From an uncultured Lachnoclostridium sp. (GTDB taxonomy: Bacteria; Bacillota; Clostridia; Lachnospirales; Lachnospiraceae), in the NCBI GenBank assembly GCA_946499505.1, contig CAMMSL010000006.1, positions 51,840 to 115,839 of the forward strand: a stretch of 64,000 bases of DNA, given 5' to 3'. The position numbers and the translations under genes were made by a program. Shown in pieces: positions 1-64,000 of the stretch. Each line of letters begins with the position of its first letter. Positions within the stretch are counted from its first letter, which is position 1. The notes under the pieces were generated by a model. That model ran no database searches, was not told the DNA's origin, and worked only from the letters and a program-made list of their open reading frames with translations.

Positions 1-43
1 GTAAGGTGGTGCCTGTGTCCCGGCAGTTTTCTTTCCGGCTCTA

Positions 44-71
44 TTGACAATATCGCTTATCGTACTATAAT
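44..71 (+). promoter_or_regulatory. Sigma-A promoter of the marR-MATE operon
   Basis: A TTGACA -35 box (44-49) and a TATAAT -10 box (66-71) are separated by 16 bp. Both hexamers match the housekeeping consensus perfectly. Transcription would start near 78, directly at the edge of the tandem operator at 87-131. Confidence 0.85.
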
Positions 72-86
72 GTTTTATTGGAAAAG

Positions 87-131
87 GTTTACAAAGAAAC
101 TGTTTATATAGAAACGGTTATCAAAAAAACT
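87..131. promoter_or_regulatory. Three tandem 15-bp repeats, probable MarR operator
   Basis: Three near-identical units start at 87, 102 and 117, each with a GTT(T/A) left half and an (A)AAAC right half. The middle unit, GTTTATATAGAAAC, is palindromic at 12 of 14 positions. The array sits just after the -10 box and before the ribosome site of the MarR gene, the usual place for an autorepressor site. Assignment to the adjacent MarR protein is inference from position and symmetry. Confidence 0.7.
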
Positions 132-146
132 AAAAGGAGCACGGAA

Positions 147-596
147 ATGAAAAGGACGACAGAATTATTCACAGGGTTTCGGAGTCTGTTCCGGCTGTAT
201 GATAAGCTGTTAAAGAAAGTATGTATGGAACACGACCTTACGGTGATCGAGGCTGATATTATCAGCTTTCTTCAGAATAATCCGGGTAAAGATACGGCGG
301 CGGATATTGTGGAACTGCGCATGCTGTCCAAAGGAGCGGTGTCCAAAGGGGTGGATTCCCTGATCCGGAAATCACTACTGGAGCGGATCCCCGATACAGA
401 AGACAGGAGGAAGATCCATCTGAAGCTCATGCCCAAGGCAGGACCTGTAACGGCTGCAGTCAGTGAGGTGAGAGATGAATTTCTGGCAGCAGTTCTGGAA
501 GGCTTTACAAGGGAAGAGCTGGAGATGCAGGACCGGTTTATGCGCAGGTTGTTTGATAATACAAAAAAGGCAATGGAAGGAAGGAAATGGTCATGA
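147..596 (+). CDS. MarR family transcriptional regulator
   Basis: A 149-residue winged-helix repressor of the MarR type, probably controlling itself and the MATE pump that follows. The helix-turn-helix lies at about residues 45-76 (LSKGAVSKGVDSLIRK is the likely recognition region), followed by the wing with the family signature DTEDRRKIHL. The start at 147 is preceded by AAAGGAG with 7-nt spacing. An upstream in-frame ATG at 78 would translate through the operator repeats and lacks a ribosome site, so it was not used. The gene overlaps the MATE gene. The ligand is not visible from sequence. Confidence 0.9.
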   Translation: MKRTTELFTGFRSLFRLYDKLLKKVCMEHDLTVIEADIISFLQNNPGKDTAADIVELRMLSKGAVSKGVDSLIRKSLLERIPDTEDRRKIHLKLMPKAGPVTAAVSEVRDEFLAAVLEGFTREELEMQDRFMRRLFDNTKKAMEGRKWS

Positions 597-2035
597 AACA
601 GAGTGAACAGGATCAGAGAAACGTACAGTCAGCGCAAAACGGCGGTACCGGAGAAAGCAGCAAAGAATTCCTCCGGACGGAGCCGCTGGGCAGACTGCTC
701 CTTAAGCTGGCGCTGCCGACTGTGGCTGCCCAGCTGATCAATATGCTTTACAACATTGTAGACAGGATCTATATCGGACATATTCCGGAGATCGGCGCAA
801 CAGCCCTGACAGGTGTGGGTGTCTGCATGCCGCTGATCATGATCGTCTCGGCTTTTGCGGCGCTGGTGGGCTATGGCGGAGCTCCCCGTGCCTCTATATT
901 CATGGGAAAGAAAGAGAAAGAATCGGCAGAGAAGACGCTGGGAAACTGTTTTGTACTCCAGATTATCATATCTGTCATACTCACGGCTGTCCTGCTGATC
1001 TGGAACCGGGATTTCCTTATGGCATTCGGTGCAAGCGAGAATACCATTGAATATGGCGTCAGCTATATGAACATTTATGCACTTGGAACAATCTTTGTAG
1101 AGCTTACGCTCGGTATGAATGCATTCATCACGGCACAGGGATTTGCGAAGACAGGAATGCTTTCCGTGCTGATCGGTGCAGTTGCCAATATCATTCTGGA
1201 TCCTATATTCATTTTCGGATTTAACATGGATGTGCGGGGAGCCGCGCTTGCCACGATTATCTCTCAGGCGCTTTCCTGTATCTGGGTTGTCAGCTTCCTG
1301 TGCGGGAAGAAGACTTTCCTGAAGATAAAGAGAGGAAATCTGGGGCTTACGCCGAAGATCATTCTTCCCTGTCTGGCGCTGGGAGCTGCAACCTTTATCA
1401 TGCAGGCAAGCGAGAGTGTGATCTCGGTGTGCTTTAACAGTTCTCTCCAGAATTACGGAGGAGATATTGCCGTAGGGGCTATGACGATCCTGACAAGCGT
1501 AATGCAGTTCGCCATGCTTCCCCTTCAGGGGCTGGGGCAGGGAGCTCAGCCGATCATCAGTTACTGTTACGGAGCCGGGGATTCCGGAAGAGTGCGTGCG
1601 GCTTTTAAGCTGCTGCTTAAAGCAAGCCTGTGCTATTCGGTTCTCCTGTGGCTACTGGTCATGGTATTTCCGGGAGGATTCGCGGCCATGTTTACTTCGG
1701 ACGGACAGCTGATGGAATATACGAAGACAGCGCTTCGGATCTATATGGGTTCCATGTTCCTGTTTGGTATACAGATGGCATGCCAGATGACATTTAACGC
1801 TCTGGGAAAAGCGGCGGAATCTATCATAGTCGCTGTGATGAGAAAGTTTATTCTTCTGATCCCGCTGATCTATATCATGCCCCGGATTATCCGCTCAAAC
1901 CAGACGATGGCTGTATATATGGCAGAACCCATCGCGGATCTTCTGGCAGTGACATTTACAGCAATTCTCTTTACAGTACAGTTTAAGAAAACGCTGAAAA
2001 ATATAAATAAGCAGGCAAAAGGAGATTTCACATGA
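587..2035 (+). CDS. MATE family efflux transporter
   Basis: A polytopic membrane protein of about 480 residues with twelve predicted transmembrane helices in two related halves, typical of MATE cation-coupled multidrug exporters (NorM/DinF group). The N-terminal half carries the family-like stretch LPTVAAQLINMLYNIVDRIYIG, spaced as in other clostridial MATEs. Two starts are possible, ATG 587 and ATG 593; the latter gives an ATGA overlap with the marR stop, and both have a purine-rich site 6 nt upstream. Translational coupling to marR and the shared operator suggest that a toxic compound induces the pump. The substrate is unknown. Confidence 0.9.
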   Translation: MVMKQSEQDQRNVQSAQNGGTGESSKEFLRTEPLGRLLLKLALPTVAAQLINMLYNIVDRIYIGHIPEIGATALTGVGVCMPLIMIVSAFAALVGYGGAPRASIFMGKKEKESAEKTLGNCFVLQIIISVILTAVLLIWNRDFLMAFGASENTIEYGVSYMNIYALGTIFVELTLGMNAFITAQGFAKTGMLSVLIGAVANIILDPIFIFGFNMDVRGAALATIISQALSCIWVVSFLCGKKTFLKIKRGNLGLTPKIILPCLALGAATFIMQASESVISVCFNSSLQNYGGDIAVGAMTILTSVMQFAMLPLQGLGQGAQPIISYCYGAGDSGRVRAAFKLLLKASLCYSVLLWLLVMVFPGGFAAMFTSDGQLMEYTKTALRIYMGSMFLFGIQMACQMTFNALGKAAESIIVAVMRKFILLIPLIYIMPRIIRSNQTMAVYMAEPIADLLAVTFTAILFTVQFKKTLKNINKQAKGDFT

Positions 2036-2811
2036 GCAGAACAGGGATCCGTGAAGAAAGTAAGAGAGAAGACATATTAAGATATGTACTGCAGAAGTAT
2101 GGTACAAAACCGGAATATCCGTGGCGGACTACTCCCGATAATCTGGTGCTGCGCCACGGAGACAACCGGAAGTGGTATGGACTGATCATGACTGTAAAGC
2201 GGGAAAATCTGGGACTGCCCGGAAACGGGTACATAGACATTCTGGATATCAAGTGCGATCCGGAGATGGCGGGATTTCTGACTGTGGAAAAGGGAATCCT
2301 GCCCGGTTATCATATGCACAAGGGGAACTGGATTACAATCCTGCTGGACGGCTCCGTGGAGATGGAACAGATCTGTTCTCTTCTGGATCAGAGCTTCCTG
2401 CTCACAGCCGGCAAAAAGACATTGGCAAAGCTGCGGCTGGCCAAGAAGAAGGAGTGGCTCATTCCTGCAAATCCGAAATACTTCGATCTGGAAGAGGCCT
2501 TTGCAAAGAGTGATACGATCAGCTGGAAGCAGAGCAGTAATATCAGTGCGGGGGATATCATTTACATTTATATGGCGGCGCCTGTTTCCGCGATCCTGTA
2601 TAAATGCGAGGCGGTAGAAGTGGATACCCCATATGATTATGAAGATGAAAATGTCCATATGAGCCGTGTCATGAAGATCCGTCTGCTTCATCGGTTTAAC
2701 AGAGATCAAATGACCCGGGACAGGATGAAAGAGTACGGAGTGTATGCCGTACGGGGACCAAGGAGTGTTCCTCCGGCTCTGCAGGAGGAACTGGAAGTTA
2801 TGAGCAGTTAA
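2032..2811 (+). CDS. YjbR (MmcQ) domain fused to an EVE/PUA-like domain
   Basis: A 259-residue protein with two recognisable parts. Residues about 10-125 resemble the MmcQ/YjbR CyaY-like fold; the run KCDPEMAGFL followed by ILPGYHMHKGNWITI is typical. Residues about 140-255 resemble an EVE/PUA-like domain (start EWLIPANPKYFDLEEAF, then GDIIYIYMAAP), a fold that binds modified bases in DNA or RNA. The gene overlaps the MATE gene by ATGA, so it is translationally coupled. Its cellular role is not known; nucleic-acid binding is inferred from the domains. Confidence 0.75.
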   Translation: MSRTGIREESKREDILRYVLQKYGTKPEYPWRTTPDNLVLRHGDNRKWYGLIMTVKRENLGLPGNGYIDILDIKCDPEMAGFLTVEKGILPGYHMHKGNWITILLDGSVEMEQICSLLDQSFLLTAGKKTLAKLRLAKKKEWLIPANPKYFDLEEAFAKSDTISWKQSSNISAGDIIYIYMAAPVSAILYKCEAVEVDTPYDYEDENVHMSRVMKIRLLHRFNRDQMTRDRMKEYGVYAVRGPRSVPPALQEELEVMSS

Positions 2812-2826
2812 CTGCGGAGGATATCT

Positions 2827-3501
2827 ATGACTCAGTTTGCAATTGAACAGAAACACATATCTGTCTATCCATGTGACGAACCGGACAGGCCGGTGATTTA
2901 TCTAAATACCTTTGAGGGAGAAGGCGGGCAGGTGCTGCGTCTTCTAAGGGACAATGGCTGTCCGCCGTTTACGCTTGTATCTGTCAGTAATCTCGACTGG
3001 AACCATGATATGCCGCCGTGGGAGATCCCGCCGGTCTTCAAAAATGCCGAACCATGCACAGGAGGGGCAGATGATTATCTGAAAATTTTTATCGAAAGGA
3101 TTGTGCCGGAAGCTGAAAAGGAGATCAGGGGAACTGTATTGTGGCGCGGCATTGCAGGTTACTCACTTGCAGGACTCTTTGCACTGTATTCTCTGTATCA
3201 GACTGACGTTTTTTCAAGAGCTGCCAGTATGTCCGGTTCCTTGTGGTATCCCGGAATTACAGAATATATTTCATCGCATACGATGAAAAGGATACCGGAT
3301 TGCTTATACTTTTCACTGGGAAGCAAAGAAGCCAAAACACGCAATCCCTATATGAAAACCGTGCAGGAGAATACAGAGAAAATTGAAGAGTATTACAGAG
3401 AAAGAGGAATCAGCACAGTCTTTCAGCTGAATCCCGGAAATCACTATAAAGATGCTGAAAAGCGGACTGCGGCAGGGATTCACTGGCTGCTGGACAGATA
3501 G
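2827..3501 (+). CDS. Alpha/beta-hydrolase, putative esterase (IroE/Fes-like)
   Basis: A 224-residue alpha/beta-hydrolase. The nucleophile elbow is GYSLAG (near residue 114), followed by the SMSGSLWYP region typical of the D-esterase/BesA-IroE family that hydrolyses acyl or siderophore esters. A late His in NPGNHYKDAE could complete the triad. There is no signal peptide, so the enzyme should be cytoplasmic. GGAGG lies 6 nt before the ATG, and the gene follows the YjbR-EVE gene by 15 nt in the same operon. The substrate is unknown. Confidence 0.75.
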   Translation: MTQFAIEQKHISVYPCDEPDRPVIYLNTFEGEGGQVLRLLRDNGCPPFTLVSVSNLDWNHDMPPWEIPPVFKNAEPCTGGADDYLKIFIERIVPEAEKEIRGTVLWRGIAGYSLAGLFALYSLYQTDVFSRAASMSGSLWYPGITEYISSHTMKRIPDCLYFSLGSKEAKTRNPYMKTVQENTEKIEEYYRERGISTVFQLNPGNHYKDAEKRTAAGIHWLLDR

Positions 3502-3613
3502 AAGAACAGAGGAAAAACATCGTCAAAAAGTAAGCCGGAAATCATTGACAAGTCTGCGGATTCGTCCTATCATCTTACCCATACGACAGGATGAATTATA
3601 TGGGAGGAAACGA

Positions 3614-4237
3614 ATGAAACCTGAATCAGGAAATATGAAAGAAGAAATAAAATCTCAGAATATAAAAGAAGGAAATACAGACAATTCGCAGAGCAGGATA
3701 CTGACGATACCAAATCTGCTCTCGCTTTTCCGGTTGTGTTTAATCCCGGTATTTATGTGGCTGTACTGTGTGGAAAAGAATTATCTGTGGACGGGGATCG
3801 TGCTGATCATATCCGGACTTACAGATACTGTGGACGGGATCATTGCAAGAAAATTCAATATGATAAGTGATCTTGGTAAAGTCCTTGATCCGATCGCGGA
3901 CAAAGTGACACAGGCGGCCATGCTGTTCTGCCTGCTCACACGTTTCCCTCTGATGATCGCACCGCTTGCCCTTATGGTAGTGAAAGAGTTCTTCATGGGA
4001 GTAACCGGTCTTATGGTGATCCAGAAGACGGGAAAGGTATTCGGTGCAGACTGGCATGGAAAGGTCAATACATGGCTTCTCTATGCTATGATGATCCTTC
4101 ATGTGTTCTGGTATAATATTCCGGATATTGTATCAAAAGTGCTGATCGGAATCTGTGTTGTCATGATGCTGATCTCACTGGTGCTCTATGGACGCCACAA
4201 CCTGAAAGCTTTAAGAGAGACGGGAACAGAAAAATGA
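3614..4237 (+). CDS. pgsA: CDP-alcohol phosphatidyltransferase, PgsA-like
   Basis: A 207-residue membrane enzyme of the CDP-alcohol phosphatidyltransferase family, most like phosphatidylglycerophosphate synthase. The signature DG-x2-AR-x8-G-x3-D-x3-D is complete, running from DGIIARKF through GKVLDPIADK. Five or six hydrophobic helices follow the polar N-terminus. The start at 3614 has GGAGG upstream; the frame stays open to 3452, but that part overlaps the esterase gene. An organism normally has a main pgsA, so this could be a paralogue with another head-group acceptor. It overlaps the LysR gene by ATGA. Confidence 0.8.
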   Translation: MKPESGNMKEEIKSQNIKEGNTDNSQSRILTIPNLLSLFRLCLIPVFMWLYCVEKNYLWTGIVLIISGLTDTVDGIIARKFNMISDLGKVLDPIADKVTQAAMLFCLLTRFPLMIAPLALMVVKEFFMGVTGLMVIQKTGKVFGADWHGKVNTWLLYAMMILHVFWYNIPDIVSKVLIGICVVMMLISLVLYGRHNLKALRETGTEK

Positions 4238-5160
4238 CACTGACCCAGTTGAACTATATTATTACAATAGCTGAGACAAAATCGATAAATAAGGCTGCGG
4301 AACAGTTATATGTCTCCCAGCCTTCCCTGACCAGTGCCGTGCAGGAGCTGGAGAAAGAGCTGGGGATCACGCTGTTTAACCGCAGCGGCAGGGGAGTGAC
4401 GCTGACCAATGACGGAGCAGAGTTCCTTTTGTACGCAAGACAGCTCTACGGGCAGTACGAGACGATCCTGGAGAAATACGGGGAGAACGGATCCCTGAAG
4501 AAGAAATTCGGCGTGTCCACCCAGCATTATTCCTTTGCCGTGAAAGCATTCGTGGATATGGCGAAACAATTCGATATGTCAAAATATGAGTTCGCTATCC
4601 GGGAGACAAAGACTGCGGAAGTGATCAGTGACGTCAGCACTATGAAAAGTGAGATCGGAGTCCTGTATCTCAGTGATTTTAACCGGAAGAGCATGGAGAA
4701 GCTGCTACGCTCGGCCGGGCTGGAGTTTCATCATCTGATCGACTGTCAGGCATATGTGTACTTATGGAAAAATCATCCGCTGGCGAAAGAAGAGTCTATC
4801 AGCTTCAGCCAGCTTTCCGACTATCCATGTCTTGCGTTCGAGCAGGGGGACAACAGTTCTTTTTATCTTGCGGAAGAGATTCTCTCTACCAACGAATATC
4901 CAAGGATCATCCGTGCAAATGACAGGGCGACCATGCTGAATCTGATGGTCGGGCTGAACGGATATACGCTCTGTTCCGGGATCATCTGCGAGGAACTCAA
5001 CGGCAATGAATTTGCAGCTGTTCCGTTCCGGGATGATGAGGAGAATCACAACAGCGTCATGGAGATCGGCTATGTTGTGAGGAAAAATACGATGCCGGGG
5101 AAAATGGGAAAGCTGTATATCGAGGCGCTGAAGAAGTATCTGGGGATTATAAATAGCTGA
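4234..5160 (+). CDS. LysR family transcriptional regulator
   Basis: A 308-residue LysR-type regulator. The N-terminal winged helix-turn-helix is at residues 2-62 (KSINKAAEQLYVSQPSLTSAVQELEKELG), followed by the linker helix and a two-lobed effector domain (about 90-300). It overlaps the pgsA-like gene by ATGA and is therefore the last gene of the operon that starts at 147. Its stop region overlaps the 3' end of the convergent hipA gene by 14 bp. The effector and targets are not evident. Confidence 0.9.
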   Translation: MTLTQLNYIITIAETKSINKAAEQLYVSQPSLTSAVQELEKELGITLFNRSGRGVTLTNDGAEFLLYARQLYGQYETILEKYGENGSLKKKFGVSTQHYSFAVKAFVDMAKQFDMSKYEFAIRETKTAEVISDVSTMKSEIGVLYLSDFNRKSMEKLLRSAGLEFHHLIDCQAYVYLWKNHPLAKEESISFSQLSDYPCLAFEQGDNSSFYLAEEILSTNEYPRIIRANDRATMLNLMVGLNGYTLCSGIICEELNGNEFAAVPFRDDEENHNSVMEIGYVVRKNTMPGKMGKLYIEALKKYLGIINS

Positions 5161-6283
5161 TGCCTCCTCTGGACAGGATTTTTCCTTTTAGGTCATGCGC
5201 ATGGACAAATCCTTGAAGTTCAAGATCAATCACTGCTTTATTGAGGGCCTCATGAAAATGAGATACCATTGTATCAAATCGTTTCATCGCCAGATTAGTA
5301 CCTAATCCGATATGTTTTGCTTCTGCTTCAAATGACTGTCTTGTTATTTTATTGAGTTTATATATACCGCCAATGCTCAGAGCCATATTTTCTGTACTGC
5401 TTTCATAGATTACAGTACTGATGATATCATAGGCAGGGGCGAGCCGGATTGATTTTAAATCCGGGCTGTACAATAGAGACAGATTTTTAATATGGTTATC
5501 GGTATTCCCAACAAGATAATTGTAAATACAGATATCCCATAGCTTTAGCTGATCTGTCATTGGATCCGCCGAATAGGCCCGGAGTAATGCAAACATTCTA
5601 TCCAGATAGTTTTCATGCTCCTTCTCATACTTGTTTGCTGAAGCAATACCTAGCGCCTGAGCAAAATCTTCCTGATGAAGCCGGTAAGGAACCGGAACCC
5701 CATTTATTATTCTGGCGTCAGGATGTATTTTGCGGTCATATCTTCTTGTTGCGAACAGGACATCGCCGTCCGAAAAATTACCAATATTTACTATGAAACT
5801 TTCTGGTATATCTATTCCTAAATTACGGGCGGTGAGAAGACACAGCTGCTCATTAGCTACAATTTCTTGTAAACGGACATGGCTTTGCTTTACAATATGG
5901 GTGCTTGGCGCATCGCCTACGGGGAGATACCACTGATTGTTCTTTTTATCGTAATACAGACCCACTTTTCCTGAAGCTCCGGTAAGGGATAAATGTGATT
6001 TTGTGATTAATTGTGCGGATTCTGTAGCCCCTTCTCTGGCAAGATTTTTTGCTTCAGTGTCTGTAAGCCTGCGATATTCAGGCGGAAGATACGGACTGTT
6101 TTGTGCGACTATCCTTACAGCTCCGAGACATTCATGTCCTAAACCTGCAAGAATAGACAAATAATCGTTCTCGTCCACATGCATCCAGCTTGCTACACAG
6201 CGGCGGGTAAAACCTTCCGGAAGGAGACCGTCAAAAAATGTTTTTGTCTGTTTTGGAGAAAAGGATACTCTGGTTAGCGGCAA
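5147..6283 (-). CDS. hipA: HipA-like serine/threonine kinase toxin, short N-terminus
   Basis: A 378-residue HipA-family kinase. Family motifs are present in order: FFDGLLPEG, the P-loop-like LTGASGKVGL, STHIVK, NEQLCLLTARNLG, RRYDR, LHQEDFAQALG, the catalytic loop NTDNHIKN and the metal-binding YDIIS. Full-length HipA proteins carry about 55-60 more N-terminal residues forming the first beta-rich subdomain; here the frame is closed by a stop 6 codons before the TTG start, so that part is absent. GAGG lies 5 nt before TTG. The gene is 1 nt downstream of a hipB-like reading frame. Kinase residues look intact, but toxicity is uncertain. Confidence 0.8.
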   Translation of the reverse strand: MPLTRVSFSPKQTKTFFDGLLPEGFTRRCVASWMHVDENDYLSILAGLGHECLGAVRIVAQNSPYLPPEYRRLTDTEAKNLAREGATESAQLITKSHLSLTGASGKVGLYYDKKNNQWYLPVGDAPSTHIVKQSHVRLQEIVANEQLCLLTARNLGIDIPESFIVNIGNFSDGDVLFATRRYDRKIHPDARIINGVPVPYRLHQEDFAQALGIASANKYEKEHENYLDRMFALLRAYSADPMTDQLKLWDICIYNYLVGNTDNHIKNLSLLYSPDLKSIRLAPAYDIISTVIYESSTENMALSIGGIYKLNKITRQSFEAEAKHIGLGTNLAMKRFDTMVSHFHEALNKAVIDLELQGFVHAHDLKGKILSRGGISYL

Positions 6284-6284
6284 A

Positions 6285-6511
6285 CTATCCTCGCTTTTCT
6301 ATCAGTATGTCTAATCCGAGTATATTAATGATTTTTAGCGTTTTTTCTAATTCGACCGTAGGTTTTCCACGTTCCAGGTCAGATATAAAGCTGACACTGA
6401 ATCCCGTGAATTCGGATAAATATGTCTGAGTATAGTTGAGCTCTTTTCTGCGGTCGCGTATTGCTTTACCAAGCTTTTTTGCAATAAAACATTATTAGTT
6501 CTCTTTTCCAT
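6285..6511 (-). pseudogene. hipB: HipB-like XRE antitoxin, apparent frameshift
   Basis: The minus strand encodes a XRE helix-turn-helix typical of HipB: AKKLGKAIRDRRKELNYTQ, then SVSFISDLERGKPTVELEK, ending in DILIEKRG just before hipA. No ATG opens this frame. A natural N-terminus, MEKRTNNVLLQK, lies in another frame from ATG 6511, and the two join if one base is added at the six-A run (6475-6480 on the plus strand). Either the gene is frameshifted, or it starts at a rare ATT codon, or the base count in the run is wrong. It would neutralise HipA and repress the operon. Confidence 0.65.
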
Positions 6512-6516
6512 GTTAC

Positions 6517-6536
6517 TGTAAATCGACATTTTTACA
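6517..6536. promoter_or_regulatory. HipB-style palindromic operator
   Basis: TGTAAA (6517-6522) and TTTACA (6531-6536) form a perfect inverted repeat with an 8-bp spacer, immediately upstream of the hipB ATG. HipB operators in Escherichia coli have the same layout of short half-sites separated by 8 bp, though with different bases. Binding by this HipB is inference. Confidence 0.5.
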
Positions 6537-6551
6537 AATCATAAAGAATCG

Positions 6552-6620
6552 GATTTCATGCTTGCAGATATTGAAGCTGGGAAAGTAGGTACGGTTATAG
6601 TCAAGGACATGAGCCGGTTT
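6552..6620 (+). pseudogene. Serine recombinase fragment
   Basis: An open stretch reads DFMLADIEAGKVGTVIVKDM followed by SRF. This matches the conserved resolvase segment found in large serine recombinases of clostridial mobile elements (family form: ML-D-EAGKV-VIVKDMSRFGR). The flanking sequence does not continue the gene in any frame. It is a scrap of a former integrative element and points to past integration or excision between hipB and the methyltransferase remnant. Confidence 0.6.
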
Positions 6621-6631
6621 ATGGCTGTCTC

Positions 6632-6780
6632 ATGGACGAGGACGAGAACTATATCGTTGACACGGAAACAGCGGGACTGCTCACAGCGATCCTGTGATGC
6701 GGCTCGAGGATATGTGGTACGAGAATAATATGTATCACATATTCACAAATCCCACGCTGGGATATCATTTCTTTCCATAG
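6632..6780 (+). other. Degenerate coding-like sequence, unrecognised
   Basis: Two short open stretches in different frames, 6632-6697 (MDEDENYIVDTETAGLLTAI) and about 6699-6780 (RLEDMWYENNMYHIF, ending in FFP), look like the frameshifted end of one gene. I do not recognise the family. The last bases overlap the 3' end of the methyltransferase remnant on the other strand. Confidence 0.3.
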
Positions 6781-7562
6781 ATCAGCCCGATTCCATACAG
6801 CATCCAGGGTGCCTGAACAAATCCGGGGATGAATCCCTGCCTTTCCACAAAGGGAATGTAGTGGATCTCCCCGATCCTTTCTTTTTTCAATTCTTCTATG
6901 AATTCTTCCATATCTCCATACAGTTTTTTCTGAGAAAACAGATCCTGAAAGGCAAAAGCCCCGCCTTTTTTAACGACACGCAGTGCCTCCCGGACGACTT
7001 TGCGTTTATCGGGCTGGGTGCGTACTTCGTGGAAGACAAAATTGCTGACTGCAGCGTCAAAGGCTCCGTCCGGAAATTCGAGTGCGGCCGCGTCACCTTT
7101 ACAGAAGGTGAGTCTGTCTGCGACATGCTACAGACGGGCGTTCCGTTCGCATTGTTCTTTTGCATAACTCCACTCCGGACCCCAGTAGTCCATTCCCGTG
7201 ATTCTGGTTCGGGGAAAACCGCGGGCACAGCGGATCGTCAGAGCGCCTGCACCGCAGCCGATGTCAAGCAGCGTTCCATTTCCGTCCCAGTCCAGGTGGT
7301 CTACGAGATACTGATGGATTTTTCCCATAAGACCGCCTCTGCGGAAATCAAAGAGGATGCGGCAGCGCCACATATAGACAGTGAAAGCAGCAAAGAGCAC
7401 AAGCAGAATTCCTCCGATGATGCTCAGAATAGCATTTTTGAGCAGAATGAGAAAAAGCAGTTCGACGATCAGCAGGACTGCAGTCATAACTGTCAGCGTC
7501 TTCATCATTGCGGCGGGAACCCAGTTCCCGTAGTCTGGTATCTGGCCTTTCGTTTGTTTCAC
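6765..7562 (-). pseudogene. Membrane-anchored class I SAM methyltransferase with in-frame amber stop
   Basis: The minus strand encodes two N-terminal transmembrane helices (about residues 18-65) and then a class I methyltransferase domain with motif I LLDIGCGAGALT. At 7128-7130 a TAG interrupts the same frame. The downstream codons continue the fold without a frameshift: CKGDAAALEFPDGAFDAAVS, then FVFHEV and a C-terminus ending IYGKK at 6765. The break fits a single C-to-T change in a glutamine codon. The intact protein would be about 265 residues. Without suppression only the truncated 144-residue form is made. Substrate unknown. Confidence 0.75.
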
Positions 7563-7618
7563 AGATTTTACCTCCTCAAATAACAGCTGTTGTGTAGTAA
7601 AATGATAAATCCAAATAG

Positions 7619-7636
7619 AGTTAGAAAAGACTAACT
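7619..7636. promoter_or_regulatory. AGTTAG-N6-CTAACT operator, copy 1
   Basis: A perfect 6+6 inverted repeat with a 6-bp spacer lies about 40 bp before the radical SAM start codon. The identical arrangement occurs at 30619-30636 before the DUF2325 gene. A -10-like TATAAC follows at about 7645-7650, so the site may cover the -35 region. The regulator is unknown. Confidence 0.6.
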
Positions 7637-7673
7637 ACATAAAGTATAACAGCAGTATAAGGAAAACAGAACA

Positions 7674-9056
7674 ATGGCATTAAAAGAAAACGTTGGAGCA
7701 TTTGCAGTAAAACAGGCACTTTCATATATGGATAAGGATCCGGAGAAAAACCTGCCGAAACTTTTGGATTGGTTTGACAGGTTTGACTGGAAAGATACGC
7801 TGAAAAAACAGCGGGATACTATCCGGCAGGTAGTGCTGGATAAGGATAACAACTGGCATCAGCTTGTAATGAGCCTGTGGACGGACATTGATCCGGGCGT
7901 GAGAAACCGGATGTTTGAAAACCTGATCATCAACGGTTGTCTGCTGGGGTATCAGAGGCAGAAGGATAATAAAGAGAAATATAACTGCAATATCCCCTGG
8001 GCCATCCTTCTGGATCCCACCAGTGCATGCAACCTGAAATGCACCGGCTGCTGGGCGGCAGAGTATGGAAACCATATGAACCTGACCTATGAAGAGATGA
8101 ACGATATCGTCAATCAGGGAGTTGGACTCGGTACATACATCTATCTGTTTACTGGTGGAGAGCCACTGGTGCGAAAGAAAGATATCATCCGTCTCTGTGA
8201 GGAACACCCGGACTGTGTATTCTCTGCATTCACAAACGGAACGCTGATCGATGAGGCGTTTGCAGACGAAATGCTGCGGGTGAAGAACTTCATGCCGGCC
8301 ATCAGTATCGAGGGATTTGAAGATGCGACGGATTCCCGACGAGGAAATGGCACTTACCAGAAAATCATCCATGCTATGAATATTTTGAAAGAGAGAAAAC
8401 TGCCCTTTGGCATTTCCTGCTGCTATACTTCCGCAAATGCGGAGGTGATCGGAAGCGAAGAATATTTCGACCAGATGATCGATATGGGGGCGAAGTTTGC
8501 ATGGTTCTTCACTTACATGCCGGTGGGAAAAGGAGCGGTAAAAGAACTGATGACAACGGCAGAGCAGCGTGAGATGATGTACCACAAGATCCGTGAGTAC
8601 CGCCAGACAAAGCCGATCTTTACAGTGGACTTTTGGAACGACGGCGAGTATGTGGGAGGATGTATCGCCGGAGGACGCTGCTACTGCCATATCAACGCCA
8701 ACGGGGACATTGAGCCCTGCGCATTTATCCACTATTCGGATTCCAATATCCGGGAAAAGAGTCTGCTGGAGGCATACCAGTCACCTCTGTTCATGGGATA
8801 CCATGACAATCAACCGTGGAACGATAACATGCTCCGTCCTTGTCCTGTCCTGGATAATCCGGGACGTCTGACCGAGATCGTGGAGAAGAGCAATGCGAAG
8901 AGCACGGATTATCAGAATCTGGAGAGCGCAAAGGAATTTTCTGATAAATGTGTGGAGACTGCAGAGAAATGGGCAGTCGTGGCAGACCGTCTCTGGGAGG
9001 AATCTCATGGGGGATGCGCTTCCTGTGGGAGATGTCAGAAAGCAGTGAATGAATAA
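7674..9056 (+). CDS. Radical SAM protein with C-terminal cysteine-rich region
   Basis: A 460-residue radical SAM enzyme. A helical N-terminal region of about 115 residues precedes the cluster motif CNLKCTGC (CX3CX2C, about residue 120), a GGEP SAM-binding motif (FTGGEPL) and later TIM-barrel elements. The C-terminal part has CIAGGRCYCHINANGDIEPC and a final CASCGRC, which suggest one or two auxiliary Fe-S clusters as in SPASM proteins. It is preceded by a palindromic operator shared with the DUF2325 gene. The substrate cannot be told; no precursor peptide was found next to it. Confidence 0.85.
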   Translation: MALKENVGAFAVKQALSYMDKDPEKNLPKLLDWFDRFDWKDTLKKQRDTIRQVVLDKDNNWHQLVMSLWTDIDPGVRNRMFENLIINGCLLGYQRQKDNKEKYNCNIPWAILLDPTSACNLKCTGCWAAEYGNHMNLTYEEMNDIVNQGVGLGTYIYLFTGGEPLVRKKDIIRLCEEHPDCVFSAFTNGTLIDEAFADEMLRVKNFMPAISIEGFEDATDSRRGNGTYQKIIHAMNILKERKLPFGISCCYTSANAEVIGSEEYFDQMIDMGAKFAWFFTYMPVGKGAVKELMTTAEQREMMYHKIREYRQTKPIFTVDFWNDGEYVGGCIAGGRCYCHINANGDIEPCAFIHYSDSNIREKSLLEAYQSPLFMGYHDNQPWNDNMLRPCPVLDNPGRLTEIVEKSNAKSTDYQNLESAKEFSDKCVETAEKWAVVADRLWEESHGGCASCGRCQKAVNE

Positions 9057-9115
9057 TGCAGCAAAAGGTGCTATAATCCCTATCAGATATAAAATACGGG
9101 GAAGGAGAGGCGGCT

Positions 9116-10006
9116 ATGAGCGAACAGCTGCCTGAAATGATGAAGAAGAAAGAAATAAATCATCTGTTAGTTTATCTGGTTGCGGCAGTGGTCTGTATTT
9201 TGTCCGTCATACAGCCACAGAAGAATATACTGCCGCAGTCTGTCGGGATCATAGTATACATCCTTGCCGCTGTTTCACTTGTTGCAGCCTGTATGTGTAT
9301 ATACAGGGATTTAAGGAAAGGGATTATAGAAAGACTGCTCTTGATGATAAAAAGGACTTCGTATGGGGCACGTTTCCTTGAAGACTATACTTTCCGGACA
9401 ATCCTGACGACCCTGCCGACATTTCTGATCAATATAGTCTATACGGTATATAACGGTGTGATCGGCATTGCGAATCAATCTGCATGGTTCATCACTATGG
9501 CTGCCTACTATAGCCTGCTGGGGATCATGCGTTACTGTGCGGTGAATACAGAGCGAAAGATATCCCGCATGACGGATCCGAAACTGATCAGAAAGAAGGA
9601 GCTGTCAGTTATCCGGACAGATGGGATTCTGCTCCTGCTGTTGAATCTGGCTCTGAGCGGAGTCGTCCTGCTGACCATAGCCAAAGGAACAGCAAAGACA
9701 TATTCGGAAATTATGGTGATATCCATAGCGGCGTATACGTTCTATAAGATAACGATGGCTGTGATCAATATGGTCAAAGTAAGGAAGATGCAGTCGCCGA
9801 TCCTGATCACAATACGAAATATAGGGGTGGCTGACGCTCTGGTATCCATGCTTACGCTGCAGACAACGATGCTGGCCTCGTTTCAGGATACAAGCAGTAT
9901 TGACGCAAACCGGATGAACGGGATCGCCGGACTGGCGGTCTGTATCCTGATAGCGTTACTGGGAGCTAGTATGATTTATTACGCTTCTAAGAGAAAAGAA
10001 TCCTGA
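9116..10006 (+). CDS. Multi-spanning membrane protein of unknown function
   Basis: A 296-residue protein with about seven or eight hydrophobic helices (for example residues 17-35, 43-62, 95-118, 122-140, 167-190, 195-215 and 265-288). Charged loops such as NTERKISRM sit between them. I recognise no family motif. GGAGAGG lies 6 nt before the ATG and the gene is 60 bp after the radical SAM gene. It may be transcribed from its own TATAAT-like element at 9072-9077. Confidence 0.7.
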   Translation: MSEQLPEMMKKKEINHLLVYLVAAVVCILSVIQPQKNILPQSVGIIVYILAAVSLVAACMCIYRDLRKGIIERLLLMIKRTSYGARFLEDYTFRTILTTLPTFLINIVYTVYNGVIGIANQSAWFITMAAYYSLLGIMRYCAVNTERKISRMTDPKLIRKKELSVIRTDGILLLLLNLALSGVVLLTIAKGTAKTYSEIMVISIAAYTFYKITMAVINMVKVRKMQSPILITIRNIGVADALVSMLTLQTTMLASFQDTSSIDANRMNGIAGLAVCILIALLGASMIYYASKRKES

Positions 10007-10039
10007 AAGATACTTAATAATTTTTTTAGAGTAATTTAA

Positions 10040-10068
10040 TTGAGCCTTATGGTTTCGTGCGCTAAAAT
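10040..10068 (+). promoter_or_regulatory. Promoter of the alarmone synthetase gene
   Basis: TTGAGC (10040-10045) and TAAAAT (10063-10068) are separated by 17 bp and lie 57 bp before the start codon. Confidence 0.6.
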
Positions 10069-10125
10069 AGTAACAGAGTACAGAAACAAGCAGACAGCGG
10101 ATATGCTGCCGGAACGGAGGAAACA

Positions 10126-10872
10126 ATGGAGAAAAAGAACTGGCTTCAGCTTGCGGAAGGAACTGGAACAGATCTTATCATGGGGCAGGCAATGAATCTG
10201 CTGGACGGCGTCCTCGATTATAAAGAACTTATGATGGGATATGCCTGCGCGATCAAAGAGATCAATACAAAGTTTGAAGTGCTGGACACGGAATTCGAGG
10301 TCAGATACAAGAGAAATCCGATCAGCTCAATAGAGACACGACTGAAGAGCCAGACGAGCATCCTTGAGAAGATGGCGAGAATGGGAATTCCGCCCACAAG
10401 GGAGAATATCGAGAATACTCTGAATGATATTGCGGGAATTCGGGTGATATGCTCCTATATCGATGATATTTATCTCCTGGCAGACGCGCTGACAAAGCAG
10501 GATGACGTCACACTGATCCGACGAAAAGACTATATCAGCAACCCGAAACCGAACGGTTACCGCAGCCTTCATCTGATCGTAAGCGTTCCGATCTTTTTCG
10601 CAGAGTCCACGAAAGAAGTGAAGGCGGAGGTGCAGATCCGGACCATCGCCATGGATTTCTGGGCAAGTCTGGAACATCAGATCAAGTATAAGAAAAATGT
10701 GGAGCATGCAGAGAAAGTGATCGCCCGCCTGAAGGAGTGCGCAGATGAGATCGCACATGTGGATGAGACAATGCAGGAAATCCGGATGGAGATGGACAAT
10801 ATCAAAGAAGAACCCTCAGATGTGGAAGCGCTGTATGAAAAGCTCAGGAAAATAGATATCAATTTTATGTGA
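10126..10872 (+). CDS. relQ: Small alarmone synthetase (GTP pyrophosphokinase, RelQ-like)
   Basis: A 248-residue single-domain (p)ppGpp synthetase that transfers pyrophosphate from ATP to GTP or GDP. The RelA/SpoT synthetase motifs are visible: RLKSQTSILEKM, the catalytic region DIAGIRVICSYIDDIY, the G-loop NPKPNGYRSLHLIV, and VQIRTIAMDFWASLEHQIKYKK. There is no hydrolase, TGS or ACT domain. Helical N- and C-terminal extensions resemble the tetramer-forming parts of RelQ/YjbM. It has its own promoter and a strong terminator, so it is monocistronic. Confidence 0.9.
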   Translation: MEKKNWLQLAEGTGTDLIMGQAMNLLDGVLDYKELMMGYACAIKEINTKFEVLDTEFEVRYKRNPISSIETRLKSQTSILEKMARMGIPPTRENIENTLNDIAGIRVICSYIDDIYLLADALTKQDDVTLIRRKDYISNPKPNGYRSLHLIVSVPIFFAESTKEVKAEVQIRTIAMDFWASLEHQIKYKKNVEHAEKVIARLKECADEIAHVDETMQEIRMEMDNIKEEPSDVEALYEKLRKIDINFM

Positions 10873-10877
10873 GGAGT

Positions 10878-10917
10878 ACCTGGTTATAGGATGAACCTAT
10901 AACCGGGTATTTTTTTT
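10878..10917 (+). terminator. Rho-independent terminator after the alarmone synthetase
   Basis: A 13-bp stem (10878-10890 with 10896-10908, one G-U pair) and a 5-nt loop are followed by an eight-T run. Confidence 0.9.
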
Positions 10918-11030
10918 GCGTATTAGCCGGAAAACATAGACTGTGATAGGATGAATCCAGCAACAAAAAGAACTATAATGCACCGATAAACGTTTTAATA
11001 TACGATCGGATGAAAAAGGAGGAGACCATC

Positions 11031-12335
11031 ATGACAGACATCAGAAATTCACAGAACTGGAGCTTTGAAACAAAACAGGTACATATCGGACAGGAGCAGC
11101 CGGATCCGGCGACCGGAGCAAGAGCGGTTCCGATCTATGCATCCACATCCTATGTGTTTGATGACTGTCAGCACGCGGCGGACCGTTTCGCTCTGAAGGA
11201 TTCGGGAAACGTATACGGGAGAATGACCAATCCCACGGAAGACGCATTTGAACAGAGGATCGCGGCTCTGGAGGGCGGCACGGCAGCTCTTGCAACAGCT
11301 TCAGGAGCAGCGGCCATTACTTATACGTTTCAGGCGTTGGCGAAAGCCGGAGAGCATATTGTCGCTTCCAAGACCATATATGGAGGATCCTACAATCTTC
11401 TGGCTCATACGCTGCCCCTTACAAGCGGGATCACAGCAACATTTGTAGACCCGGAAGAAGAGGGCGCATTTGAAAAGGCGATTCAGGAAAATACAAAAGC
11501 AATTTTTGTAGAAACGCTGGGAAATCCGAATTCCAACGTGGCGGATCTGGAAACTCTTGCAGGGATTGCTCACAGGCATAAGATCCCGCTTGTCGTGGAT
11601 TCTACATTTGCCACACTGTATCTGGTACGTCCGATCGAGCATGGAGCGGATATCGTTGTACACTCTGCGACAAAGTTTATCGGCGGACATGGCACGGCTC
11701 TGGGCGGAGTGATCATTGACAGTGGAAAGTTTGACTGGAAAGGTTCGGAAAAATATCCGTGGATCTCAGAGCCGAATCCCAGTTATCACGGAGTCTCATT
11801 TACAGAGGCGGCGCCGGCAGCAGCGTTTGTCACCTATGTGCGCGCCGTACTGCTTCGCGATACAGGAGCTACCCTTTCCCCGTTTCACGCCTTCCTTCTG
11901 CTGCAGGGGCTGGAGACTCTGTCTCTCAGGGTAGAACGCCATGTGGAAAATGCTCTGAAGATCGTAAAATATCTGGCAGCGCATCCTTTGGTTGAGGCAG
12001 TGCATCACCCGTCCCTTGAAAGCGAATCAACCCATGCGCTGTATGAGAAGTATTTTCCACAGGGCGGCGGCTCCATCTTTACATTTGAGATCAAAGGAGA
12101 CGCAGGGACGGCACAGAAATTTATCGATAATCTGCCGATCTTTTCACTGCTGGCAAATGTGGCGGATGTAAAATCTCTCGTGATCCATCCGGCGACAACA
12201 ACTCACAGCCAGTGTACGGCACAGGAGCTGGAAGAGCAGGGGATCAAACCGAACACGATCCGTCTGTCTGTCGGAATCGAGAAGGCGGACGACCTGATCG
12301 CGGCACTTGACACAGCATTCGACACGGTAGAGTAA
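11031..12335 (+). CDS. metY: O-acetylhomoserine sulfhydrylase (MetY)
   Basis: A 434-residue PLP enzyme of the Cys/Met metabolism family. It should make homocysteine from O-acetylhomoserine and sulfide, or act as an aminocarboxypropyltransferase. The family hallmarks are YASTSYVF, NVYGRMTNPTEDAFEQR, the cofactor lysine in HSATKFIGGHG and the end IRLSVGIEKADDL. The length fits MetY rather than shorter cystathionine enzymes. ATG 11031 was chosen because the earlier in-frame ATG (11010) runs through the AAAGGAGG ribosome site. It is followed by cysK, which makes a sulfide-assimilation pair. Confidence 0.92.
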   Translation: MTDIRNSQNWSFETKQVHIGQEQPDPATGARAVPIYASTSYVFDDCQHAADRFALKDSGNVYGRMTNPTEDAFEQRIAALEGGTAALATASGAAAITYTFQALAKAGEHIVASKTIYGGSYNLLAHTLPLTSGITATFVDPEEEGAFEKAIQENTKAIFVETLGNPNSNVADLETLAGIAHRHKIPLVVDSTFATLYLVRPIEHGADIVVHSATKFIGGHGTALGGVIIDSGKFDWKGSEKYPWISEPNPSYHGVSFTEAAPAAAFVTYVRAVLLRDTGATLSPFHAFLLLQGLETLSLRVERHVENALKIVKYLAAHPLVEAVHHPSLESESTHALYEKYFPQGGGSIFTFEIKGDAGTAQKFIDNLPIFSLLANVADVKSLVIHPATTTHSQCTAQELEEQGIKPNTIRLSVGIEKADDLIAALDTAFDTVE

Positions 12336-12399
12336 TACAGATTCAGGCGGCAGGAGTCTGCATACAGACTGACGCTGTTATTTGAAAGGAGATAAAAAC

Positions 12400-13338
12400 A
12401 TGACCAATTATTATAAAAGCACACTTGATCTTATCGGGAATACCCCTCTGGTGGAAGTAATAAATATTGAGAAAGAACAGAACCTGGAGGCTTCCGTCCT
12501 TGTCAAACTTGAATATTTCAATCCAGGCGGAAGCGTAAAAGACCGCATTGCGAAAGCGATGATCGAAGACGCGGAAAGCCGGGGAGCAATAAAAGAAGGT
12601 TCCGTTATTATTGAGCCTACATCCGGAAATACAGGGATCGGGCTTGCGGCAATCGCTGCGGCGAAAGGATACAGGATCATCCTGACTATGCCGGAGACTA
12701 TGAGTGTGGAGCGCAGAAATATTTTAAAGGCATACGGTGCAGAGCTGGTGCTGACGGATGGAACAAAGGGGATGAAAGGAGCGATTGCCAGAGCGCAGGA
12801 GCTGGCGGCAGAGATTCCGGACAGTTTTATTCCGGGACAGTTTGAAAATCCTGCGAATCCGGCAGCGCACAGATCAGCTACCGGTCCGGAGATATGGCGC
12901 GATACGGACGGTAAAATTGATATCTTTGTAGCAGGAGTGGGAACCGGCGGGACGATCACAGGAGTCGGAGAATACTTAAAAGAACAGAACCCGGATATTA
13001 ATATCGTGGCTGTAGAGCCGGAAGGCTCTCCGGTTCTCACTGAGGGAAAGGCAGGAAAGCATAAGATCCAGGGAATCGGCGCAGGTTTTGTGCCGGAGAC
13101 TTTGAACACTTCTGTATATGACGAGGTGATCCGGGTGACCGATGAAGATGCATTTGCCGCCGCAAGGCATCTGGCGCGAAAGGAAGGAATCCTGACGGGA
13201 ATATCCTCCGGGGCGGCACTGCACGCCGCTGTTAAATTGGCGCGAAGACCGGAGAATAAAGGAAAAACGATCGTGGCGCTGCTGCCGGATTCGGGGGATC
13301 GATATTACTCTACGCCGTTGTTTACGGATCTGACATAG
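12400..13338 (+). CDS. cysK: Cysteine synthase (O-acetylserine thiol-lyase)
   Basis: A 312-residue fold-type II PLP enzyme. Motifs include LIGNTPLVE, the cofactor lysine in [11 protein letters not shown], the substrate loop [11 protein letters not shown], the phosphate-binding [10 protein letters not shown] and the C-terminal SSGAAL. It makes cysteine from O-acetylserine and sulfide. The start is ATG 12400 with AAAGGAG upstream; TTG 12382 lies upstream of that site. It lies 64 bp after metY and is likely co-transcribed. Its end overlaps a convergent regulator fragment by 34 bp. Confidence 0.92.
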
Positions 13339-13934
13339 AATGCCGCCAGCAGTTCAAACCGATCCTGCACATTATCAAGGGGCAGCCCCAGGGTTTCTCT
13401 TAGAATACGGACGCGGTAGTTGACCGTGTTCCTGTGGCAGAACATTGCCTCGGCAATCTTCTGAATGCTTCCGTTGCAGATCAGGTACTGGTACAGTGTT
13501 TCCAGGCAGCAGCTTTTATGCGTTTTATCATATGCAATCACGGGGGCAAGTTTTTCTCTCCAGTAGTCGTTCAGAACATTAGGGTCGTTGACAGAGAAAA
13601 GTATTTTGTAAAATCCCAGATCATCAAAAGCACGGAAAATCTCTCCGGATGCAGCAGATGCGCCCAGAGCAGAACGGGCCTGTGAAAAACTCCGAGGGAA
13701 ATCGCTGAGCCCTGAAACAGACCCCAGTCCGGAGCGGATGTCCCAGTGAGGAAATGTCCGGCTGATACGGCCGGCAAGCTCCCGGACTGCATCTCTCAGT
13801 TCAGCAGGAGTCCCTGTTTTTGAGGTGTTATATTCCGGATTCCCTGTACCGGGAAGGATGAAGATTAGCTCGCCGCCGTGCAGAAAGTCAGTCCCATCTG
13901 CTCTTTGACAAAGTAACCCAGAATACGCTGACAA
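13305..13934 (-). pseudogene. PucR/CdaR-type regulator, C-terminal fragment
   Basis: The minus strand encodes the C-terminal part of a PucR/CdaR-family activator. A GGDEF-like middle section (about residues 20-135) is followed by the PucR helix-turn-helix (CNGSIQKIAEAMFCHRNTVNY, then RVRILRE). The N-terminal sensor domain is missing: homology stops near 13880-13900, where the other strand abruptly becomes an alcohol-dehydrogenase fragment. The reading frame continues by chance to an ATG at 13934. It is likely non-functional and marks a deletion junction. Confidence 0.7.
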
Positions 13935-14227
13935 CTACAGTTGAGGAAGGAGCGGCATATGTAAAAGGGCACGGATGCGACGTGATCGTTGCCATCGGCG
14001 GAGGAAGCGTTATGGAATGCGCGAAAGCGATTGCGTTCCTGGGTGTAAATTCGGGAAATATCAATGACTATATTTTCAACCGGCTGACCAGCAATAAAGC
14101 CCTGCCAATCATCCTGATCCCCACTACATGCGGAACCAGATCGGAAGGTAACGGGTTTGCGGTTCTCACCAATCCCGAGAATGGAGACAAAAAAGCTCTC
14201 CGATGTAATGCAATTATGAGCGGGTGA
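13899..14227 (+). pseudogene. Iron-containing alcohol dehydrogenase fragment
   Basis: About 109 codons, from LFDKVTQNTLTTTVEEG through the nucleotide-binding GGGSVMECAKAIA to PTTCGTRSEGNGFAV. These are the middle of the dinucleotide-binding domain of iron-type dehydrogenases. Both the N-terminal 60 or so residues and the whole metal-binding C-terminal domain are missing, so no activity is possible. An ATG at 13982-14013 exists but is internal. It is not a simple copy of the intact dehydrogenase at 21638, whose matching motif reads GGGSVCDYAKAVS. Confidence 0.75.
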
Positions 14228-14541
14228 TCCGGGACGAGAATTCTTTTGCCTTCTTTGTTCTGGATGAGGGAGAGTATAAAGGATTCTGCCACGGAGATTA
14301 TTTTGACACGTTCTGGATGTCCGGCAGAACCTGTTATATATCCAGTCTCATAACGAATGAAAAAGATCGGGGAAAAGGATACGGCAGAGCACTGGTGGAT
14401 CATGCCCTGCAGCTGGCCCGCCGGGAAAGATGCAAGGCAGTGATACTGGACTCCGGATTCCCAAGAGAGCAGGCGCACAGATTTTATGAGAAATACGGGT
14501 TTGAAAAGAGCTGTTACGGATTTGAGCTTGAATTAAAATGA
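14209..14541 (+). pseudogene. GNAT acetyltransferase, N-terminally truncated
   Basis: The frame encodes the core of a GNAT N-acetyltransferase: FVLDEGEYKGF, then the acetyl-CoA loop RGKGYGRAL, then HRFYEKYGFEKS. GNAT proteins normally have 30-50 residues before this core. Here an in-frame TAA at 14206 and the fragment of the dehydrogenase lie directly upstream. A GTG at 14224 could start a 105-residue protein, so a short product cannot be excluded, but no ribosome site was seen. Confidence 0.65.
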
Positions 14542-14599
14542 TAGAAGACAGATAAGTTTGATCGGCAAGAGTGGATATAATTTTGAGATTATATAAAAA

Positions 14600-14659
14600 A
14601 TAACTATATAAAAAGATTAAATATAAATATTTGCTATTTAATAATATCGGTGTTAGAGT
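14600..14659 (+). promoter_or_regulatory. Promoter of the GH3 gene with shared 34-bp upstream element (copy A)
   Basis: A 34-bp AT-rich element (14600-14633, beginning ATAACTAT and ending TATTTG) runs into the -35 box TTGCTA (14631-14636). TAGAGT (14654-14659) follows after 17 bp. The same element precedes the dehydrogenase gene at 21537 (32 of 34 identical) and the 28024 operon at 27891. This fits an activator site next to the -35 box. Confidence 0.7.
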
Positions 14660-14736
14660 GGGATCAGATAGAACAATGACCGGCCATGATATCAAAATGA
14701 AAAGCCGCCTTCAGGCGGTCTCAGGAGGAAAGAGAA

Positions 14737-17700
14737 ATGTTACAATGGTTAATCGATCTGCTGACACCGATTTTTACAAGTATGGGCGTCAGCGAAGTTG
14801 ATGTGCAGACGTATGTAAACAGTCTGAGCGGGTATATCTATGCGATATTGGGAAGCTTTGTCCTTATGATCGCAGTGATGATCGCTGCACATTTTATTGT
14901 GAAAAAGGGAACCCGGCACGTGGTGAGATGGAGCGCGGGCGTGGCGTGGGTGCTCATCGTGGCAGTACTTGCCAATGTAATCTGCTTTGGCCCCATGTAT
15001 AATAACGTTGCGATCATATTGAACAGTCAGGCACAGGTGTCCGAGGAGTCCAGAGAGAATTCCCGCGATGTAATCCGCGAGGTGGGCGAAGAGGGGATGG
15101 TTCTTCTGGAGAATGACGGCGTTCTTCCACTGTCTTCCGATACAAAACGCATCAATGTGTTCGGATGGGCGTCCATCGCCCCGATCTTCGGCGGCACGGG
15201 ATCCGGATCCTCAGATACATCGAGCTGCGTCGGAATTCTGCAGTCCCTTCAGGACGCAGGTTATGAGACAAATGATACACTGACAGATATGTATACCGAA
15301 TACAGAGAAACCCGTATCCTTCCGGAGATGGGAAATGTAGGATATACGGACTGGACACTTCCGGAACCGACAGCCGATTATTATACAGATGAGATCATGC
15401 AGGAGGCGGAGGAGTTTTCTGATACTGCAGTTGTCGTTCTTGGACGCTCCGGCGGTGAGGGACAGGATCTGCCGACGGATATGAATGCGGTCATCAACGG
15501 TACATACGACATCCGGGATGAAGTGGCAGACGGAAACGACCAGTATAACTATTTTAACTGTAATTACGACAATAACGGAGATTATGATGATTTTGACGAA
15601 GGAGAGCACTATCTGGAACTGTCCAATACCGAAGAGGCAATGCTGGATATTGTGTGTAATGCATTTGACGATGTGATCGTGGTCATCAACTCCAATAACG
15701 CCATGGAACTTGGCTGGGTAGAGAATTATGATTCCATCGGCGCGCTCATTCTGGCACCGGGAACCGGCGAGACCGGTATGGCTGCACTGGGTGAGATTAT
15801 TAAAGGAGACGTAAACCCGTCAGGAAAGACTGTAGACACTTATGTCTATGACCTGACAGCTGCACCGAATTATAACAATACAGGAAACTTTGCGTACAAT
15901 AATGTCGAAGACCTCAAAGAGGCCTTTACAGAGGCAGACGATGCCTATCAGGGGAATATTGCCTTTGTCAATTATGTGGAAGGTATATATCTGGGATATA
16001 AGTTCTATGAGACAGCAGCAGAAGAAGGACTGATCCAGTATGACGATGTGGTCCAGTATCCGTTCGGCTACGGGCTGAGCTATACAAGCTTTACACAGGA
16101 GATCAGTAACTTTACAGATAACGGGGACAGTATTTCCATGGACGTTACTGTGACCAACACAGGAGATGTGGCCGGAAAGAGCGCCGTAGAGATTTATTTT
16201 ACACCTCCGTACAACAACGGAGGCATTGAAAAGGCCTCCGTCAATCTCATCGCATTAGGTAAGACAGAGACTCTGGAGCCGGGGGCAAGCGAGACGGTAT
16301 CCTTTACGATCAATAAAGAAGATATGGCGTCCTATGATTCTACAGGAATCAAGACGGAAAATGGCGGATATGTACTGGAGGCGGGAGACTATACGGTCTC
16401 TGTACGGTCAGATTCCCATACCGTGATGGATGAGGCATCTTTCCATGTAGATGAAGATATCAACTATAGCACAGAAGGACGGACAAGCGACGATCAGACA
16501 GCGGTCAATCAGTTCCAGGATTATTCCGCGGGAAATGTGACATATCTGTCAAGAGCAGACGGATTTGCCAATTATGAGGAGGCAACTGCAGCGCCTGCTG
16601 AGGAAGCCTGTGTGATGGACGATGAGACAAGAGCGGCAGTCATGGAAAAATCTGTAGCATACTATGATCCTACACTGTATGACAATCCGGACGATGAAAT
16701 GCCGGTAACCGGTGCGGACAACGGCCGCAGACTCTCTGAACTGACAGGAAAGGATTACGATGACCCGATGTGGGATGAACTTCTGGATCAGCTTACCGTA
16801 GAAGAGATGAGTGATCTGGTCAATCTGGGAGGCTTCCAGACCGTGGCGGTTGATTCTGTCGGAAAAGTGGCAACATTGGACAGTGACGGAACAAGCGGAC
16901 TGAATGACTGGGTGACAGGCGTATACGGAACTCCGTTTCCTGTGGAGGTGCTGATCAGCCAGACATGGAATCCGGAGCTGGCTCAGAGAACAGGAAGCGC
17001 CATCGGTGCAGAATATGCGGACTGCCATATTTACGGATGGTACGGCCCTGCTATGAATATGCACAGAACGGCATTCTGCGGACGTAACTTTGAGTATTAT
17101 TCCGAGGACGGCATACTCTCCGGAGTGATCGCGTCTGCTGAGATCAACGGAGCGGCAGAGCATGGTGTGTATGCATATATCAAGCATTTTGCCCTGAATG
17201 ATCAGGAAACAAACAGATGCAGTTTCCTGCTGACCTACTCCGGCGAGCAGGCAATCCGTGAAATCTATTTGAAACCATTTGAAATGTGTGTAAAGAACTT
17301 TACAGGAGAGTCTCTTGCCGTAATGTCTTCCTTTATCTGGATCGGGACAAAATACAGCGGTTCTAATCCGTACCTGCTGAATAATGTGCTCCGTGGAGAG
17401 TGGGGATTCAGAGGCATGGTACTGACAGACTGGGATGGCTCCTACGGCTACCAGCTTACCGATGACTGTGTGAGAAATGGAAACGACGCAATGCTGGGAT
17501 TCAATTCCTACGAATCAAATGTACTGACGGACACCGATTCAGCGACACTGGTGAAGGCTTTGCGGCAGGCATCAAAAAATGTCATGTACACAGTGGCAAA
17601 CAGCGGAAACTACACGGTTGATAATCCGGATGAGGCAGGTCTGGATAACATGACTCTGACCTTTATCGGTATCGATGCGGCGATCGCCGTGGTACTGATC

Positions 17701-17772
17701 GCGGTTGAACTGATCGTGGTTCTGCGGTGGAGAAAGAAGAGAGCAAAGGCGCCTTCCACTGAAAGCAGATAA
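14737..17772 (+). CDS. Membrane-anchored, domain-swapped GH3 beta-glucosidase-like enzyme
   Basis: A 1011-residue glycoside hydrolase family 3 protein. Two transmembrane helices (about 33-55 and 66-84) precede the extracellular part, and a third (about 982-1000) is followed by a basic tail. The usual C-terminal domains come first: the alpha/beta sandwich (about 105-450) and a fibronectin-III-like domain (about 465-560). The TIM-barrel domain comes last (from LDQLTVEEMSDLVNLGG, about 680) and holds the nucleophile in VLTDWDG (about Asp898). This order is a circular permutation of classical GH3. Its promoter carries the shared 34-bp element. The natural substrate is not visible. Confidence 0.85.
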   Translation: MLQWLIDLLTPIFTSMGVSEVDVQTYVNSLSGYIYAILGSFVLMIAVMIAAHFIVKKGTRHVVRWSAGVAWVLIVAVLANVICFGPMYNNVAIILNSQAQVSEESRENSRDVIREVGEEGMVLLENDGVLPLSSDTKRINVFGWASIAPIFGGTGSGSSDTSSCVGILQSLQDAGYETNDTLTDMYTEYRETRILPEMGNVGYTDWTLPEPTADYYTDEIMQEAEEFSDTAVVVLGRSGGEGQDLPTDMNAVINGTYDIRDEVADGNDQYNYFNCNYDNNGDYDDFDEGEHYLELSNTEEAMLDIVCNAFDDVIVVINSNNAMELGWVENYDSIGALILAPGTGETGMAALGEIIKGDVNPSGKTVDTYVYDLTAAPNYNNTGNFAYNNVEDLKEAFTEADDAYQGNIAFVNYVEGIYLGYKFYETAAEEGLIQYDDVVQYPFGYGLSYTSFTQEISNFTDNGDSISMDVTVTNTGDVAGKSAVEIYFTPPYNNGGIEKASVNLIALGKTETLEPGASETVSFTINKEDMASYDSTGIKTENGGYVLEAGDYTVSVRSDSHTVMDEASFHVDEDINYSTEGRTSDDQTAVNQFQDYSAGNVTYLSRADGFANYEEATAAPAEEACVMDDETRAAVMEKSVAYYDPTLYDNPDDEMPVTGADNGRRLSELTGKDYDDPMWDELLDQLTVEEMSDLVNLGGFQTVAVDSVGKVATLDSDGTSGLNDWVTGVYGTPFPVEVLISQTWNPELAQRTGSAIGAEYADCHIYGWYGPAMNMHRTAFCGRNFEYYSEDGILSGVIASAEINGAAEHGVYAYIKHFALNDQETNRCSFLLTYSGEQAIREIYLKPFEMCVKNFTGESLAVMSSFIWIGTKYSGSNPYLLNNVLRGEWGFRGMVLTDWDGSYGYQLTDDCVRNGNDAMLGFNSYESNVLTDTDSATLVKALRQASKNVMYTVANSGNYTVDNPDEAGLDNMTLTFIGIDAAIAVVLIAVELIVVLRWRKKRAKAPSTESR

Positions 17773-17810
17773 TTATACGGCTGAAAAGCGGCCATAATCG
17801 TGATGGACAA

Positions 17811-17860
17811 AATAAGAGTACTCTGGACGTTGAAAAACGCGCCGGAGTACTCTTATTTTT
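17811..17860. terminator. Terminator hairpin after GH3, copy 1 of a conserved hairpin
   Basis: AATAAGAGTACTCTGG pairs with CCGGAGTACTCTTATT (15 of 16), with an inner CGTT-GAAA-AACG hairpin capping the stem, and TTTTT follows. The reverse strand also has an A/T-rich flank. A hairpin with the same core (GGACGTTGAAAA then ACG and GCCGG) recurs at 23516-23573. Confidence 0.8.
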
Positions 17861-17993
17861 GCGATAAGAACGAATTTGAAAAATAAAGAACAAATTTAGA
17901 ATACAACACGGCATTTGTAAAATAAAATAGGCTCATAAATAACGAGAAGCAAACAGCCAGTATAAGTATTAGATGAACAGGAGGGATAACAAC

Positions 17994-18893
17994 ATGAGTC
18001 TGATGCAGAAGATTATGTTTCAGATTATAAAGCGCGGACAGACTTCTTATGATCCGTCCCGTCCGCGTGATTATGCCGCGAACCGTGCGGCGGAGGAAAA
18101 AGGGGTTCCGCAGAAACTGCCAAAAGGAATTATGAGTCGGGAAGTAATGCTGGACAGTATAGAGGGTGAACTTCTTTATTCGGACAATAATCCGAAAAAT
18201 AAGTGTATTATGTACATCCATGGCGGGGGTTTTGTGACTGGAAGCACGAAAACAGTAAGGCCGCTGACCAGCGAACTGGTGAAACAGACGGGATACAACC
18301 TGTACAGCATCCGGTACAGACTGGCGCCGGAGCACCCGTTTCCCGCAGCGCCGGAGGACTGTTTTCGGGCATATTGTGCACTGGAAAAGAAATACGGCGG
18401 AGACGGTATTGTCATTATGGGAGAAAGCGCCGGTGCCACACTGGCGCTGGCTACGGTTCTGCGGGCAAAAGATGAGGGGATTTCCCTTCCGGCATGCGCC
18501 GTTGTGATTGCTCCGGCAGTACAGTTTGATCAAGAATTTCCAAGCCACAGGAACAATCTGGCAACAGACTGTATGGTCTCCAATCTGACGGAAGAGGTAC
18601 GCGCAACCTACCTGATTTCGGATGATCCGTCAGTTATCCGTAACCCGTATGCAGCACCATATTATGGCGATTATACGGGCTTCCCGCCGACACTGATCAT
18701 TGCATCGGATTCGGAAGTGTTAAGAGACGATTCCGTATTCCTGCATGAGAAAATGAAACGGTCAGAAGCAGAGAGCCGTCTTCATCTTTATCATAACATG
18801 ATGCATATTTTTCCTGTTGCACCGTCTCTTCCGGAGAGTAAAGAAGCACTTAGGGAGATCAGGAAATTTATCAGTGAAAAGTCAAAAAAGTAA
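17994..18893 (+). CDS. Alpha/beta-hydrolase of the hormone-sensitive-lipase family
   Basis: A 299-residue esterase/lipase. It has the HSL oxyanion motif HGGGFVTGS, the segment YRLAPEHPFPAAPEDC and the nucleophile elbow GESAGATLAL. The acid and histidine are likely in ASDSEVLRDDS and MMHIFPV. There is no signal peptide. The start at 17994 has AGGAGGG upstream; the in-frame ATG at 17973 overlaps that site. It is followed 27 bp later by the GH78 gene and may remove acyl groups from the glycans that enzyme handles. Confidence 0.85.
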   Translation: MSLMQKIMFQIIKRGQTSYDPSRPRDYAANRAAEEKGVPQKLPKGIMSREVMLDSIEGELLYSDNNPKNKCIMYIHGGGFVTGSTKTVRPLTSELVKQTGYNLYSIRYRLAPEHPFPAAPEDCFRAYCALEKKYGGDGIVIMGESAGATLALATVLRAKDEGISLPACAVVIAPAVQFDQEFPSHRNNLATDCMVSNLTEEVRATYLISDDPSVIRNPYAAPYYGDYTGFPPTLIIASDSEVLRDDSVFLHEKMKRSEAESRLHLYHNMMHIFPVAPSLPESKEALREIRKFISEKSKK

Positions 18894-18920
18894 TTGTTAC
18901 AGGGGAAGGCAGGTGACACT

Positions 18921-21533
18921 ATGATTATTAAAGATTTTCAAGTCAATCATATGTCGAGACCGGTGGGAATCGACGGACATGGACTCAGGCTGACGTGGAA
19001 ACTAGGAGATGGTAAAAAGCAGAGTGCATTTACAATAAAGGTTACAGATGAGACGGGGAACATACTTGAAGAAGCCGATATTAAGGGTGACAGGATGTTT
19101 TATGTCCTTAGGGAAGATATCCCCGAGCGGACAAAAGCTAAAGTGACACTTATTGTCCGCGATGAAAGGGGAGTAGAAAGTCTTCCTGCATCAATTGCCG
19201 TTGTGACGGGAATTGAGAAAACAAAATGGAAAGCGGACTGGATCCTTCCGGAACTGTCTGAAGAGAAAACCGATAGCAGACGGGCCTCCTATGCGGGAAA
19301 GGTGTTTGAACTGTCGAATGACCAGATTGCCGAGGCAGAAGAAAAGGGGGCATATCTGTATGCTACTTGCCATGGTATCATGAATATCTATATTAACGGA
19401 CAGGAGATCACGGACCGCCAGTTTATGCCCGGTACGCAGCAGTACGATAAACGCCTGATGGTGGAAACTCTGGACATACAGCGCTTTCTGAGAGTCGGAG
19501 AAAACGAGATCCTTGTGTCACTCGGGGACGGGTGGTATCGGGGTTCTATGGGGATGGATCAGGAAAAAAATATCTACGGAACGGATCTGGCCCTTCTGCT
19601 TCAGCTGGAGATCGGGAAAAAAACAGTCGTGAAAACAGATGAGACATGGATGGCGACACAGGATGGTCCGATCGGAAGGAACGATTTTATGGCGGGAGAG
19701 GAATATGACGCGAGAAAAGAGTTTACTGGAAAAAGCGAAGGCTGCATGGCATGCTTCCATGGAGTAAAGAAAAAGAATTTTGGCTTTGATAATCTGATCT
19801 ATACAGATACGGTTCCGATCATCCCGCACGAAATATTTCAAGCGGAGGAGATCATTACGCCGGACGGTGATAAGGTACTTGATTTCGGACAGAATCTTGT
19901 AGGGTATGTCTCTTTTGAATTTGAGGGAACTGCAGGACAGAAGCTGAGTCTGATTCACGGAGAAACACTGGATCTGAACGGGAATTTTACGACAGTGAAT
20001 TTCCAGAATCCGAAGAAACCGGTCAAGCAGCAGATAGATTATATTTGCAGAGATGGAAAGAATAAATACCATCCGACAAAAACCTATATGGGATTCCGGT
20101 ATGTAAAAGTGATCGCTGATTTCGAGATAGATCCTGCTGATTTTAAAGCCGTAGCTCTGTATTCTGACATAAAGGTGACGGCGTCGTTTGCCTGCGGTGT
20201 GCCGGAGGTTGAGAAACTTTTTGAAAATGCTCTGTGGTCTATGAAAGGAAATTTCATAGATGTGCCGACTGACTGCCCCACACGGGAGAAGTCAGGGTAT
20301 TCCGGGGACTGTCAGGTGTATGTCCATACGGCAATGTATCTTATGGACTGTTATTGCGTATATGCAAAATGGCTCCGGGAACAGGCTGCGGGACAGTATG
20401 AGGACGGCGTCGTTCCCCAGATCGCACCGAAGGACAGCGCTCCGGGAGTAAAGCAGAAAATGGGGCCTATGATGAGCCTTGACGGAGGAATCGGATGGTC
20501 TGATGCATTTGAAATCGTGCCGTACCGTCTAATGAAGCGGTACGGAGATGACACTCTGATCCGGGAGTATTATGAAGCTCTTCGGAGATGGACGCAATAT
20601 GAAATCAGGCGGGCGGAAAAGACAAGATGGAGCAATCGGAGACTCCTTACTAAAGAGCATCGTAAATATATGATCGATACCGGATGGATGTGGGGAGAAT
20701 GGCTGGAACCGGGCCAGGATACGGTAAGTTATATGAGCAATCTGGTCATGAACGGTGACCCGGAGACAGGAACCGCCTTTTTCTACACCAATCTGAGATA
20801 TATGGAAGAGTTTGCAAAGCTCCTCGGAAAACACGAGGATAGGCAGTACTATCGAAATCTGGCAGAGAAAGCCAGAGACGCATACAGGGCATTCTTCCTT
20901 GAAGACGGAAGGATAACAGAAAAGAAGAGGCAGTGCCGTTTTGTGCGTCCGATCGCCCACGATCTTCTTACAGAGAGTGAAAAGGTGAGAGCTGCTGCTG
21001 ATCTTGCCAGACTTGTTGATGAAAACAATAACCATTTGAATACAGGATTTCTGACAACCCATGAATTGAATCGCAGCCTGAGCCGGTTCGGACAAAATAG
21101 AAAAGCGTATGATCTTCTCCTGCAAAAGGAAAAACCGGGCTGGCTGTATTCCGTAATGAAAGGATGCACGACCATTCCGGAAAGCTGGGACTGCTTTGAT
21201 GAAAACGGAACTCCGTCAGATCCCTTCAATCATTATTCTTACGGCACAATTGCCGGCTGGCTGATGGACTGTGTGTGCGGAATAAATGTAGAAGAAGGAA
21301 AGATCAGGATTCAGCCCTATCCGGATCCATGTCTGGGATATGCCAAAGCAGTATATGATTCTCCGTACGGGACAATCATTTCCGGCTGGGAATACCGACA
21401 GGACAAAATAGTTTATCACATTGAGATTCCGGCGAATATGATGGCGGAAATCCTGATCGAGGGACTGGAAAAAAGAACGGTGGATACAGGAATATATGAT
21501 CTTGAAATATGTCTGAGTGGTTCGAATGGATAG
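18921..21533 (+). CDS. Alpha-L-rhamnosidase (GH78)
   Basis: An 870-residue GH78-type enzyme that removes terminal alpha-L-rhamnose. N-terminal beta-sandwich domains include the family pattern GWYRGSMGMD. The alpha/alpha-barrel catalytic domain carries DVPTDCPTREKSGYSGDCQV (about 445-465), where the GH78 general acid normally sits, and later PESWDCFDENGTPS and NHYSYGTIAGWL. There is no signal peptide, so it should be cytoplasmic and act on imported rhamnosides. ATG 18921 was chosen over the TTG at 18894. It probably forms an operon with the HSL esterase. Confidence 0.88.
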   Translation: MIIKDFQVNHMSRPVGIDGHGLRLTWKLGDGKKQSAFTIKVTDETGNILEEADIKGDRMFYVLREDIPERTKAKVTLIVRDERGVESLPASIAVVTGIEKTKWKADWILPELSEEKTDSRRASYAGKVFELSNDQIAEAEEKGAYLYATCHGIMNIYINGQEITDRQFMPGTQQYDKRLMVETLDIQRFLRVGENEILVSLGDGWYRGSMGMDQEKNIYGTDLALLLQLEIGKKTVVKTDETWMATQDGPIGRNDFMAGEEYDARKEFTGKSEGCMACFHGVKKKNFGFDNLIYTDTVPIIPHEIFQAEEIITPDGDKVLDFGQNLVGYVSFEFEGTAGQKLSLIHGETLDLNGNFTTVNFQNPKKPVKQQIDYICRDGKNKYHPTKTYMGFRYVKVIADFEIDPADFKAVALYSDIKVTASFACGVPEVEKLFENALWSMKGNFIDVPTDCPTREKSGYSGDCQVYVHTAMYLMDCYCVYAKWLREQAAGQYEDGVVPQIAPKDSAPGVKQKMGPMMSLDGGIGWSDAFEIVPYRLMKRYGDDTLIREYYEALRRWTQYEIRRAEKTRWSNRRLLTKEHRKYMIDTGWMWGEWLEPGQDTVSYMSNLVMNGDPETGTAFFYTNLRYMEEFAKLLGKHEDRQYYRNLAEKARDAYRAFFLEDGRITEKKRQCRFVRPIAHDLLTESEKVRAAADLARLVDENNNHLNTGFLTTHELNRSLSRFGQNRKAYDLLLQKEKPGWLYSVMKGCTTIPESWDCFDENGTPSDPFNHYSYGTIAGWLMDCVCGINVEEGKIRIQPYPDPCLGYAKAVYDSPYGTIISGWEYRQDKIVYHIEIPANMMAEILIEGLEKRTVDTGIYDLEICLSGSNG

Positions 21534-21536
21534 GAA

Positions 21537-21596
21537 ATAACTATATAAAATGATTAATTATAAATATTTGAAATATAATCTTCTCCGTTATACAAT
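21537..21596 (+). promoter_or_regulatory. Promoter of the alcohol dehydrogenase gene with shared 34-bp element (copy B)
   Basis: The element at 21537-21570 differs from that at 14600-14633 at only two positions. It runs into TTGAAA (21568-21573), and TACAAT (21591-21596) follows after 17 bp. Half-sites ATAACTA and TAATTAT (11 bp apart) give partial dyad symmetry, as expected for a LysR-type site. Confidence 0.75.
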
Positions 21597-21637
21597 AATT
21601 ACAGAAAAAGATAACAGAAAAGGAGCTGAAAATAAAA

Positions 21638-22807
21638 ATGCTTGGAAATTTTGAATACTGTAATCCGACGAAACTTTATTTTGGAGAGGATTCACTGAAT
21701 TACTTAAATACGGAACTTCCGAAATACGGAGACAATGTAGTTTTGATCTACGGAGGCGGTTCTATCAAAAAGAACGGAATCTACGACGACGTATGCAGGA
21801 TCCTGAAAGACAACGGGAAGAATGTGGCGGAGATCTCCGGTGTAATGCCAAATCCGACTCTTGAGAAGCTGTATGAAGGCGTAGAGATCGCAAGAAATCA
21901 TCATGCAGACTTTCTTCTTGCCGTAGGCGGCGGCTCTGTCTGCGATTATGCGAAGGCAGTATCGGTTTCTGTAAACTGTGAGGAGGATCCGTGGGAGAAG
22001 TATTATCTCCGCTTTGAAGAACCGGACTGCGAGACCCTGCCGGTGGGATGTGTTCTGACGATGGTGGGAACCGGATCAGAGATGAACGCGGGAGCGGTTA
22101 TTACAAACCATGAGTCAAAGCTGAAGATCGGCCATGTCTTTGCGGATGAGAAGATCATGCCAAGATTTTCTATCCTGAATCCGAAGTATACGCTGACACT
22201 GCCTCATTATCAGATGACAGCAGGGATTTATGATATCTTTAACCATATCTGTGAGCAATATTTTTCCGGAGAGGACGACAATACAAGCGATTATATCAGT
22301 GAAGGCTTGATGCGCTCCCTCCTTCATTCCAGTCGGATCGCCAATAAAGATCCGCAGAATTATGAGGCCCGGAGCAACATCATGTGGACCGCTACATGGG
22401 CGTTGAATACGTTAGTTTCCCGGGGAAAATCGACAGACTGGATGGTTCACATGATCGGGCAGTCTGTAGGTGCTTATACCAATGCAACCCATGGCATGAC
22501 GCTGGCAGCGGTTTCCCTGCCTTATTACCGTTATATCATGCCATATGGACTGGCGAAGTTCAAACGCTTTGCTGTCAATGTATGGGATGTGGATCCGGCA
22601 GGAAAGAGCGATGAGCAGATCGCAGAAGAAGGTCTCAAAGCCATGGAAAACTGGATGAAAGAACTTGGGCTTGTCATGAGTATTTCCGAACTGGGAGCGA
22701 CAGAAGAGATGCTTGACGGTATCGCAGACGGCACGCTGATCATGGAAGGCGGATATAAGGTTCTTGACCGGGATGAAGTGAAAGAGATCCTGAAAGAAAG
22801 TATGTAA
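21638..22807 (+). CDS. Iron-containing alcohol dehydrogenase (YqhD/BDH type)
   Basis: A 389-residue group III alcohol dehydrogenase, probably NADPH-dependent and reducing aldehydes. The N-terminal Rossmann-like domain has AVGGGSVCDYAKAVS, and the helical metal domain has the Asp and His ligands in GIYDIFNHICEQYF and in WMVHMIGQSVGAYTNATHGMTLA. The opening NPTKLYFGEDSL is typical of the butanol dehydrogenase/YqhD branch. AAAGGAG precedes the start by 13 nt. The promoter shares the 34-bp element, suggesting control by the LysR gene at 26932. Confidence 0.92.
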   Translation: MLGNFEYCNPTKLYFGEDSLNYLNTELPKYGDNVVLIYGGGSIKKNGIYDDVCRILKDNGKNVAEISGVMPNPTLEKLYEGVEIARNHHADFLLAVGGGSVCDYAKAVSVSVNCEEDPWEKYYLRFEEPDCETLPVGCVLTMVGTGSEMNAGAVITNHESKLKIGHVFADEKIMPRFSILNPKYTLTLPHYQMTAGIYDIFNHICEQYFSGEDDNTSDYISEGLMRSLLHSSRIANKDPQNYEARSNIMWTATWALNTLVSRGKSTDWMVHMIGQSVGAYTNATHGMTLAAVSLPYYRYIMPYGLAKFKRFAVNVWDVDPAGKSDEQIAEEGLKAMENWMKELGLVMSISELGATEEMLDGIADGTLIMEGGYKVLDRDEVKEILKESM

Positions 22808-22811
22808 GTCG

Positions 22812-22850
22812 AATAAGCCGGAGTGGAGGAAACTTCTGCTCCGGTTTATT
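22812..22850 (+). terminator. Hairpin after the alcohol dehydrogenase
   Basis: AATAAGCCGGAG (22812-22823) pairs with CTCCGGTTTATT (22839-22850) with one G-U pair and a 15-nt loop. The T-run is short, so termination may be partial. Confidence 0.55.
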
Positions 22851-22917
22851 CTGCACGGCCGCAGGCAATATGCTAAAAGACGCTGATTTTGAGTAATTTG
22901 AAAGGCGGTTCTGGATA

Positions 22918-23421
22918 ATGAAAAAATTTATTACTATGACACTTATTCTTGTGTGTACTCTTGCAGCAGTATTGTCAGGCTGCGCAGGCGGCAGGCAGAC
23001 AGGAAATCCTGAATCAGAATCGTCAGGAAATGATGCAGAAGGATTTGAGGAGGAAGATAATATGGGCAGAAAAATAATCGTGGAAGTGAACGGAAGCCGT
23101 TTTACTGCCACACTGGAGAATAATAAAGCAGCGGATGCTCTGGAGGAGATGGTGCAGGAGGAGCCGGTTACGGTACAGATGAGCGATTATGCCGGCTTTG
23201 AAAAGGTAGGATCTCTGGGAACGAGTCTCCCTGCAAGCAACAGACAGACAACAACTCATGCCGGAGATATCGTGCTGTATCAGGGCAATCAGATTGTGAT
23301 CTTCTATGGCTCTAATTCATGGAGTTATACAAGACTGGGGAAGATCGATGATCTGACCGGCTGGGAAGAGGCACTTGGAAACGGAGATGTGACTCTGACT
23401 CTTTCTCCGGAGAAAGCATAA
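22918..23421 (+). CDS. Lipoprotein with cyclophilin-like domain
   Basis: A 167-residue secreted lipoprotein. A lipobox (VLSGC, Cys about 21) ends the signal peptide, a Ser/Glu-rich linker covers about 25-45, and the rest resembles the bacterial cyclophilin-like fold family: GRKIIVEVNGSRFTATLENN, MSDYAGFEKVGSLG, DIVLYQGNQIVIFYGSNSW and LTGWEEAL. Proteins of this family often sit with aldo/keto reductases and alcohol dehydrogenases, as here. Prolyl isomerase activity is not established for them. It is probably anchored outside the membrane. Confidence 0.8.
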   Translation: MKKFITMTLILVCTLAAVLSGCAGGRQTGNPESESSGNDAEGFEEEDNMGRKIIVEVNGSRFTATLENNKAADALEEMVQEEPVTVQMSDYAGFEKVGSLGTSLPASNRQTTTHAGDIVLYQGNQIVIFYGSNSWSYTRLGKIDDLTGWEEALGNGDVTLTLSPEKA

Positions 23422-23515
23422 TAATATTTATGATAAGATTATGGCAGAGCCATAGCTTTTAGGAATGGCACAATATTTGTTTTAGGTATTTGAGACCTTA
23501 AGTATATTGGATTAA

Positions 23516-23573
23516 AATAATAAGAGTATGACAGGACGTTGAAAATACGGGCCGGCGTGCTCTTATTATTTTA
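23516..23573. terminator. Terminator hairpin, copy 2 of a conserved hairpin
   Basis: AATAATAAGAG (23516-23526) pairs with CTCTTATTATT (23560-23570). The middle carries GGACGTTGAAAA and GCCGGCG, the same core as at 17811-17860. It lies 95 bp after the lipoprotein gene and before the aldo/keto reductase. Confidence 0.65.
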
Positions 23574-23640
23574 CTAACAATGCAGTTTTGCGTATGGTGC
23601 AGGCTGAGCTTTTATATTTTTTGACAGGAGGAGATATAAA

Positions 23641-24744
23641 ATGGCAGATATGCAGTACAGAGAGCTCCCTCACGGCGGGGAGAAGATCAGTGTGATCGGT
23701 CTCGGGATGGGCTCCATCCACGAGGGAAGCGAAGCGGAGATTGAAGAGACGCTGAAGCTTGCCCTGGCGAGCGGTGTCGATTATTTTGACATGGCTGCTT
23801 CCGAGGCAAAGCCGTATCCGTGTTATGCGCGTGCTTTTGAGGGAAAACGGGAACAGGTTTATCTTCAGATGCACTTCGGCGCGGTGTATGACAGCGGAAA
23901 ATACGGCTGGACGAGAGACTTAAAGAAGATCAGAAAGACATTCGAGAGCCAGCTTTCCATGCTGCACACGGATTACACGGATATGGGATTCGTACATTGC
24001 ATCGATGAAGTGAGTGATTATGAGAAGATCATGTCTGGCGGAATCTGGGATTATATGAAGTCATTGAAGGAAAACGGAGTGATCCGTCATCTGGGACTGT
24101 CCTCCCATGACCCGGAGATCATCCGGCGGTTTCTGGATACGGGCCTGATCGATATGGTCATGTTCAGCATCAATCCGGCATACGACTATTCCACCGGCGA
24201 TTATGCCATTGGCACAGCTTCTGACAGGGGAAAACTGTACCGGGAGTGCGAGAGAGAGGGCGTTGGCATCTCTGTCATGAAGCCTTTCGGCGGCGGACAG
24301 CTTCTGAATGCGAAGACGTCGCCTTTTAAACAGGCTCTTACGAAAACGCAGTGTATCCGGTACGCTCTTGACCGTCCGGCAGTTCTCACGGTACTTCCGG
24401 GTGTGAGAAATTCACAGGATTTAAAGGATGTGTTGTCTTATTTAGACGCAACTGAGGAGGAACAGGACTACTCTGTGATCGGGCAGTTCACGCCTCAGAA
24501 TGCGGACGGGATCTGTGTGTACTGCAATCACTGCCAGCCTTGTCCGAAAGGGCTTAACGTGGGCATGATCAATAAGTACTATGACCTTGCCCTTGCCGGG
24601 GACGAGATGTCAAAGGGACATTATGATAAACTGGAAGTCAAAGCAGGTGAATGTATTCAGTGCGGTCACTGCGAATCACGCTGTCCGTTCCATGTAAAGC
24701 AGGAGGCAAGGATGCAGGAGATCAGCAGGTATTTCGGTGAGTAA
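23641..24744 (+). CDS. Aldo/keto reductase with C-terminal 2x[4Fe-4S] ferredoxin domain
   Basis: A 367-residue fusion. Residues about 8-270 form the aldo/keto reductase barrel (VIGLGMGSIHEG, DYFDMAASEA, HLGLSSHD, MKPFGGG). The C-terminus has two cysteine clusters, CVYCNHCQPCP and CIQCGHCESRCPF, for two 4Fe-4S centres. Such proteins probably couple NAD(P)H or ferredoxin electrons to carbonyl reduction. The usual AKR catalytic Tyr region is altered (FDMAASEAKPYP). AGGAGGAG precedes the ATG. It overlaps the MATE gene that follows by 8 bp. Confidence 0.88.
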   Translation: MADMQYRELPHGGEKISVIGLGMGSIHEGSEAEIEETLKLALASGVDYFDMAASEAKPYPCYARAFEGKREQVYLQMHFGAVYDSGKYGWTRDLKKIRKTFESQLSMLHTDYTDMGFVHCIDEVSDYEKIMSGGIWDYMKSLKENGVIRHLGLSSHDPEIIRRFLDTGLIDMVMFSINPAYDYSTGDYAIGTASDRGKLYRECEREGVGISVMKPFGGGQLLNAKTSPFKQALTKTQCIRYALDRPAVLTVLPGVRNSQDLKDVLSYLDATEEEQDYSVIGQFTPQNADGICVYCNHCQPCPKGLNVGMINKYYDLALAGDEMSKGHYDKLEVKAGECIQCGHCESRCPFHVKQEARMQEISRYFGE

Positions 24745-26116
24745 TTGCAGCGTCAGCCGGAGAAACATCCAGCAGCGTCCGGGAGATTCCGGCTATGCGC
24801 AGATTTTAAGGACGCTGCTCTTTTTATCCATCCCCACAATCGTGGAAGAAGTACTTGCCACGCTGCTCCAGTACGTGGATACTGCAATGGTGGGACAGCT
24901 CGGCGAACAGGCGACGGCTTCGGTAAGCATCACTACGAATGTGACGTGGCTTGTCAACAGTGTATCGGGAGCCGTCGGTACGGCAGTCCTTGTCCTGCTC
25001 TCAAAAGCGGCGGGAGCAGGAGATGAAAAACAGGTGAAGAAACTGTCCCAGCAGACGCTGTTTCTGGCTCTTGCATCCGGGGTGCTGCTCGAGATACTGT
25101 CACTCATCCTGTGCCCGTATATTCCGATATGGATGGGAGCGGAGCCGGCAATCCGGGATCAGGCTTCCCGCTATTTCTTTATTATCAGTGTGCCGCTGGT
25201 GTTCCGCTATGTAAGCACGGTTCTTGGTGCGGCGCTCCGGGCGGTGCAGGATACAAAGACGCCGATGCTTATCAGCCTTGCAGCCAACGGACTGAATATT
25301 GTGATGAACTATTTTTTGATCTATCCTGCGAATCTGGGAGTGGACGGCGCTGCAATTGCCTCGGCTATATCCTATGCGCTTTCCGGTATCCTGATGTTCA
25401 TATCCTGCAGGAAAAACAGCCAGCTTTGCTGGAAATTACGGGAGTTCTCGGTGGACAGAAAACTGCTGGCAGAGTGTGCGGATGTGGGAATGCCGGTACT
25501 TGGGACCAGCATGGTGAGCTGCTTCGGATATGTGGTGTTCGCCGGCCTTGTCTCGGGAATGGGGACAACAGTGTTTGCAGCCCATTCCATCGCGGTGACG
25601 GCTGAGACCATTTTTTATGTGCCGGGTTACGGGCTTAGGTCTGCCGCGTCCACCCTGATCGGAAATGCCAGAGGCGAAGGAAATATGAAGAAGCTGAAGA
25701 CCGTGGGGATCTTAAGCGTGCTGCTCACAGTTGCTGTCATGTGTGTGAGCGGTCTTGTGCTGTTTTTCGGCGCACATCTGCTCATGAGCCTTTTTACCCC
25801 AAGCCGACCGGTGGTGGATCTGGGAGCCGAGATGCTCCGGCTTGTAGCGTTATCAGAACCGTTCTTCGGACTTATGGTCGTACTGGAAGGAATTTTCTAC
25901 GGCCTTGGCCGGACAAGATATTCGTTTATCGTAGAGACAGTGGGAATGTGGTGTGTGCGTATCCTGTTTACGTTTCTCTGCGTGCGGTACTGGGGGCTGG
26001 GACTTCGCGCTGTCTGGTACTGTATGATCGCGGACAATGTGTGCAAGGCAGTTCTCTTTGCAGTCCCGTTTCTGACAAAAAGAAGCCGGGTGAGACAGTG
26101 GCTTGGCTGTCCCTAA
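24737..26116 (+). CDS. MATE family efflux transporter
   Basis: A 459-residue MATE-type exporter with about twelve transmembrane helices, opening with LFLSIPTIVEEVLATLLQYV and then DTAMVGQLG. The GTG start at 24737 lies inside the last codons of the aldo/keto reductase, so translation is likely coupled. The ribosome site is weak. It is not close in sequence to the MATE proteins at 587 or 48210. Substrate unknown. Confidence 0.88.
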   Translation: MSNCSVSRRNIQQRPGDSGYAQILRTLLFLSIPTIVEEVLATLLQYVDTAMVGQLGEQATASVSITTNVTWLVNSVSGAVGTAVLVLLSKAAGAGDEKQVKKLSQQTLFLALASGVLLEILSLILCPYIPIWMGAEPAIRDQASRYFFIISVPLVFRYVSTVLGAALRAVQDTKTPMLISLAANGLNIVMNYFLIYPANLGVDGAAIASAISYALSGILMFISCRKNSQLCWKLREFSVDRKLLAECADVGMPVLGTSMVSCFGYVVFAGLVSGMGTTVFAAHSIAVTAETIFYVPGYGLRSAASTLIGNARGEGNMKKLKTVGILSVLLTVAVMCVSGLVLFFGAHLLMSLFTPSRPVVDLGAEMLRLVALSEPFFGLMVVLEGIFYGLGRTRYSFIVETVGMWCVRILFTFLCVRYWGLGLRAVWYCMIADNVCKAVLFAVPFLTKRSRVRQWLGCP

Positions 26117-26200
26117 ATCTGTGGTATAAAATCCGTGTTATAATAGATCGCGGATCTGTTTTGTATCAAGACTGAAAGCAGAAGAAAGGACTGGAACATT

Positions 26201-26995
26201 ATGAAGACAGAACAGAACATCATACTGGACTTTTCCCATATTTACCCGGAAGATATCGAGAAACAGGTAAAAGGGCTGAAACGCATCGACCTGACGGATA
26301 TCAGCGGCACAGACATGTACTGTACGGAAGAGGCGGCGGCAGAGATCAGAAAGCGGCTGGCGCCTTACAGTCCCTGCGGGATCCATTTTCTGGACAGCGG
26401 GAATTATCATTACGCTACGAAGTTTTTTATAGAGAAGATCAGGGATCCTTTCGCACTTGTGCTGTATGACAATCACAGCGATATGCAGCCGCCGGAGTTC
26501 CCAGGGATGATAAGCTGCGGAGACTGGGCGGGCGATGTGATCCGCACCAATCCCTGCCTGAAACAGCTGATCCTGGCAGGGCCTGAACAGAAAACAATCG
26601 ACGAGATACCGTCAGTGTTTCATAAAAAACTGATCTGCATCAGCAGAGAGGTGATAGAGGAGAAGAGAGTACACGAAAAGATTCCGCTGATCGATATGGA
26701 TCTTCCCATCTATATTTCAATTGACAAAGATGTCCTTGACCGGAGCAGTGCCCGGACCAACTGGGATCAGGGTGAGATGCCTTTCCCTGTTCTGGAGAAA
26801 CTGCTTCTGGAAGTCTTTGAGCATCAGCGGGTCATCGGCGCAGATATCTGTGGTGAGTGCACCCTGCTGGAACCTTTCCGTGAGCTCATGGCAGATGAAG
26901 AAATTAATAAGATCACGAATGACCGGCTGTATCACTTTCTGAATGACTGCCTGAGGACCTCGAGAAATTTTTCCACGGGTTTTGAAAAGACCTGA
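26201..26995 (+). CDS. Arginase/deacetylase-superfamily protein
   Basis: A 264-residue protein with the metal ligands of the arginase fold in the right order: a His in LDSGNYHYAT, LYDNHSDMQ for the D-x-H-x-D motif, and YISIDKDVLD for the S-x-D-x-D motif. The full set of six ligands seems present, so hydrolysis of a guanidino or amide bond is plausible, but the substrate-binding loops differ from true arginase and agmatinase. Its last 64 bp overlap the convergent LysR gene. Confidence 0.75.
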   Translation: MKTEQNIILDFSHIYPEDIEKQVKGLKRIDLTDISGTDMYCTEEAAAEIRKRLAPYSPCGIHFLDSGNYHYATKFFIEKIRDPFALVLYDNHSDMQPPEFPGMISCGDWAGDVIRTNPCLKQLILAGPEQKTIDEIPSVFHKKLICISREVIEEKRVHEKIPLIDMDLPIYISIDKDVLDRSSARTNWDQGEMPFPVLEKLLLEVFEHQRVIGADICGECTLLEPFRELMADEEINKITNDRLYHFLNDCLRTSRNFSTGFEKT

Positions 26996-27822
26996 TATTT
27001 TTTCCAGATGATATTCATTTTATTCTCCAGTCTGGGATTCAGAGGCCGAAAGCACAGATTACTGTCGCCGGTCGTGTTAATGATCTTGTCAAGCCCGATC
27101 GCGTATCCAAGTCCTTCATCAACGAGAAGGGAAGCGTTGAAGATCAGGTTGTAGGTGGCGGCGATGTTGAGCTGGTCCGGCTCCCTTCTGAGCCACTGGG
27201 TAAGAGTGCCGCCCTGAGATTCCTGCTGGGAGAGGATCAGAGGGACATCGTACAGATCGCCGGGAACGATGGATTCCTTCTCTGCCAGAGGAGAATCCTT
27301 ACGCATGAGGACGCCCCAGATATCATGGTAGGGCATTTCGAGGACATTATATTTTGTCAGGTCTACATCCCCGAAAACAATCCCGAAGTCGATAAGTCCT
27401 TTATCCAGATATTCGGATACAAGAGATGAATTGCCGCTGGAGAGATGATAGCTGATGCCCGGATAGCGGTTCTGAAGTTTTTTCGCAGCTTTTGCGATCA
27501 GACGGATGCCGTCTGTCTCGCCGGTGCCGATGTAGACGTCTCCAATGACAACATCATCACTCATTTTTATTTCGGTTTCTGCTTTTTTTACAAGGTCGAG
27601 TATCTCCTCGGCGCGTTTGCGCAGGATCATCCCTTCTTCGGTCAGCGTGACTTTCCGGGTGCCTTTTGTCCCACGGATGAAGAGCTGCTTTCCCAATTCC
27701 TGTTCGAGATTCTTGATCTGTGTGGAGAGAGTTGGCTGGGAGAGATGAAGAGACTCTGCGGCGTGTACGATACTCTGTTCTCTTGCGATCGCAAGAAAAT
27801 AATTAAGGACACGTAATTCCAT
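26932..27822 (-). CDS. LysR family regulator, likely activator of the 34-bp-element regulon
   Basis: A 296-residue LysR-type regulator: helix-turn-helix at residues 1-60 (EQSIVHAAESLHLSQPTLST, then QIKNLEQELG) and an effector domain at about 90-290. It is divergent from the DUF3737 operon; the shared intergenic region holds two AACTAT half-sites. The same 34-bp element occurs before the GH3 and dehydrogenase genes, which makes this protein the best candidate for binding all three; that link is inference. The inducer may be an aldehyde or thiol stress signal. Confidence 0.88.
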   Translation of the reverse strand: MELRVLNYFLAIAREQSIVHAAESLHLSQPTLSTQIKNLEQELGKQLFIRGTKGTRKVTLTEEGMILRKRAEEILDLVKKAETEIKMSDDVVIGDVYIGTGETDGIRLIAKAAKKLQNRYPGISYHLSSGNSSLVSEYLDKGLIDFGIVFGDVDLTKYNVLEMPYHDIWGVLMRKDSPLAEKESIVPGDLYDVPLILSQQESQGGTLTQWLRREPDQLNIAATYNLIFNASLLVDEGLGYAIGLDKIINTTGDSNLCFRPLNPRLENKMNIIWKKYQVFSKPVEKFLEVLRQSFRK

Positions 27823-27864
27823 GATAAGTACCTCCGGTTTCTATTACATACATTGATTTTAGTT

Positions 27865-27950
27865 AACTATAGCATGAAAATAAATAGGTTTCAACTATGG
27901 AAATACATTACAACAAAGTATTTGCTATTCAAAATATCCGGTGCTAGACT
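27865..27950 (+). promoter_or_regulatory. LysR-divergent promoter region with 34-bp element (copy C)
   Basis: AACTAT occurs at 27865-27870 and 27893-27898. The element at 27891-27924 keeps AACTAT, AAA, ATTA and the final TATTTG at the same positions as copies A and B. It ends in TTGCTA (27922-27927), and TAGACT (27945-27950) follows after 17 bp. Confidence 0.7.
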
Positions 27951-28023
27951 GTATAAGGAAAGATAAGATGACAGCCGAAGCAGGCTTAAAACATTTGCCT
28001 TATATGTGAAAGGACGGACTGAT

Positions 28024-28254
28024 ATGAAACCGGATTCCAGAGAGAATCTCATCCAAAATCTGAAAGATGCAGGCTGCTGTGAAGAAATGATACATGATTT
28101 TATGGAACATTTTGATGAAAAAGACATTGACCGCCAGATTACCATGCTTGAGCTTCACAGAGATGAACTGCTGGACAATGTACACTGCGAAGAGAGAAAG
28201 ATATCCTGTCTGGACTATCTGCTCTATCAGATTAAAAAGGATTATATAGCATAA
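28024..28254 (+). CDS. Small helical protein of unknown function
   Basis: A 76-residue acidic, helical protein with a CC pair near residue 17 and two more cysteines (HCEERKISCLDYL). AAAGGA lies 9 nt before ATG 28024; a GTG at 28006 is upstream of that site. It is the first gene of the LysR-adjacent operon. Similar small proteins with the ending LDYLLYQIKK are common next to LysR/DUF3737 genes in Firmicutes, but I know no function. Confidence 0.75.
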   Translation: MKPDSRENLIQNLKDAGCCEEMIHDFMEHFDEKDIDRQITMLELHRDELLDNVHCEERKISCLDYLLYQIKKDYIA

Positions 28255-28273
28255 ATGAAAGGAAGAGATCATA

Positions 28274-29152
28274 ATGAATGAGAAGAAAGAAATCAGACAA
28301 CAGTATTTAACAGGGGAACGCCCGCTGTTTATGGGAAAAGATCTTAAAATATATGATACGGTCTTTGATGACGGGGAGTCACCTCTCAAGGAGAGCCGGA
28401 ATATTGAACTGTATGACAGTATGTTCAAGTGGAAATATCCGCTCTGGTACAGCAGAAACATACTTGCCGAGAACTGTACATGGTTTGAGATGGCGCGGGC
28501 AGGCGTATGGTACACGGATAATATTACGGTGAGAAACGCCATGATCGAGGCGCCTAAGAATTTCAGACGATGCCGCAGCGTTGTGCTGGAAAACGTAGAT
28601 TTCCCGAATGCACAGGAGACGCTCTGGAGCTGTGAACAGGTGAAAATGGACCGGGTTACTGCAAAGGGTGATTATTTTGCCATGAACTGCACGGATATGG
28701 TGCTCAATGACTTTAAACTGGACGGCAATTATTCCTTCGACGGAGCAAAGAATGTAGAGATACACAATGCAAAACTGCTCTCTAAGGACGCGTTCTGGAA
28801 CAGTGAAAACGTGACGGTTTACGATTCCTTTATCTCAGGAGAATATCTTGGCTGGAATGCGAAGAACCTGACTCTTGTCAACTGTACGATCGAAAGTCTG
28901 CAGGGCATGTGTTATGTCGACAATCTCGTGATGAAGAACTGCAAGCTGATCAATACGACACTTACTTTCGAATATTCTACAGTGGACGCGGATGTCCACG
29001 GAAAGATCGACAGTGTGTTAAACCCGTCAGGAGGCACGATCCGCGCAGAGCATATCGGTGATCTCATTATTGAAAAGGATAAGATCGACCCGTCAAAGAC
29101 AAGGATCATCTGCAGTGATATCGACCATGAGAAGCAGTGTGCCTGTGCTTGA
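28274..29152 (+). CDS. DUF3737 family protein, right-handed beta-helix
   Basis: A 292-residue DUF3737 protein. It contains repeating short strands (KIYDTVFDDGESPLKESRNI, IELYDSMFKWKYPLWYSRN, ITVRNAMIEAPKNFRRCRS, and so on), spaced about 20 residues apart, as in a beta-helix. There is no signal peptide or membrane segment. The family often lies next to LysR regulators and redox genes but has no established function. It is 19 bp after the small gene and 16 bp before malY, in one operon. Confidence 0.85.
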   Translation: MNEKKEIRQQYLTGERPLFMGKDLKIYDTVFDDGESPLKESRNIELYDSMFKWKYPLWYSRNILAENCTWFEMARAGVWYTDNITVRNAMIEAPKNFRRCRSVVLENVDFPNAQETLWSCEQVKMDRVTAKGDYFAMNCTDMVLNDFKLDGNYSFDGAKNVEIHNAKLLSKDAFWNSENVTVYDSFISGEYLGWNAKNLTLVNCTIESLQGMCYVDNLVMKNCKLINTTLTFEYSTVDADVHGKIDSVLNPSGGTIRAEHIGDLIIEKDKIDPSKTRIICSDIDHEKQCACA

Positions 29153-29168
29153 GAAAGGATAATGCAGC

Positions 29169-30335
29169 ATGAAATATAATTTTGATGAAATGATCGACCG
29201 CAAAAATACCGGCTCGCTGAAATGGGATGTGCCGGACGGGGAGCTCCCCATGTGGGTAGCGGATATGGATTTCCGCACGGCTCCGGCCGTGACAGAAGCC
29301 ATTGCCGAGCGCGCGGCCCATGGAATATTCGGTTATACAGTGGTGCCGGACGAGTGGTATGAGGCATATCAGACATGGTGGGGCAGCCGGCATCACTTTG
29401 AGATAGAAAAAGACTGGCTTATCTTCTGTACAGGAGTCGTGCCTGCAATTTCCAGTATCGTCAGAAAGATGACCACTGTAGCTGAGAAAGTTGTTGTAAT
29501 GACGCCGGTATACAATATATTCTTCAACTCGATCTTGAACAACGGAAGAAATGTGCTTGAGAGCAGGTTGAAACTGGAAAACGGCGTCTATGAAGTCGAC
29601 TTTGGAGATCTGGAGGAAAAGCTTTCGGATCCTCAGGCGTCATTGCTCCTTCTGTGTAATCCGCAGAATCCGGCGGGAAGAATCTGGGATAGGAAGACGC
29701 TGGAGCGGATCGGTGATCTGTGCGTAAAGCATCACGTGCTTGTCCTCTCCGATGAGATCCACTGTGATCTCGTAAAACCGGGGATGGAGTATGTGCCGTT
29801 TGCCTCGGTCTCTGAAAACTGCAGGATGAACAGTATCACCTGTGTTGCCCCGACGAAAGCATTTAACATTGCAGGCATACAGACGTCCGCCGTGATCGTG
29901 CCGGACGAGACGATCCGCCATAAGGTCAACCGGGGCCTTAACACAGATGAAGTGGCGGAGCCCAATGTGTTTGCCGCCATAGCTCCGGTCGCCGCATTTA
30001 TGCACGGCGGAGAGTGGCTGGATGAATTGAATGCCTATCTGTGGCAGAACAGAAAGAGGGCGGAAGAGTACATTGACAGCGAGATTGAAAATGTAACCGC
30101 CATCCGTGGAGAAGCAACCTATCTGCTCTGGATCGACTGCCGGAAAGTGACAGAAGATTCCGATCAGCTCAGTGGATTTCTCCGGAAACAGACAGGCTTG
30201 TATGTGTCTTCCGGAGAAGAGTATCATAACGGGGACGGATTCCTGAGAATGAATCTGGCCTGCCCGAGAGCCCGTCTGGAAGACGGATTAAAAAGGCTAA
30301 AAGCCGGCATTGAGGCATACAGGGCAAATAAATAA
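29169..30335 (+). CDS. MalY/PatB-type C-S lyase aminotransferase
   Basis: A 388-residue fold-type I PLP enzyme close to the MalY/PatB cystathionine beta-lyases. The hallmarks are LPMWVADMDF near the N-terminus, GYTVVPDEWYEA, NPQNPAGRIW, SDEIHCDLV and the cofactor lysine in APTKAFNIAG. It would split cystathionine or S-conjugates to thiol, pyruvate and ammonia. It ends the operon that starts at 28024 and is followed by a terminator at 30560. Confidence 0.9.
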   Translation: MKYNFDEMIDRKNTGSLKWDVPDGELPMWVADMDFRTAPAVTEAIAERAAHGIFGYTVVPDEWYEAYQTWWGSRHHFEIEKDWLIFCTGVVPAISSIVRKMTTVAEKVVVMTPVYNIFFNSILNNGRNVLESRLKLENGVYEVDFGDLEEKLSDPQASLLLLCNPQNPAGRIWDRKTLERIGDLCVKHHVLVLSDEIHCDLVKPGMEYVPFASVSENCRMNSITCVAPTKAFNIAGIQTSAVIVPDETIRHKVNRGLNTDEVAEPNVFAAIAPVAAFMHGGEWLDELNAYLWQNRKRAEEYIDSEIENVTAIRGEATYLLWIDCRKVTEDSDQLSGFLRKQTGLYVSSGEEYHNGDGFLRMNLACPRARLEDGLKRLKAGIEAYRANK

Positions 30336-30388
30336 GAATATATAAGCAGTTCAGCCCGCGCCATTCGCATAAAATGCAATAGAAATGT

Positions 30389-30548
30389 AACAGTTCAGCC
30401 CGCGCCATTCACAAAGCCGCACTGACGTGCTAACTGCGGCTGCGCCGCTTCTTTGTTCATTAACAGGCGCTCAACACATCTGTCTGTCAGTCGCCGGATT
30501 TTTATGCAAGCATAAATCCGGCGGCTGACAGCAGATGGCTGAACTGTT
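30389..30548. repeat. 160-bp structured repeat, copy 1
   Basis: A 160-bp element bounded by a perfect 12-bp inverted repeat (AACAGTTCAGCC and GGCTGAACTGTT). Inside are a long hairpin (30480-30536) with loop sequence around TTATGCAAGCATAA and a GC-rich hairpin (GCGGCTGCGCCGC). Its reverse complement aligns along most of its length with the element at 56717-56876. A 20-bp partial copy of its left end, CAGTTCAGCCCGCGCCATTC, also lies at 30347-30366. No open reading frame is present. Confidence 0.8.
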
Positions 30549-30559
30549 GCTGAAAATGA

Positions 30560-30599
30560 GAACAGATATCAAAAAATAACTTGATATCTGTTCTTTTTT
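30560..30599 (+). terminator. Terminator of the DUF3737-malY operon
   Basis: GAACAGATATCA (30560-30571) and TGATATCTGTTC (30582-30593) form a perfect 12-bp stem with a 10-nt loop, followed by six T. Confidence 0.9.
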
Positions 30600-30609
30600 C
30601 GTGTATGAT
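30581..30609 (+). promoter_or_regulatory. Promoter of the DUF2325 gene, inside the terminator arm
   Basis: TTGATA (30581-30586) and TATGAT (30604-30609) are spaced by 17 bp. The -35 box is part of the downstream terminator arm, so the two signals are packed together. Confidence 0.6.
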
Positions 30610-30618
30610 AATGACATG

Positions 30619-30636
30619 AGTTAGCGTAAACTAACT
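30619..30636. promoter_or_regulatory. AGTTAG-N6-CTAACT operator, copy 2
   Basis: The same 6-6-6 palindrome as at 7619-7636, here just after the -10 box and therefore over the expected transcription start of the DUF2325 gene. This position suits a repressor. Confidence 0.65.
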
Positions 30637-30685
30637 AGTGGGAAATAATCATATTACTTTATTACGTTTCTACAGGAGGTTTCAT

Positions 30686-30967
30686 ATGAGTGTCGTTATC
30701 ATCGGAGGGCATGACAGGATGGTCTGCCAGTATAAAAAGATCTGTAAACAGTTTAACTGCAAGGCGAAAGTGTTCACGCAGATGTCAGCGTCATTGGGCA
30801 AACAGATCGGAAGTCCGGATCTGATCGTGCTGTTTACCAATACGGTATCCCATAAGATGGTGAAATGCGCGGTAGAAGAAGCGGGAAGATGCAATGCCTG
30901 TGTGGTAAGATGCCATACGAGCAGTAAAAATGCACTGGAGGAGATTCTCTGCAATGCGTGTGCTTAA
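30686..30967 (+). CDS. DUF2325 domain protein
   Basis: A 93-residue DUF2325 protein, with the family pattern VVIIGGHDRM at the N-terminus and LIVLFTNTVSHKMVKCA followed by HTSSKNALEEIL. It resembles a small Rossmann-like nucleotide-binding domain and has conserved cysteines (MVCQYKKICKQFNC). AGGAGG precedes ATG 30686. Similar small proteins occur next to metal transporters, but the function is not known. The shared palindrome with the radical SAM gene suggests common, perhaps metal-linked, control. Confidence 0.85.
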   Translation: MSVVIIGGHDRMVCQYKKICKQFNCKAKVFTQMSASLGKQIGSPDLIVLFTNTVSHKMVKCAVEEAGRCNACVVRCHTSSKNALEEILCNACA

Positions 30968-31157
30968 TTCGTAATTCAGGAACGGGAAAGCGTTCGCCGG
31001 AGTACAGGTGTCACTCGCAGGCGCGCTCTCGCTCGGGCCGCAACATAGCAGTACATAAGGCGGCAAAGAACGCCGCCTAAGTGCTGATGTTGCTCTACGG
31101 CCTTTGAGTAACACCTGTACTCCGGCTGGGCTTTCCTCTCCCGGAATTTCGGATTAA
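30966..31157. repeat. Long nested inverted repeat between convergent genes
   Basis: A 192-bp region folds into one long hairpin. Arms include AATTC-rich ends, GGGAAAGC with GCTTTCC, CCGGAGTACAGGTGT (30997-31011) with ACACCTGTACTCCGG (31111-31125), GCAACATAGCA (31040-31050) with TGCTGATGTTGC (31082-31093), and AGGCGGC with GCCGCCT around the loop AAAGAAC. It has no coding potential. It lies between the ends of DUF2325 and glgX and could serve both as a terminator. It may be a mobile-type repeat. Confidence 0.75.
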
Positions 31158-31215
31158 GACGGAAAGTAAAGCGAAGAGGGTGCGATTCGGCTGAAATAAA
31201 AGGAAGCAATGCCTG

Positions 31216-33330
31216 TTATTCTGTTTTTTCTCCTACGAAGACGATTAAGGAGCGTTCGCCGAGGATGACGGTGTTTCCTGCGACGGGCATTTTGTTTTCC
31301 GGAAAGATCTGCTGTTTCGGGTCGCCGGTGTTGACTGCAATCTTCCAGCAGTAGTCCTGGGGCAGAGCGGGAAGCGTCAGACTGGCCGGATACCAGTATG
31401 CATTTGCCGCCACATAGACAAGATCTTCGCGGTTTTCTTCTTCATCATATCCGGCAAAGAGGACACAGGCTGTGTATGAGTTCTCCAGATGCTCGTTGTT
31501 CCATGGCTCCAGCCCGTGGATGCTCATGGACGGGAAACCGATATAGCTCGGTTCAAGGTCCTTCCGGATCGCCGGATGTTCTTTGCGGAAGGCGATCATA
31601 TACCGGAAGAATTCAAAGAGATCCCTGTTCTTGTGCAGCAGATTCCAGTCCAGCCAGGATATCTGATTATCCTGACAATACGGATTATTATTTCCATAGC
31701 GGGTGTCGCCGAATTCATCTCCGGAGAGGAACATTGGCGTTCCGCGGCTGCACATGAGCACGGCACAGGCATTCTTGATCATGCGGAAGCGCAGGGCGAG
31801 GACTTCCGGATCGTCTGTATCGCCCTCCACACCACAATTCCAGCTGTTGTTGTCGTCATAGCCGTCAGTATTGTTCCAGCCGTTTGCCTCATTATGCTTC
31901 TGGTTATAGCTGTACAGGTCGTAGAGTGTAAATCCGTCGTGGCAGGTCAGAAAGTTGACGGAAGCATTGCCGCCCCGGTAAACAGGATCATACAGATCCG
32001 GGGAGCCGGTCATCCTCTGCGCGGCGATTCCCGCCATCTTGCTGTCTCCTTTTAAGAAACAGCGCATATCGTCCCGGTAACGTCCGTTCCATTCCGCCCA
32101 GCGCTTCCACGATGGGAAAGAGCCTACCTGATAGAGCCCGCCCGCATCCCACGCCTCGGCGATGAGTTTGACATTTCCGAGGATCGGATCGAAAGCAAGG
32201 CTTCGCAGGAGCGGAGGCTGGTTCAGGGGAGTGCCGTTGTCGCTGCGGCCGAGGATGGATGCCAGATCGAAGCGGAAACCGTCTACCCGGTAGTCGGTCA
32301 CCCAGTAGCGCAGACAGTCAAGGATCAGTTCCTGAACGACAGGATGGTTACAGTTCAGTGTATTTCCGCAACCGCTGAAGTTATAGTACTTCCCGTCAGG
32401 GGTGAGCATATAGTAGATGTTGTTATCAAACCCTTTAAAGCAGAAGGAAGGTCCCAGTTCATTTCCTTCGGCTGTATGATTGAATACAACATCAAGGATC
32501 ACATCAATCTCATTATCGTGAAGCGCCTTGATCAGACGCTTTAATTCCATTCCTTCACGGTTATACTCGATGCTGGATGAGTAACTGGTATTCGGCGCGA
32601 AGAAGCAGACCGGATTATAGCCCCAGTAGTCGAGCAGTTCATTCTGGTCGATCAGGCGGACGTCCCGTGTTTCATCAAACTCAAAGACAGGCATCAGTTC
32701 TACGGCATTGATCCCAAGGCTTTTCAGATAAGGAATCTTTTCCTCCAGCCCCTTAAATGTACCCGGACAGGATACTCCGGAAGAAGGTGATTTGGTAAAT
32801 CCGCGGACATGAAGTTCGTAGATTACAAGATCTTCCATGGGAATCGGTTCGCTCCGTTCCAGTCCCCAGTCAAAGTTATTCTGTACGACCCGGGCCCGGT
32901 AGCTGTGCTGCGGATTGTTCTTGCAGCCCCACTGGCTCTGCCCGGTGACTGCGCGGGCATAAGGATCCAGAAGGATCTTGTTTTTATCAAACCGAAGCCC
33001 TTTCTTCTCGTCATAGGGACCGTCCAGCCGGTAGGCATATTCGAATTCTTCAATATCCAATCCAAATACGATCATGGAATAGACAAAGCCTATTTTGTAA
33101 TTGTCGGGGAATTTCAGAGCGGCAAAGGGCTCCTCTGCATCCCGATGAAAGAGAAGCAGTTCACAGGATGTCGCTCCGTGCGACTGGATCGTAAAATTGA
33201 CGCCGCCGGGGATCACGGTGGCTCCGAAGAAACGGAAGAATCCGGGGCGGACCTGAAAGCCGGAGATCGTGTCCAGTGGTTTTAGCTGCTGCCCGGGTAC
33301 GAGCACCAGAGCTGATGTGTGCAGTGACAT
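31216..33330 (-). CDS. glgX: Glycogen debranching enzyme / isoamylase (GH13)
   Basis: A 704-residue GlgX-type enzyme that hydrolyses alpha-1,6 branches of glycogen-like glucans. An N-terminal carbohydrate-binding module (about 15-100) precedes the GH13 barrel: DVVFNHTAEG, the nucleophile in DGFRFDLASIL, the acid/base in LIAEAWDAGG and the CHDGFTLYD segment, then a C-terminal beta domain. AAAGGAG fits ATG 33330; the ATG at 33339 is inside the ribosome site. There is no signal peptide. It lies just downstream of the two-component genes on the same strand. Confidence 0.92.
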   Translation of the reverse strand: MSLHTSALVLVPGQQLKPLDTISGFQVRPGFFRFFGATVIPGGVNFTIQSHGATSCELLLFHRDAEEPFAALKFPDNYKIGFVYSMIVFGLDIEEFEYAYRLDGPYDEKKGLRFDKNKILLDPYARAVTGQSQWGCKNNPQHSYRARVVQNNFDWGLERSEPIPMEDLVIYELHVRGFTKSPSSGVSCPGTFKGLEEKIPYLKSLGINAVELMPVFEFDETRDVRLIDQNELLDYWGYNPVCFFAPNTSYSSSIEYNREGMELKRLIKALHDNEIDVILDVVFNHTAEGNELGPSFCFKGFDNNIYYMLTPDGKYYNFSGCGNTLNCNHPVVQELILDCLRYWVTDYRVDGFRFDLASILGRSDNGTPLNQPPLLRSLAFDPILGNVKLIAEAWDAGGLYQVGSFPSWKRWAEWNGRYRDDMRCFLKGDSKMAGIAAQRMTGSPDLYDPVYRGGNASVNFLTCHDGFTLYDLYSYNQKHNEANGWNNTDGYDDNNSWNCGVEGDTDDPEVLALRFRMIKNACAVLMCSRGTPMFLSGDEFGDTRYGNNNPYCQDNQISWLDWNLLHKNRDLFEFFRYMIAFRKEHPAIRKDLEPSYIGFPSMSIHGLEPWNNEHLENSYTACVLFAGYDEEENREDLVYVAANAYWYPASLTLPALPQDYCWKIAVNTGDPKQQIFPENKMPVAGNTVILGERSLIVFVGEKTE

Positions 33331-33362
33331 AATGGCCATCTCCTTTCAAGACTGAGATACTG

Positions 33363-33986
33363 TTACCTGCCGCTTAAATAGAACACAGCGAGCTGTGTGC
33401 GGTCGCGCAGGTTCAGTTTATCGAGTATAGTTGTTAAGTAGTTCCTTACAGTCCCTTCACTTAAATACAGACGTGCTGCGATCTCTTTGTTACTCAATCC
33501 CTCTGCAATCAGGCGGATCACTTCCAGTTCACGCTCACTGATTCCATATTTTTTATAGTTGGTTGTCTCTTTTTGCGTTCCCATAAGTTCCGGAATCCGG
33601 GAGACAATTTCCGTGCCGAACACGGCCTGGCCGGAGGCCGCTGCCCGTATGGCGGGAATAATGTTCTGGTAATCCTGCTTGAGCAGATAACCTGCCGCTC
33701 CCAGTCTTAATGCTTTTATAATATATTCATCGTCGGAAAATGTCGTAAGCAGCAGAATCCTTGCCGACGGGAATTCCTGCAGGATTTCTTCTGCCGCATC
33801 CAGTCCGTTTTTCTGTTTCATACGGATATCCATCAGAAGCACATCCGGCCTGTGTTCGCGGTAGAGAGCAAGAGCTGCGCTGCCGTCCTCTGCTGTAGCT
33901 GCCACCTCAAAATCCGGCTCGCTTTCCAGAATCATTTTCAGGGCGCTCACCACAAGGCAGTCATCGTCTATCAATATCAGTTTCAT
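33363..33986 (-). CDS. Response regulator, NarL/LuxR type
   Basis: A 207-residue response regulator. The receiver domain (1-120) has the acidic pair DDD near residue 8, phospho-acceptor Asp in VLLMDIRM (about 54), Thr in LLLTTFSD and Lys in YLLKQD. A LuxR-type helix-turn-helix (about 145-205) contains ISERELEVIRLIAEGLSNKE, then IAARLYLSEGTVRNYL. It overlaps the sensor kinase gene by 26 bp. A divergent ABC-2 exporter is its likely target. Confidence 0.92.
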   Translation of the reverse strand: MKLILIDDDCLVVSALKMILESEPDFEVAATAEDGSAALALYREHRPDVLLMDIRMKQKNGLDAAEEILQEFPSARILLLTTFSDDEYIIKALRLGAAGYLLKQDYQNIIPAIRAAASGQAVFGTEIVSRIPELMGTQKETTNYKKYGISERELEVIRLIAEGLSNKEIAARLYLSEGTVRNYLTTILDKLNLRDRTQLAVFYLSGR

Positions 33987-35115
33987 AATCTAGTCTCCTT
34001 TTTGGTATCGTAACAAGGATCCGGAATCCTTTTTCAGCTGAGATATGGATCGTTCCATGGAGTTTGTCCGTCCGTTCTTTCATATTGGTCAGTCCCATGC
34101 CGCCGGGATGTGCGACATTTTCCGAGTTTTTGCCATTTCCCGTGCTTCTGTCATTCCCCGTACCTTTCCTGATTTTAGTGCCGTTATCCTCAATGCAGAG
34201 CTGATACAGTGCGGGGTGTTCCCGGATGGTAACAGATGCTTTGCTGGCATTGCTGTGCCTCATGATATTGGAGAGTGCCTCTTTTGTAATACTGATAAAG
34301 CTGTATTTGACATCTCGGGGAATCACTCTTCCGGCGTCATAGCAGTATGCGACTGGGCAGAATGTGAAATCACTGATCAGAGATTTTACGGCTTCGTCCA
34401 GATTGACCGCCTCATCACGCAGATCGTGCACGCTGGAGCGGATGTTATCCATGGCTGCGTTCAATGTCTGGTCGAGAGAATCAAGTGTAGGCGATAGTGT
34501 CTCGTCCCGGTTTACTGTTTTTGCGGCTCCGGCAAGGAGAATGGACCGGGAGAGCAGATGCCCTACGTTGTCGTGAATCTCCCGGGCAATCCGGTTCCGT
34601 TCCCTCAGGGTGGCGGTATAGATCTCATAGTCCTGCTTTTCCATCAATGTGCGGTTCTTTTCCGTCAGGAGCAGATCCCGCTCTGTGCTGTCATCCATTA
34701 TCCGTCTCAATGTGCCCTGCAGACTGTCACGCTCCCTTGCTGTAGAAGCAAGAAGAAAACATACTGCAAAACCGAACAGATCCAGGCAGGTCAGAAGAAG
34801 GTTTATCTCTCTGTACCACGGATTCAGGATCAGATACAGGACTGCGGCTATGGAAGCAGGCACATAAAGCTTCCGTCGGAATAGTCCGTAACATACTGCG
34901 GGATAAAAATACAGTAATGCCGGTACGAAAACCGCAGCGGCGAAGAAAATAAGACAGCCTGCTGCATATGTCCGGTTTTCTTCCAGAAACAGATCCGCAC
35001 TGCACAGGATCAGCGCGCAGAGAAATGCCAGAACATAAGGCAGATCAGGCTGTATAAAGAACAGGGAAAACATGCACAGAAGCATGACCATTCCGCAATT
35101 TACTGCATTTTTCAT
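33961..35115 (-). CDS. Sensor histidine kinase (HisKA_3 / NarX-LiaS type)
   Basis: A 384-residue kinase. About four or five N-terminal helices (residues 5-125) have almost no extracellular part, so sensing is probably within the membrane. The dimerisation domain holds the phospho-acceptor in RERNRIAREIHDNVGHLL. The ATPase domain has the N-box EALSNIMRHSNA and the G-box GMGLTNMKERTDKLHG. It is divergent from the ABC-2 exporter, an arrangement typical of peptide or envelope-stress sensing systems. Confidence 0.9.
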   Translation of the reverse strand: MKNAVNCGMVMLLCMFSLFFIQPDLPYVLAFLCALILCSADLFLEENRTYAAGCLIFFAAAVFVPALLYFYPAVCYGLFRRKLYVPASIAAVLYLILNPWYREINLLLTCLDLFGFAVCFLLASTARERDSLQGTLRRIMDDSTERDLLLTEKNRTLMEKQDYEIYTATLRERNRIAREIHDNVGHLLSRSILLAGAAKTVNRDETLSPTLDSLDQTLNAAMDNIRSSVHDLRDEAVNLDEAVKSLISDFTFCPVAYCYDAGRVIPRDVKYSFISITKEALSNIMRHSNASKASVTIREHPALYQLCIEDNGTKIRKGTGNDRSTGNGKNSENVAHPGGMGLTNMKERTDKLHGTIHISAEKGFRILVTIPKRRLDYETDIDRR

Positions 35116-35208
35116 ATGAATACCGGCTTGTGCCGCTCCTTTCTTAAGCGCTTCATGATTTTATTATAGTCGAAAATATGGGGAAAGCAAAGAAAAAGAA
35201 TGGAGGAG

Positions 35209-35235
35209 TGACATTTGTCATGCTGAGTTGTGACA
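35209..35235. promoter_or_regulatory. Candidate response-regulator sites
   Basis: TGACA-TT-TGTCA (35209-35220) and a further TGACA at 35231-35235 give overlapping inverted repeats in the region between the divergent two-component and ABC-2 genes. The link to the response regulator is inference from position. Confidence 0.4.
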
Positions 35236-35362
35236 CTGTGCACTACAGAAATTCATGGACCCGATGTATCCTGATATCAGTAAGACGGGGCAGCCGGACT
35301 TGCAATTTCAGACGATAAAGTTATCAATCAATTTGTCAGGAAATTAGGACAGGAGGATTCAT

Positions 35363-36292
35363 ATGATCAGGATAGAAAATCTCGTGAAAAGGTACGGCGA
35401 CATACTGGCGCTGGATCATTTTAATCTGGAAGTAAAAGAGGGGGAAATCTTCGGACTTCTCGGTCCTAACGGCTCGGGAAAGACGACAGCGATCAACTGT
35501 ATGCTTGCGCTTCTGAAGTATGACAGGGGAAGCATACAGATCATGGGGCAGGATATGGCTCCGGACAATTATGAAGTTAAACGTCAGATCGGTATTGTCA
35601 TGCAGGACGTAGCGGTTTTTGAAGAGCTGAGCGTCCATGACAATATTGATTATTTCTGCAGCCTGTATGTAAAGGATAAGAACCGAAGAAAAGAACTGGT
35701 GGAGGAAGCTATCCGATTTGTCGGACTGGAGGATTACAGAAAGATATATCCGAAAAAACTTTCCGGCGGTCTGCTCCGGCGCCTGAATATTGCCTGTGGG
35801 ATTGCCCACAAGCCAAGACTCATCATATTAGATGAACCTACTGTCGCAGTAGATCCCCAGAGCAGGAATAAAATACTGGAGGGAATCTGTGAACTGAACC
35901 GGCAGGGCTCGACCATCATATACACCTCCCATTATATGGAAGAGGTAGAGCAGATCTGCACCAGGATTGCCATTATGGATCACGGCAGGAGCATCGCGGT
36001 GGGAACAAAGGAAGAGTTAAAGAGTATGATCAAGACTGGGGAGACAGTGACTATCGAGGCGGTCATCCTGGGTGCGGATGATCTGGCGGATATCAGGAAC
36101 CTTCCCCATGTATTTGATGTGAAATATGAAGATCAGCGCCTTGTGGTGAGGTGTACCGGAGCAAAACACAACCTGATCCACATCTTAGGATGTCTTCAGG
36201 AGAAGGATATCCCGTTCGGCAGAGTATTCTCGGAGCTGCCAACACTCAATGACGTGTTCCTTGAGATCACAGGAAAGCAGTTAAGGGATTAG
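35363..36292 (+). CDS. ABC transporter ATP-binding protein
   Basis: A 309-residue ATPase of an ABC-2 type exporter. It has Walker A GPNGSGKTT, the signature LSGGLLRRLN (a variant of LSGGQ), Walker B LIILDEPTVAVD and the switch His in TSHYMEE, followed by a C-terminal domain of about 90 residues (DrrA-like). AGGAGG precedes the ATG. It works with the two permeases that follow and is probably regulated by the divergent two-component system. Confidence 0.93.
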   Translation: MIRIENLVKRYGDILALDHFNLEVKEGEIFGLLGPNGSGKTTAINCMLALLKYDRGSIQIMGQDMAPDNYEVKRQIGIVMQDVAVFEELSVHDNIDYFCSLYVKDKNRRKELVEEAIRFVGLEDYRKIYPKKLSGGLLRRLNIACGIAHKPRLIILDEPTVAVDPQSRNKILEGICELNRQGSTIIYTSHYMEEVEQICTRIAIMDHGRSIAVGTKEELKSMIKTGETVTIEAVILGADDLADIRNLPHVFDVKYEDQRLVVRCTGAKHNLIHILGCLQEKDIPFGRVFSELPTLNDVFLEITGKQLRD

Positions 36293-36304
36293 GAGGAAAT
36301 GAAT

Positions 36305-37432
36305 ATGTGGAATCTGATAAAATACAGTTTTCTGGCAAAGATCAGAGATTTCAGTCTTGTGTTCTGGCCGCTTGTCTTTCCACTTGCATTGACCACAGCT
36401 ATGTATTTTTCCATCGGTCAGATGGACGAGTCGGATTTTGAGATCATCCCTGTGGCAGTTGTATCGCATAATACGGAAGATGAGGAGCTTTTTCAAAAGT
36501 ACCTGAAAACAGTGGAAGAGAATGATAACGCACTGATCGATGTCCGTTCTATGACAGAAGAAGAGGCAGTAGCCGCCTTGAAAAAAGGCGATATTGACGG
36601 AATTTTTTACGATGGGGAAGAGCCTTCCCTCACAGTCGGCGGGAGCGGTCTTCCACAGAGTATCCTACAGATGATACTGGAGAGTTACACAGAAGGAAAA
36701 CAGACATTAGAAGATGTGTCAGAGCTGCATCCGGAGGGGATGGAAGCCGCGGTACGTCAGATGTCAGATTACGGTCCGGTGACCGAAGAAGTATCTCTCG
36801 GCGGCCGGACGACGAATACGACTGCCCAGTTCTTCTACGCTATGATCGGGATGGCCTGCCTGTACGGCTGTTTTATTGGATATCGCTCTGCTATGGATCT
36901 TCAGGCAAACTTGTCAGCGCTTGCGGCGAGACGGTGTGTAAGCCCGGTTCACAGGATGGGGTGGATTCTGTCTGAGACGACAGTATCTTTCAGCCTTCAT
37001 TTTATTAACATGCTTATCCTTCTGGCATATATGAAATATATCCTCCGGCTGGAACTTACAAGCGCTTATGTTGAGATGCTTCCGGCTGTGATCATTGGCA
37101 GCATGATCGGTGTAACGATGGGAATGTTTATTACAAGTATCGGTAAAATGGGAGAAGGCGTGAAGATAGGTATTATGATCGGCGTCTCAATGGTGATGAG
37201 TTTCCTGGCGGGGCTGATGAATGCAGATGTAAAAAATGCGGTGGACAGGAATGTTCCTCTGTTAAATCGGATCAATCCGGCGGCGCTTATTTCGGACGCA
37301 CTGTACTGTCTGAATGTCTATGACGCACCGGAACGGTATATGCAGGACATAGTTATTCTGTCAGTGATGTGTGTGCTTCTTCTGACTGGAACATTTCTGA
37401 TCGTAAGGAGGGAACGTTATGGCAGTATTTAA
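36305..37432 (+). CDS. ABC-2 type permease
   Basis: A 375-residue ABC-2 membrane subunit. One N-terminal helix (about 20-38), a large extracytoplasmic domain (about 40-175) and five or six C-terminal helices (about 180-372) match the YhgE/YadH layout. ATG 36305 is 8 nt after AGGAGG; the ATG at 36299 is too close to it. It is 12 bp after the ATPase and overlaps the second permease by 14 bp. The two permeases probably form a heterodimer. Confidence 0.88.
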   Translation: MWNLIKYSFLAKIRDFSLVFWPLVFPLALTTAMYFSIGQMDESDFEIIPVAVVSHNTEDEELFQKYLKTVEENDNALIDVRSMTEEEAVAALKKGDIDGIFYDGEEPSLTVGGSGLPQSILQMILESYTEGKQTLEDVSELHPEGMEAAVRQMSDYGPVTEEVSLGGRTTNTTAQFFYAMIGMACLYGCFIGYRSAMDLQANLSALAARRCVSPVHRMGWILSETTVSFSLHFINMLILLAYMKYILRLELTSAYVEMLPAVIIGSMIGVTMGMFITSIGKMGEGVKIGIMIGVSMVMSFLAGLMNADVKNAVDRNVPLLNRINPAALISDALYCLNVYDAPERYMQDIVILSVMCVLLLTGTFLIVRRERYGSI

Positions 37433-38570
37433 GGCATATATGAGGATCGCAAAGAAGAATATGTGGATGATACTGATGTATCTGTGCATCTTCCTCGGGG
37501 TTACGGTCATGTTCCAGCGCTTTGCGGGAGGTGATACCGTACAGTATGCGGCACAGAGTGTGCCAGTAGGAATCATCGATGAGGACAGGGGAGAAGCAGC
37601 GGAAAGTCTCATCCGTTATATCGGACGGACGAACGAGATTGTATATCTTGAGGATGACAGGGAGACTCTGCAGGAGAATCTGTTCTATCGGAATGTGGAA
37701 TATATTGTGAGGATTCCCCGGGACTTTATGGAAAAGTGCATTCTTGGAGATAAGAAGCTGAAAGTGACGACAGTGCCGGGGACATATTCCGGTTCCTATG
37801 TGGAACAGCAGATCAGCAATTTCATCAACTTCGCCCGGTGTTATGCGGCGGCAGGATTCACAGAACACGAACTTGGCGAAGCGATGGCTGCGAGAGAGAC
37901 GGCAAAAGTGGAAATGCTGGATGTGAACGGAAACGGCGGTTCGTATCCTGCCTATGCGTTCTATTACCGGTATCTGCCATATCTGTTCCTGTGCGTCCTC
38001 TGCTATGTGATGGGATATATTTTGATGGGGTTCCGCAGGGGAAGTCTGCCTGACCGGATGGCGGCGTCTGCAGTACCTGCCCGCAGACAGAGCATGGAAG
38101 GGCTTATGGCAGCAGGAGTTATCGCAATTGCCCTCTGGGGATTCTGCAGCCTGATCAGTATTGTGTTCTATAACGGAAATTTCCTTGACAGCGGGAAAGT
38201 GACATGGTATCTGCTCAACTCCTTTGTCATGCTGCTGTCAGCTCTGGCACTTTCCTATCTGATTGGCAGTCTTGTGAAGACCCCCAATGCGCTGAACGGC
38301 ATCGTGAACATACTGTCACTCGGCATGTGTTTTGCATGCGGAGTCTTTGTAGAGATGGATCTGTTAAGCAGCGGGGTAAGAAAAGCAGCCCAGTTCCTTC
38401 CGGTGTACTGGTATGAGACGGCAAATGAGATACTGATGGATTACGGAGAGATCTCAGGCGATATTAGAAACCGGCTTGTGGGAGCAATCGGAATACAACT
38501 TGTGTTTGCGGCGGCGTTTTTGTGTGTGACGCTGGCTGTGGCAAAAAGGAGTCGGAAATCACGTCTGTAA
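37419..38570 (+). CDS. ABC-2 type permease
   Basis: A 383-residue ABC-2 membrane subunit with the same topology as its neighbour: a helix at about 18-35, an extracytoplasmic domain and six C-terminal helices. AAGGAGG is well placed within the end of the previous gene. Likely exports a peptide, lipid or antimicrobial; the cargo is not visible. Confidence 0.88.
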   Translation: MAVFKAYMRIAKKNMWMILMYLCIFLGVTVMFQRFAGGDTVQYAAQSVPVGIIDEDRGEAAESLIRYIGRTNEIVYLEDDRETLQENLFYRNVEYIVRIPRDFMEKCILGDKKLKVTTVPGTYSGSYVEQQISNFINFARCYAAAGFTEHELGEAMAARETAKVEMLDVNGNGGSYPAYAFYYRYLPYLFLCVLCYVMGYILMGFRRGSLPDRMAASAVPARRQSMEGLMAAGVIAIALWGFCSLISIVFYNGNFLDSGKVTWYLLNSFVMLLSALALSYLIGSLVKTPNALNGIVNILSLGMCFACGVFVEMDLLSSGVRKAAQFLPVYWYETANEILMDYGEISGDIRNRLVGAIGIQLVFAAAFLCVTLAVAKRSRKSRL

Positions 38571-38597
38571 TTATTGTAATAAAGTGAAATACAGTGA

Positions 38598-38648
38598 AAA
38601 AAGCCTGTCAGGACAGCTGCTTTATATATGCGTTCTGATAGGTTTTTT
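38598..38648 (+). terminator. Terminator of the ABC-2 operon
   Basis: AAAAAGCCTGTCAG (38598-38611) pairs with CTGATAGGTTTTTT (38635-38648) with small mismatches, and the 3' arm ends in a T run. Confidence 0.6.
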
Positions 38649-38677
38649 GTCGTTTATGGTCACATTAAAATGGTAAT

Positions 38678-38714
38678 TTTCCAAATGGAAACCGGACAGA
38701 CTCCATATTATAAT
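38678..38714 (+). promoter_or_regulatory. Promoter and palindrome of the PTS regulator
   Basis: TTTCC-AAAT-GGAAA (38678-38691, 12 of 14 symmetric) covers a -35-like TGGAAA (38686-38691), and TATAAT (38709-38714) follows after 17 bp. The palindrome could bind the regulator it precedes or a catabolite-type repressor. Confidence 0.6.
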
Positions 38715-38750
38715 GTATTGAGTAAAATCAGTAGAAGCCGGAGGAAAATT

Positions 38751-40661
38751 ATGAAAAACGAGCTGATAGAGCTTCTGAGACTATTGTCTGACACAGAATA
38801 CCGGACTGCTTCTGAATTAGCAGAGAGACTGGGCGTCAGTCCCAAAACTGTCAGAACCAGACTCAAAGAGCTCGGAAACGAAGGAAGAGCATATGGAGTG
38901 ACCATAGGATCAAAGCCTAGATTCGGATACATTTTGCTTGAAAGTGAAAATGACGGGATTCTTCGGTTGGAGGAGAGCCTGTCAGGCGGTAACGGACTTC
39001 CGGATAGTACAAGCGAGCGGACGGATTATCTGCTCGTATATCTTCTGAATCACGCAGATTATACGAAACTGGAAGTGCTGTGTGATTTTTTATGTGTATC
39101 AAGATCGACATTGCAGAATTCGGTAAAAGAAGTAGAAGAGATTCTGAACCGATATGAGCTGCAGATAGACAGAAAGCCCGGCTATGGGATCTGTGCTAAA
39201 GGAAATGAGTTTGATATACGAAGATGTATCGGGGAGTGTTTTGTGAAGCGTAATATGCTGAGTATAGGAGAAAAATTCTATTCGGCCGCGGAGTTGGAAT
39301 ATCTTGCCGGAATGATATTTGAACTTACTGAAAAGTATAAGATATCCTTGTCTGCCAATGCATATGAGGATTTGATCACCCAGATTTATGTCGCAATGAA
39401 GAGAATGAAACACGGATGCAGGATATGTTTTCAGGAAACATATGATCAGGAAAAGTATCAAATAGAAAGTCGTGTAGCATCAGAACTGGCGGAGCGGATA
39501 CGAGAGTGGCAGAAGATCGAGTACGATCCAAACGAGATACAGTATATCCTGATTTATCTTGCCGGGAACCGAATGGTCGGAGGCTCTGATCAGGAAAGCG
39601 GAAATTTTGTTATACGTGAAGAAATTGACAGGCTTGTAGTTAAGATGCTGGAACTCATTTATGACGAATACCGGATTGAACTGCGAAATAATTTCAGCCT
39701 GAGAATGGCACTCAACCAGCATATGGTGCCGTTTGACATCCGGATGCGTTATAACATCAGGATTAAGAATCCCATTCTTGATGAGATAAAACAGAATTAT
39801 GTCTTCGGGTATACACTTGCACAGAGAAGTGCTGTTGTACTGGAAAAGTTTTACAGCCAGAGTATACCGGATTCGGAACTTGGATATTTTGCCATGCTTT
39901 TCGTATATGCGCTTGAACAGGGGCGCGGCGAGATTGAAAAAGCCCGTATCCTGATTGTCTGCGGAGCGGGACGTGCGACTTCAATGTTCCTGAAATATAA
40001 GTTTGAACAGGAATTCGGCGAATATCTTGAAAAGATCTATGTGTGCGGGCTTCATGAGCTTTCCAAGTTTGATTTTGAGAAGATTGACTATGTATTTGCG
40101 ACTGTGCCGATCCAAATAAGGATCCCGAAACCGATCACAGAAGTGGGGCAGTTCCTGGGCGGACCGGATATATTGAAAGTGCGCAGGATGCTGGAAAAAG
40201 GCAGGATGGATTTCCTTGATGATTATTACAAAAAGGAACAGTTTTTTACAGATATTGGCGGGGACACAAAGGAAGAAGTGATCTGCAATATCTGCGCAAG
40301 GATTCAGGAACAGCGGGGTCTCCCGGAAGGCTTTTGTGATGCAGTGCTGAAGAGAGAGGAACTTGCGCAGACAGATTTTGGAAATCTGATTTCAATGCCC
40401 CATCCGTATAAGATCGTAACAGAAGAGACGTTTGTATATGTGGCTGTATTGGAAAAAGAGATCCTGTGGACGAAGAACCCGGTACAACTGGTATTCCTGA
40501 CTGCTGTCAGCGGACGGGAAGACAAGAATCTTCCGCGGTTTTATGAAGTGACGACAGAGTTTTTCCTGCAGTCAGAGATGATAAAAACAGTGATACGGGA
40601 AAAAGACTTTGAAGTACTGATGCAGATGCTGCGGCAGATTTATTATATGCAGGAACACTGA
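38751..40661 (+). CDS. BglG/LicR-type PTS-controlled transcriptional regulator
   Basis: A 636-residue regulator with domains in order: two N-terminal helix-turn-helix units (about 1-150, RTASELAERLGVSPKTVRTR), two PRD domains (about 175-390), an EIIB-like domain with Cys in IVCGAGRATS (about 405-490) and an EIIA-like domain with His in SMPHPYK (about 500-635). Such proteins activate sugar operons and respond to phosphorylation by PTS enzymes. ATG 38751 has GGAGG upstream. It precedes the PTS genes in the same direction and likely controls them. Confidence 0.9.
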   Translation: MKNELIELLRLLSDTEYRTASELAERLGVSPKTVRTRLKELGNEGRAYGVTIGSKPRFGYILLESENDGILRLEESLSGGNGLPDSTSERTDYLLVYLLNHADYTKLEVLCDFLCVSRSTLQNSVKEVEEILNRYELQIDRKPGYGICAKGNEFDIRRCIGECFVKRNMLSIGEKFYSAAELEYLAGMIFELTEKYKISLSANAYEDLITQIYVAMKRMKHGCRICFQETYDQEKYQIESRVASELAERIREWQKIEYDPNEIQYILIYLAGNRMVGGSDQESGNFVIREEIDRLVVKMLELIYDEYRIELRNNFSLRMALNQHMVPFDIRMRYNIRIKNPILDEIKQNYVFGYTLAQRSAVVLEKFYSQSIPDSELGYFAMLFVYALEQGRGEIEKARILIVCGAGRATSMFLKYKFEQEFGEYLEKIYVCGLHELSKFDFEKIDYVFATVPIQIRIPKPITEVGQFLGGPDILKVRRMLEKGRMDFLDDYYKKEQFFTDIGGDTKEEVICNICARIQEQRGLPEGFCDAVLKREELAQTDFGNLISMPHPYKIVTEETFVYVAVLEKEILWTKNPVQLVFLTAVSGREDKNLPRFYEVTTEFFLQSEMIKTVIREKDFEVLMQMLRQIYYMQEH

Positions 40662-40788
40662 TCCGTGCGGGTTTTTACCACATTATTGTGTAAAATCAAA
40701 AACTGGAGACCGGCAGACAGAACTGATATCATTATTTCAAGAACAAAAGTAATCGCGATGAAAAATTGTTTGGAGGTTTATTAAGATC

Positions 40789-41148
40789 ATGACAGAAAAT
40801 AAAATGGAAACTATCATAACCGAACTGGTGGTAAACGGCGGGGACGCCAGGGGAAAGGCACTTGGTGCTATTAAAGCCGCTCGTGACAATGATATGGATA
40901 AGGCAGAGAAACTGATGGAGGAATGCAATGAGGCTCTTTTAAAAGCTCATAATTTCCAGACATCGTTTATTCAGGAAACGCTTGCCTCTGACGAGGAAAC
41001 ACCTGCCAGTCTCCTGATGGTGCATGGACAGGATCATTTGATGGATGCCATGGTCGTGAGGGATCTGGCAGCTGAGATGATCGAGATGTATAAGATGATC
41101 CATTCGCTGTCAGAAAAAAACACTATGAGAAAGGAAGAGAGAATATGA
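40789..41148 (+). CDS. PTS EIIA component, lactose/cellobiose family
   Basis: A 119-residue EIIA of the Lac family. The phospho-His lies in LLMVHGQDHLMDAM (the family form is H-x-QDHLM), within a three-helix bundle. It passes phosphate from HPr to EIIB. It overlaps the EIIB gene by ATGA. Confidence 0.92.
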   Translation: MTENKMETIITELVVNGGDARGKALGAIKAARDNDMDKAEKLMEECNEALLKAHNFQTSFIQETLASDEETPASLLMVHGQDHLMDAMVVRDLAAEMIEMYKMIHSLSEKNTMRKEERI

Positions 41149-41450
41149 AAAATATCATATTAGTCTGTGCAGCCGGAATGTCTACCAGCCTTCTGGTAAA
41201 TAAAATGAAAAGTGCGGCAAAAGAGCAGGGAAAAGAAGTACATATCGAGGCGATGCCTGTGAAGGCGTTTGACGGTTATACAGGAGATGTGGATGTCCTG
41301 CTCTTAGGACCACAGGTAAGATATATGTTCGATGAGGTGAAGAATAAATACGAACCAAAAGGAATTAAAGTAGCTGTAATCGATATGATGGATTACGGGA
41401 TGATGAATGGAGAGAAAGTGCTGGCAGATGCTTATCAGATGATGGAATAA
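41145..41450 (+). CDS. PTS EIIB component, lactose/cellobiose family
   Basis: A 101-residue EIIB with the active Cys at residue 8 in ILVCAAGMSTSLLV. It receives phosphate from EIIA and phosphorylates the incoming sugar. It is translationally coupled to EIIA and 38 bp before EIIC. Confidence 0.93.
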   Translation: MKNIILVCAAGMSTSLLVNKMKSAAKEQGKEVHIEAMPVKAFDGYTGDVDVLLLGPQVRYMFDEVKNKYEPKGIKVAVIDMMDYGMMNGEKVLADAYQMME

Positions 41451-41487
41451 ACTGTCAGATACGAATGATTTTAGAGGAGGAAAACAA

Positions 41488-42778
41488 ATGAGTAAGTTTA
41501 TGGACTGGCTGCAGAAATATATGGTGCCAATTGCAACCAAACTTGATCAGAATAAAGAAATAAGTGCAATTAAAAATGGAATGGTAGCCACCGTTCCGGT
41601 AACGATTGTCGGTGCGATCGCGATGATCCTGACAAATTTCCCCTATTTAAGTCAGTTTGCACCCGGCCTTGCATCATGGCTCAGTGCTAATCTTGGTCAG
41701 ATTAGTACTGTAACAATTAGTCTTCTGACAGTTACTGTCATCGCTTCGTGTGCATACAGTTATGCCAAAGAACTTGGTGTAGAGAGAATGTATGCAGTAA
41801 TTATGGCATTTATTGCATTCTTTATGCTGGCGGATTTTAGCTTTACTGGCGATGTTACCGTTAATGGCGAAACCGTGAGCAACGCAGTAGTTACCGGCGT
41901 TATCCCGACATCCTCGTTGAGCTCAGGAGGTATATTTACGGCACTTATTACAACGCTTGTATCTGTGAGATTGTATACATTTATTAAAAATAAGAATATA
42001 ACGATCAAGCTTCCGGATGTTGTGCCGCCAAATGTATTGAACAGTTTTATATCGCTTCTTCCGATGCTGATCGTATCTGTGATCTTTGTTATAATCAGAG
42101 ATCTGTTTGCACTGACTCCATATGGATATTTTCCGAACTTCCTGAATGAAGTCTTAGCAAAACCATTATTGGCTTTGGGTGACAGCATATGGGCGATCAT
42201 TGTGATCATATTTGTACAGCAGCTTCTTTGGTGGTTCGGCATCCACGGTTCCAATGTGGTTCGTTCAGTATGGGGCCCGATTCTGCTAACTATGATGACA
42301 GCAAATATGGAAGCCTATGCGGCGGGGAAGGAACTGCCATATATCGTGAGCCAGACTTTCTGGAATGTATATTCAGGTGCATTTTTCTTCTCTATTCCGC
42401 TTGCCCTGTTATTGTTCTGCAAGTCGGCGAGAGGGAAATCTATGGGCAAGGCATCCATCGGACCGGCTGTGTTCGTTATTCATGAACCTGTACTGTTCGG
42501 CCTTCCGGTTGTACTTAATCCGATTTTATTTATACCGTTTGTATTTGTCTATATCCTGCAGTTTGTGCTGGTTTATGTGCTTGCAGTAGTAGGAATCGCT
42601 CCAATACCGATAGCGGAAGTGCCGTGGACGACACCAATCATATTCAGCGGGTTCCTGTCAACGAATTTCAATATTATGGGAGCTTTGGTGCAGATCCTTG
42701 TTATTGTGTTCGGGCTGATCGGATACTATCCGTTTATTAAAGCACTTGATAAGCAGTACCTTGCAGAGGAGAAGAAGA

Positions 42779-42807
<29 letters not shown>
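41488..42807 (+). CDS. PTS EIIC component, lactose/cellobiose family
   Basis: A 439-residue membrane permease with about ten helices and the EIIC signature region FGIHGSNVVRSVWGP. It also has the substrate-site loop FVIHEPVLFGLPVVLNPILF, typical of cellobiose/lactose-type IIC proteins. It imports a beta-linked disaccharide as the 6-phosphate. Its 3' end overlaps the GH95 gene by 29 bp. Confidence 0.92.
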
Positions 42808-46499
<3,692 letters not shown>

Positions 46500-46545
46500 T
46501 TCAAACCGAACTGTTATAATTTAATCTAAGACTTACATACTACTC

Positions 46546-46706
46546 TTGACTTTTTCTGTATTTTTCCTTTATTCTTAATGAGGTGAATATTGACAAGCTG
46601 TGCGAAACGGCAGGGCAGTAACAGACTGTCCTGTCGTTATTCAGCAGGCACTTTAATGAGTGCAGGCGTTTATCATGTATCACGTATGTATTTAAGGAGG
46701 AGAAAA
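46546..46706 (+). promoter_or_regulatory. Promoter and structured leader of the PurF-like gene
   Basis: TTGACT (46546-46551) and TATTCT (46570-46575) are spaced by 18 bp. The roughly 120-nt leader then contains a 14-bp hairpin (46606-46619 with 46625-46638) and a second hairpin GCACT/AGTGC (46648-46663) before AAGGAGG. It does not match a riboswitch class I know. A purine-related regulatory leader is possible. Confidence 0.45.
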
Positions 46707-48119
46707 ATGGGCGGTTTTTTTGGCGTTGCATCGAAGCATGACTGTGTACTTGAGCTTTTTTACGGAGTGGATTATCATTCCCATCTCGGAACGAGAAGAG
46801 GAGGAATGGCGGTCTATGGAAAAGACGGCTTCAACCGTGCAATCCACAATATAGAAAATTCTCCGTTCCGTACGAAATTTGAGCGGGATGTGGAGGAACT
46901 GGAAGGAAACTTAGGCATCGGCTGTATCTCGGATTATGAACCCCAGCCGCTGCTTCTGCAGTCTCATCTGGGGAGCTTTGCCATCACGACGATCGGCAAG
47001 ATCAACAATCAGGATGAAATCTTGGAGAAAGCGTACAAGGATGGAAGGTCTCATTTCCTTGAAATGAGCGGCGGACAGATCAATGCCACAGAGCTGATCG
47101 GCTCCCTTATCTGCCGGAAGAGCTCGATCGTGGAAGGGATACAGTATGCGCAGGAGATGGTGAACGGTTCCTTAAGTCTGCTGATCATGACAAAGGACGG
47201 CATCTATGCGGCGAGAGACCGGTATGGAAGGACGCCGGTCGTAATCGGAAAAAAAGAGGACGCCTACTGTGTATCTTTTGAGAACTTTGCTTATCTGAAC
47301 CTTGGATATAATCATGACCGGGAACTGGGACCGGGAGAGATTGCATATATTACGCCGGAGAGTGTGGAGACGCTTGTACAGCCGGGAGAAAAGATGCGGA
47401 TCTGTTCTTTCCTCTGGGTATATTACGGGTATCCGACTTCTTCCTATGAAGGAGTCAATGTAGAGGAGATGCGCTATCACTGCGGAAGTATGCTGGCGAA
47501 GAGAGACGGGGATTCCGTGCATCCGGATATCGTGGCCGGCGTGCCGGATTCCGGTGTGGCTCATGCCATCGGCTATTCCAATGAGTCAGGTATTCCGTAT
47601 GCAAGACCGTTTATCAAATATACGCCTACATGGCCCAGATCCTTTATGCCGACGAACCAGAGCCAGAGAGATCTGATCGCCCGCATGAAGCTGATCCCTG
47701 TGCAGGCGCTTATTGAGAATAAGAAACTGCTGTTAATTGATGATTCAATTGTGCGGGGCACACAGCTCAGAGAAACGACAGAATTCCTCTACCGGAGCGG
47801 TGCAAAAGAAGTTCATGTGCGTCCGGCGTGTCCGCCTCTTGTGTTCGGCTGTAAATATCTGAACTTTTCTCGTTCCAAATCAGATATGGAACTGATCACC
47901 AGACGTGTGATCCGGGAACAGGAGGGAGATAACTGTCCGGAGGAAGTGCTTGAAGAATACACAAATCCGGATTCCTGCAGATACGCGAAGATGATCGAGG
48001 AGATCCGCAGGATCCAGAACTTTACAACACTGAGATTCCACAGACTGGATGACCTTCTGGCGTCCATCGGTCTGGAACCGTGTAAAGTGTGTACCTATTG
48101 CTTCAGCGGGAAAGAGTAA
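46707..48119 (+). CDS. PurF-like amidophosphoribosyltransferase paralogue without the catalytic Cys
   Basis: A 470-residue protein with the two domains of glutamine phosphoribosylpyrophosphate amidotransferase. The N-terminus reads MGGFFGVASK, whereas active PurF begins with Cys-Gly after processing, so the Ntn-hydrolase nucleophile is replaced by Gly. The phosphoribosyltransferase half keeps the PRPP loop LLLIDDSIVRGTQL. Cysteines in RPACPPLVFGC and PCKVCTYC match PurF Fe-S ligands. AAGGAGG sits 6 nt before ATG 46707; earlier in-frame starts have no site. It may use ammonia or be regulatory. Confidence 0.85.
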   Translation: MGGFFGVASKHDCVLELFYGVDYHSHLGTRRGGMAVYGKDGFNRAIHNIENSPFRTKFERDVEELEGNLGIGCISDYEPQPLLLQSHLGSFAITTIGKINNQDEILEKAYKDGRSHFLEMSGGQINATELIGSLICRKSSIVEGIQYAQEMVNGSLSLLIMTKDGIYAARDRYGRTPVVIGKKEDAYCVSFENFAYLNLGYNHDRELGPGEIAYITPESVETLVQPGEKMRICSFLWVYYGYPTSSYEGVNVEEMRYHCGSMLAKRDGDSVHPDIVAGVPDSGVAHAIGYSNESGIPYARPFIKYTPTWPRSFMPTNQSQRDLIARMKLIPVQALIENKKLLLIDDSIVRGTQLRETTEFLYRSGAKEVHVRPACPPLVFGCKYLNFSRSKSDMELITRRVIREQEGDNCPEEVLEEYTNPDSCRYAKMIEEIRRIQNFTTLRFHRLDDLLASIGLEPCKVCTYCFSGKE

Positions 48120-48132
48120 GTTTTTGGCAGAA

Positions 48133-48188
48133 TGCCCGGCAGACATAGTTTTACATTGTTCTGCCGGGCATAACTGTGTCTGATTTTT
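48133..48188 (+). terminator. Terminator region after the PurF-like gene
   Basis: TGCCCGGCAGA (48133-48143) pairs perfectly with TCTGCCGGGCA (48160-48170). An overlapping second stem, GACATAGTT (48142-48150) with AACTGTGTC (48172-48180), is followed by ATTTTT. The T-run belongs to the second stem. Confidence 0.6.
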
Positions 48189-48209
48189 GTGAGTACAGGA
48201 GAGTTAAGA

Positions 48210-49610
48210 ATGTTTAGTTCAGAAGGAAAAGAGAAGAATCTCGGAATTGACTGGGGAAGGTTCTACATGACTGTCATAGGGCTGGTGGTTCCTATGGCGC
48301 TCCAGAACCTGATCAATGTGGGAGTCACAGCGGCTGATGTCGTCATGCTCGGCGCAGTGGGAGAGACAGCGCTCTCGGGGGCTTCCCTTGCAGGACAGAT
48401 GCAGTATATCATGACCCTTTTTCTCTTCGGACTTACCTCGGGCGCTACAGTCCTGACAGCGCAGTACTGGGGCAAAGGCGACAGAGAGACGATTGAGAAG
48501 ATCCTCGGCATGACAGTAAAAGCGGCGGTTCTTGTGACAGCTCTGTTTACAGTGGCAGCGCTTGCGGTGCCGTCACTGTTGATGCAGATTTTCACTTCAG
48601 ATCCGGCCGTGATCGCAGAAGGAGTAAAGTATCTGCGTATCGTCGCATTTACCTATATCATGATCGGAGTGACGCAGGCTTATCTCTATGTAATGCGCAG
48701 TGTGGAGCGGGTAGTAGTGGCGACAGTCGTGTATCTCTGTTCCCTGCTCTGTAATATTGTGATGAACTCTATCTTTATTTTCGGCCTGTTCGGGCTGCCG
48801 GCAATGGGTGTCTCCGGAGCGGCACTGGGAACTCTGTGCGCTCGTATTCTTGAAGTGATATTGACGGCGGGATATGCCCGGCTTTTTAATAAGGAGATCA
48901 AGCTCCGTCCGAAATATATCCTGCACACGGACAGGACGCTGTTCCGCGACTTTATGAAATATGCCCTTCCGGTCGTCGCAAACGAAGTCATGTGGGGAAT
49001 GGGGACTGCCGCCAATACGGCAATTCTGGGACATCTGGGAAGCGCGGCCGTGGCGGCAAATTCTGTGGCTCAGGTTGCGAGACAGCTTGCAACGGTAGTA
49101 TCCTTCGGCCTGTCCAGTGCGGCAGCAATCTATCTGGGCAAGACGATCGGTGAGAGAAAGCTGGAACATGCCCGCGCTTATGCAAAACGCTTTATTGTAC
49201 TCAGTCTGGTCATGGGAGTTCTGGGCGGGGTGGTCATACTGGCTGTATCAGGTCCGGCGGCAGCGGCACTTTCGCTTACAGATACAGCAAAAGGATACCT
49301 GAGGATCATGTTCTATGTCATGTCCTATTTTGTGATCGCGCAGGCGTTTAACACGACCATGGTGGTGGGAATCTTCCGCTCGGGAGGAGATACCCGTTTC
49401 GGGCTGATCATGGATGTGAGCACGATGTGGGGCTGCTCTATCCTGCTTGGATTTATAGCGGCGTTTGTCCTGAAACTTAGCGTTCCGGCCGTATATGTGA
49501 TCCTGATGAGCGATGAGATCATCAAGATCCCGATTTCGCTGTGGCGATATCGGAGTTATAAGTGGCTGAAAGATGTGACAAGGACAGAAGTTCAGGAGAA
49601 TGAAGGCTGA
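48210..49610 (+). CDS. MATE family efflux transporter
   Basis: A 466-residue MATE exporter with about twelve helices, opening with VIGLVVPMALQNLINVGVTA followed by ADVVMLG. AGGAG lies 8 nt before ATG 48210; the GTG at 48189 is upstream of that site. It is transcribed separately from the PurF-like gene because of the intervening hairpins. It is the third MATE protein in the window. Substrate unknown. Confidence 0.9.
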   Translation: MFSSEGKEKNLGIDWGRFYMTVIGLVVPMALQNLINVGVTAADVVMLGAVGETALSGASLAGQMQYIMTLFLFGLTSGATVLTAQYWGKGDRETIEKILGMTVKAAVLVTALFTVAALAVPSLLMQIFTSDPAVIAEGVKYLRIVAFTYIMIGVTQAYLYVMRSVERVVVATVVYLCSLLCNIVMNSIFIFGLFGLPAMGVSGAALGTLCARILEVILTAGYARLFNKEIKLRPKYILHTDRTLFRDFMKYALPVVANEVMWGMGTAANTAILGHLGSAAVAANSVAQVARQLATVVSFGLSSAAAIYLGKTIGERKLEHARAYAKRFIVLSLVMGVLGGVVILAVSGPAAAALSLTDTAKGYLRIMFYVMSYFVIAQAFNTTMVVGIFRSGGDTRFGLIMDVSTMWGCSILLGFIAAFVLKLSVPAVYVILMSDEIIKIPISLWRYRSYKWLKDVTRTEVQENEG

Positions 49611-49648
49611 GCATATATGATGTCGGCGTCAGGAGCTTTTGACTGTAA

Positions 49649-49708
49649 TTGACAAAACGGTTGAAAAACGGTATCATTTATAAAAAATAACCGTTTTACA
49701 ACCGTTTT
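49649..49708. promoter_or_regulatory. Promoter with double inverted operator of the XRE-Uma2 gene
   Basis: TTGACA (49649-49654) and TATCAT (49672-49677) are spaced by 17 bp. The spacer holds AAAACGGTTG (49654-49663) and AAAACGGTA (49665-49673), and the mirror set TAACCGTTTT (49688-49697) and CAACCGTTTT (49699-49708) follows. The two 20-bp arms are nearly perfect inverted copies. This is a classic autorepression layout. Confidence 0.8.
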
Positions 49709-49744
49709 CTATTGCGAGTCTATGACTGCAGAAAGGAGAAAGCT

Positions 49745-50593
49745 ATGAATCTGGAGCAGCTGAAATACTTTAAAGAGAAGAACGGATACACATTCGCACA
49801 GCTCGCTGAGCTCTCAGGCGTGCCTCAGGGAACGATCCAGAAGATATTTAACGGGGAGACGCGGACGCCGAGAAATAAGACGCTTCGTGCTCTGGAGTTT
49901 GTCATGAAGAACGAGCAGCAGAATGATATGCCGGACGGCAGAAAAGATTCTGAGGAGGAGCTATTGGGATATACTTACGGCAGGAAGTTCGGCAGTTCAG
50001 ATCTCGTCTGTGAACCATCTACAGTGTACAAGGCGAAACCGGGCGGGTATACGCTGGATGATTACTATGCGATTCCGGACAACAGGCGGGTGGAGCTGAT
50101 CGACGGCGTGATCTACGATATGGCCGCGCCAAGTATGATCCATCAGTATATTATCATGCGTTTATGCAGTGAACTCTACGGGTATGTTGAAAAGAACGGA
50201 GGAGACTGCGTGGTTCTTCCGTCTCCTCTCGATGTCCAGATCGACTGTGATGACCGGTCAATGCTTGAGCCGGATCTTGTTGTGGTCTGTGATCCGTCGA
50301 AACGCACCAGAAGATGTATTATGGGCGCCCCAGACCTGGTCGTGGAGATCCTTTCCCCGTCATCTACCCGTATGGACACGAAGATCAAGCTTGGCAAGTA
50401 TGCAACAGCAGGAGTCAGAGAGTACTGGCTGATCGATCCGGACCGGGAACGGGTATGTGTGTACTGGACTCCTGAGGAGGATATTGCGGCGGTATACGGA
50501 CCTCAGGACGATATACCGGTGGGAATCTTCGGCGGCGAGTTTTGCGTGCCGATGAGCCGGATCTTCGAACAGATCAGGCTGATGGGGGTCTGA
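49745..50593 (+). CDS. XRE helix-turn-helix fused to a Uma2-type endonuclease domain
   Basis: A 282-residue fusion. Residues 1-58 form a XRE helix-turn-helix (YTFAQLAELSGVPQGTIQKI). Residues about 98-278 form a Uma2/DUF820 PD-(D/E)XK domain with YYAIPDNRRVELIDGVIYDM, EPDLVVVCDP, APDLVVEILSPSS and YATAGVREYWLIDP. Uma2 proteins are predicted restriction-like nucleases with unclear biology. AAAGGAG precedes ATG 49745. The gene stands alone behind an operator that its own XRE domain probably binds. Confidence 0.88.
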   Translation: MNLEQLKYFKEKNGYTFAQLAELSGVPQGTIQKIFNGETRTPRNKTLRALEFVMKNEQQNDMPDGRKDSEEELLGYTYGRKFGSSDLVCEPSTVYKAKPGGYTLDDYYAIPDNRRVELIDGVIYDMAAPSMIHQYIIMRLCSELYGYVEKNGGDCVVLPSPLDVQIDCDDRSMLEPDLVVVCDPSKRTRRCIMGAPDLVVEILSPSSTRMDTKIKLGKYATAGVREYWLIDPDRERVCVYWTPEEDIAAVYGPQDDIPVGIFGGEFCVPMSRIFEQIRLMGV

Positions 50594-50647
50594 AAACGAC
50601 AAAAGTCGAAAACCTGATTTAAAATATGTACAAAAGCATCTGTAGTG

Positions 50648-50692
50648 TGGTATACTACCTCATGTGGCGGATTCTGACAGTCTCTGTCAGAA
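50648..50692 (+). promoter_or_regulatory. Extended -10 promoter and palindrome of the mrp gene
   Basis: TGGTATACT (50648-50656) is an extended -10 element with no clear -35 box. A perfect 9-bp inverted repeat TTCTGACAG-TCT-CTGTCAGAA (50672-50692) lies a few bases after the expected transcription start and could be an operator or an RNA hairpin. Confidence 0.55.
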
Positions 50693-50723
50693 CAAGTCTT
50701 AGAAAGAAGGAAGGTTATTAATC

Positions 50724-51554
50724 ATGGCAGAAGAACAGAATACAAATGAATGCACAGAAGAATCCTGTGCAGGCTGTGCTCATGCAGATACGTGCAGCAG
50801 CAAGAAGACAGACTTCCGCGAGCCGGCGAATATGTACTCTTCGATCAAGAAAGTGATCGGAGTTGTCAGCGGCAAGGGAGGAGTCGGAAAATCGCTTGTT
50901 ACAGCGTCTCTTGCGAGAATGATGAGAGAAAAAGGATATAAAGTCGGCATCCTTGACGCGGATATCACAGGACCGTCTATTCCGAAGATGTACGGCGTCC
51001 ACACAAAAGCGGCTGCGACAGAAGAGAATATTATTCCGTGTACGGCGAAAGACGGCACAAAGATCATGTCTGTCAATCTGCTTCTGGAGGATGAGTCAGC
51101 TCCGGTTATCTGGAGAGGTCCGATCATTGCGAGTGTTGTGAAGCAGTTCTGGACAGACGTTATGTGGGGAGAACTTGATTATCTCTTTGTAGATATGCCG
51201 CCGGGAACAGGCGATGTACCGCTGACTGTATTCCAGTCTCTTCCGGTAGACGGCGTAGTTATCGTTACTTCACCGCAGGATCTTGTACAGATGATCGTGA
51301 AGAAAGCGGCTAACATGGCAGAACAGATGAATATTCCGGTGCTTGGCATTGTGGAGAACTACAGTTATGTGAAATGTCCGGACTGCAGCAAAGAGATCAA
51401 AGTATTCGGTGAGAGCAATATCGAACAGATCGCAGCAGAGATGGGCGTTCTGGTTCTCGGAAAGATGCCGATCGATATGGATCTGGCAAAAGCAGTTGAG
51501 GAGGAGCGCTTCTACGAAGTGACAAATCCATATATGAATGATGCAGAGCTTTAA
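50724..51554 (+). CDS. mrp: Mrp/NBP35-type Fe-S cluster carrier ATPase
   Basis: A 276-residue P-loop ATPase of the Mrp/ApbC/NBP35 group. The N-terminal cysteines CTEESCAGCAHADTC resemble the extra cluster of Nbp35. It has deviant Walker A GKGGVGKS, then DADITGPSIPKMYG, DMPPGTGDVPL, and the C-terminal CPDCSKE, the CxxC that holds a bridging cluster between two subunits. It probably carries or inserts 4Fe-4S clusters. It is monocistronic with its own palindrome and terminator. Confidence 0.92.
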   Translation: MAEEQNTNECTEESCAGCAHADTCSSKKTDFREPANMYSSIKKVIGVVSGKGGVGKSLVTASLARMMREKGYKVGILDADITGPSIPKMYGVHTKAAATEENIIPCTAKDGTKIMSVNLLLEDESAPVIWRGPIIASVVKQFWTDVMWGELDYLFVDMPPGTGDVPLTVFQSLPVDGVVIVTSPQDLVQMIVKKAANMAEQMNIPVLGIVENYSYVKCPDCSKEIKVFGESNIEQIAAEMGVLVLGKMPIDMDLAKAVEEERFYEVTNPYMNDAEL

Positions 51555-51587
51555 GGCAGAGTAGTGATGCATTGAGACAGAAGGCTT

Positions 51588-51643
51588 CAGCCTGCAGCAA
51601 ACAGTAAAGATACAGATTACAGTTTGTCTGCAGGCTGTTTTTG
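51588..51643 (+). terminator. Terminator of mrp
   Basis: CAGCCTGCAG (51588-51597) pairs perfectly with CTGCAGGCTG (51628-51637), extended by AAAC/GTTT inside, and five T follow. Confidence 0.88.
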
Positions 51644-51677
51644 CGATTGCGATTAGAATTAGTCAGGAGGAGATTGT

Positions 51678-52673
51678 TTGACAGGAGAAAAAATATTTTT
51701 GTGGCAGGATGGCGAATACCATTATCCTGCGGCATATGGTTTTGTACCGTTTATGACCAGCTATATCCACGAAGATCATGACGTTCATCCGGCTATGATC
51801 GTTGTGCCGGGCGGAGCATACCGCAATGCATCTCCGTCGGAGGGACATCTCCCGGCCAGGGAGTTTTACCGCGCCGGCTATAATGTGTTTGTGCTGGCTT
51901 ATACGGTGAATCTGCTGGATGAGCCGCTGAAACTGCAGCCGCTCCACGATATTTCACGGGCGGTACGCATAATCCGGGCTGGAGCAGAAAAATATGCGGT
52001 CGATCCGGAGCAGATCGCACTGTGCGGATTCTCGGCAGGAGGGCACCTCTGTGCAAGTCTGTGCGTGCATTGCGGGGATATCGCAGATCAGGATCCGAAG
52101 TATCAGGAAGTATCCAATCGCCCGGATGCAGCTATCCTGTCGTATCCGGTGATCACATCCGGCGAATTTGCGCATCGGGATTCCATGGTTGCACTGCTGG
52201 GGAGTGAGCCGACGGAGAAAGAGTTGGAGTACATGTCTCTGGAAAAACATGTGACGGCGGATACACCGTCCTGTTTTCTCTGGCAGACCGTGACAGATGC
52301 TACAGTCCCTGTAGAGAACAGCTATCTTTTTGCAGAGGCATGCCGGAAAAACGGAGTCCGCTTCGCACATCATGTGTTTTCAGAAGGGGTACATGGTATG
52401 TCTATAGCTACAGAACAGTGGCTGGAGAGAGAGTTTGGCGTCCCTTATACACTGGAACAGATCCGGCTGCTGGCAGATGCTGTTTCCGAAGGGAAAACAT
52501 CTTATCCGAAAGAAAAAGGTGCTGAGATACTTGAGGATTTCGGGCTGAACGGGCAGAAAAAAGAAAAATGGACGCCCGAACAAAAAGATGCAATCCGTGA
52601 TACTTTGAAAGAAGTGGGAATCTGGCCTCGGCTTGCCGAAGAATGGCTGGACAAAATATGGAAGAAGAAATGA
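51678..52673 (+). CDS. Alpha/beta-hydrolase, xylan-esterase/BD-FAE-like
   Basis: A 331-residue hydrolase. It has the oxyanion region VVPGGAYRNASPSEG, nucleophile elbow CGFSAGGHLCASL, acid in TDATVP and His in EGVHGMS, as in bacterial acetyl-xylan esterase-like enzymes. A C-terminal extension (about 275-331) is helical and charged. It starts with TTG 51678, with AGGAGGAG upstream. There is no signal peptide, so it acts on imported acetylated sugars. It is followed 30 bp later by the phosphatase-fold gene. Confidence 0.85.
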   Translation: MTGEKIFLWQDGEYHYPAAYGFVPFMTSYIHEDHDVHPAMIVVPGGAYRNASPSEGHLPAREFYRAGYNVFVLAYTVNLLDEPLKLQPLHDISRAVRIIRAGAEKYAVDPEQIALCGFSAGGHLCASLCVHCGDIADQDPKYQEVSNRPDAAILSYPVITSGEFAHRDSMVALLGSEPTEKELEYMSLEKHVTADTPSCFLWQTVTDATVPVENSYLFAEACRKNGVRFAHHVFSEGVHGMSIATEQWLEREFGVPYTLEQIRLLADAVSEGKTSYPKEKGAEILEDFGLNGQKKEKWTPEQKDAIRDTLKEVGIWPRLAEEWLDKIWKKK

Positions 52674-52703
52674 TATCACTAACAGGTACGAAGGAGAAGA
52701 AAT

Positions 52704-53474
52704 ATGAGATTACTGTTTATCCGGCATGGTGATCCGGATTATGTGCACGATACATTGACAGAGAAAGGACACAAAGAGGCCGCGCTTCTGGCAGAACGTG
52801 CGGAGGACCTGCATCTTGGAGAATGTTATGTCTCTCCATTGGGAAGAGCGCAGGCAACAGCGGGATACAGCATGAAGAAGCTGGGACGCACGGCAAAGAC
52901 ACTGGGATGGCTTCAGGAGTTCCCGGCACAGGTGAATCTCAATCAGGCACCGCAGCTTCTTAAGGCGTTTCCGAATGCAAGGATGGAAGACGGAAAGTAT
53001 GCACCTCATATTGTATGGGATATTATGCCGTCATATTGGGCTGAGCACAGCGAATGTATGGATCCGATACGCTGGAGGGAGTGTGAGATCTGCCGTAATT
53101 CGGACACAGTGGAAATATATGACTATGTGACAGGTGAATTTGATAAGCTTCTGGCGGAGCATGGATACATCAGGGATGGAAGATGCTACAAGGTGGAAAG
53201 AGAAAGTACGGAAACACTCACATTTTTCTGCCATTTTGGTCTCACCTGTGTATTCCTTGCCCATCTGTGGGAGACATCACCGTTTCTGCTCTGGCACAGC
53301 CTTGCGCTTGCCCCCACATCGGTGACAGAAATCGTAACAGAAGAGCGTCAGAAGGGGCTGGCATGTTTCAGAGGTCTCAAGATCGGGGATGTATCACATC
53401 TTGTATTGGGGGACGAGCCGGTCTCTACAGCCGCCAGATTCTGTGAAATATACAGCGGACCGGGACTGCACTGA
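52704..53474 (+). CDS. Histidine phosphatase (phosphoglycerate mutase-like) family protein
   Basis: A 256-residue member of the branch-1 histidine phosphatase superfamily. The catalytic RHG motif is in LLFIRHGDPDYVHD, followed by LTEKGHKEAALLAER and SPLGRAQATA. The second catalytic His is likely in FFCHFGLT. Substrates range from sugar phosphates to nucleotides; none is indicated. It is likely co-transcribed with the esterase. Confidence 0.87.
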   Translation: MRLLFIRHGDPDYVHDTLTEKGHKEAALLAERAEDLHLGECYVSPLGRAQATAGYSMKKLGRTAKTLGWLQEFPAQVNLNQAPQLLKAFPNARMEDGKYAPHIVWDIMPSYWAEHSECMDPIRWRECEICRNSDTVEIYDYVTGEFDKLLAEHGYIRDGRCYKVERESTETLTFFCHFGLTCVFLAHLWETSPFLLWHSLALAPTSVTEIVTEERQKGLACFRGLKIGDVSHLVLGDEPVSTAARFCEIYSGPGLH

Positions 53475-53548
53475 GAAAAATCCTGAGGCAATACCGGATA
53501 TAGGTGCATAGTATAATAGAAAGACTTTAATAAGGAGTTCTTTCTGTT

Positions 53549-54028
53549 ATGGCATATGAAACATTTGAAAAGGTAGAAGGGATTATTCAGGGAATCAACA
53601 GAGGTGACGATTGCTGTTCTATGACATTGTCCGTCATCAGCGACTCTAATATTGTAAATGTGGTCGTATCCGGAGATACAACTGTAGTCGATAATGTACG
53701 GCTGCGCCCTGGTATGCGTATTGCCGCATTCTATGATACGAATCTTCCTACACCGGCCGTATATCCGCCTCAGTACCGGGCAGAGCTGATCACGTCTCTG
53801 AGAAGGGGGCAGCAGGTACTGCTGGATTATTTTGACGATGAGCTTGCATCAGATGACGGTTCACTGAAGCTGAATATAGGGCCGATGACAAATGTGATGA
53901 CACTGAACGGACAGCAGTATACCTGCAGCCCGGAGAATACAGAACTGCTCGTTTATTATACGGCGAGCACATTCAGCATACCTGCACAGACAACGCCCCA
54001 GAAAGTAATTGTGATGTGCCAGTATTAA
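53549..54028 (+). CDS. Conserved-looking protein of unknown function
   Basis: A 159-residue protein with a beta-rich pattern: FEKVEGIIQGINRGDDCCSM, VVVSGDTTVVDN, RPGMRIAAFYDTNLPTP, NIGPMTNVMTLNG. An OB-like fold is possible. There is no signal peptide or membrane segment. TAAGGAG is 12 nt before the ATG. It stands alone between the phosphatase and a shared terminator. I do not recognise the family. Confidence 0.7.
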   Translation: MAYETFEKVEGIIQGINRGDDCCSMTLSVISDSNIVNVVVSGDTTVVDNVRLRPGMRIAAFYDTNLPTPAVYPPQYRAELITSLRRGQQVLLDYFDDELASDDGSLKLNIGPMTNVMTLNGQQYTCSPENTELLVYYTASTFSIPAQTTPQKVIVMCQY

Positions 54029-54048
54029 CAGGAAAATATGGAAAATAT

Positions 54049-54088
54049 GGAAACAGCCTCGGACAGATAGTGGTCAGAGGCTGTTTCC
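54049..54088. terminator. Bidirectional terminator between convergent genes
   Basis: GGAAACAGCCTC (54049-54060) and GAGGCTGTTTCC (54077-54088) form a perfect 12-bp stem, used from both sides: it lies after the 53549 gene and 3 bp after the end of the Spo0A-like gene on the other strand. Confidence 0.8.
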
Positions 54089-54090
54089 TG

Positions 54091-54537
54091 TCACTCTATC
54101 ATTTTCGACAGTCTTATATAGAAAGCACTCAGTGCCTCACAGTACGCATTCGAGATCGGACAAATGACTGCAATGTGTCTGTCTGCAATCTCTACTTCAT
54201 GAGTGAGCTGAATGATATAATCATACATATATTTGAAGAATTCTTTATTGGTGGGTTTCTTATTCCGGTTTGATCGGTTAAAGATGATCTCAAGCAGTTC
54301 GATATTATGAGAATTCCATACGCAGTTTACGATCGTGCGCATATTCTTCTCGACACAGCTCCAGTTTGTATGGAAATGTTTTGCTACGTCAAGATATAAT
54401 GTCTTTGTAATACAGTCGATGCGCTCTTCGTCTTCGAGAATGAGCTGGAGACTGTAGACAACATAATTATACCCTGTGTAGGAACGGCTGACTCCAAAGG
54501 AATCCAGAGTGTTGATAATTATTTTTTCATAATCCAT
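54091..54537 (-). CDS. Stand-alone Spo0A C-terminal DNA-binding domain protein
   Basis: A 148-residue protein resembling only the effector domain of the sporulation master regulator Spo0A. Parallels include GYNYVVYSLQLILEDEERID (Spo0A: GY-YLR-AI), CITKTLYLDVAKHFHTNWSC followed by VEKNMRTIVNCVW (recognition helix region), and KKPTNKEFFKYMYDYI. No receiver domain is encoded upstream. The start is ATG 54537 or 54543 with GAGAGGG nearby. A promoter and two 0A-box-like sites lie upstream. It could compete with or modulate Spo0A. Confidence 0.8.
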   Translation of the reverse strand: MDYEKIIINTLDSFGVSRSYTGYNYVVYSLQLILEDEERIDCITKTLYLDVAKHFHTNWSCVEKNMRTIVNCVWNSHNIELLEIIFNRSNRNKKPTNKEFFKYMYDYIIQLTHEVEIADRHIAVICPISNAYCEALSAFYIRLSKMIE

Positions 54538-54587
54538 CCGCATGCCCTCTCTAATTTGATCTGAGCCGCCTGTTCTTGGGAACACCT

Positions 54588-54646
54588 ATAATATCGTAAA
54601 ATGCAGGTTTTTGTCAGACAAGGAAAAGGATTCGACTCTTTTCGAC
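54588..54646 (-). promoter_or_regulatory. Promoter with two 0A-box-like sites
   Basis: On the minus strand GGTCGAA and AGTCGAA (GTCGAA cores at 54641-54646 and 54631-54636, 10 bp apart) match the Spo0A box TGTCGAA at six of seven positions. CTGACA (54612-54617) and TATTAT (54588-54593) follow with an 18-bp spacer. The boxes sit just upstream of the -35 box, an activating position. Confidence 0.5.
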
Positions 54647-54677
54647 CTGCGGATCCGGAAGGTCTGCGGACGAAAAT

Positions 54678-54722
54678 GACCGCTTCAGTCCTGCATATAT
54701 GATACATGCAGACTGAGCGGTC
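54678..54722 (-). terminator. Terminator after tRNA-Ser
   Basis: GACCGCTCAGTCTGCAT and its partner (54678-54696, with one bulge each) form a long stem downstream of the tRNA on the minus strand, followed by ATTTTCG. Confidence 0.7.
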
Positions 54723-54760
54723 ACGTTCTTATATCTTATAAAGCTATTCAATTGAAGAGC

Positions 54761-54845
54761 GGAGACGGAGGGATTCGAACCCTCGTGCCCCGGAGGGCAA
54801 ACGCATTTCGAGTGCGCCCCGTTATGACCACTTCGATACGTCTCC
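54761..54845 (-). tRNA. tRNA-Ser (anticodon CGA)
   Basis: An 85-nt class II tRNA. The 7-bp acceptor stem GGAGACG/CGTCTCC is perfect, the anticodon loop reads CTCGAAA (anticodon CGA), the long variable arm is TTGCCCTCCGGGGCA-like, and the T arm has GGTTCGAATCC. CCA is not encoded. Confidence 0.95.
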
Positions 54846-54854
54846 TGATTCTAT

Positions 54855-54887
54855 AAGCTGCGGATGCGGATCAGGCATCCACAGCTT
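54855..54887. terminator. Hairpin between the ABC-F gene and tRNA-Ser
   Basis: AAGCTGCGGATG (54855-54866) pairs with CATCCACAGCTT (54876-54887) with one mismatch. It is downstream of the ABC-F gene on the minus strand, but the T-rich tail is on the plus side, so termination direction is unclear. Confidence 0.45.
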
Positions 54888-54957
54888 TATTATTATATCA
54901 GAGTCAGGGGAAAATGAAAACCCTGAAATTGAAAAATCAAGCAAAAAGTGCAGACTA

Positions 54958-56592
54958 TTAGTCGTTTTCCTCTGTCTGTACAGAGTATGTCTGTCTCTTT
55001 CTTGCCATCTCGTCGTTTTCGAGATACTCATCGTATGTTGTGATCTTGTCGATGAGGTGTCCGCCCGGTACGATTTCCATGATGCGGTTCGCAGTCGTCT
55101 GGACAATCTGATGGTCTCTTGAGGTGAAGAGAATCACGCCCGGGAATTTGATCATACCATTGTTGAGAGCGGTGATCGCTTCCATATCAAGATGGTTGGT
55201 CGGCTCATCAAGCAGCAGGACGTTTGCACCTGAAATCATCATTTTAGAGAGCAGGCAGCGTACTTTCTCGCCACCGGATAATACCTTCACTTTCTTGACG
55301 CCGTCTTCACCGGAGAAGAGCATACGGCCAAGGAAACCACGGACGTAAGTGACGTCTTTTTCTTCAGAATACTGAGTGAGCCATTCTGTAATATTGTAAT
55401 CATTGTCGAATTCTCCACCGAAATCCTTCGGGAAGTACGCCTGAGAAGTAGTAACCCCCCATTTGTATGTTCCCTCGTCTGGTTCCATCTCGCCAATCAG
55501 GATTTTGAAGAGAACGGACTTGGCAAGCTCATTGCTGCCGACAAATGCCACCTTATCATCATGGCCGAGAGTAAAGCTGATGTTGTCCAGTACCTTTTCA
55601 CCATCGATTGTCTTTGAAAGCCCTTCTACTGTAAGAACTTCATTTCCAATCTCGCGGTTCGGACGGAAGTCGATATAAGGATATTTTCTGCTGGATGGCT
55701 TGATTTCATCGAGCTGAATCTTCTCCAAAGCACGCTTTCTTGAAGTCGCCTGCTTGGATTTGGAAGCGTTGGCGCTGAAGCGGGAGATAAACTCCTGAAG
55801 CTCTTTGATTTTTTCTTCCTTTTTCTTGTTTGCCTCTTTCATCTGACGGATCAGCAGCTGGCTGGATTCATACCAGAAATCATAGTTTCCGGCATAGAGC
55901 TGTATTTTCCCGTAATCGATATCCGCGATCTGCGTACATACCTTATTTAAGAAGTATCGGTCATGGGATACAACGATCACTGTGTTGTCAAAGTTGATCA
56001 GGAACTCCTCGAGCCATGCGATCGCGTCCAGATCCAGATGGTTGGTCGGCTCGTCGAGGAGCAGAATGTCCGGATTTCCGAACAGTGCCTGAGCAAGCAG
56101 TACCTTCACTTTTTCAGGACCGGTCAGATCCTTCATATATTTATAATGAAGTTCTGTATCAATTCCAAGGCCGTTCAGAAGAGATGCAGCATCAGACTCA
56201 GCCTCCCAGCCGTTCATTGTAGCAAATTCAGCTTCGAGCTCACTCGCCTTGATTCCATCCTCTTCTGTAAAGTCTTCTTTCGCATAGATGACTTCTTTTT
56301 CTTTCATGATCTCATACAGTCTGGCATTTCCCATAATGACTGTGTCGAGAACCGGGTATTCATCGTATTTGAAGTGATCCTGCTGCAGGAAAGACAGCCT
56401 TTCACCCGGAGTGATTGCAACCTCGCCTTTTGTAGGCTCAAGCTGTCCGGACAGGATCTTCAGAAAAGTAGACTTTCCTGCGCCGTTGGCTCCGATAAGA
56501 CCGTAGCAGTTTCCCTCTGTGAACTTGATGTTGACATCTTCGAAAAGCGCTTTCTTACCTACGCGCAGCGTCACATTATTTGCACTGATCAT
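54958..56592 (-). CDS. ABC-F ribosome-associated ATPase (YkpA/YbiT-like)
   Basis: A 544-residue ABC-F protein with two ATPase domains joined by a charged linker (about 240-310, KEANKKKEEKIKELQEF). Domain 1 has Walker A GANGAGKST, signature LTGPEKVKV and Walker B DILLLDEPTNHLD. Domain 2 has a degenerate Walker A, VGSNELAKSVLF, but a good signature LSGGEKVRC and Walker B. The second Gly-rich loop change is typical of the YkpA group. ABC-F proteins act on the ribosome E site. It has no membrane subunit. Confidence 0.9.
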   Translation of the reverse strand: MISANNVTLRVGKKALFEDVNIKFTEGNCYGLIGANGAGKSTFLKILSGQLEPTKGEVAITPGERLSFLQQDHFKYDEYPVLDTVIMGNARLYEIMKEKEVIYAKEDFTEEDGIKASELEAEFATMNGWEAESDAASLLNGLGIDTELHYKYMKDLTGPEKVKVLLAQALFGNPDILLLDEPTNHLDLDAIAWLEEFLINFDNTVIVVSHDRYFLNKVCTQIADIDYGKIQLYAGNYDFWYESSQLLIRQMKEANKKKEEKIKELQEFISRFSANASKSKQATSRKRALEKIQLDEIKPSSRKYPYIDFRPNREIGNEVLTVEGLSKTIDGEKVLDNISFTLGHDDKVAFVGSNELAKSVLFKILIGEMEPDEGTYKWGVTTSQAYFPKDFGGEFDNDYNITEWLTQYSEEKDVTYVRGFLGRMLFSGEDGVKKVKVLSGGEKVRCLLSKMMISGANVLLLDEPTNHLDMEAITALNNGMIKFPGVILFTSRDHQIVQTTANRIMEIVPGGHLIDKITTYDEYLENDEMARKRQTYSVQTEEND

Positions 56593-56716
56593 ACTGTTAT
56601 CTCCTTATAAAATAAAACTAAAAACTGGAATTCATAACGCACCACCGCATATATTACCATGGATACCCATAAAAAGGCAAGGGGTTTCCGAATTCATGAA
56701 AACAGTATATAATAGT

Positions 56717-56876
56717 AACAGTTCACCCGCCCATGCAGGGTGGGATGCTTTATGCTTGCATAAGGAGCAGACCGACCCTGCATGGGCGGAGGGAGCGCCC
56801 GAATACGAGCAAAGAGGCGGCGACAGCCGCGGTAAGCACGTAAGTGCGGCTTTGCGAGAGGCGCGTGTGAACTGTG
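56717..56876. repeat. 160-bp structured repeat, copy 2
   Basis: Bounded by ACAGTTCAC and GTGAACTGT. It contains a hairpin with stem CCGCCCATGCAGGGT/ACCCTGCATGGGCGG and a TTTATGCTTGCATAA loop segment, then a GC-rich multi-hairpin part with GAGCGCC, GCGGCG, CAGCCGC, GCACGTAAGTGCGGCTTTG and GGCGCG. It aligns with the reverse complement of 30389-30548. The stem bases differ between copies while pairing is kept. It sits just before the patatin gene. Confidence 0.8.
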
Positions 56877-56931
56877 GAAACATATGATTAGTAAACAGCA
56901 GGATTATTCACAGAAAAGAGGTTTAATCATT

Positions 56932-57795
56932 ATGGCGATAAAGAAAGCAACACTTGTACTGGAGGGAGGAGCTACACGCGGTGTGTTTACATCCGGTGCG
57001 CTGGATTATCTGATGGATCAGGATCTGTATATGTCTCACGTGATAGGCGTATCCGCCGGATGCTGTAATGCGGTCGGCTATGTATCAAAGCAGCCGCGCA
57101 GAACGAGAGACTGCATGATCCCGGCGGATAAGAGCGGCAATTATTATTATGGCATCCGGGATTTTGTGAAAGAGAAGAGCGTAATGAATATGGATCTGAT
57201 CTTTGACAAATATCCGAATGAGATGATCCCTTTTGATTATGATACTTACTTTAACTCAGAGATTACCTGTGAGATCGTGACTACCAATTGTATTACAGGT
57301 AAAGCAGAATATATGACCGAAGACCATGACAGAGAGAGACTGATGAAGATCTGCAGGGCTTCCTGTAGTATGCCGCTTTTGACGCCGATCGTAAATATTG
57401 ATGACGTTCCCTATCTGGACGGAGGACTGGCGGATTCCGTGCCGGTCAGACATGCGCAGAAGATAGGAAACGAAAAGATCGTCGTAATTCTCACGAAGAA
57501 CCAGGGGTATCGCAAGAAAGTGATATCTCCTGCACTGCAGAGAGTGTACCGGAGAGCATATAAGTCTTATCCGAATCTGGTCCGGACTATATTCCGCAGG
57601 AGCTTTGAATACAATAAGATGATGAATCATATTGACCAGCTGGAAAAAAGCGGTGAAATTTTTGTGCTGAGACCGCAGGTAAAACCTGTATCCAGACTGG
57701 AGCGCAACAAGGAATCACTGGAAGCCTTTTACGAGCACGGGTACAGCTATATGGAGCGCAGGATGGATGACCTGATGGCATATCTTGAGCGGTAG
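56932..57795 (+). CDS. Patatin-like phospholipase
   Basis: A 287-residue patatin-family lipid acyl hydrolase. It has the oxyanion loop LEGGATRGVFTSGAL, nucleophile Ser in GVSAGCCNAVGY and Asp in LDGGLADSVPV (the Ser-Asp dyad with DGG). There is no signal peptide. ATG 56932 was chosen (AGAGG upstream); an earlier in-frame ATG at 56884 directly abuts the repeat and is possible. It is followed by ppk 83 bp later. Confidence 0.9.
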   Translation: MAIKKATLVLEGGATRGVFTSGALDYLMDQDLYMSHVIGVSAGCCNAVGYVSKQPRRTRDCMIPADKSGNYYYGIRDFVKEKSVMNMDLIFDKYPNEMIPFDYDTYFNSEITCEIVTTNCITGKAEYMTEDHDRERLMKICRASCSMPLLTPIVNIDDVPYLDGGLADSVPVRHAQKIGNEKIVVILTKNQGYRKKVISPALQRVYRRAYKSYPNLVRTIFRRSFEYNKMMNHIDQLEKSGEIFVLRPQVKPVSRLERNKESLEAFYEHGYSYMERRMDDLMAYLER

Positions 57796-57878
57796 ATTAG
57801 CTCGAGGATCTGGAGTCAGGCCTGTGGGCAGAAAACATATTAAAATAAGAGGGAAACAGGACAAGGAGACAGGGAGAG

Positions 57879-59999
57879 ATGGGGAAACAGGAGATACTCG
57901 ACTATACGCAGAACAGGGAGCTGTCATGGCTGCGTTTCAATCAGAGAGTGCTTGAGGAAGCGCGTGATGAGACAGTGCCGTTAATGGAGCGGATGAAATT
58001 TGTTGCAATCTTTACGAGTAATCTGGATGAGTTTTTTATGATCCGCGTGGGCAGTCTTTATGATATGGCGGCAGTGGATAACAAGAAGCTCGACACGAAG
58101 TCGGGCATGACGCCCAAGCAGCAGCTTGAGGCAATCTATCAGGCGGTTGCGCCGTTGTATAAAGAGCGCGACAAGACATATGCGGAGATTAAAAAACAGC
58201 TGAAACCGTACGGAGTCTGCGGGATGGATTTTAAAGAGCTGGAACAGCAGGAGAAGAAGTATGTCAAGAAGTATTTCAAGGAACAGATTTTGCCAGTGCT
58301 GTCTCCGCAGATCGTGGATCCGAATCATCCGTTCCCGCATCTCCTTAACAAAGAGATCTATGTAGTAGCAAATCTGAAGCAGGGCAGTAACATGATGCTG
58401 GGGATCGTGCCCGTGCCGCAGTATATTCCGGAAGTGCTTTATCTGCCCGGACATGACATCCGTTATATCCGGATGGAAAAAGTGATCATGGAATATCTGG
58501 GCCTGGTATTTGATAAATATGAAGTGTCGGATAAGAACTATATCTGCGTGACGCGCAATGCTGATATTTCTCCGGATGACGAAGCTTATGCAGACAACGA
58601 AGACTTCCGTTTTATTATGAAAGAGACTCTGCACAAGAGAAGACGGATGGCGGTCGTGCGCCTCGAGACGGCATCACCGCTGGGCAAAGAGATGGAGAAG
58701 TACTTCTGTGACCGGTTTAAGATCACACCGGAATGCATCTTCCGGACAAAGATGCCTATGAAGCTCGGATTTATCTTTGCTATAGCGGACAAGATCCCGG
58801 ACTCCATGAAGCGTGCTCTGATCGATGAGCCGTTTGTCCCACAGCCGTCCGCCTCTCTCGCGGACGGAAGCGTGATGGAACAGGTGAAGAAGAAAGATGT
58901 TCTCCTGTCTTATCCGTATGAGAGCATGGATCCGTTCCTTCAGCTGATCAGAGAGGCGGCCTCGGATCCCGATGTCATGACGATCAAGATCACCATCTAT
59001 CGGCTGGCGAAAAAGGCAAGGCTTGTTGAATACCTCTGTGCTGCCGCCGAGAACGGGAAAGAAGTCACAGCTCTGATCGAGCTGAGAGCCCGCTTTGACG
59101 AACAGAATAATATCGACTGGTCGGAGCGGATGGAGGAAGCCGGATGCCGCGTGTTATACGGCTTCGAAGATTATAAAGTCCACTCAAAGCTGTGCCTGAT
59201 CACATACAGGAACAAAAACGAGATCCGCTATATCACGCAGGTAGGAACAGGAAATTATAATGAAAAGACAGCAAAGATGTATACGGATTACTCTCTGATC
59301 ACATCCAATCAGGAAATCGGAGAGGATGCTGCGGTATTTTTCAAAAATATGTCCATCGGCAATCTGGACGGCGTCTATAATCATCTGATCGTATCGCCCA
59401 CCAGCCTGAAGCAGAAAGTCCTCGCCCTTATGGACGATGAAATCCGAAAAGGCAGTCATGGCCGGATCGTCATGAAGATGAATTCCCTGACTGATATGGA
59501 TTTCATACGGAAAGTATCCGAGGCATCACAGGCAGGGGTAAAGATCGATCTGATCGTGCGGGGCATCTGCTGTATACTTCCGGGCATTCAGGGAAGAACC
59601 GAGAACCTGAATGTGACCAGTATCGTCGGACGGTATCTGGAACACCCGCGGGTGTTTGTCTTCGGTACCGGTGACGATGCAAAAGTCTATATCGGCTCTG
59701 CAGATATGATGACACGAAATACAGAAAAACGTGTAGAAGTAGCGTGTCCGATCTTTGATCCGAAAATAAGAAAGAAGCTTATGCACGATCTGAATGTAAT
59801 GCTCGCAGATAATGTGAAAGCGAGAAAAATGCTCAGTGACGGTACATACAGAAAGAAAGTGCAGGGAGACCGGCCTGTAAACGCACAGGAAACTTTCATG
59901 AAAGAAGCGCTTAACGCCAGAAGGCCGGCAGCGGTGGTACATAAGAAAGAAAAGGAGTCACTGTTCGGTAAGATATTCGGAATATTCCGAAGAAAATAA
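57879..59999 (+). CDS. ppk1: Polyphosphate kinase (PPK1)
   Basis: A 706-residue polyphosphate kinase that makes and degrades inorganic polyphosphate with ATP. Domains: N-terminal (LSWLRFNQRVLEEARD), head, and two PLD-like catalytic domains. The phospho-His lies in YKVHSKLCLI (about 435) and a second in the later ERTEN-like region. MTIKITIYRLAKKARLVEYL and ALIELRARFDEQNNIDWSER are signature stretches. AAGGAG precedes the ATG. Confidence 0.94.
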   Translation: MGKQEILDYTQNRELSWLRFNQRVLEEARDETVPLMERMKFVAIFTSNLDEFFMIRVGSLYDMAAVDNKKLDTKSGMTPKQQLEAIYQAVAPLYKERDKTYAEIKKQLKPYGVCGMDFKELEQQEKKYVKKYFKEQILPVLSPQIVDPNHPFPHLLNKEIYVVANLKQGSNMMLGIVPVPQYIPEVLYLPGHDIRYIRMEKVIMEYLGLVFDKYEVSDKNYICVTRNADISPDDEAYADNEDFRFIMKETLHKRRRMAVVRLETASPLGKEMEKYFCDRFKITPECIFRTKMPMKLGFIFAIADKIPDSMKRALIDEPFVPQPSASLADGSVMEQVKKKDVLLSYPYESMDPFLQLIREAASDPDVMTIKITIYRLAKKARLVEYLCAAAENGKEVTALIELRARFDEQNNIDWSERMEEAGCRVLYGFEDYKVHSKLCLITYRNKNEIRYITQVGTGNYNEKTAKMYTDYSLITSNQEIGEDAAVFFKNMSIGNLDGVYNHLIVSPTSLKQKVLALMDDEIRKGSHGRIVMKMNSLTDMDFIRKVSEASQAGVKIDLIVRGICCILPGIQGRTENLNVTSIVGRYLEHPRVFVFGTGDDAKVYIGSADMMTRNTEKRVEVACPIFDPKIRKKLMHDLNVMLADNVKARKMLSDGTYRKKVQGDRPVNAQETFMKEALNARRPAAVVHKKEKESLFGKIFGIFRRK

Positions 60000-60032
60000 A
60001 TCTACAAAAAATAATATCAAAGGAGAAAAACA

Positions 60033-61079
60033 ATGACAGATTTTAAGACGGCAGAATTCGGGAAGACAAAAGACGGAAAAGATGCACATCTGTATCTTCT
60101 GGAAAATAAAAACGGACTGAAAGCATATGTGTCCGATTTTGGGGCCTCGCTGGTGCGTCTGATTGTGCCGGATAAGGACGGCACAATGCTCGATGTAGTA
60201 CTCGGTTACGACAGTGCTGCAGGATATGAGCGTGGAGATGCAGGAATCGGAGCGACAGTGGGAAGAAGCGCAAACCGGATCGGAGGTGCGCAGATTGAGA
60301 TTAACGGTGTGACATACGAGCTTGAGAAAAATGATAATGGAAACAACCTGCACAGCGGCTGTGACTATTACCAGAAAAGAATATGGAATGTGGAGAAACA
60401 GACGGGAAATCAGATAACATTTCTTCTTCACAGTCCGGATGGCGACCAGGGATATCCGGGAGCGCTGGATATGCATGTAACTTATCTGCTGGATGACGAA
60501 AATGCATTGAACATCCACTATGAGGCGGTGCCTGACAAAGATACAGTCATCAATATGACAAATCACAGCTACTTTAATTTAAATGGACACGACAGTGGAA
60601 CAGTGCTTGAGCATAAGGTTATGCTGGATGCTGATTCCTTTACTCCTGCAGATGCAGAGTCGATACCGACTGGTGAGATCCGCAGCGTTGAGGGGACGCC
60701 TATGGATTTCCGTGCCGGAAAAGTGCTCGGGGATGAGATTGACGTAGACTACGAACCGCTTCGCTTCGGAGGCGGCTACGACCACAACTGGGTATTGAAA
60801 AATGAGGGCAGATTTGCTAAAGTAGCAGAAGTGACGTCAGACAAGAGCGGGATCCGGATGGAAGTGTACACAGATCTTCCGGGAGTACAGATGTACACAG
60901 CGAATTTCCTTGACAATGAACCGGGAAAAGACGGTGCGTCCTATGCAAAGAGAAGCGCAGTGTGTCTCGAGACACAGTATTTCCCGGACGCGATACATCA
61001 CGATAATTTCCCGTCACCGGTCTGCAGAAAAGGAGAAAAATATGATACCCGTACTGCATACCGTTTTCTGACGAAATAG
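60033..61079 (+). CDS. galM: Aldose 1-epimerase (galactose mutarotase)
   Basis: A 348-residue mutarotase interconverting alpha and beta anomers of galactose or glucose. It has substrate-binding GRSANRIGGAQ, ENDGNN-like KNDNGNNLHSG, the acid His in NMTNHSYFNLNGH and the base Glu in CLETQYFPDAIHH. AAAGGAG precedes the ATG. It is 33 bp after ppk and 24 bp before topB. Confidence 0.93.
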   Translation: MTDFKTAEFGKTKDGKDAHLYLLENKNGLKAYVSDFGASLVRLIVPDKDGTMLDVVLGYDSAAGYERGDAGIGATVGRSANRIGGAQIEINGVTYELEKNDNGNNLHSGCDYYQKRIWNVEKQTGNQITFLLHSPDGDQGYPGALDMHVTYLLDDENALNIHYEAVPDKDTVINMTNHSYFNLNGHDSGTVLEHKVMLDADSFTPADAESIPTGEIRSVEGTPMDFRAGKVLGDEIDVDYEPLRFGGGYDHNWVLKNEGRFAKVAEVTSDKSGIRMEVYTDLPGVQMYTANFLDNEPGKDGASYAKRSAVCLETQYFPDAIHHDNFPSPVCRKGEKYDTRTAYRFLTK

Positions 61080-61103
61080 GAGACAGAGAAAAGACAGGCA
61101 TTT

Positions 61104-63167
61104 ATGGGAAAATCAGTATACATTGCGGAGAAGCCGAGCGTGGCTCAGGAATTCGCAAAAGCATTAAAACTAAAGACCAGACGGGGCGACGGCTATCTGG
61201 AATCCGAGGAGGCAATTGTAACGTGGTGCGTGGGACATCTCGTGACAATGAGCTATCCGGAAGCCTATGATCCGGCTTTGAAGAAATGGAGTCTTCAGAC
61301 ACTGCCGTTCATTCCGGATGATTTCAAATATGAAGTGATCCCTTCAGTAGAAAAGCAGTTCCGCATTGTGAGCGGCATTCTGAACAGGGAAGACGTGGAT
61401 ACGATCTATGTCTGTACCGACTCGGGGCGGGAGGGAGAATACATTTACCGTCTCGTTGAGCAGGAAGCCCACGTGACCGGAAAGAAGCGGAAAAGAGTGT
61501 GGATCGATTCTCAGACAGAGGAGGAGATCCTGAGGGGAATCCGGGAGGCGAAAGATCTCTCGGAGTATGATAATTTAAGTGATTCGGCCTATCTCAGGGC
61601 AAAGGAAGATTATCTGATGGGAATTAATTTTTCCCGTCTTCTTACCCTGAAATATGGGAACAGTATTTCAAATTATCTGAAGACAAAATATTCTGTGATT
61701 TCCGTGGGCAGGGTCATGACCTGTGTGCTCGGCATGGTCGTGCGCAGGGAGCGGGAAATCCGTGATTTCGTCAAAACGCCCTTTTACCGTGTGATCAGTA
61801 CGGTAGACGCATCAGGGCATACATTCGAGGGCGAGTGGAGGGCTGTGAAAGGTTCCCGTTATGTTGAGGTGAAGCCGGCTGCCAGGGATGACAGCGGACA
61901 GGCAGATGGAAAACCGGCAGAAGAGAGCCTGATCTATTCCCGTGACCTGTATAAAGAAAACGGATTTAAAGAAAGGTCGAAGGCGGAAGAGCTGATCGCA
62001 TATCTGTCAGAGGAACAGCCTCTTTCCTGTGTGGTAGAATCCATTGAAAAGAAGAAAGAGAAGAAGAATCCGCCCCTTCTATATAATCTGGCGGAGCTTC
62101 AGAACGACTGTTCCAAGCGTTTCAAGATCAGTCCGGATGAGACGCTTCGAATTGTGCAGGAATTATACGAGAAAAAGCTGGTGACGTATCCCAGAACCGA
62201 CGCCCGTGTTCTTTCTACGGCGGTGGCAAAGGAGATTACAAGAAATCTGAACGGTCTGTCCAAATATGAGATGGCGGCTCCGTATCTTCAGGACATCCTG
62301 AGTTTTGGAAGCTATAAGAATCTGGCGAAGACAAGATATGTCAATGACAAGCAGATTACGGATCACTACGCGATCATCCCTACGGGGCAGGGCCTGCCGG
62401 CACTTAAATCTGTCTCAGCAACTGCTCATAAGGTCTACGACCTGATCGTGCGGAGATTTTTAAGCATTTTTTATCCGGCTGCAGTGTACCAGAAAGTATC
62501 CATTGTCTCAAAGATGCGGGAAGAGAGCTTTTTCTCCAGCTTCAAGGTGCTTGCAGAAGAGGGATACCTGAAAGTGGCGGGAATGCCCCAGTCAAAGGAT
62601 CAGGCGCCGGATACGGATCTTTTCGATGTGATCAAAACATTGAGAAAAGGAACTGTCCTCCCGGTTCAGTCACTGGATATCAAGGAAGGCGAGACGTCGC
62701 CTCCGAAACGTTATAATTCCGGTTCCATCATCCTTGCGATGGAGAATGCCGGACAGCTGATCGAGGACGAGGAGCTGCGCGCCCAGATCAAGGGAAGCGG
62801 AATCGGTACCAGCGCCACGAGAGCAGAGATTTTGAAAAAGCTGATCCATATCAAATATCTGGGATTGAATAAAAAAACACAGATCATCACCCCTACATTA
62901 CAGGGAGAGATGGTATATGATGTGGTGGACAATTCCATCCGGTCCCTTCTGAATCCGGAGCTTACCGCGAGCTGGGAAAAAGGGCTTACCTATGTGGCGG
63001 AAGGCAGTATCACATCAGATGAATATATGAAGAAACTGGATGACTTTATCACACGGAGAACCGTGGGAGTTAAAGGGCTGAACAATCAGTATCAGTTAAG
63101 AGCCTGCTATGACAAAGCGGCAGGTTTTTATAAAAAGGGCCGGAAGACCGGCGGAAAGGAAGAATAA
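61104..63167 (+). CDS. topB: DNA topoisomerase III (type IA)
   Basis: A 687-residue type IA topoisomerase. The TOPRIM domain (1-145) has IAEKPSVAQEFAKAL and TDSGREGEYIYR. The active-site Tyr is in VTYPRTDARVLS (about 369). IGTSATRAEIL and the following region are typical of TopB. It ends without C-terminal zinc fingers. It relaxes negative supercoils and decatenates. The ribosome site is weak. The next gene starts 3 bp after its stop. Confidence 0.92.
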   Translation: MGKSVYIAEKPSVAQEFAKALKLKTRRGDGYLESEEAIVTWCVGHLVTMSYPEAYDPALKKWSLQTLPFIPDDFKYEVIPSVEKQFRIVSGILNREDVDTIYVCTDSGREGEYIYRLVEQEAHVTGKKRKRVWIDSQTEEEILRGIREAKDLSEYDNLSDSAYLRAKEDYLMGINFSRLLTLKYGNSISNYLKTKYSVISVGRVMTCVLGMVVRREREIRDFVKTPFYRVISTVDASGHTFEGEWRAVKGSRYVEVKPAARDDSGQADGKPAEESLIYSRDLYKENGFKERSKAEELIAYLSEEQPLSCVVESIEKKKEKKNPPLLYNLAELQNDCSKRFKISPDETLRIVQELYEKKLVTYPRTDARVLSTAVAKEITRNLNGLSKYEMAAPYLQDILSFGSYKNLAKTRYVNDKQITDHYAIIPTGQGLPALKSVSATAHKVYDLIVRRFLSIFYPAAVYQKVSIVSKMREESFFSSFKVLAEEGYLKVAGMPQSKDQAPDTDLFDVIKTLRKGTVLPVQSLDIKEGETSPPKRYNSGSIILAMENAGQLIEDEELRAQIKGSGIGTSATRAEILKKLIHIKYLGLNKKTQIITPTLQGEMVYDVVDNSIRSLLNPELTASWEKGLTYVAEGSITSDEYMKKLDDFITRRTVGVKGLNNQYQLRACYDKAAGFYKKGRKTGGKEE

Positions 63168-63170
63168 CAA

Positions 63171-63836
63171 ATGGAAGCATTGACAGTAAAGGAACTTTAT
63201 ACACTGGACGAGACGATCGCAAAGGATATCTTTGAGGGAGTGACCTACCCATGGGAAGTCCTGCCGAAGATCAGCGCTTTTATCGTAGAGCTTGGCAATA
63301 CTCTGAGCGAGGATGAATATGAGAAACGCGGGGAAAACGTGTGGATCGCAAAATCCGCAAAAGTGGCCCCTACAGCATATATTAACGGACCGGCTATCAT
63401 CGGCAAGGAGGCGGAGGTGCGTCACTGCGCATTTATCCGCGGCAATGCGATCGTAGGAGAGGGAGCCGTTGTAGGAAATTCTACAGAGCTTAAGAACGTG
63501 ATCCTCTTTAACAAAGTGCAGGTACCTCATTATAATTATGTCGGTGATTCCATTCTGGGATATAAGTCCCACATGGGTGCAGGTTCCATCACATCCAATG
63601 TGAAATCCGATAAGAAACTGGTCGTTGTAAAGACACCGTGGGGCAACATTGAGACAGGCATGAAGAAATTCGGCGCCATGCTCGGAGATGAGGTGGAAGT
63701 AGGATGCGGAAGCGTCCTTAATCCGGGAACTGTTGTGGGCAGCCACAGCAATATCTATCCGCTGTCATCTGTACGCGGATTCGTGCCGGGAAACAGCATC
63801 TACAAAAAGCAGGGGGAAGTTGTAGAAAAACGATAA
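63171..63836 (+). CDS. Left-handed beta-helix acyltransferase (GlmU C-terminal-like)
   Basis: A 221-residue protein with hexapeptide repeats (AKVAPTAYINGPAIIGKEAEV, then IRGNAIVGEGAVVGNSTEL), similar to the acetyltransferase half of GlmU. Probably a nucleotide-sugar or sugar-phosphate acetyltransferase. HYNYVGDSILGYKSHMGAGS carries the likely catalytic His. It lacks a pyrophosphorylase domain. It forms an operon with topB, and a strong terminator follows. Confidence 0.85.
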   Translation: MEALTVKELYTLDETIAKDIFEGVTYPWEVLPKISAFIVELGNTLSEDEYEKRGENVWIAKSAKVAPTAYINGPAIIGKEAEVRHCAFIRGNAIVGEGAVVGNSTELKNVILFNKVQVPHYNYVGDSILGYKSHMGAGSITSNVKSDKKLVVVKTPWGNIETGMKKFGAMLGDEVEVGCGSVLNPGTVVGSHSNIYPLSSVRGFVPGNSIYKKQGEVVEKR

Positions 63837-63873
63837 TATTCTTAAGAAAAATTAAGTTGACAATCCTAAAAGC

Positions 63874-63922
63874 GTCCCGTATCATTGTATTAAATAAATA
63901 ATACAGTGGTGCGGGACTTTTT
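63874..63922 (+). terminator. Strong terminator after the topB operon
   Basis: An 18-bp stem (63874-63891 with 63900-63917, with G-U pairs but no mismatch) and an 8-nt loop are followed by five T. Confidence 0.9.
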
Positions 63923-64000
63923 ATGTAGAAATACAGTACATATATTGTAAGCGCCAAATATTCCTGCGGATTTCCTGATCCTCAAGTTTTGCCTATAATT

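Follow-up and report, generated by a model that had tools for sequence, protein, structure and literature searches.

A probable LysR-type operator shared by several promoters points to a small regulon in an uncultured Lachnoclostridium

The window, a 64,000-nucleotide stretch of DNA from an uncultured Lachnoclostridium sp., contains several gene sets that are each preceded by a related promoter element. The first set opens with a GH3 glycosidase (14737..17772, + strand), which by eye has membrane segments at both ends and in which the C-terminal GH3 domain precedes the N-terminal one. It is followed by an alpha/beta hydrolase (17973..18893, +; PF07859) and a bacterial alpha-L-rhamnosidase (18894..21533, +), whose relatives share just 40–44% identity and occur in two of the 57 other genomes of the genus. 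An iron-containing alcohol dehydrogenase (Fe-ADH) of the YugJ/YqhD aldehyde-reductase type (21638..22807, +) comes next; it falls short of the NCBIfam cut-off and is, by sequence, closely related to solved enzymes of this type (7w9x, 3.7e-83; 1vlj, 5.1e-78; YqhD, 1oj7, 1.2e-67). A cyclophilin-like lipoprotein (22918..23421, +; PF18050), a recurrent partner in relatives, an aldo-keto reductase recognised by Pfam, with weak 4Fe-4S matches (23641..24744, +), and a MATE efflux transporter (24737..26116, +; TIGR00797 above cut-off) complete this side of the locus. The regulator (26932..27822, −) has the helix-turn-helix and effector-binding domains of the LysR type (PF00126, 4.6e-23; PF03466, 3.4e-22). 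Divergent from it lie a small conserved protein with no Pfam or NCBIfam match (28006..28254, +), which often directly follows the element, a DUF3737 protein (28274..29152, +) and a PatB/MalY-family C-S lyase (29169..30335, +; TIGR04350 above cut-off).

A sequence-only reading of this DNA had described three 34-mers ending in TTG (A, 14600-14633; B, 21537-21570; C, 27891-27924), each followed by a 17-bp spacer and a −10 box, with C beside the divergent lysR gene. All of this is borne out, and the hexamers are −10-like (A, TTGCTA-17-TAGAGT; B, TTGAAA-17-TACAAT; C, TTGCTA-17-TAGACT). The extent and number of the elements need revision, however. The shared unit is 41–46 bp and begins 7 bp further to the left, and it is found beyond three promoters, with copy D on another contig (G000:C7:89622-89662, −) and a diverged copy, E, at 23452..23492 (+). 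Its layout is a 15-bp LysR-type box, ATAG-N7-CTAT, then 23 bp, the −35 TTG, a 17-bp spacer and the −10. The first base of the box lies 38 bp from the −35, and the box centre lies 54 bp from the −10 in all of A–E; the middle and right part, adjoining the −35, is AT-rich. Element A (14593..14633, +) has the box ATAAAAAATAACTAT at 14593-14607, the −35 at 14631-14636 and the −10 at 14654-14659, and precedes the GH3 gene. Element B (21530..21570, +), with the box ATAGGAAATAACTAT at 21530-21544, the −35 at 21568-21573 and the −10 at 21591-21596, precedes the Fe-ADH gene, and the rhamnosidase stop codon falls within its left half-site. Element C (27884..27924, +), with the box ATAGGTTTCAACTAT at 27884-27898, the −35 at 27922-27927 and the −10 at 27945-27950, precedes the small protein–DUF3737–PatB/MalY genes. 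Element D precedes an MFS exporter. Element E (box ATAGCTTTTAGGAAT; −35 at 23490-23495, −10 at 23513-23518) precedes the aldo-keto reductase–MATE genes, and L210 and L111 retain it ahead of that reductase gene, though the sequence to its left differs. The left end reads ATAG in C and B and ATAA in A, the box of which lacks one conserved base.

LysR operators have a T-N11-A palindromic box near −65 and a second half near −35. The box described here has this form and this placing relative to the predicted start sites. Such a T-N11-A box is described in the available part of PMC6628147. Furthermore, the box of element C overlaps a predicted promoter of the regulator itself (27866..27894, −; TTGAAA-17-TATAGT), the −35 of which (27894-27889) falls within it.

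The element is rare in the 3.08-Mb genome. The consensus proposed in the sequence-only reading finds three matches in the window at up to 3 mismatches, with 0.02 expected, and a 27-base core occurs four times at up to 1 mismatch (A, B, C and D) and never at 2. At exactly 3 mismatches the core yields 40 matches, a background level (44 in total at up to 3, against 81 for the reversed control), so only matches at up to 1 mismatch were counted. The full 41-mer likewise gives four matches in this genome and none for its reversed control. A matrix of 15 sites from other genera gave scores of 47.9 for C, 49.7 for D, 40.4 for A, 32.3 for B and 14.2 for E, with a maximum of 16.5 in 100 random windows; at the genome's 13 further LysR-type loci (found at E ≤ 0.001), no site exceeded 11.2. 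Since these sites had been placed using the window's own pattern, and the matrix was therefore less independent, the test was repeated with a motif learned, with no pattern given, from the DNA upstream of 29 LysR genes in other genera. Its best site lay on the strand facing away from the LysR gene in 27 of these 29 training regions. It scored C at 40.5, D at 35.6, E at 29.9, A at 25.4 and B at 20.2, with the next site in the window at 7.7; 60 random windows gave a mean of 6.0 and a maximum of 18.3, which B exceeds by little. In both tests C and D outscore A and B.

Comparison with related genomes links the element to the regulator. In other Lachnospiraceae it adjoins the LysR ortholog, facing away from it, in 29 of the 45 orthologs of at least 60% identity. 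At up to 4 mismatches the pattern faces away in 30 of 58 LysR-upstream regions and lies in the opposite direction in one; 28 of the 58 are without it. The 58 Mediterraneibacter genomes hold 45 pattern matches against three for the reversed pattern. A copy at up to 2 mismatches is present in 19 of the 27 that have a LysR of at least 65% identity and in 3 of the 31 others (p=1.9e-6, uncorrected for kinship). Across the family the counts are 8/28 and 2/172 (p=2.1e-6, likewise uncorrected), including one genome, G105, in which the LysR is 67% identical over part of the protein. The association is incomplete: eight of the 27 genus genomes with the LysR have no copy at up to 2 mismatches (five at up to 3), as do 20 of the 28 in the family, and three genus genomes have a copy and no LysR of at least 65%, namely G214, where it sits on the edge of a contig, G236, where a LysR fragment is present, and G241. 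The half-site also follows the recognition helix, YTAT accompanying all 27 LysRs that read ..LST.. and none of the 14 that read ..LSR.. (18 of the 59 LysRs, having no placed box, were left out). As this switch occurred once on the tree, it counts as one event, and a reading as many independent events was rejected. Together the comparisons support the view that this LysR subfamily uses operators of the element's type, and they make the operator of one subfamily readable, with a candidate recognition-helix position.

The proposed targets are unequally conserved. Among LysR-bearing genomes conservation of the element is good at DUF3737 (11/13) and patchy at Fe-ADH (4/11, p=0.09), both of which had been put forward as members. 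The GH3 unit, also proposed, is rejected as a conserved target: among the 30 GH3 loci examined (of 40 matches), only that of the window has an intact GH3 gene behind the element, the other loci having none under 7 mismatches. GH3 remnants do lie behind an element (4 mismatches) in G202, G231, G248 and G210.

A and B go back to a single element that was copied, rather than having been recruited separately, and this accounts for their likeness. As had been claimed, they share 32 of 34 bases, whilst their flanks are dissimilar (29/100 on the left, 34/100 on the right). In G231, a near relative, a single hybrid element has a left flank like that of A (58/60) and a right flank like that of B (59/60), and the GH3–hydrolase–rhamnosidase block is absent. 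It is possible, if rather doubtful, that the likeness arose only because this 6.9-kb block brought in or duplicated one element, leaving GH3 and rhamnosidase as passengers under a captured Fe-ADH promoter; the promoter of A matches that of Fe-ADH in G252 at 30 of 35 bases, and the genus offers no close relative of the rhamnosidase. The data agree just as well, however, with recombination between A and B having removed the block from G231, and as that assembly is incomplete (89% complete, 3% contamination) the junction could be an assembly fault. Moreover, GH3 genes recur near parts of the system in G256 (in a stretch without the element) and G179, and a passenger block would account for A and B while leaving C, D, E and the copies carried by other genomes unexplained.

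A second, unlikely explanation is that only C, and perhaps D, works for this LysR, A and B being inherited leftovers of a second LysR paralog's control over Fe-ADH and GH3, now weak or under another regulator. In G202, G231 and G248 a LysR 79% identical to that of the window has a GH3 remnant on one side and an Fe-ADH copy on the other, and G231 and G248 carry an additional, closer LysR (98 and 87%); the present genome has a single LysR of the group, the next closest being 40% identical. The lower scores of A and B agree with this. Yet both retain the box, spacing and −35/−10, and the second LysR is accompanied by an operator of that same kind, which scores 36 in G248 and is identical in G202 and G231; a single LysR should therefore recognise both operators. 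That the AT-rich part adjoining the −35 is mostly an UP-element of strong promoters with no specific regulator is highly improbable, given a palindromic box 38 bp from the −35 that next to LysR genes is conserved mostly on a single strand, varies with their recognition helix and has just four core copies in 3.08 Mb.

The reading preferred here, which is quite probable, is that A, B, C and D are operators of the LysR at 26932-27822, with E probably a further one. Sequence comparison establishes four copies, a fixed geometry, the link to a LysR subfamily and the overlap with the predicted lysR promoter. As the same control sequence stands at four or more promoters and is kept beside LysR in relatives, these most likely form one small regulon that covers the cleavage of sugars, the reduction of aldehydes, sulfur chemistry and export. 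The earlier proposal of one LysR tying three units together stands as to operator type and co-occurrence across genomes, but A and B share a single origin, and further targets appear to be the MFS exporter (D), the fourth strong one, and probably the aldo-keto reductase–MATE pair (E). One LysR dimer would occupy the box some 66 bp ahead of the predicted start site and a second the AT-rich half adjoining the −35. We infer binding, the direction of activation and a shared inducer, perhaps a reactive carbonyl or aromatic compound. With this small molecule, LysR would activate the GH3–hydrolase–rhamnosidase, Fe-ADH–cyclophilin-like, small protein–DUF3737–PatB/MalY and MFS exporter genes, whilst a dimer on box C would cover the −35 of lysR and limit the regulator's own synthesis. 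LysR would bind A–D, perhaps E, and its own promoter.

To our knowledge LysR regulators are numerous in gut Lachnospiraceae, few of them with known operators or targets. In the open-access literature, where absence is weak evidence, no publication on DUF3737 was found, nor a LysR regulon with an iron-containing alcohol dehydrogenase in Lachnospiraceae; nothing related appeared for LysR regulons in Mediterraneibacter in sources available in part, and the match for YqhD with a LysR aldehyde response in Clostridia concerned Zymomonas. The target list would place DUF3737, the nameless small protein and the C-S lyase under the same control as aldehyde reductases and exporters, which is testable, and A and B give a tangible example of a new gene block acquiring a copied operator, and hence of how such regulons may grow. 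A bolder and improbable extension is that the operator is a portable plug with which gut Lachnospiraceae assemble xenobiotic-response regulons, a 46-bp cassette copied ahead of glycosidase, carbonyl reductase, C-S lyase, flavin reductase, hydrolase and exporter genes; when GH3 and rhamnosidase free an aglycone from plant glycosides, that aglycone would then induce its own reduction and export.

Parallels can be drawn with three known systems. YqhC of E. coli is an AraC-type regulator. In the YqhC-YqhD-DkgA aldehyde response the genes induced code for an aldehyde reductase of the YqhD type and for an aldo-keto reductase, as the available parts of PMC8262776 and PMC6115493 describe, whereas the regulator here is a LysR and its targets include GH3, DUF3737, a C-S lyase and an exporter. 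OxyR binds tandem ATAG-N7-CTAT repeats (available part of PMC8787470), and its half-site letters are those of box C, but the second repeat is not kept in the elements, being replaced by ATTnnATATAAGTAT-like sequence. Furthermore, this LysR has one cysteine in the whole protein (257, kept in 56 of 59 sequences) and so lacks the redox cysteine pair of the OxyR effector domain; at the other cysteine-rich alignment column (Cys in 20/59) it has Gly. Identity with OxyR was rejected on the cysteines, and the two OxyR models among the 25 NCBIfam matches listed lie far below cut-off. BenM, the closest solved DNA-binding domain by sequence, and CatM of Acinetobacter share the 15-bp box geometry and a second site reaching the −35 (available part of PMC6628147). 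Their half-site differs, the BenM box being ATAC-N7-GTAT in the accessible text of PMC6628147 and PMC11329422 and its helix reading SRQ, against ATAG/CTAT here, and the targets here are not aromatic-degradation operons.

The sequence-only reading had placed three 34-base elements in the window, and all three were confirmed, at 14600-14633 (A), 21537-21570 (B) and 27891-27924 (C). A and B share 32 of 34 bases, each element terminates in the TTG that opens a -35 hexamer, and each promoter has a 17-bp spacer. The consensus proposed for them has three matches in the window at up to three mismatches, where shuffled sequences average 0.02. The flanks of A and B are unlike (29/100 and 34/100 bases identical in the 100 bp on either side). 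Extending each 34-mer 7 bases to the left completes a 15-bp box, reading ATAAAAAATAACTAT in A, ATAGGAAATAACTAT in B and ATAGGTTTCAACTAT in C, so that the elements span 14593-14633, 21530-21570 and 27884-27924. These boxes match the T-N11-A form, named as the LysR-type box in passages of PMC6628147. The AT-rich second half of the element directly adjoins the -35, and 54 bp separate the box centre from the -10 in A, B, C and two further elements, D and E. With the start site assumed 12 bases past the beginning of the -10, the box centre lies at about -66; LysR recognition sites are typically near -65.

The element is not confined to three promoters, as had been supposed. In the genome carrying the window (3,075,777 bases, 84 contigs), a 27-base core occurs four times at up to one mismatch, not once at exactly two, and 40 times at three, these last being background since a reversed control gives 81 at up to three. 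The fourth copy, D (G000:C7:89622-89662, minus strand), lies 61 bp from a gene for an MFS transporter; the best NCBIfam matches of this protein are to the Cmx/CmrA and AraJ types and fall well short of the cut-off. The element precedes the same transporter in seven other genomes of the genus; the gene is long enough for certainty in G206, G207, G222, G241, G242 and G249, and in G202 the contig ends after 61 residues of it. Among named genomes, the closest are those of Mediterraneibacter and of other Lachnospiraceae or Clostridia MAGs, several of them bearing poultry-derived names.

The proposal that a single LysR (gene at 26932-27822, minus strand, divergent from C) serves the elements stands to this extent, that they are of the operator type of its subfamily. 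Upstream of 58 LysR orthologs (51-98% identity) from other genomes of the genus and family, the 41-base pattern at up to four mismatches was found facing away from LysR in 30 regions, 39-167 bp from its start, and on the opposite strand in one; among orthologs of at least 60% identity it faces away in 29 of 45. As this pattern derives from the window, a motif was also learned without any pattern from 29 LysR-upstream regions of other genera. This motif proved to be the element again, in its opposite-strand reading, and its best site faces away from LysR in 27 of the 29. Its scores in the window are 40.5 for C, 29.9 for E, 25.4 for A and 20.2 for B, with 7.7 for the next site (D scores 35.6); the mean maximum of 60 random windows was 6.0 and the highest 18.3. 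Scored with a matrix built from 15 sites in other genera that had been placed with the pattern, D reaches 49.7, C 47.9, A 40.4, B 32.3 and E 14.2; 100 random windows reach at most 16.5. Across 45 loci of the genome (141,751 bases, some overlapping one another or the window, and including 13 other LysR-type gene loci), only A-D, and A on its reverse strand, exceeded 11.2 with this matrix.

Element and regulator also occur together. Within the genus, a copy at up to two mismatches is present in 19/27 genomes with a LysR of at least 65% identity versus 3/31 others (p=1.9e-6), and in the family sample in 8/28 with one of at least 57% versus 2/172 (p=2.1e-6), both cut-offs being of our choosing and kinship being ignored. 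A consensus promoter scan of 14400-30500 (35 sites versus 23.6 expected) placed among its five best a minus-strand TTGAAA-17-TATAGT at 27894-27866, matching 10/12 consensus bases, oriented towards lysR and with its -35 within box C. This predicted overlap is the divergent, self-limiting arrangement, a known layout of LysR regulators. At its other end lysR overlaps a convergent arginase-like gene (26201-26995) by 64 bp (26932-26995). The operator and the regulator family of the regulon have good support; binding and inducer are predicted.

Element E (23452-23492), preceding aldo-keto reductase and MATE genes, is diverged with the same geometry (TTGAGA-17-TAAAAT). It falls within the random range by the 15-site matrix, but is second in the window by the pattern-free motif. 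L210 and L111 preserve both E and its promoter (63/75 and 58/75 bases), and there the 40 bases to the left of E have diverged (11/40 and 5/40 alike); an E-like element precedes DUF3737 in G239. Since its right half-site is GAAT, E may be a site of the window LysR or of a sister whose helix differs.

Conservation of targets was scored within 700 bp upstream at a line of 24. DUF3737 has the element in 11/13 LysR-bearing versus 1/5 other genomes (p=0.02), and the iron-containing alcohol dehydrogenase (Fe-ADH; 21638-22807, plus strand) in 4/11 versus 0/11 (p=0.09), one further locus being off contig and G215 just under the line at 23.8. Judged by its nearest solved relatives, among them 7w9x (YugJ), the Fe-ADH belongs with the aldehyde reductases of YugJ/YqhD kind. 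First genes behind the element elsewhere encode the small protein, Fe-ADH, MFS, short-chain dehydrogenase, cyclophilin-like protein, FMN reductase, hexapeptide acetyltransferase and choloylglycine-hydrolase-like lipoproteins, a list that would make sense if the regulon answers reactive carbonyl or plant-derived aromatic compounds. In two other genera (L100 1598-2722, L065 224-1378) it is such a lipoprotein gene that follows the operator first, a possible bile link. The small protein (28006-28254) belongs to a family of about 70-100 residues without Pfam or NCBIfam match, frequently first after this operator; 22 aligned members have eight invariant columns (N17, G22, C23, R51, L55, C67, L68, D69), and our guess is that it is helical.

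A and B are most plausibly copies of a single element, because the near relative G231 (LysR 98% identical; incomplete assembly) has one element at the locus, whose left flank is that of A (58/60) and right flank that of B (59/60). Fe-ADH (99% identity) follows it there, and the 6.9-kb GH3-hydrolase-rhamnosidase block is absent. Either this block arrived with the second copy, or it was lost in G231 by A/B recombination. The rhamnosidase has relatives of only 40-44% identity, in 2/57 other genomes of the genus. To the right of the element, the A promoter shares 30/35 bases with the Fe-ADH promoter of G252, so the window GH3 seems to be under a captured Fe-ADH promoter. Among 30 GH3 loci examined (of 40 matches), the element was found at that of the window only, which speaks against GH3 as a genuine member of the regulon. 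In favour of membership, GH3 remnants, 85-93% identical, lie behind the element (four mismatches) in G202, G231, G248 and G210, adjoining a LysR of 79-82% identity. GH3 genes about 70% identical also occur in G256, in the neighbourhood of DUF3737, PatB/MalY, the small protein and the cyclophilin-like protein but with no element, and in G179, which belongs to another genus, close to LysR, element and Fe-ADH. The tie of GH3 to this system recurs, yet is frequently lost. The window GH3 (14737-17772) has permuted order, its C-terminal GH3 domain preceding the N-terminal one, with membrane segments at both ends by eye. A short Fe-ADH-like fragment (13982-14227) precedes a GNAT gene, and at the corresponding position G231 carries an Fe-ADH-like gene of greater length.

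The regulon described here is a new one, of known LysR kind. Among 59 LysRs including that of the window, 41 with a well-placed box were used and 18 excluded. Those with Thr34 (SQPTLSTQ) have the half-site CTAT or TTAT in 27/27 cases, those with Arg34 in 0/14, showing GCAT, GTAT or ATAT instead; the switch arose once on the tree and therefore counts as one event. A sister LysR group has a candidate operator of its own (L007 1395, minus strand; L037 2202, plus strand; L197), with an ATAC-like box and ACAGG(T/C)ATTAGACAG in place of ATATAAGTATTTG. The recognition helix of BenM reads PPLSRQ, and passages of PMC6628147 and PMC11329422 give its site as ATAC-N7-GTAT, so that BenM, with Arg in the helix, agrees with the Arg group. 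For OxyR, a passage of PMC8787470 gives ATAG-N7-CTAT repeats as the binding site; unlike OxyR, the window LysR has one cysteine only, at 257, kept in 56/59 LysRs.
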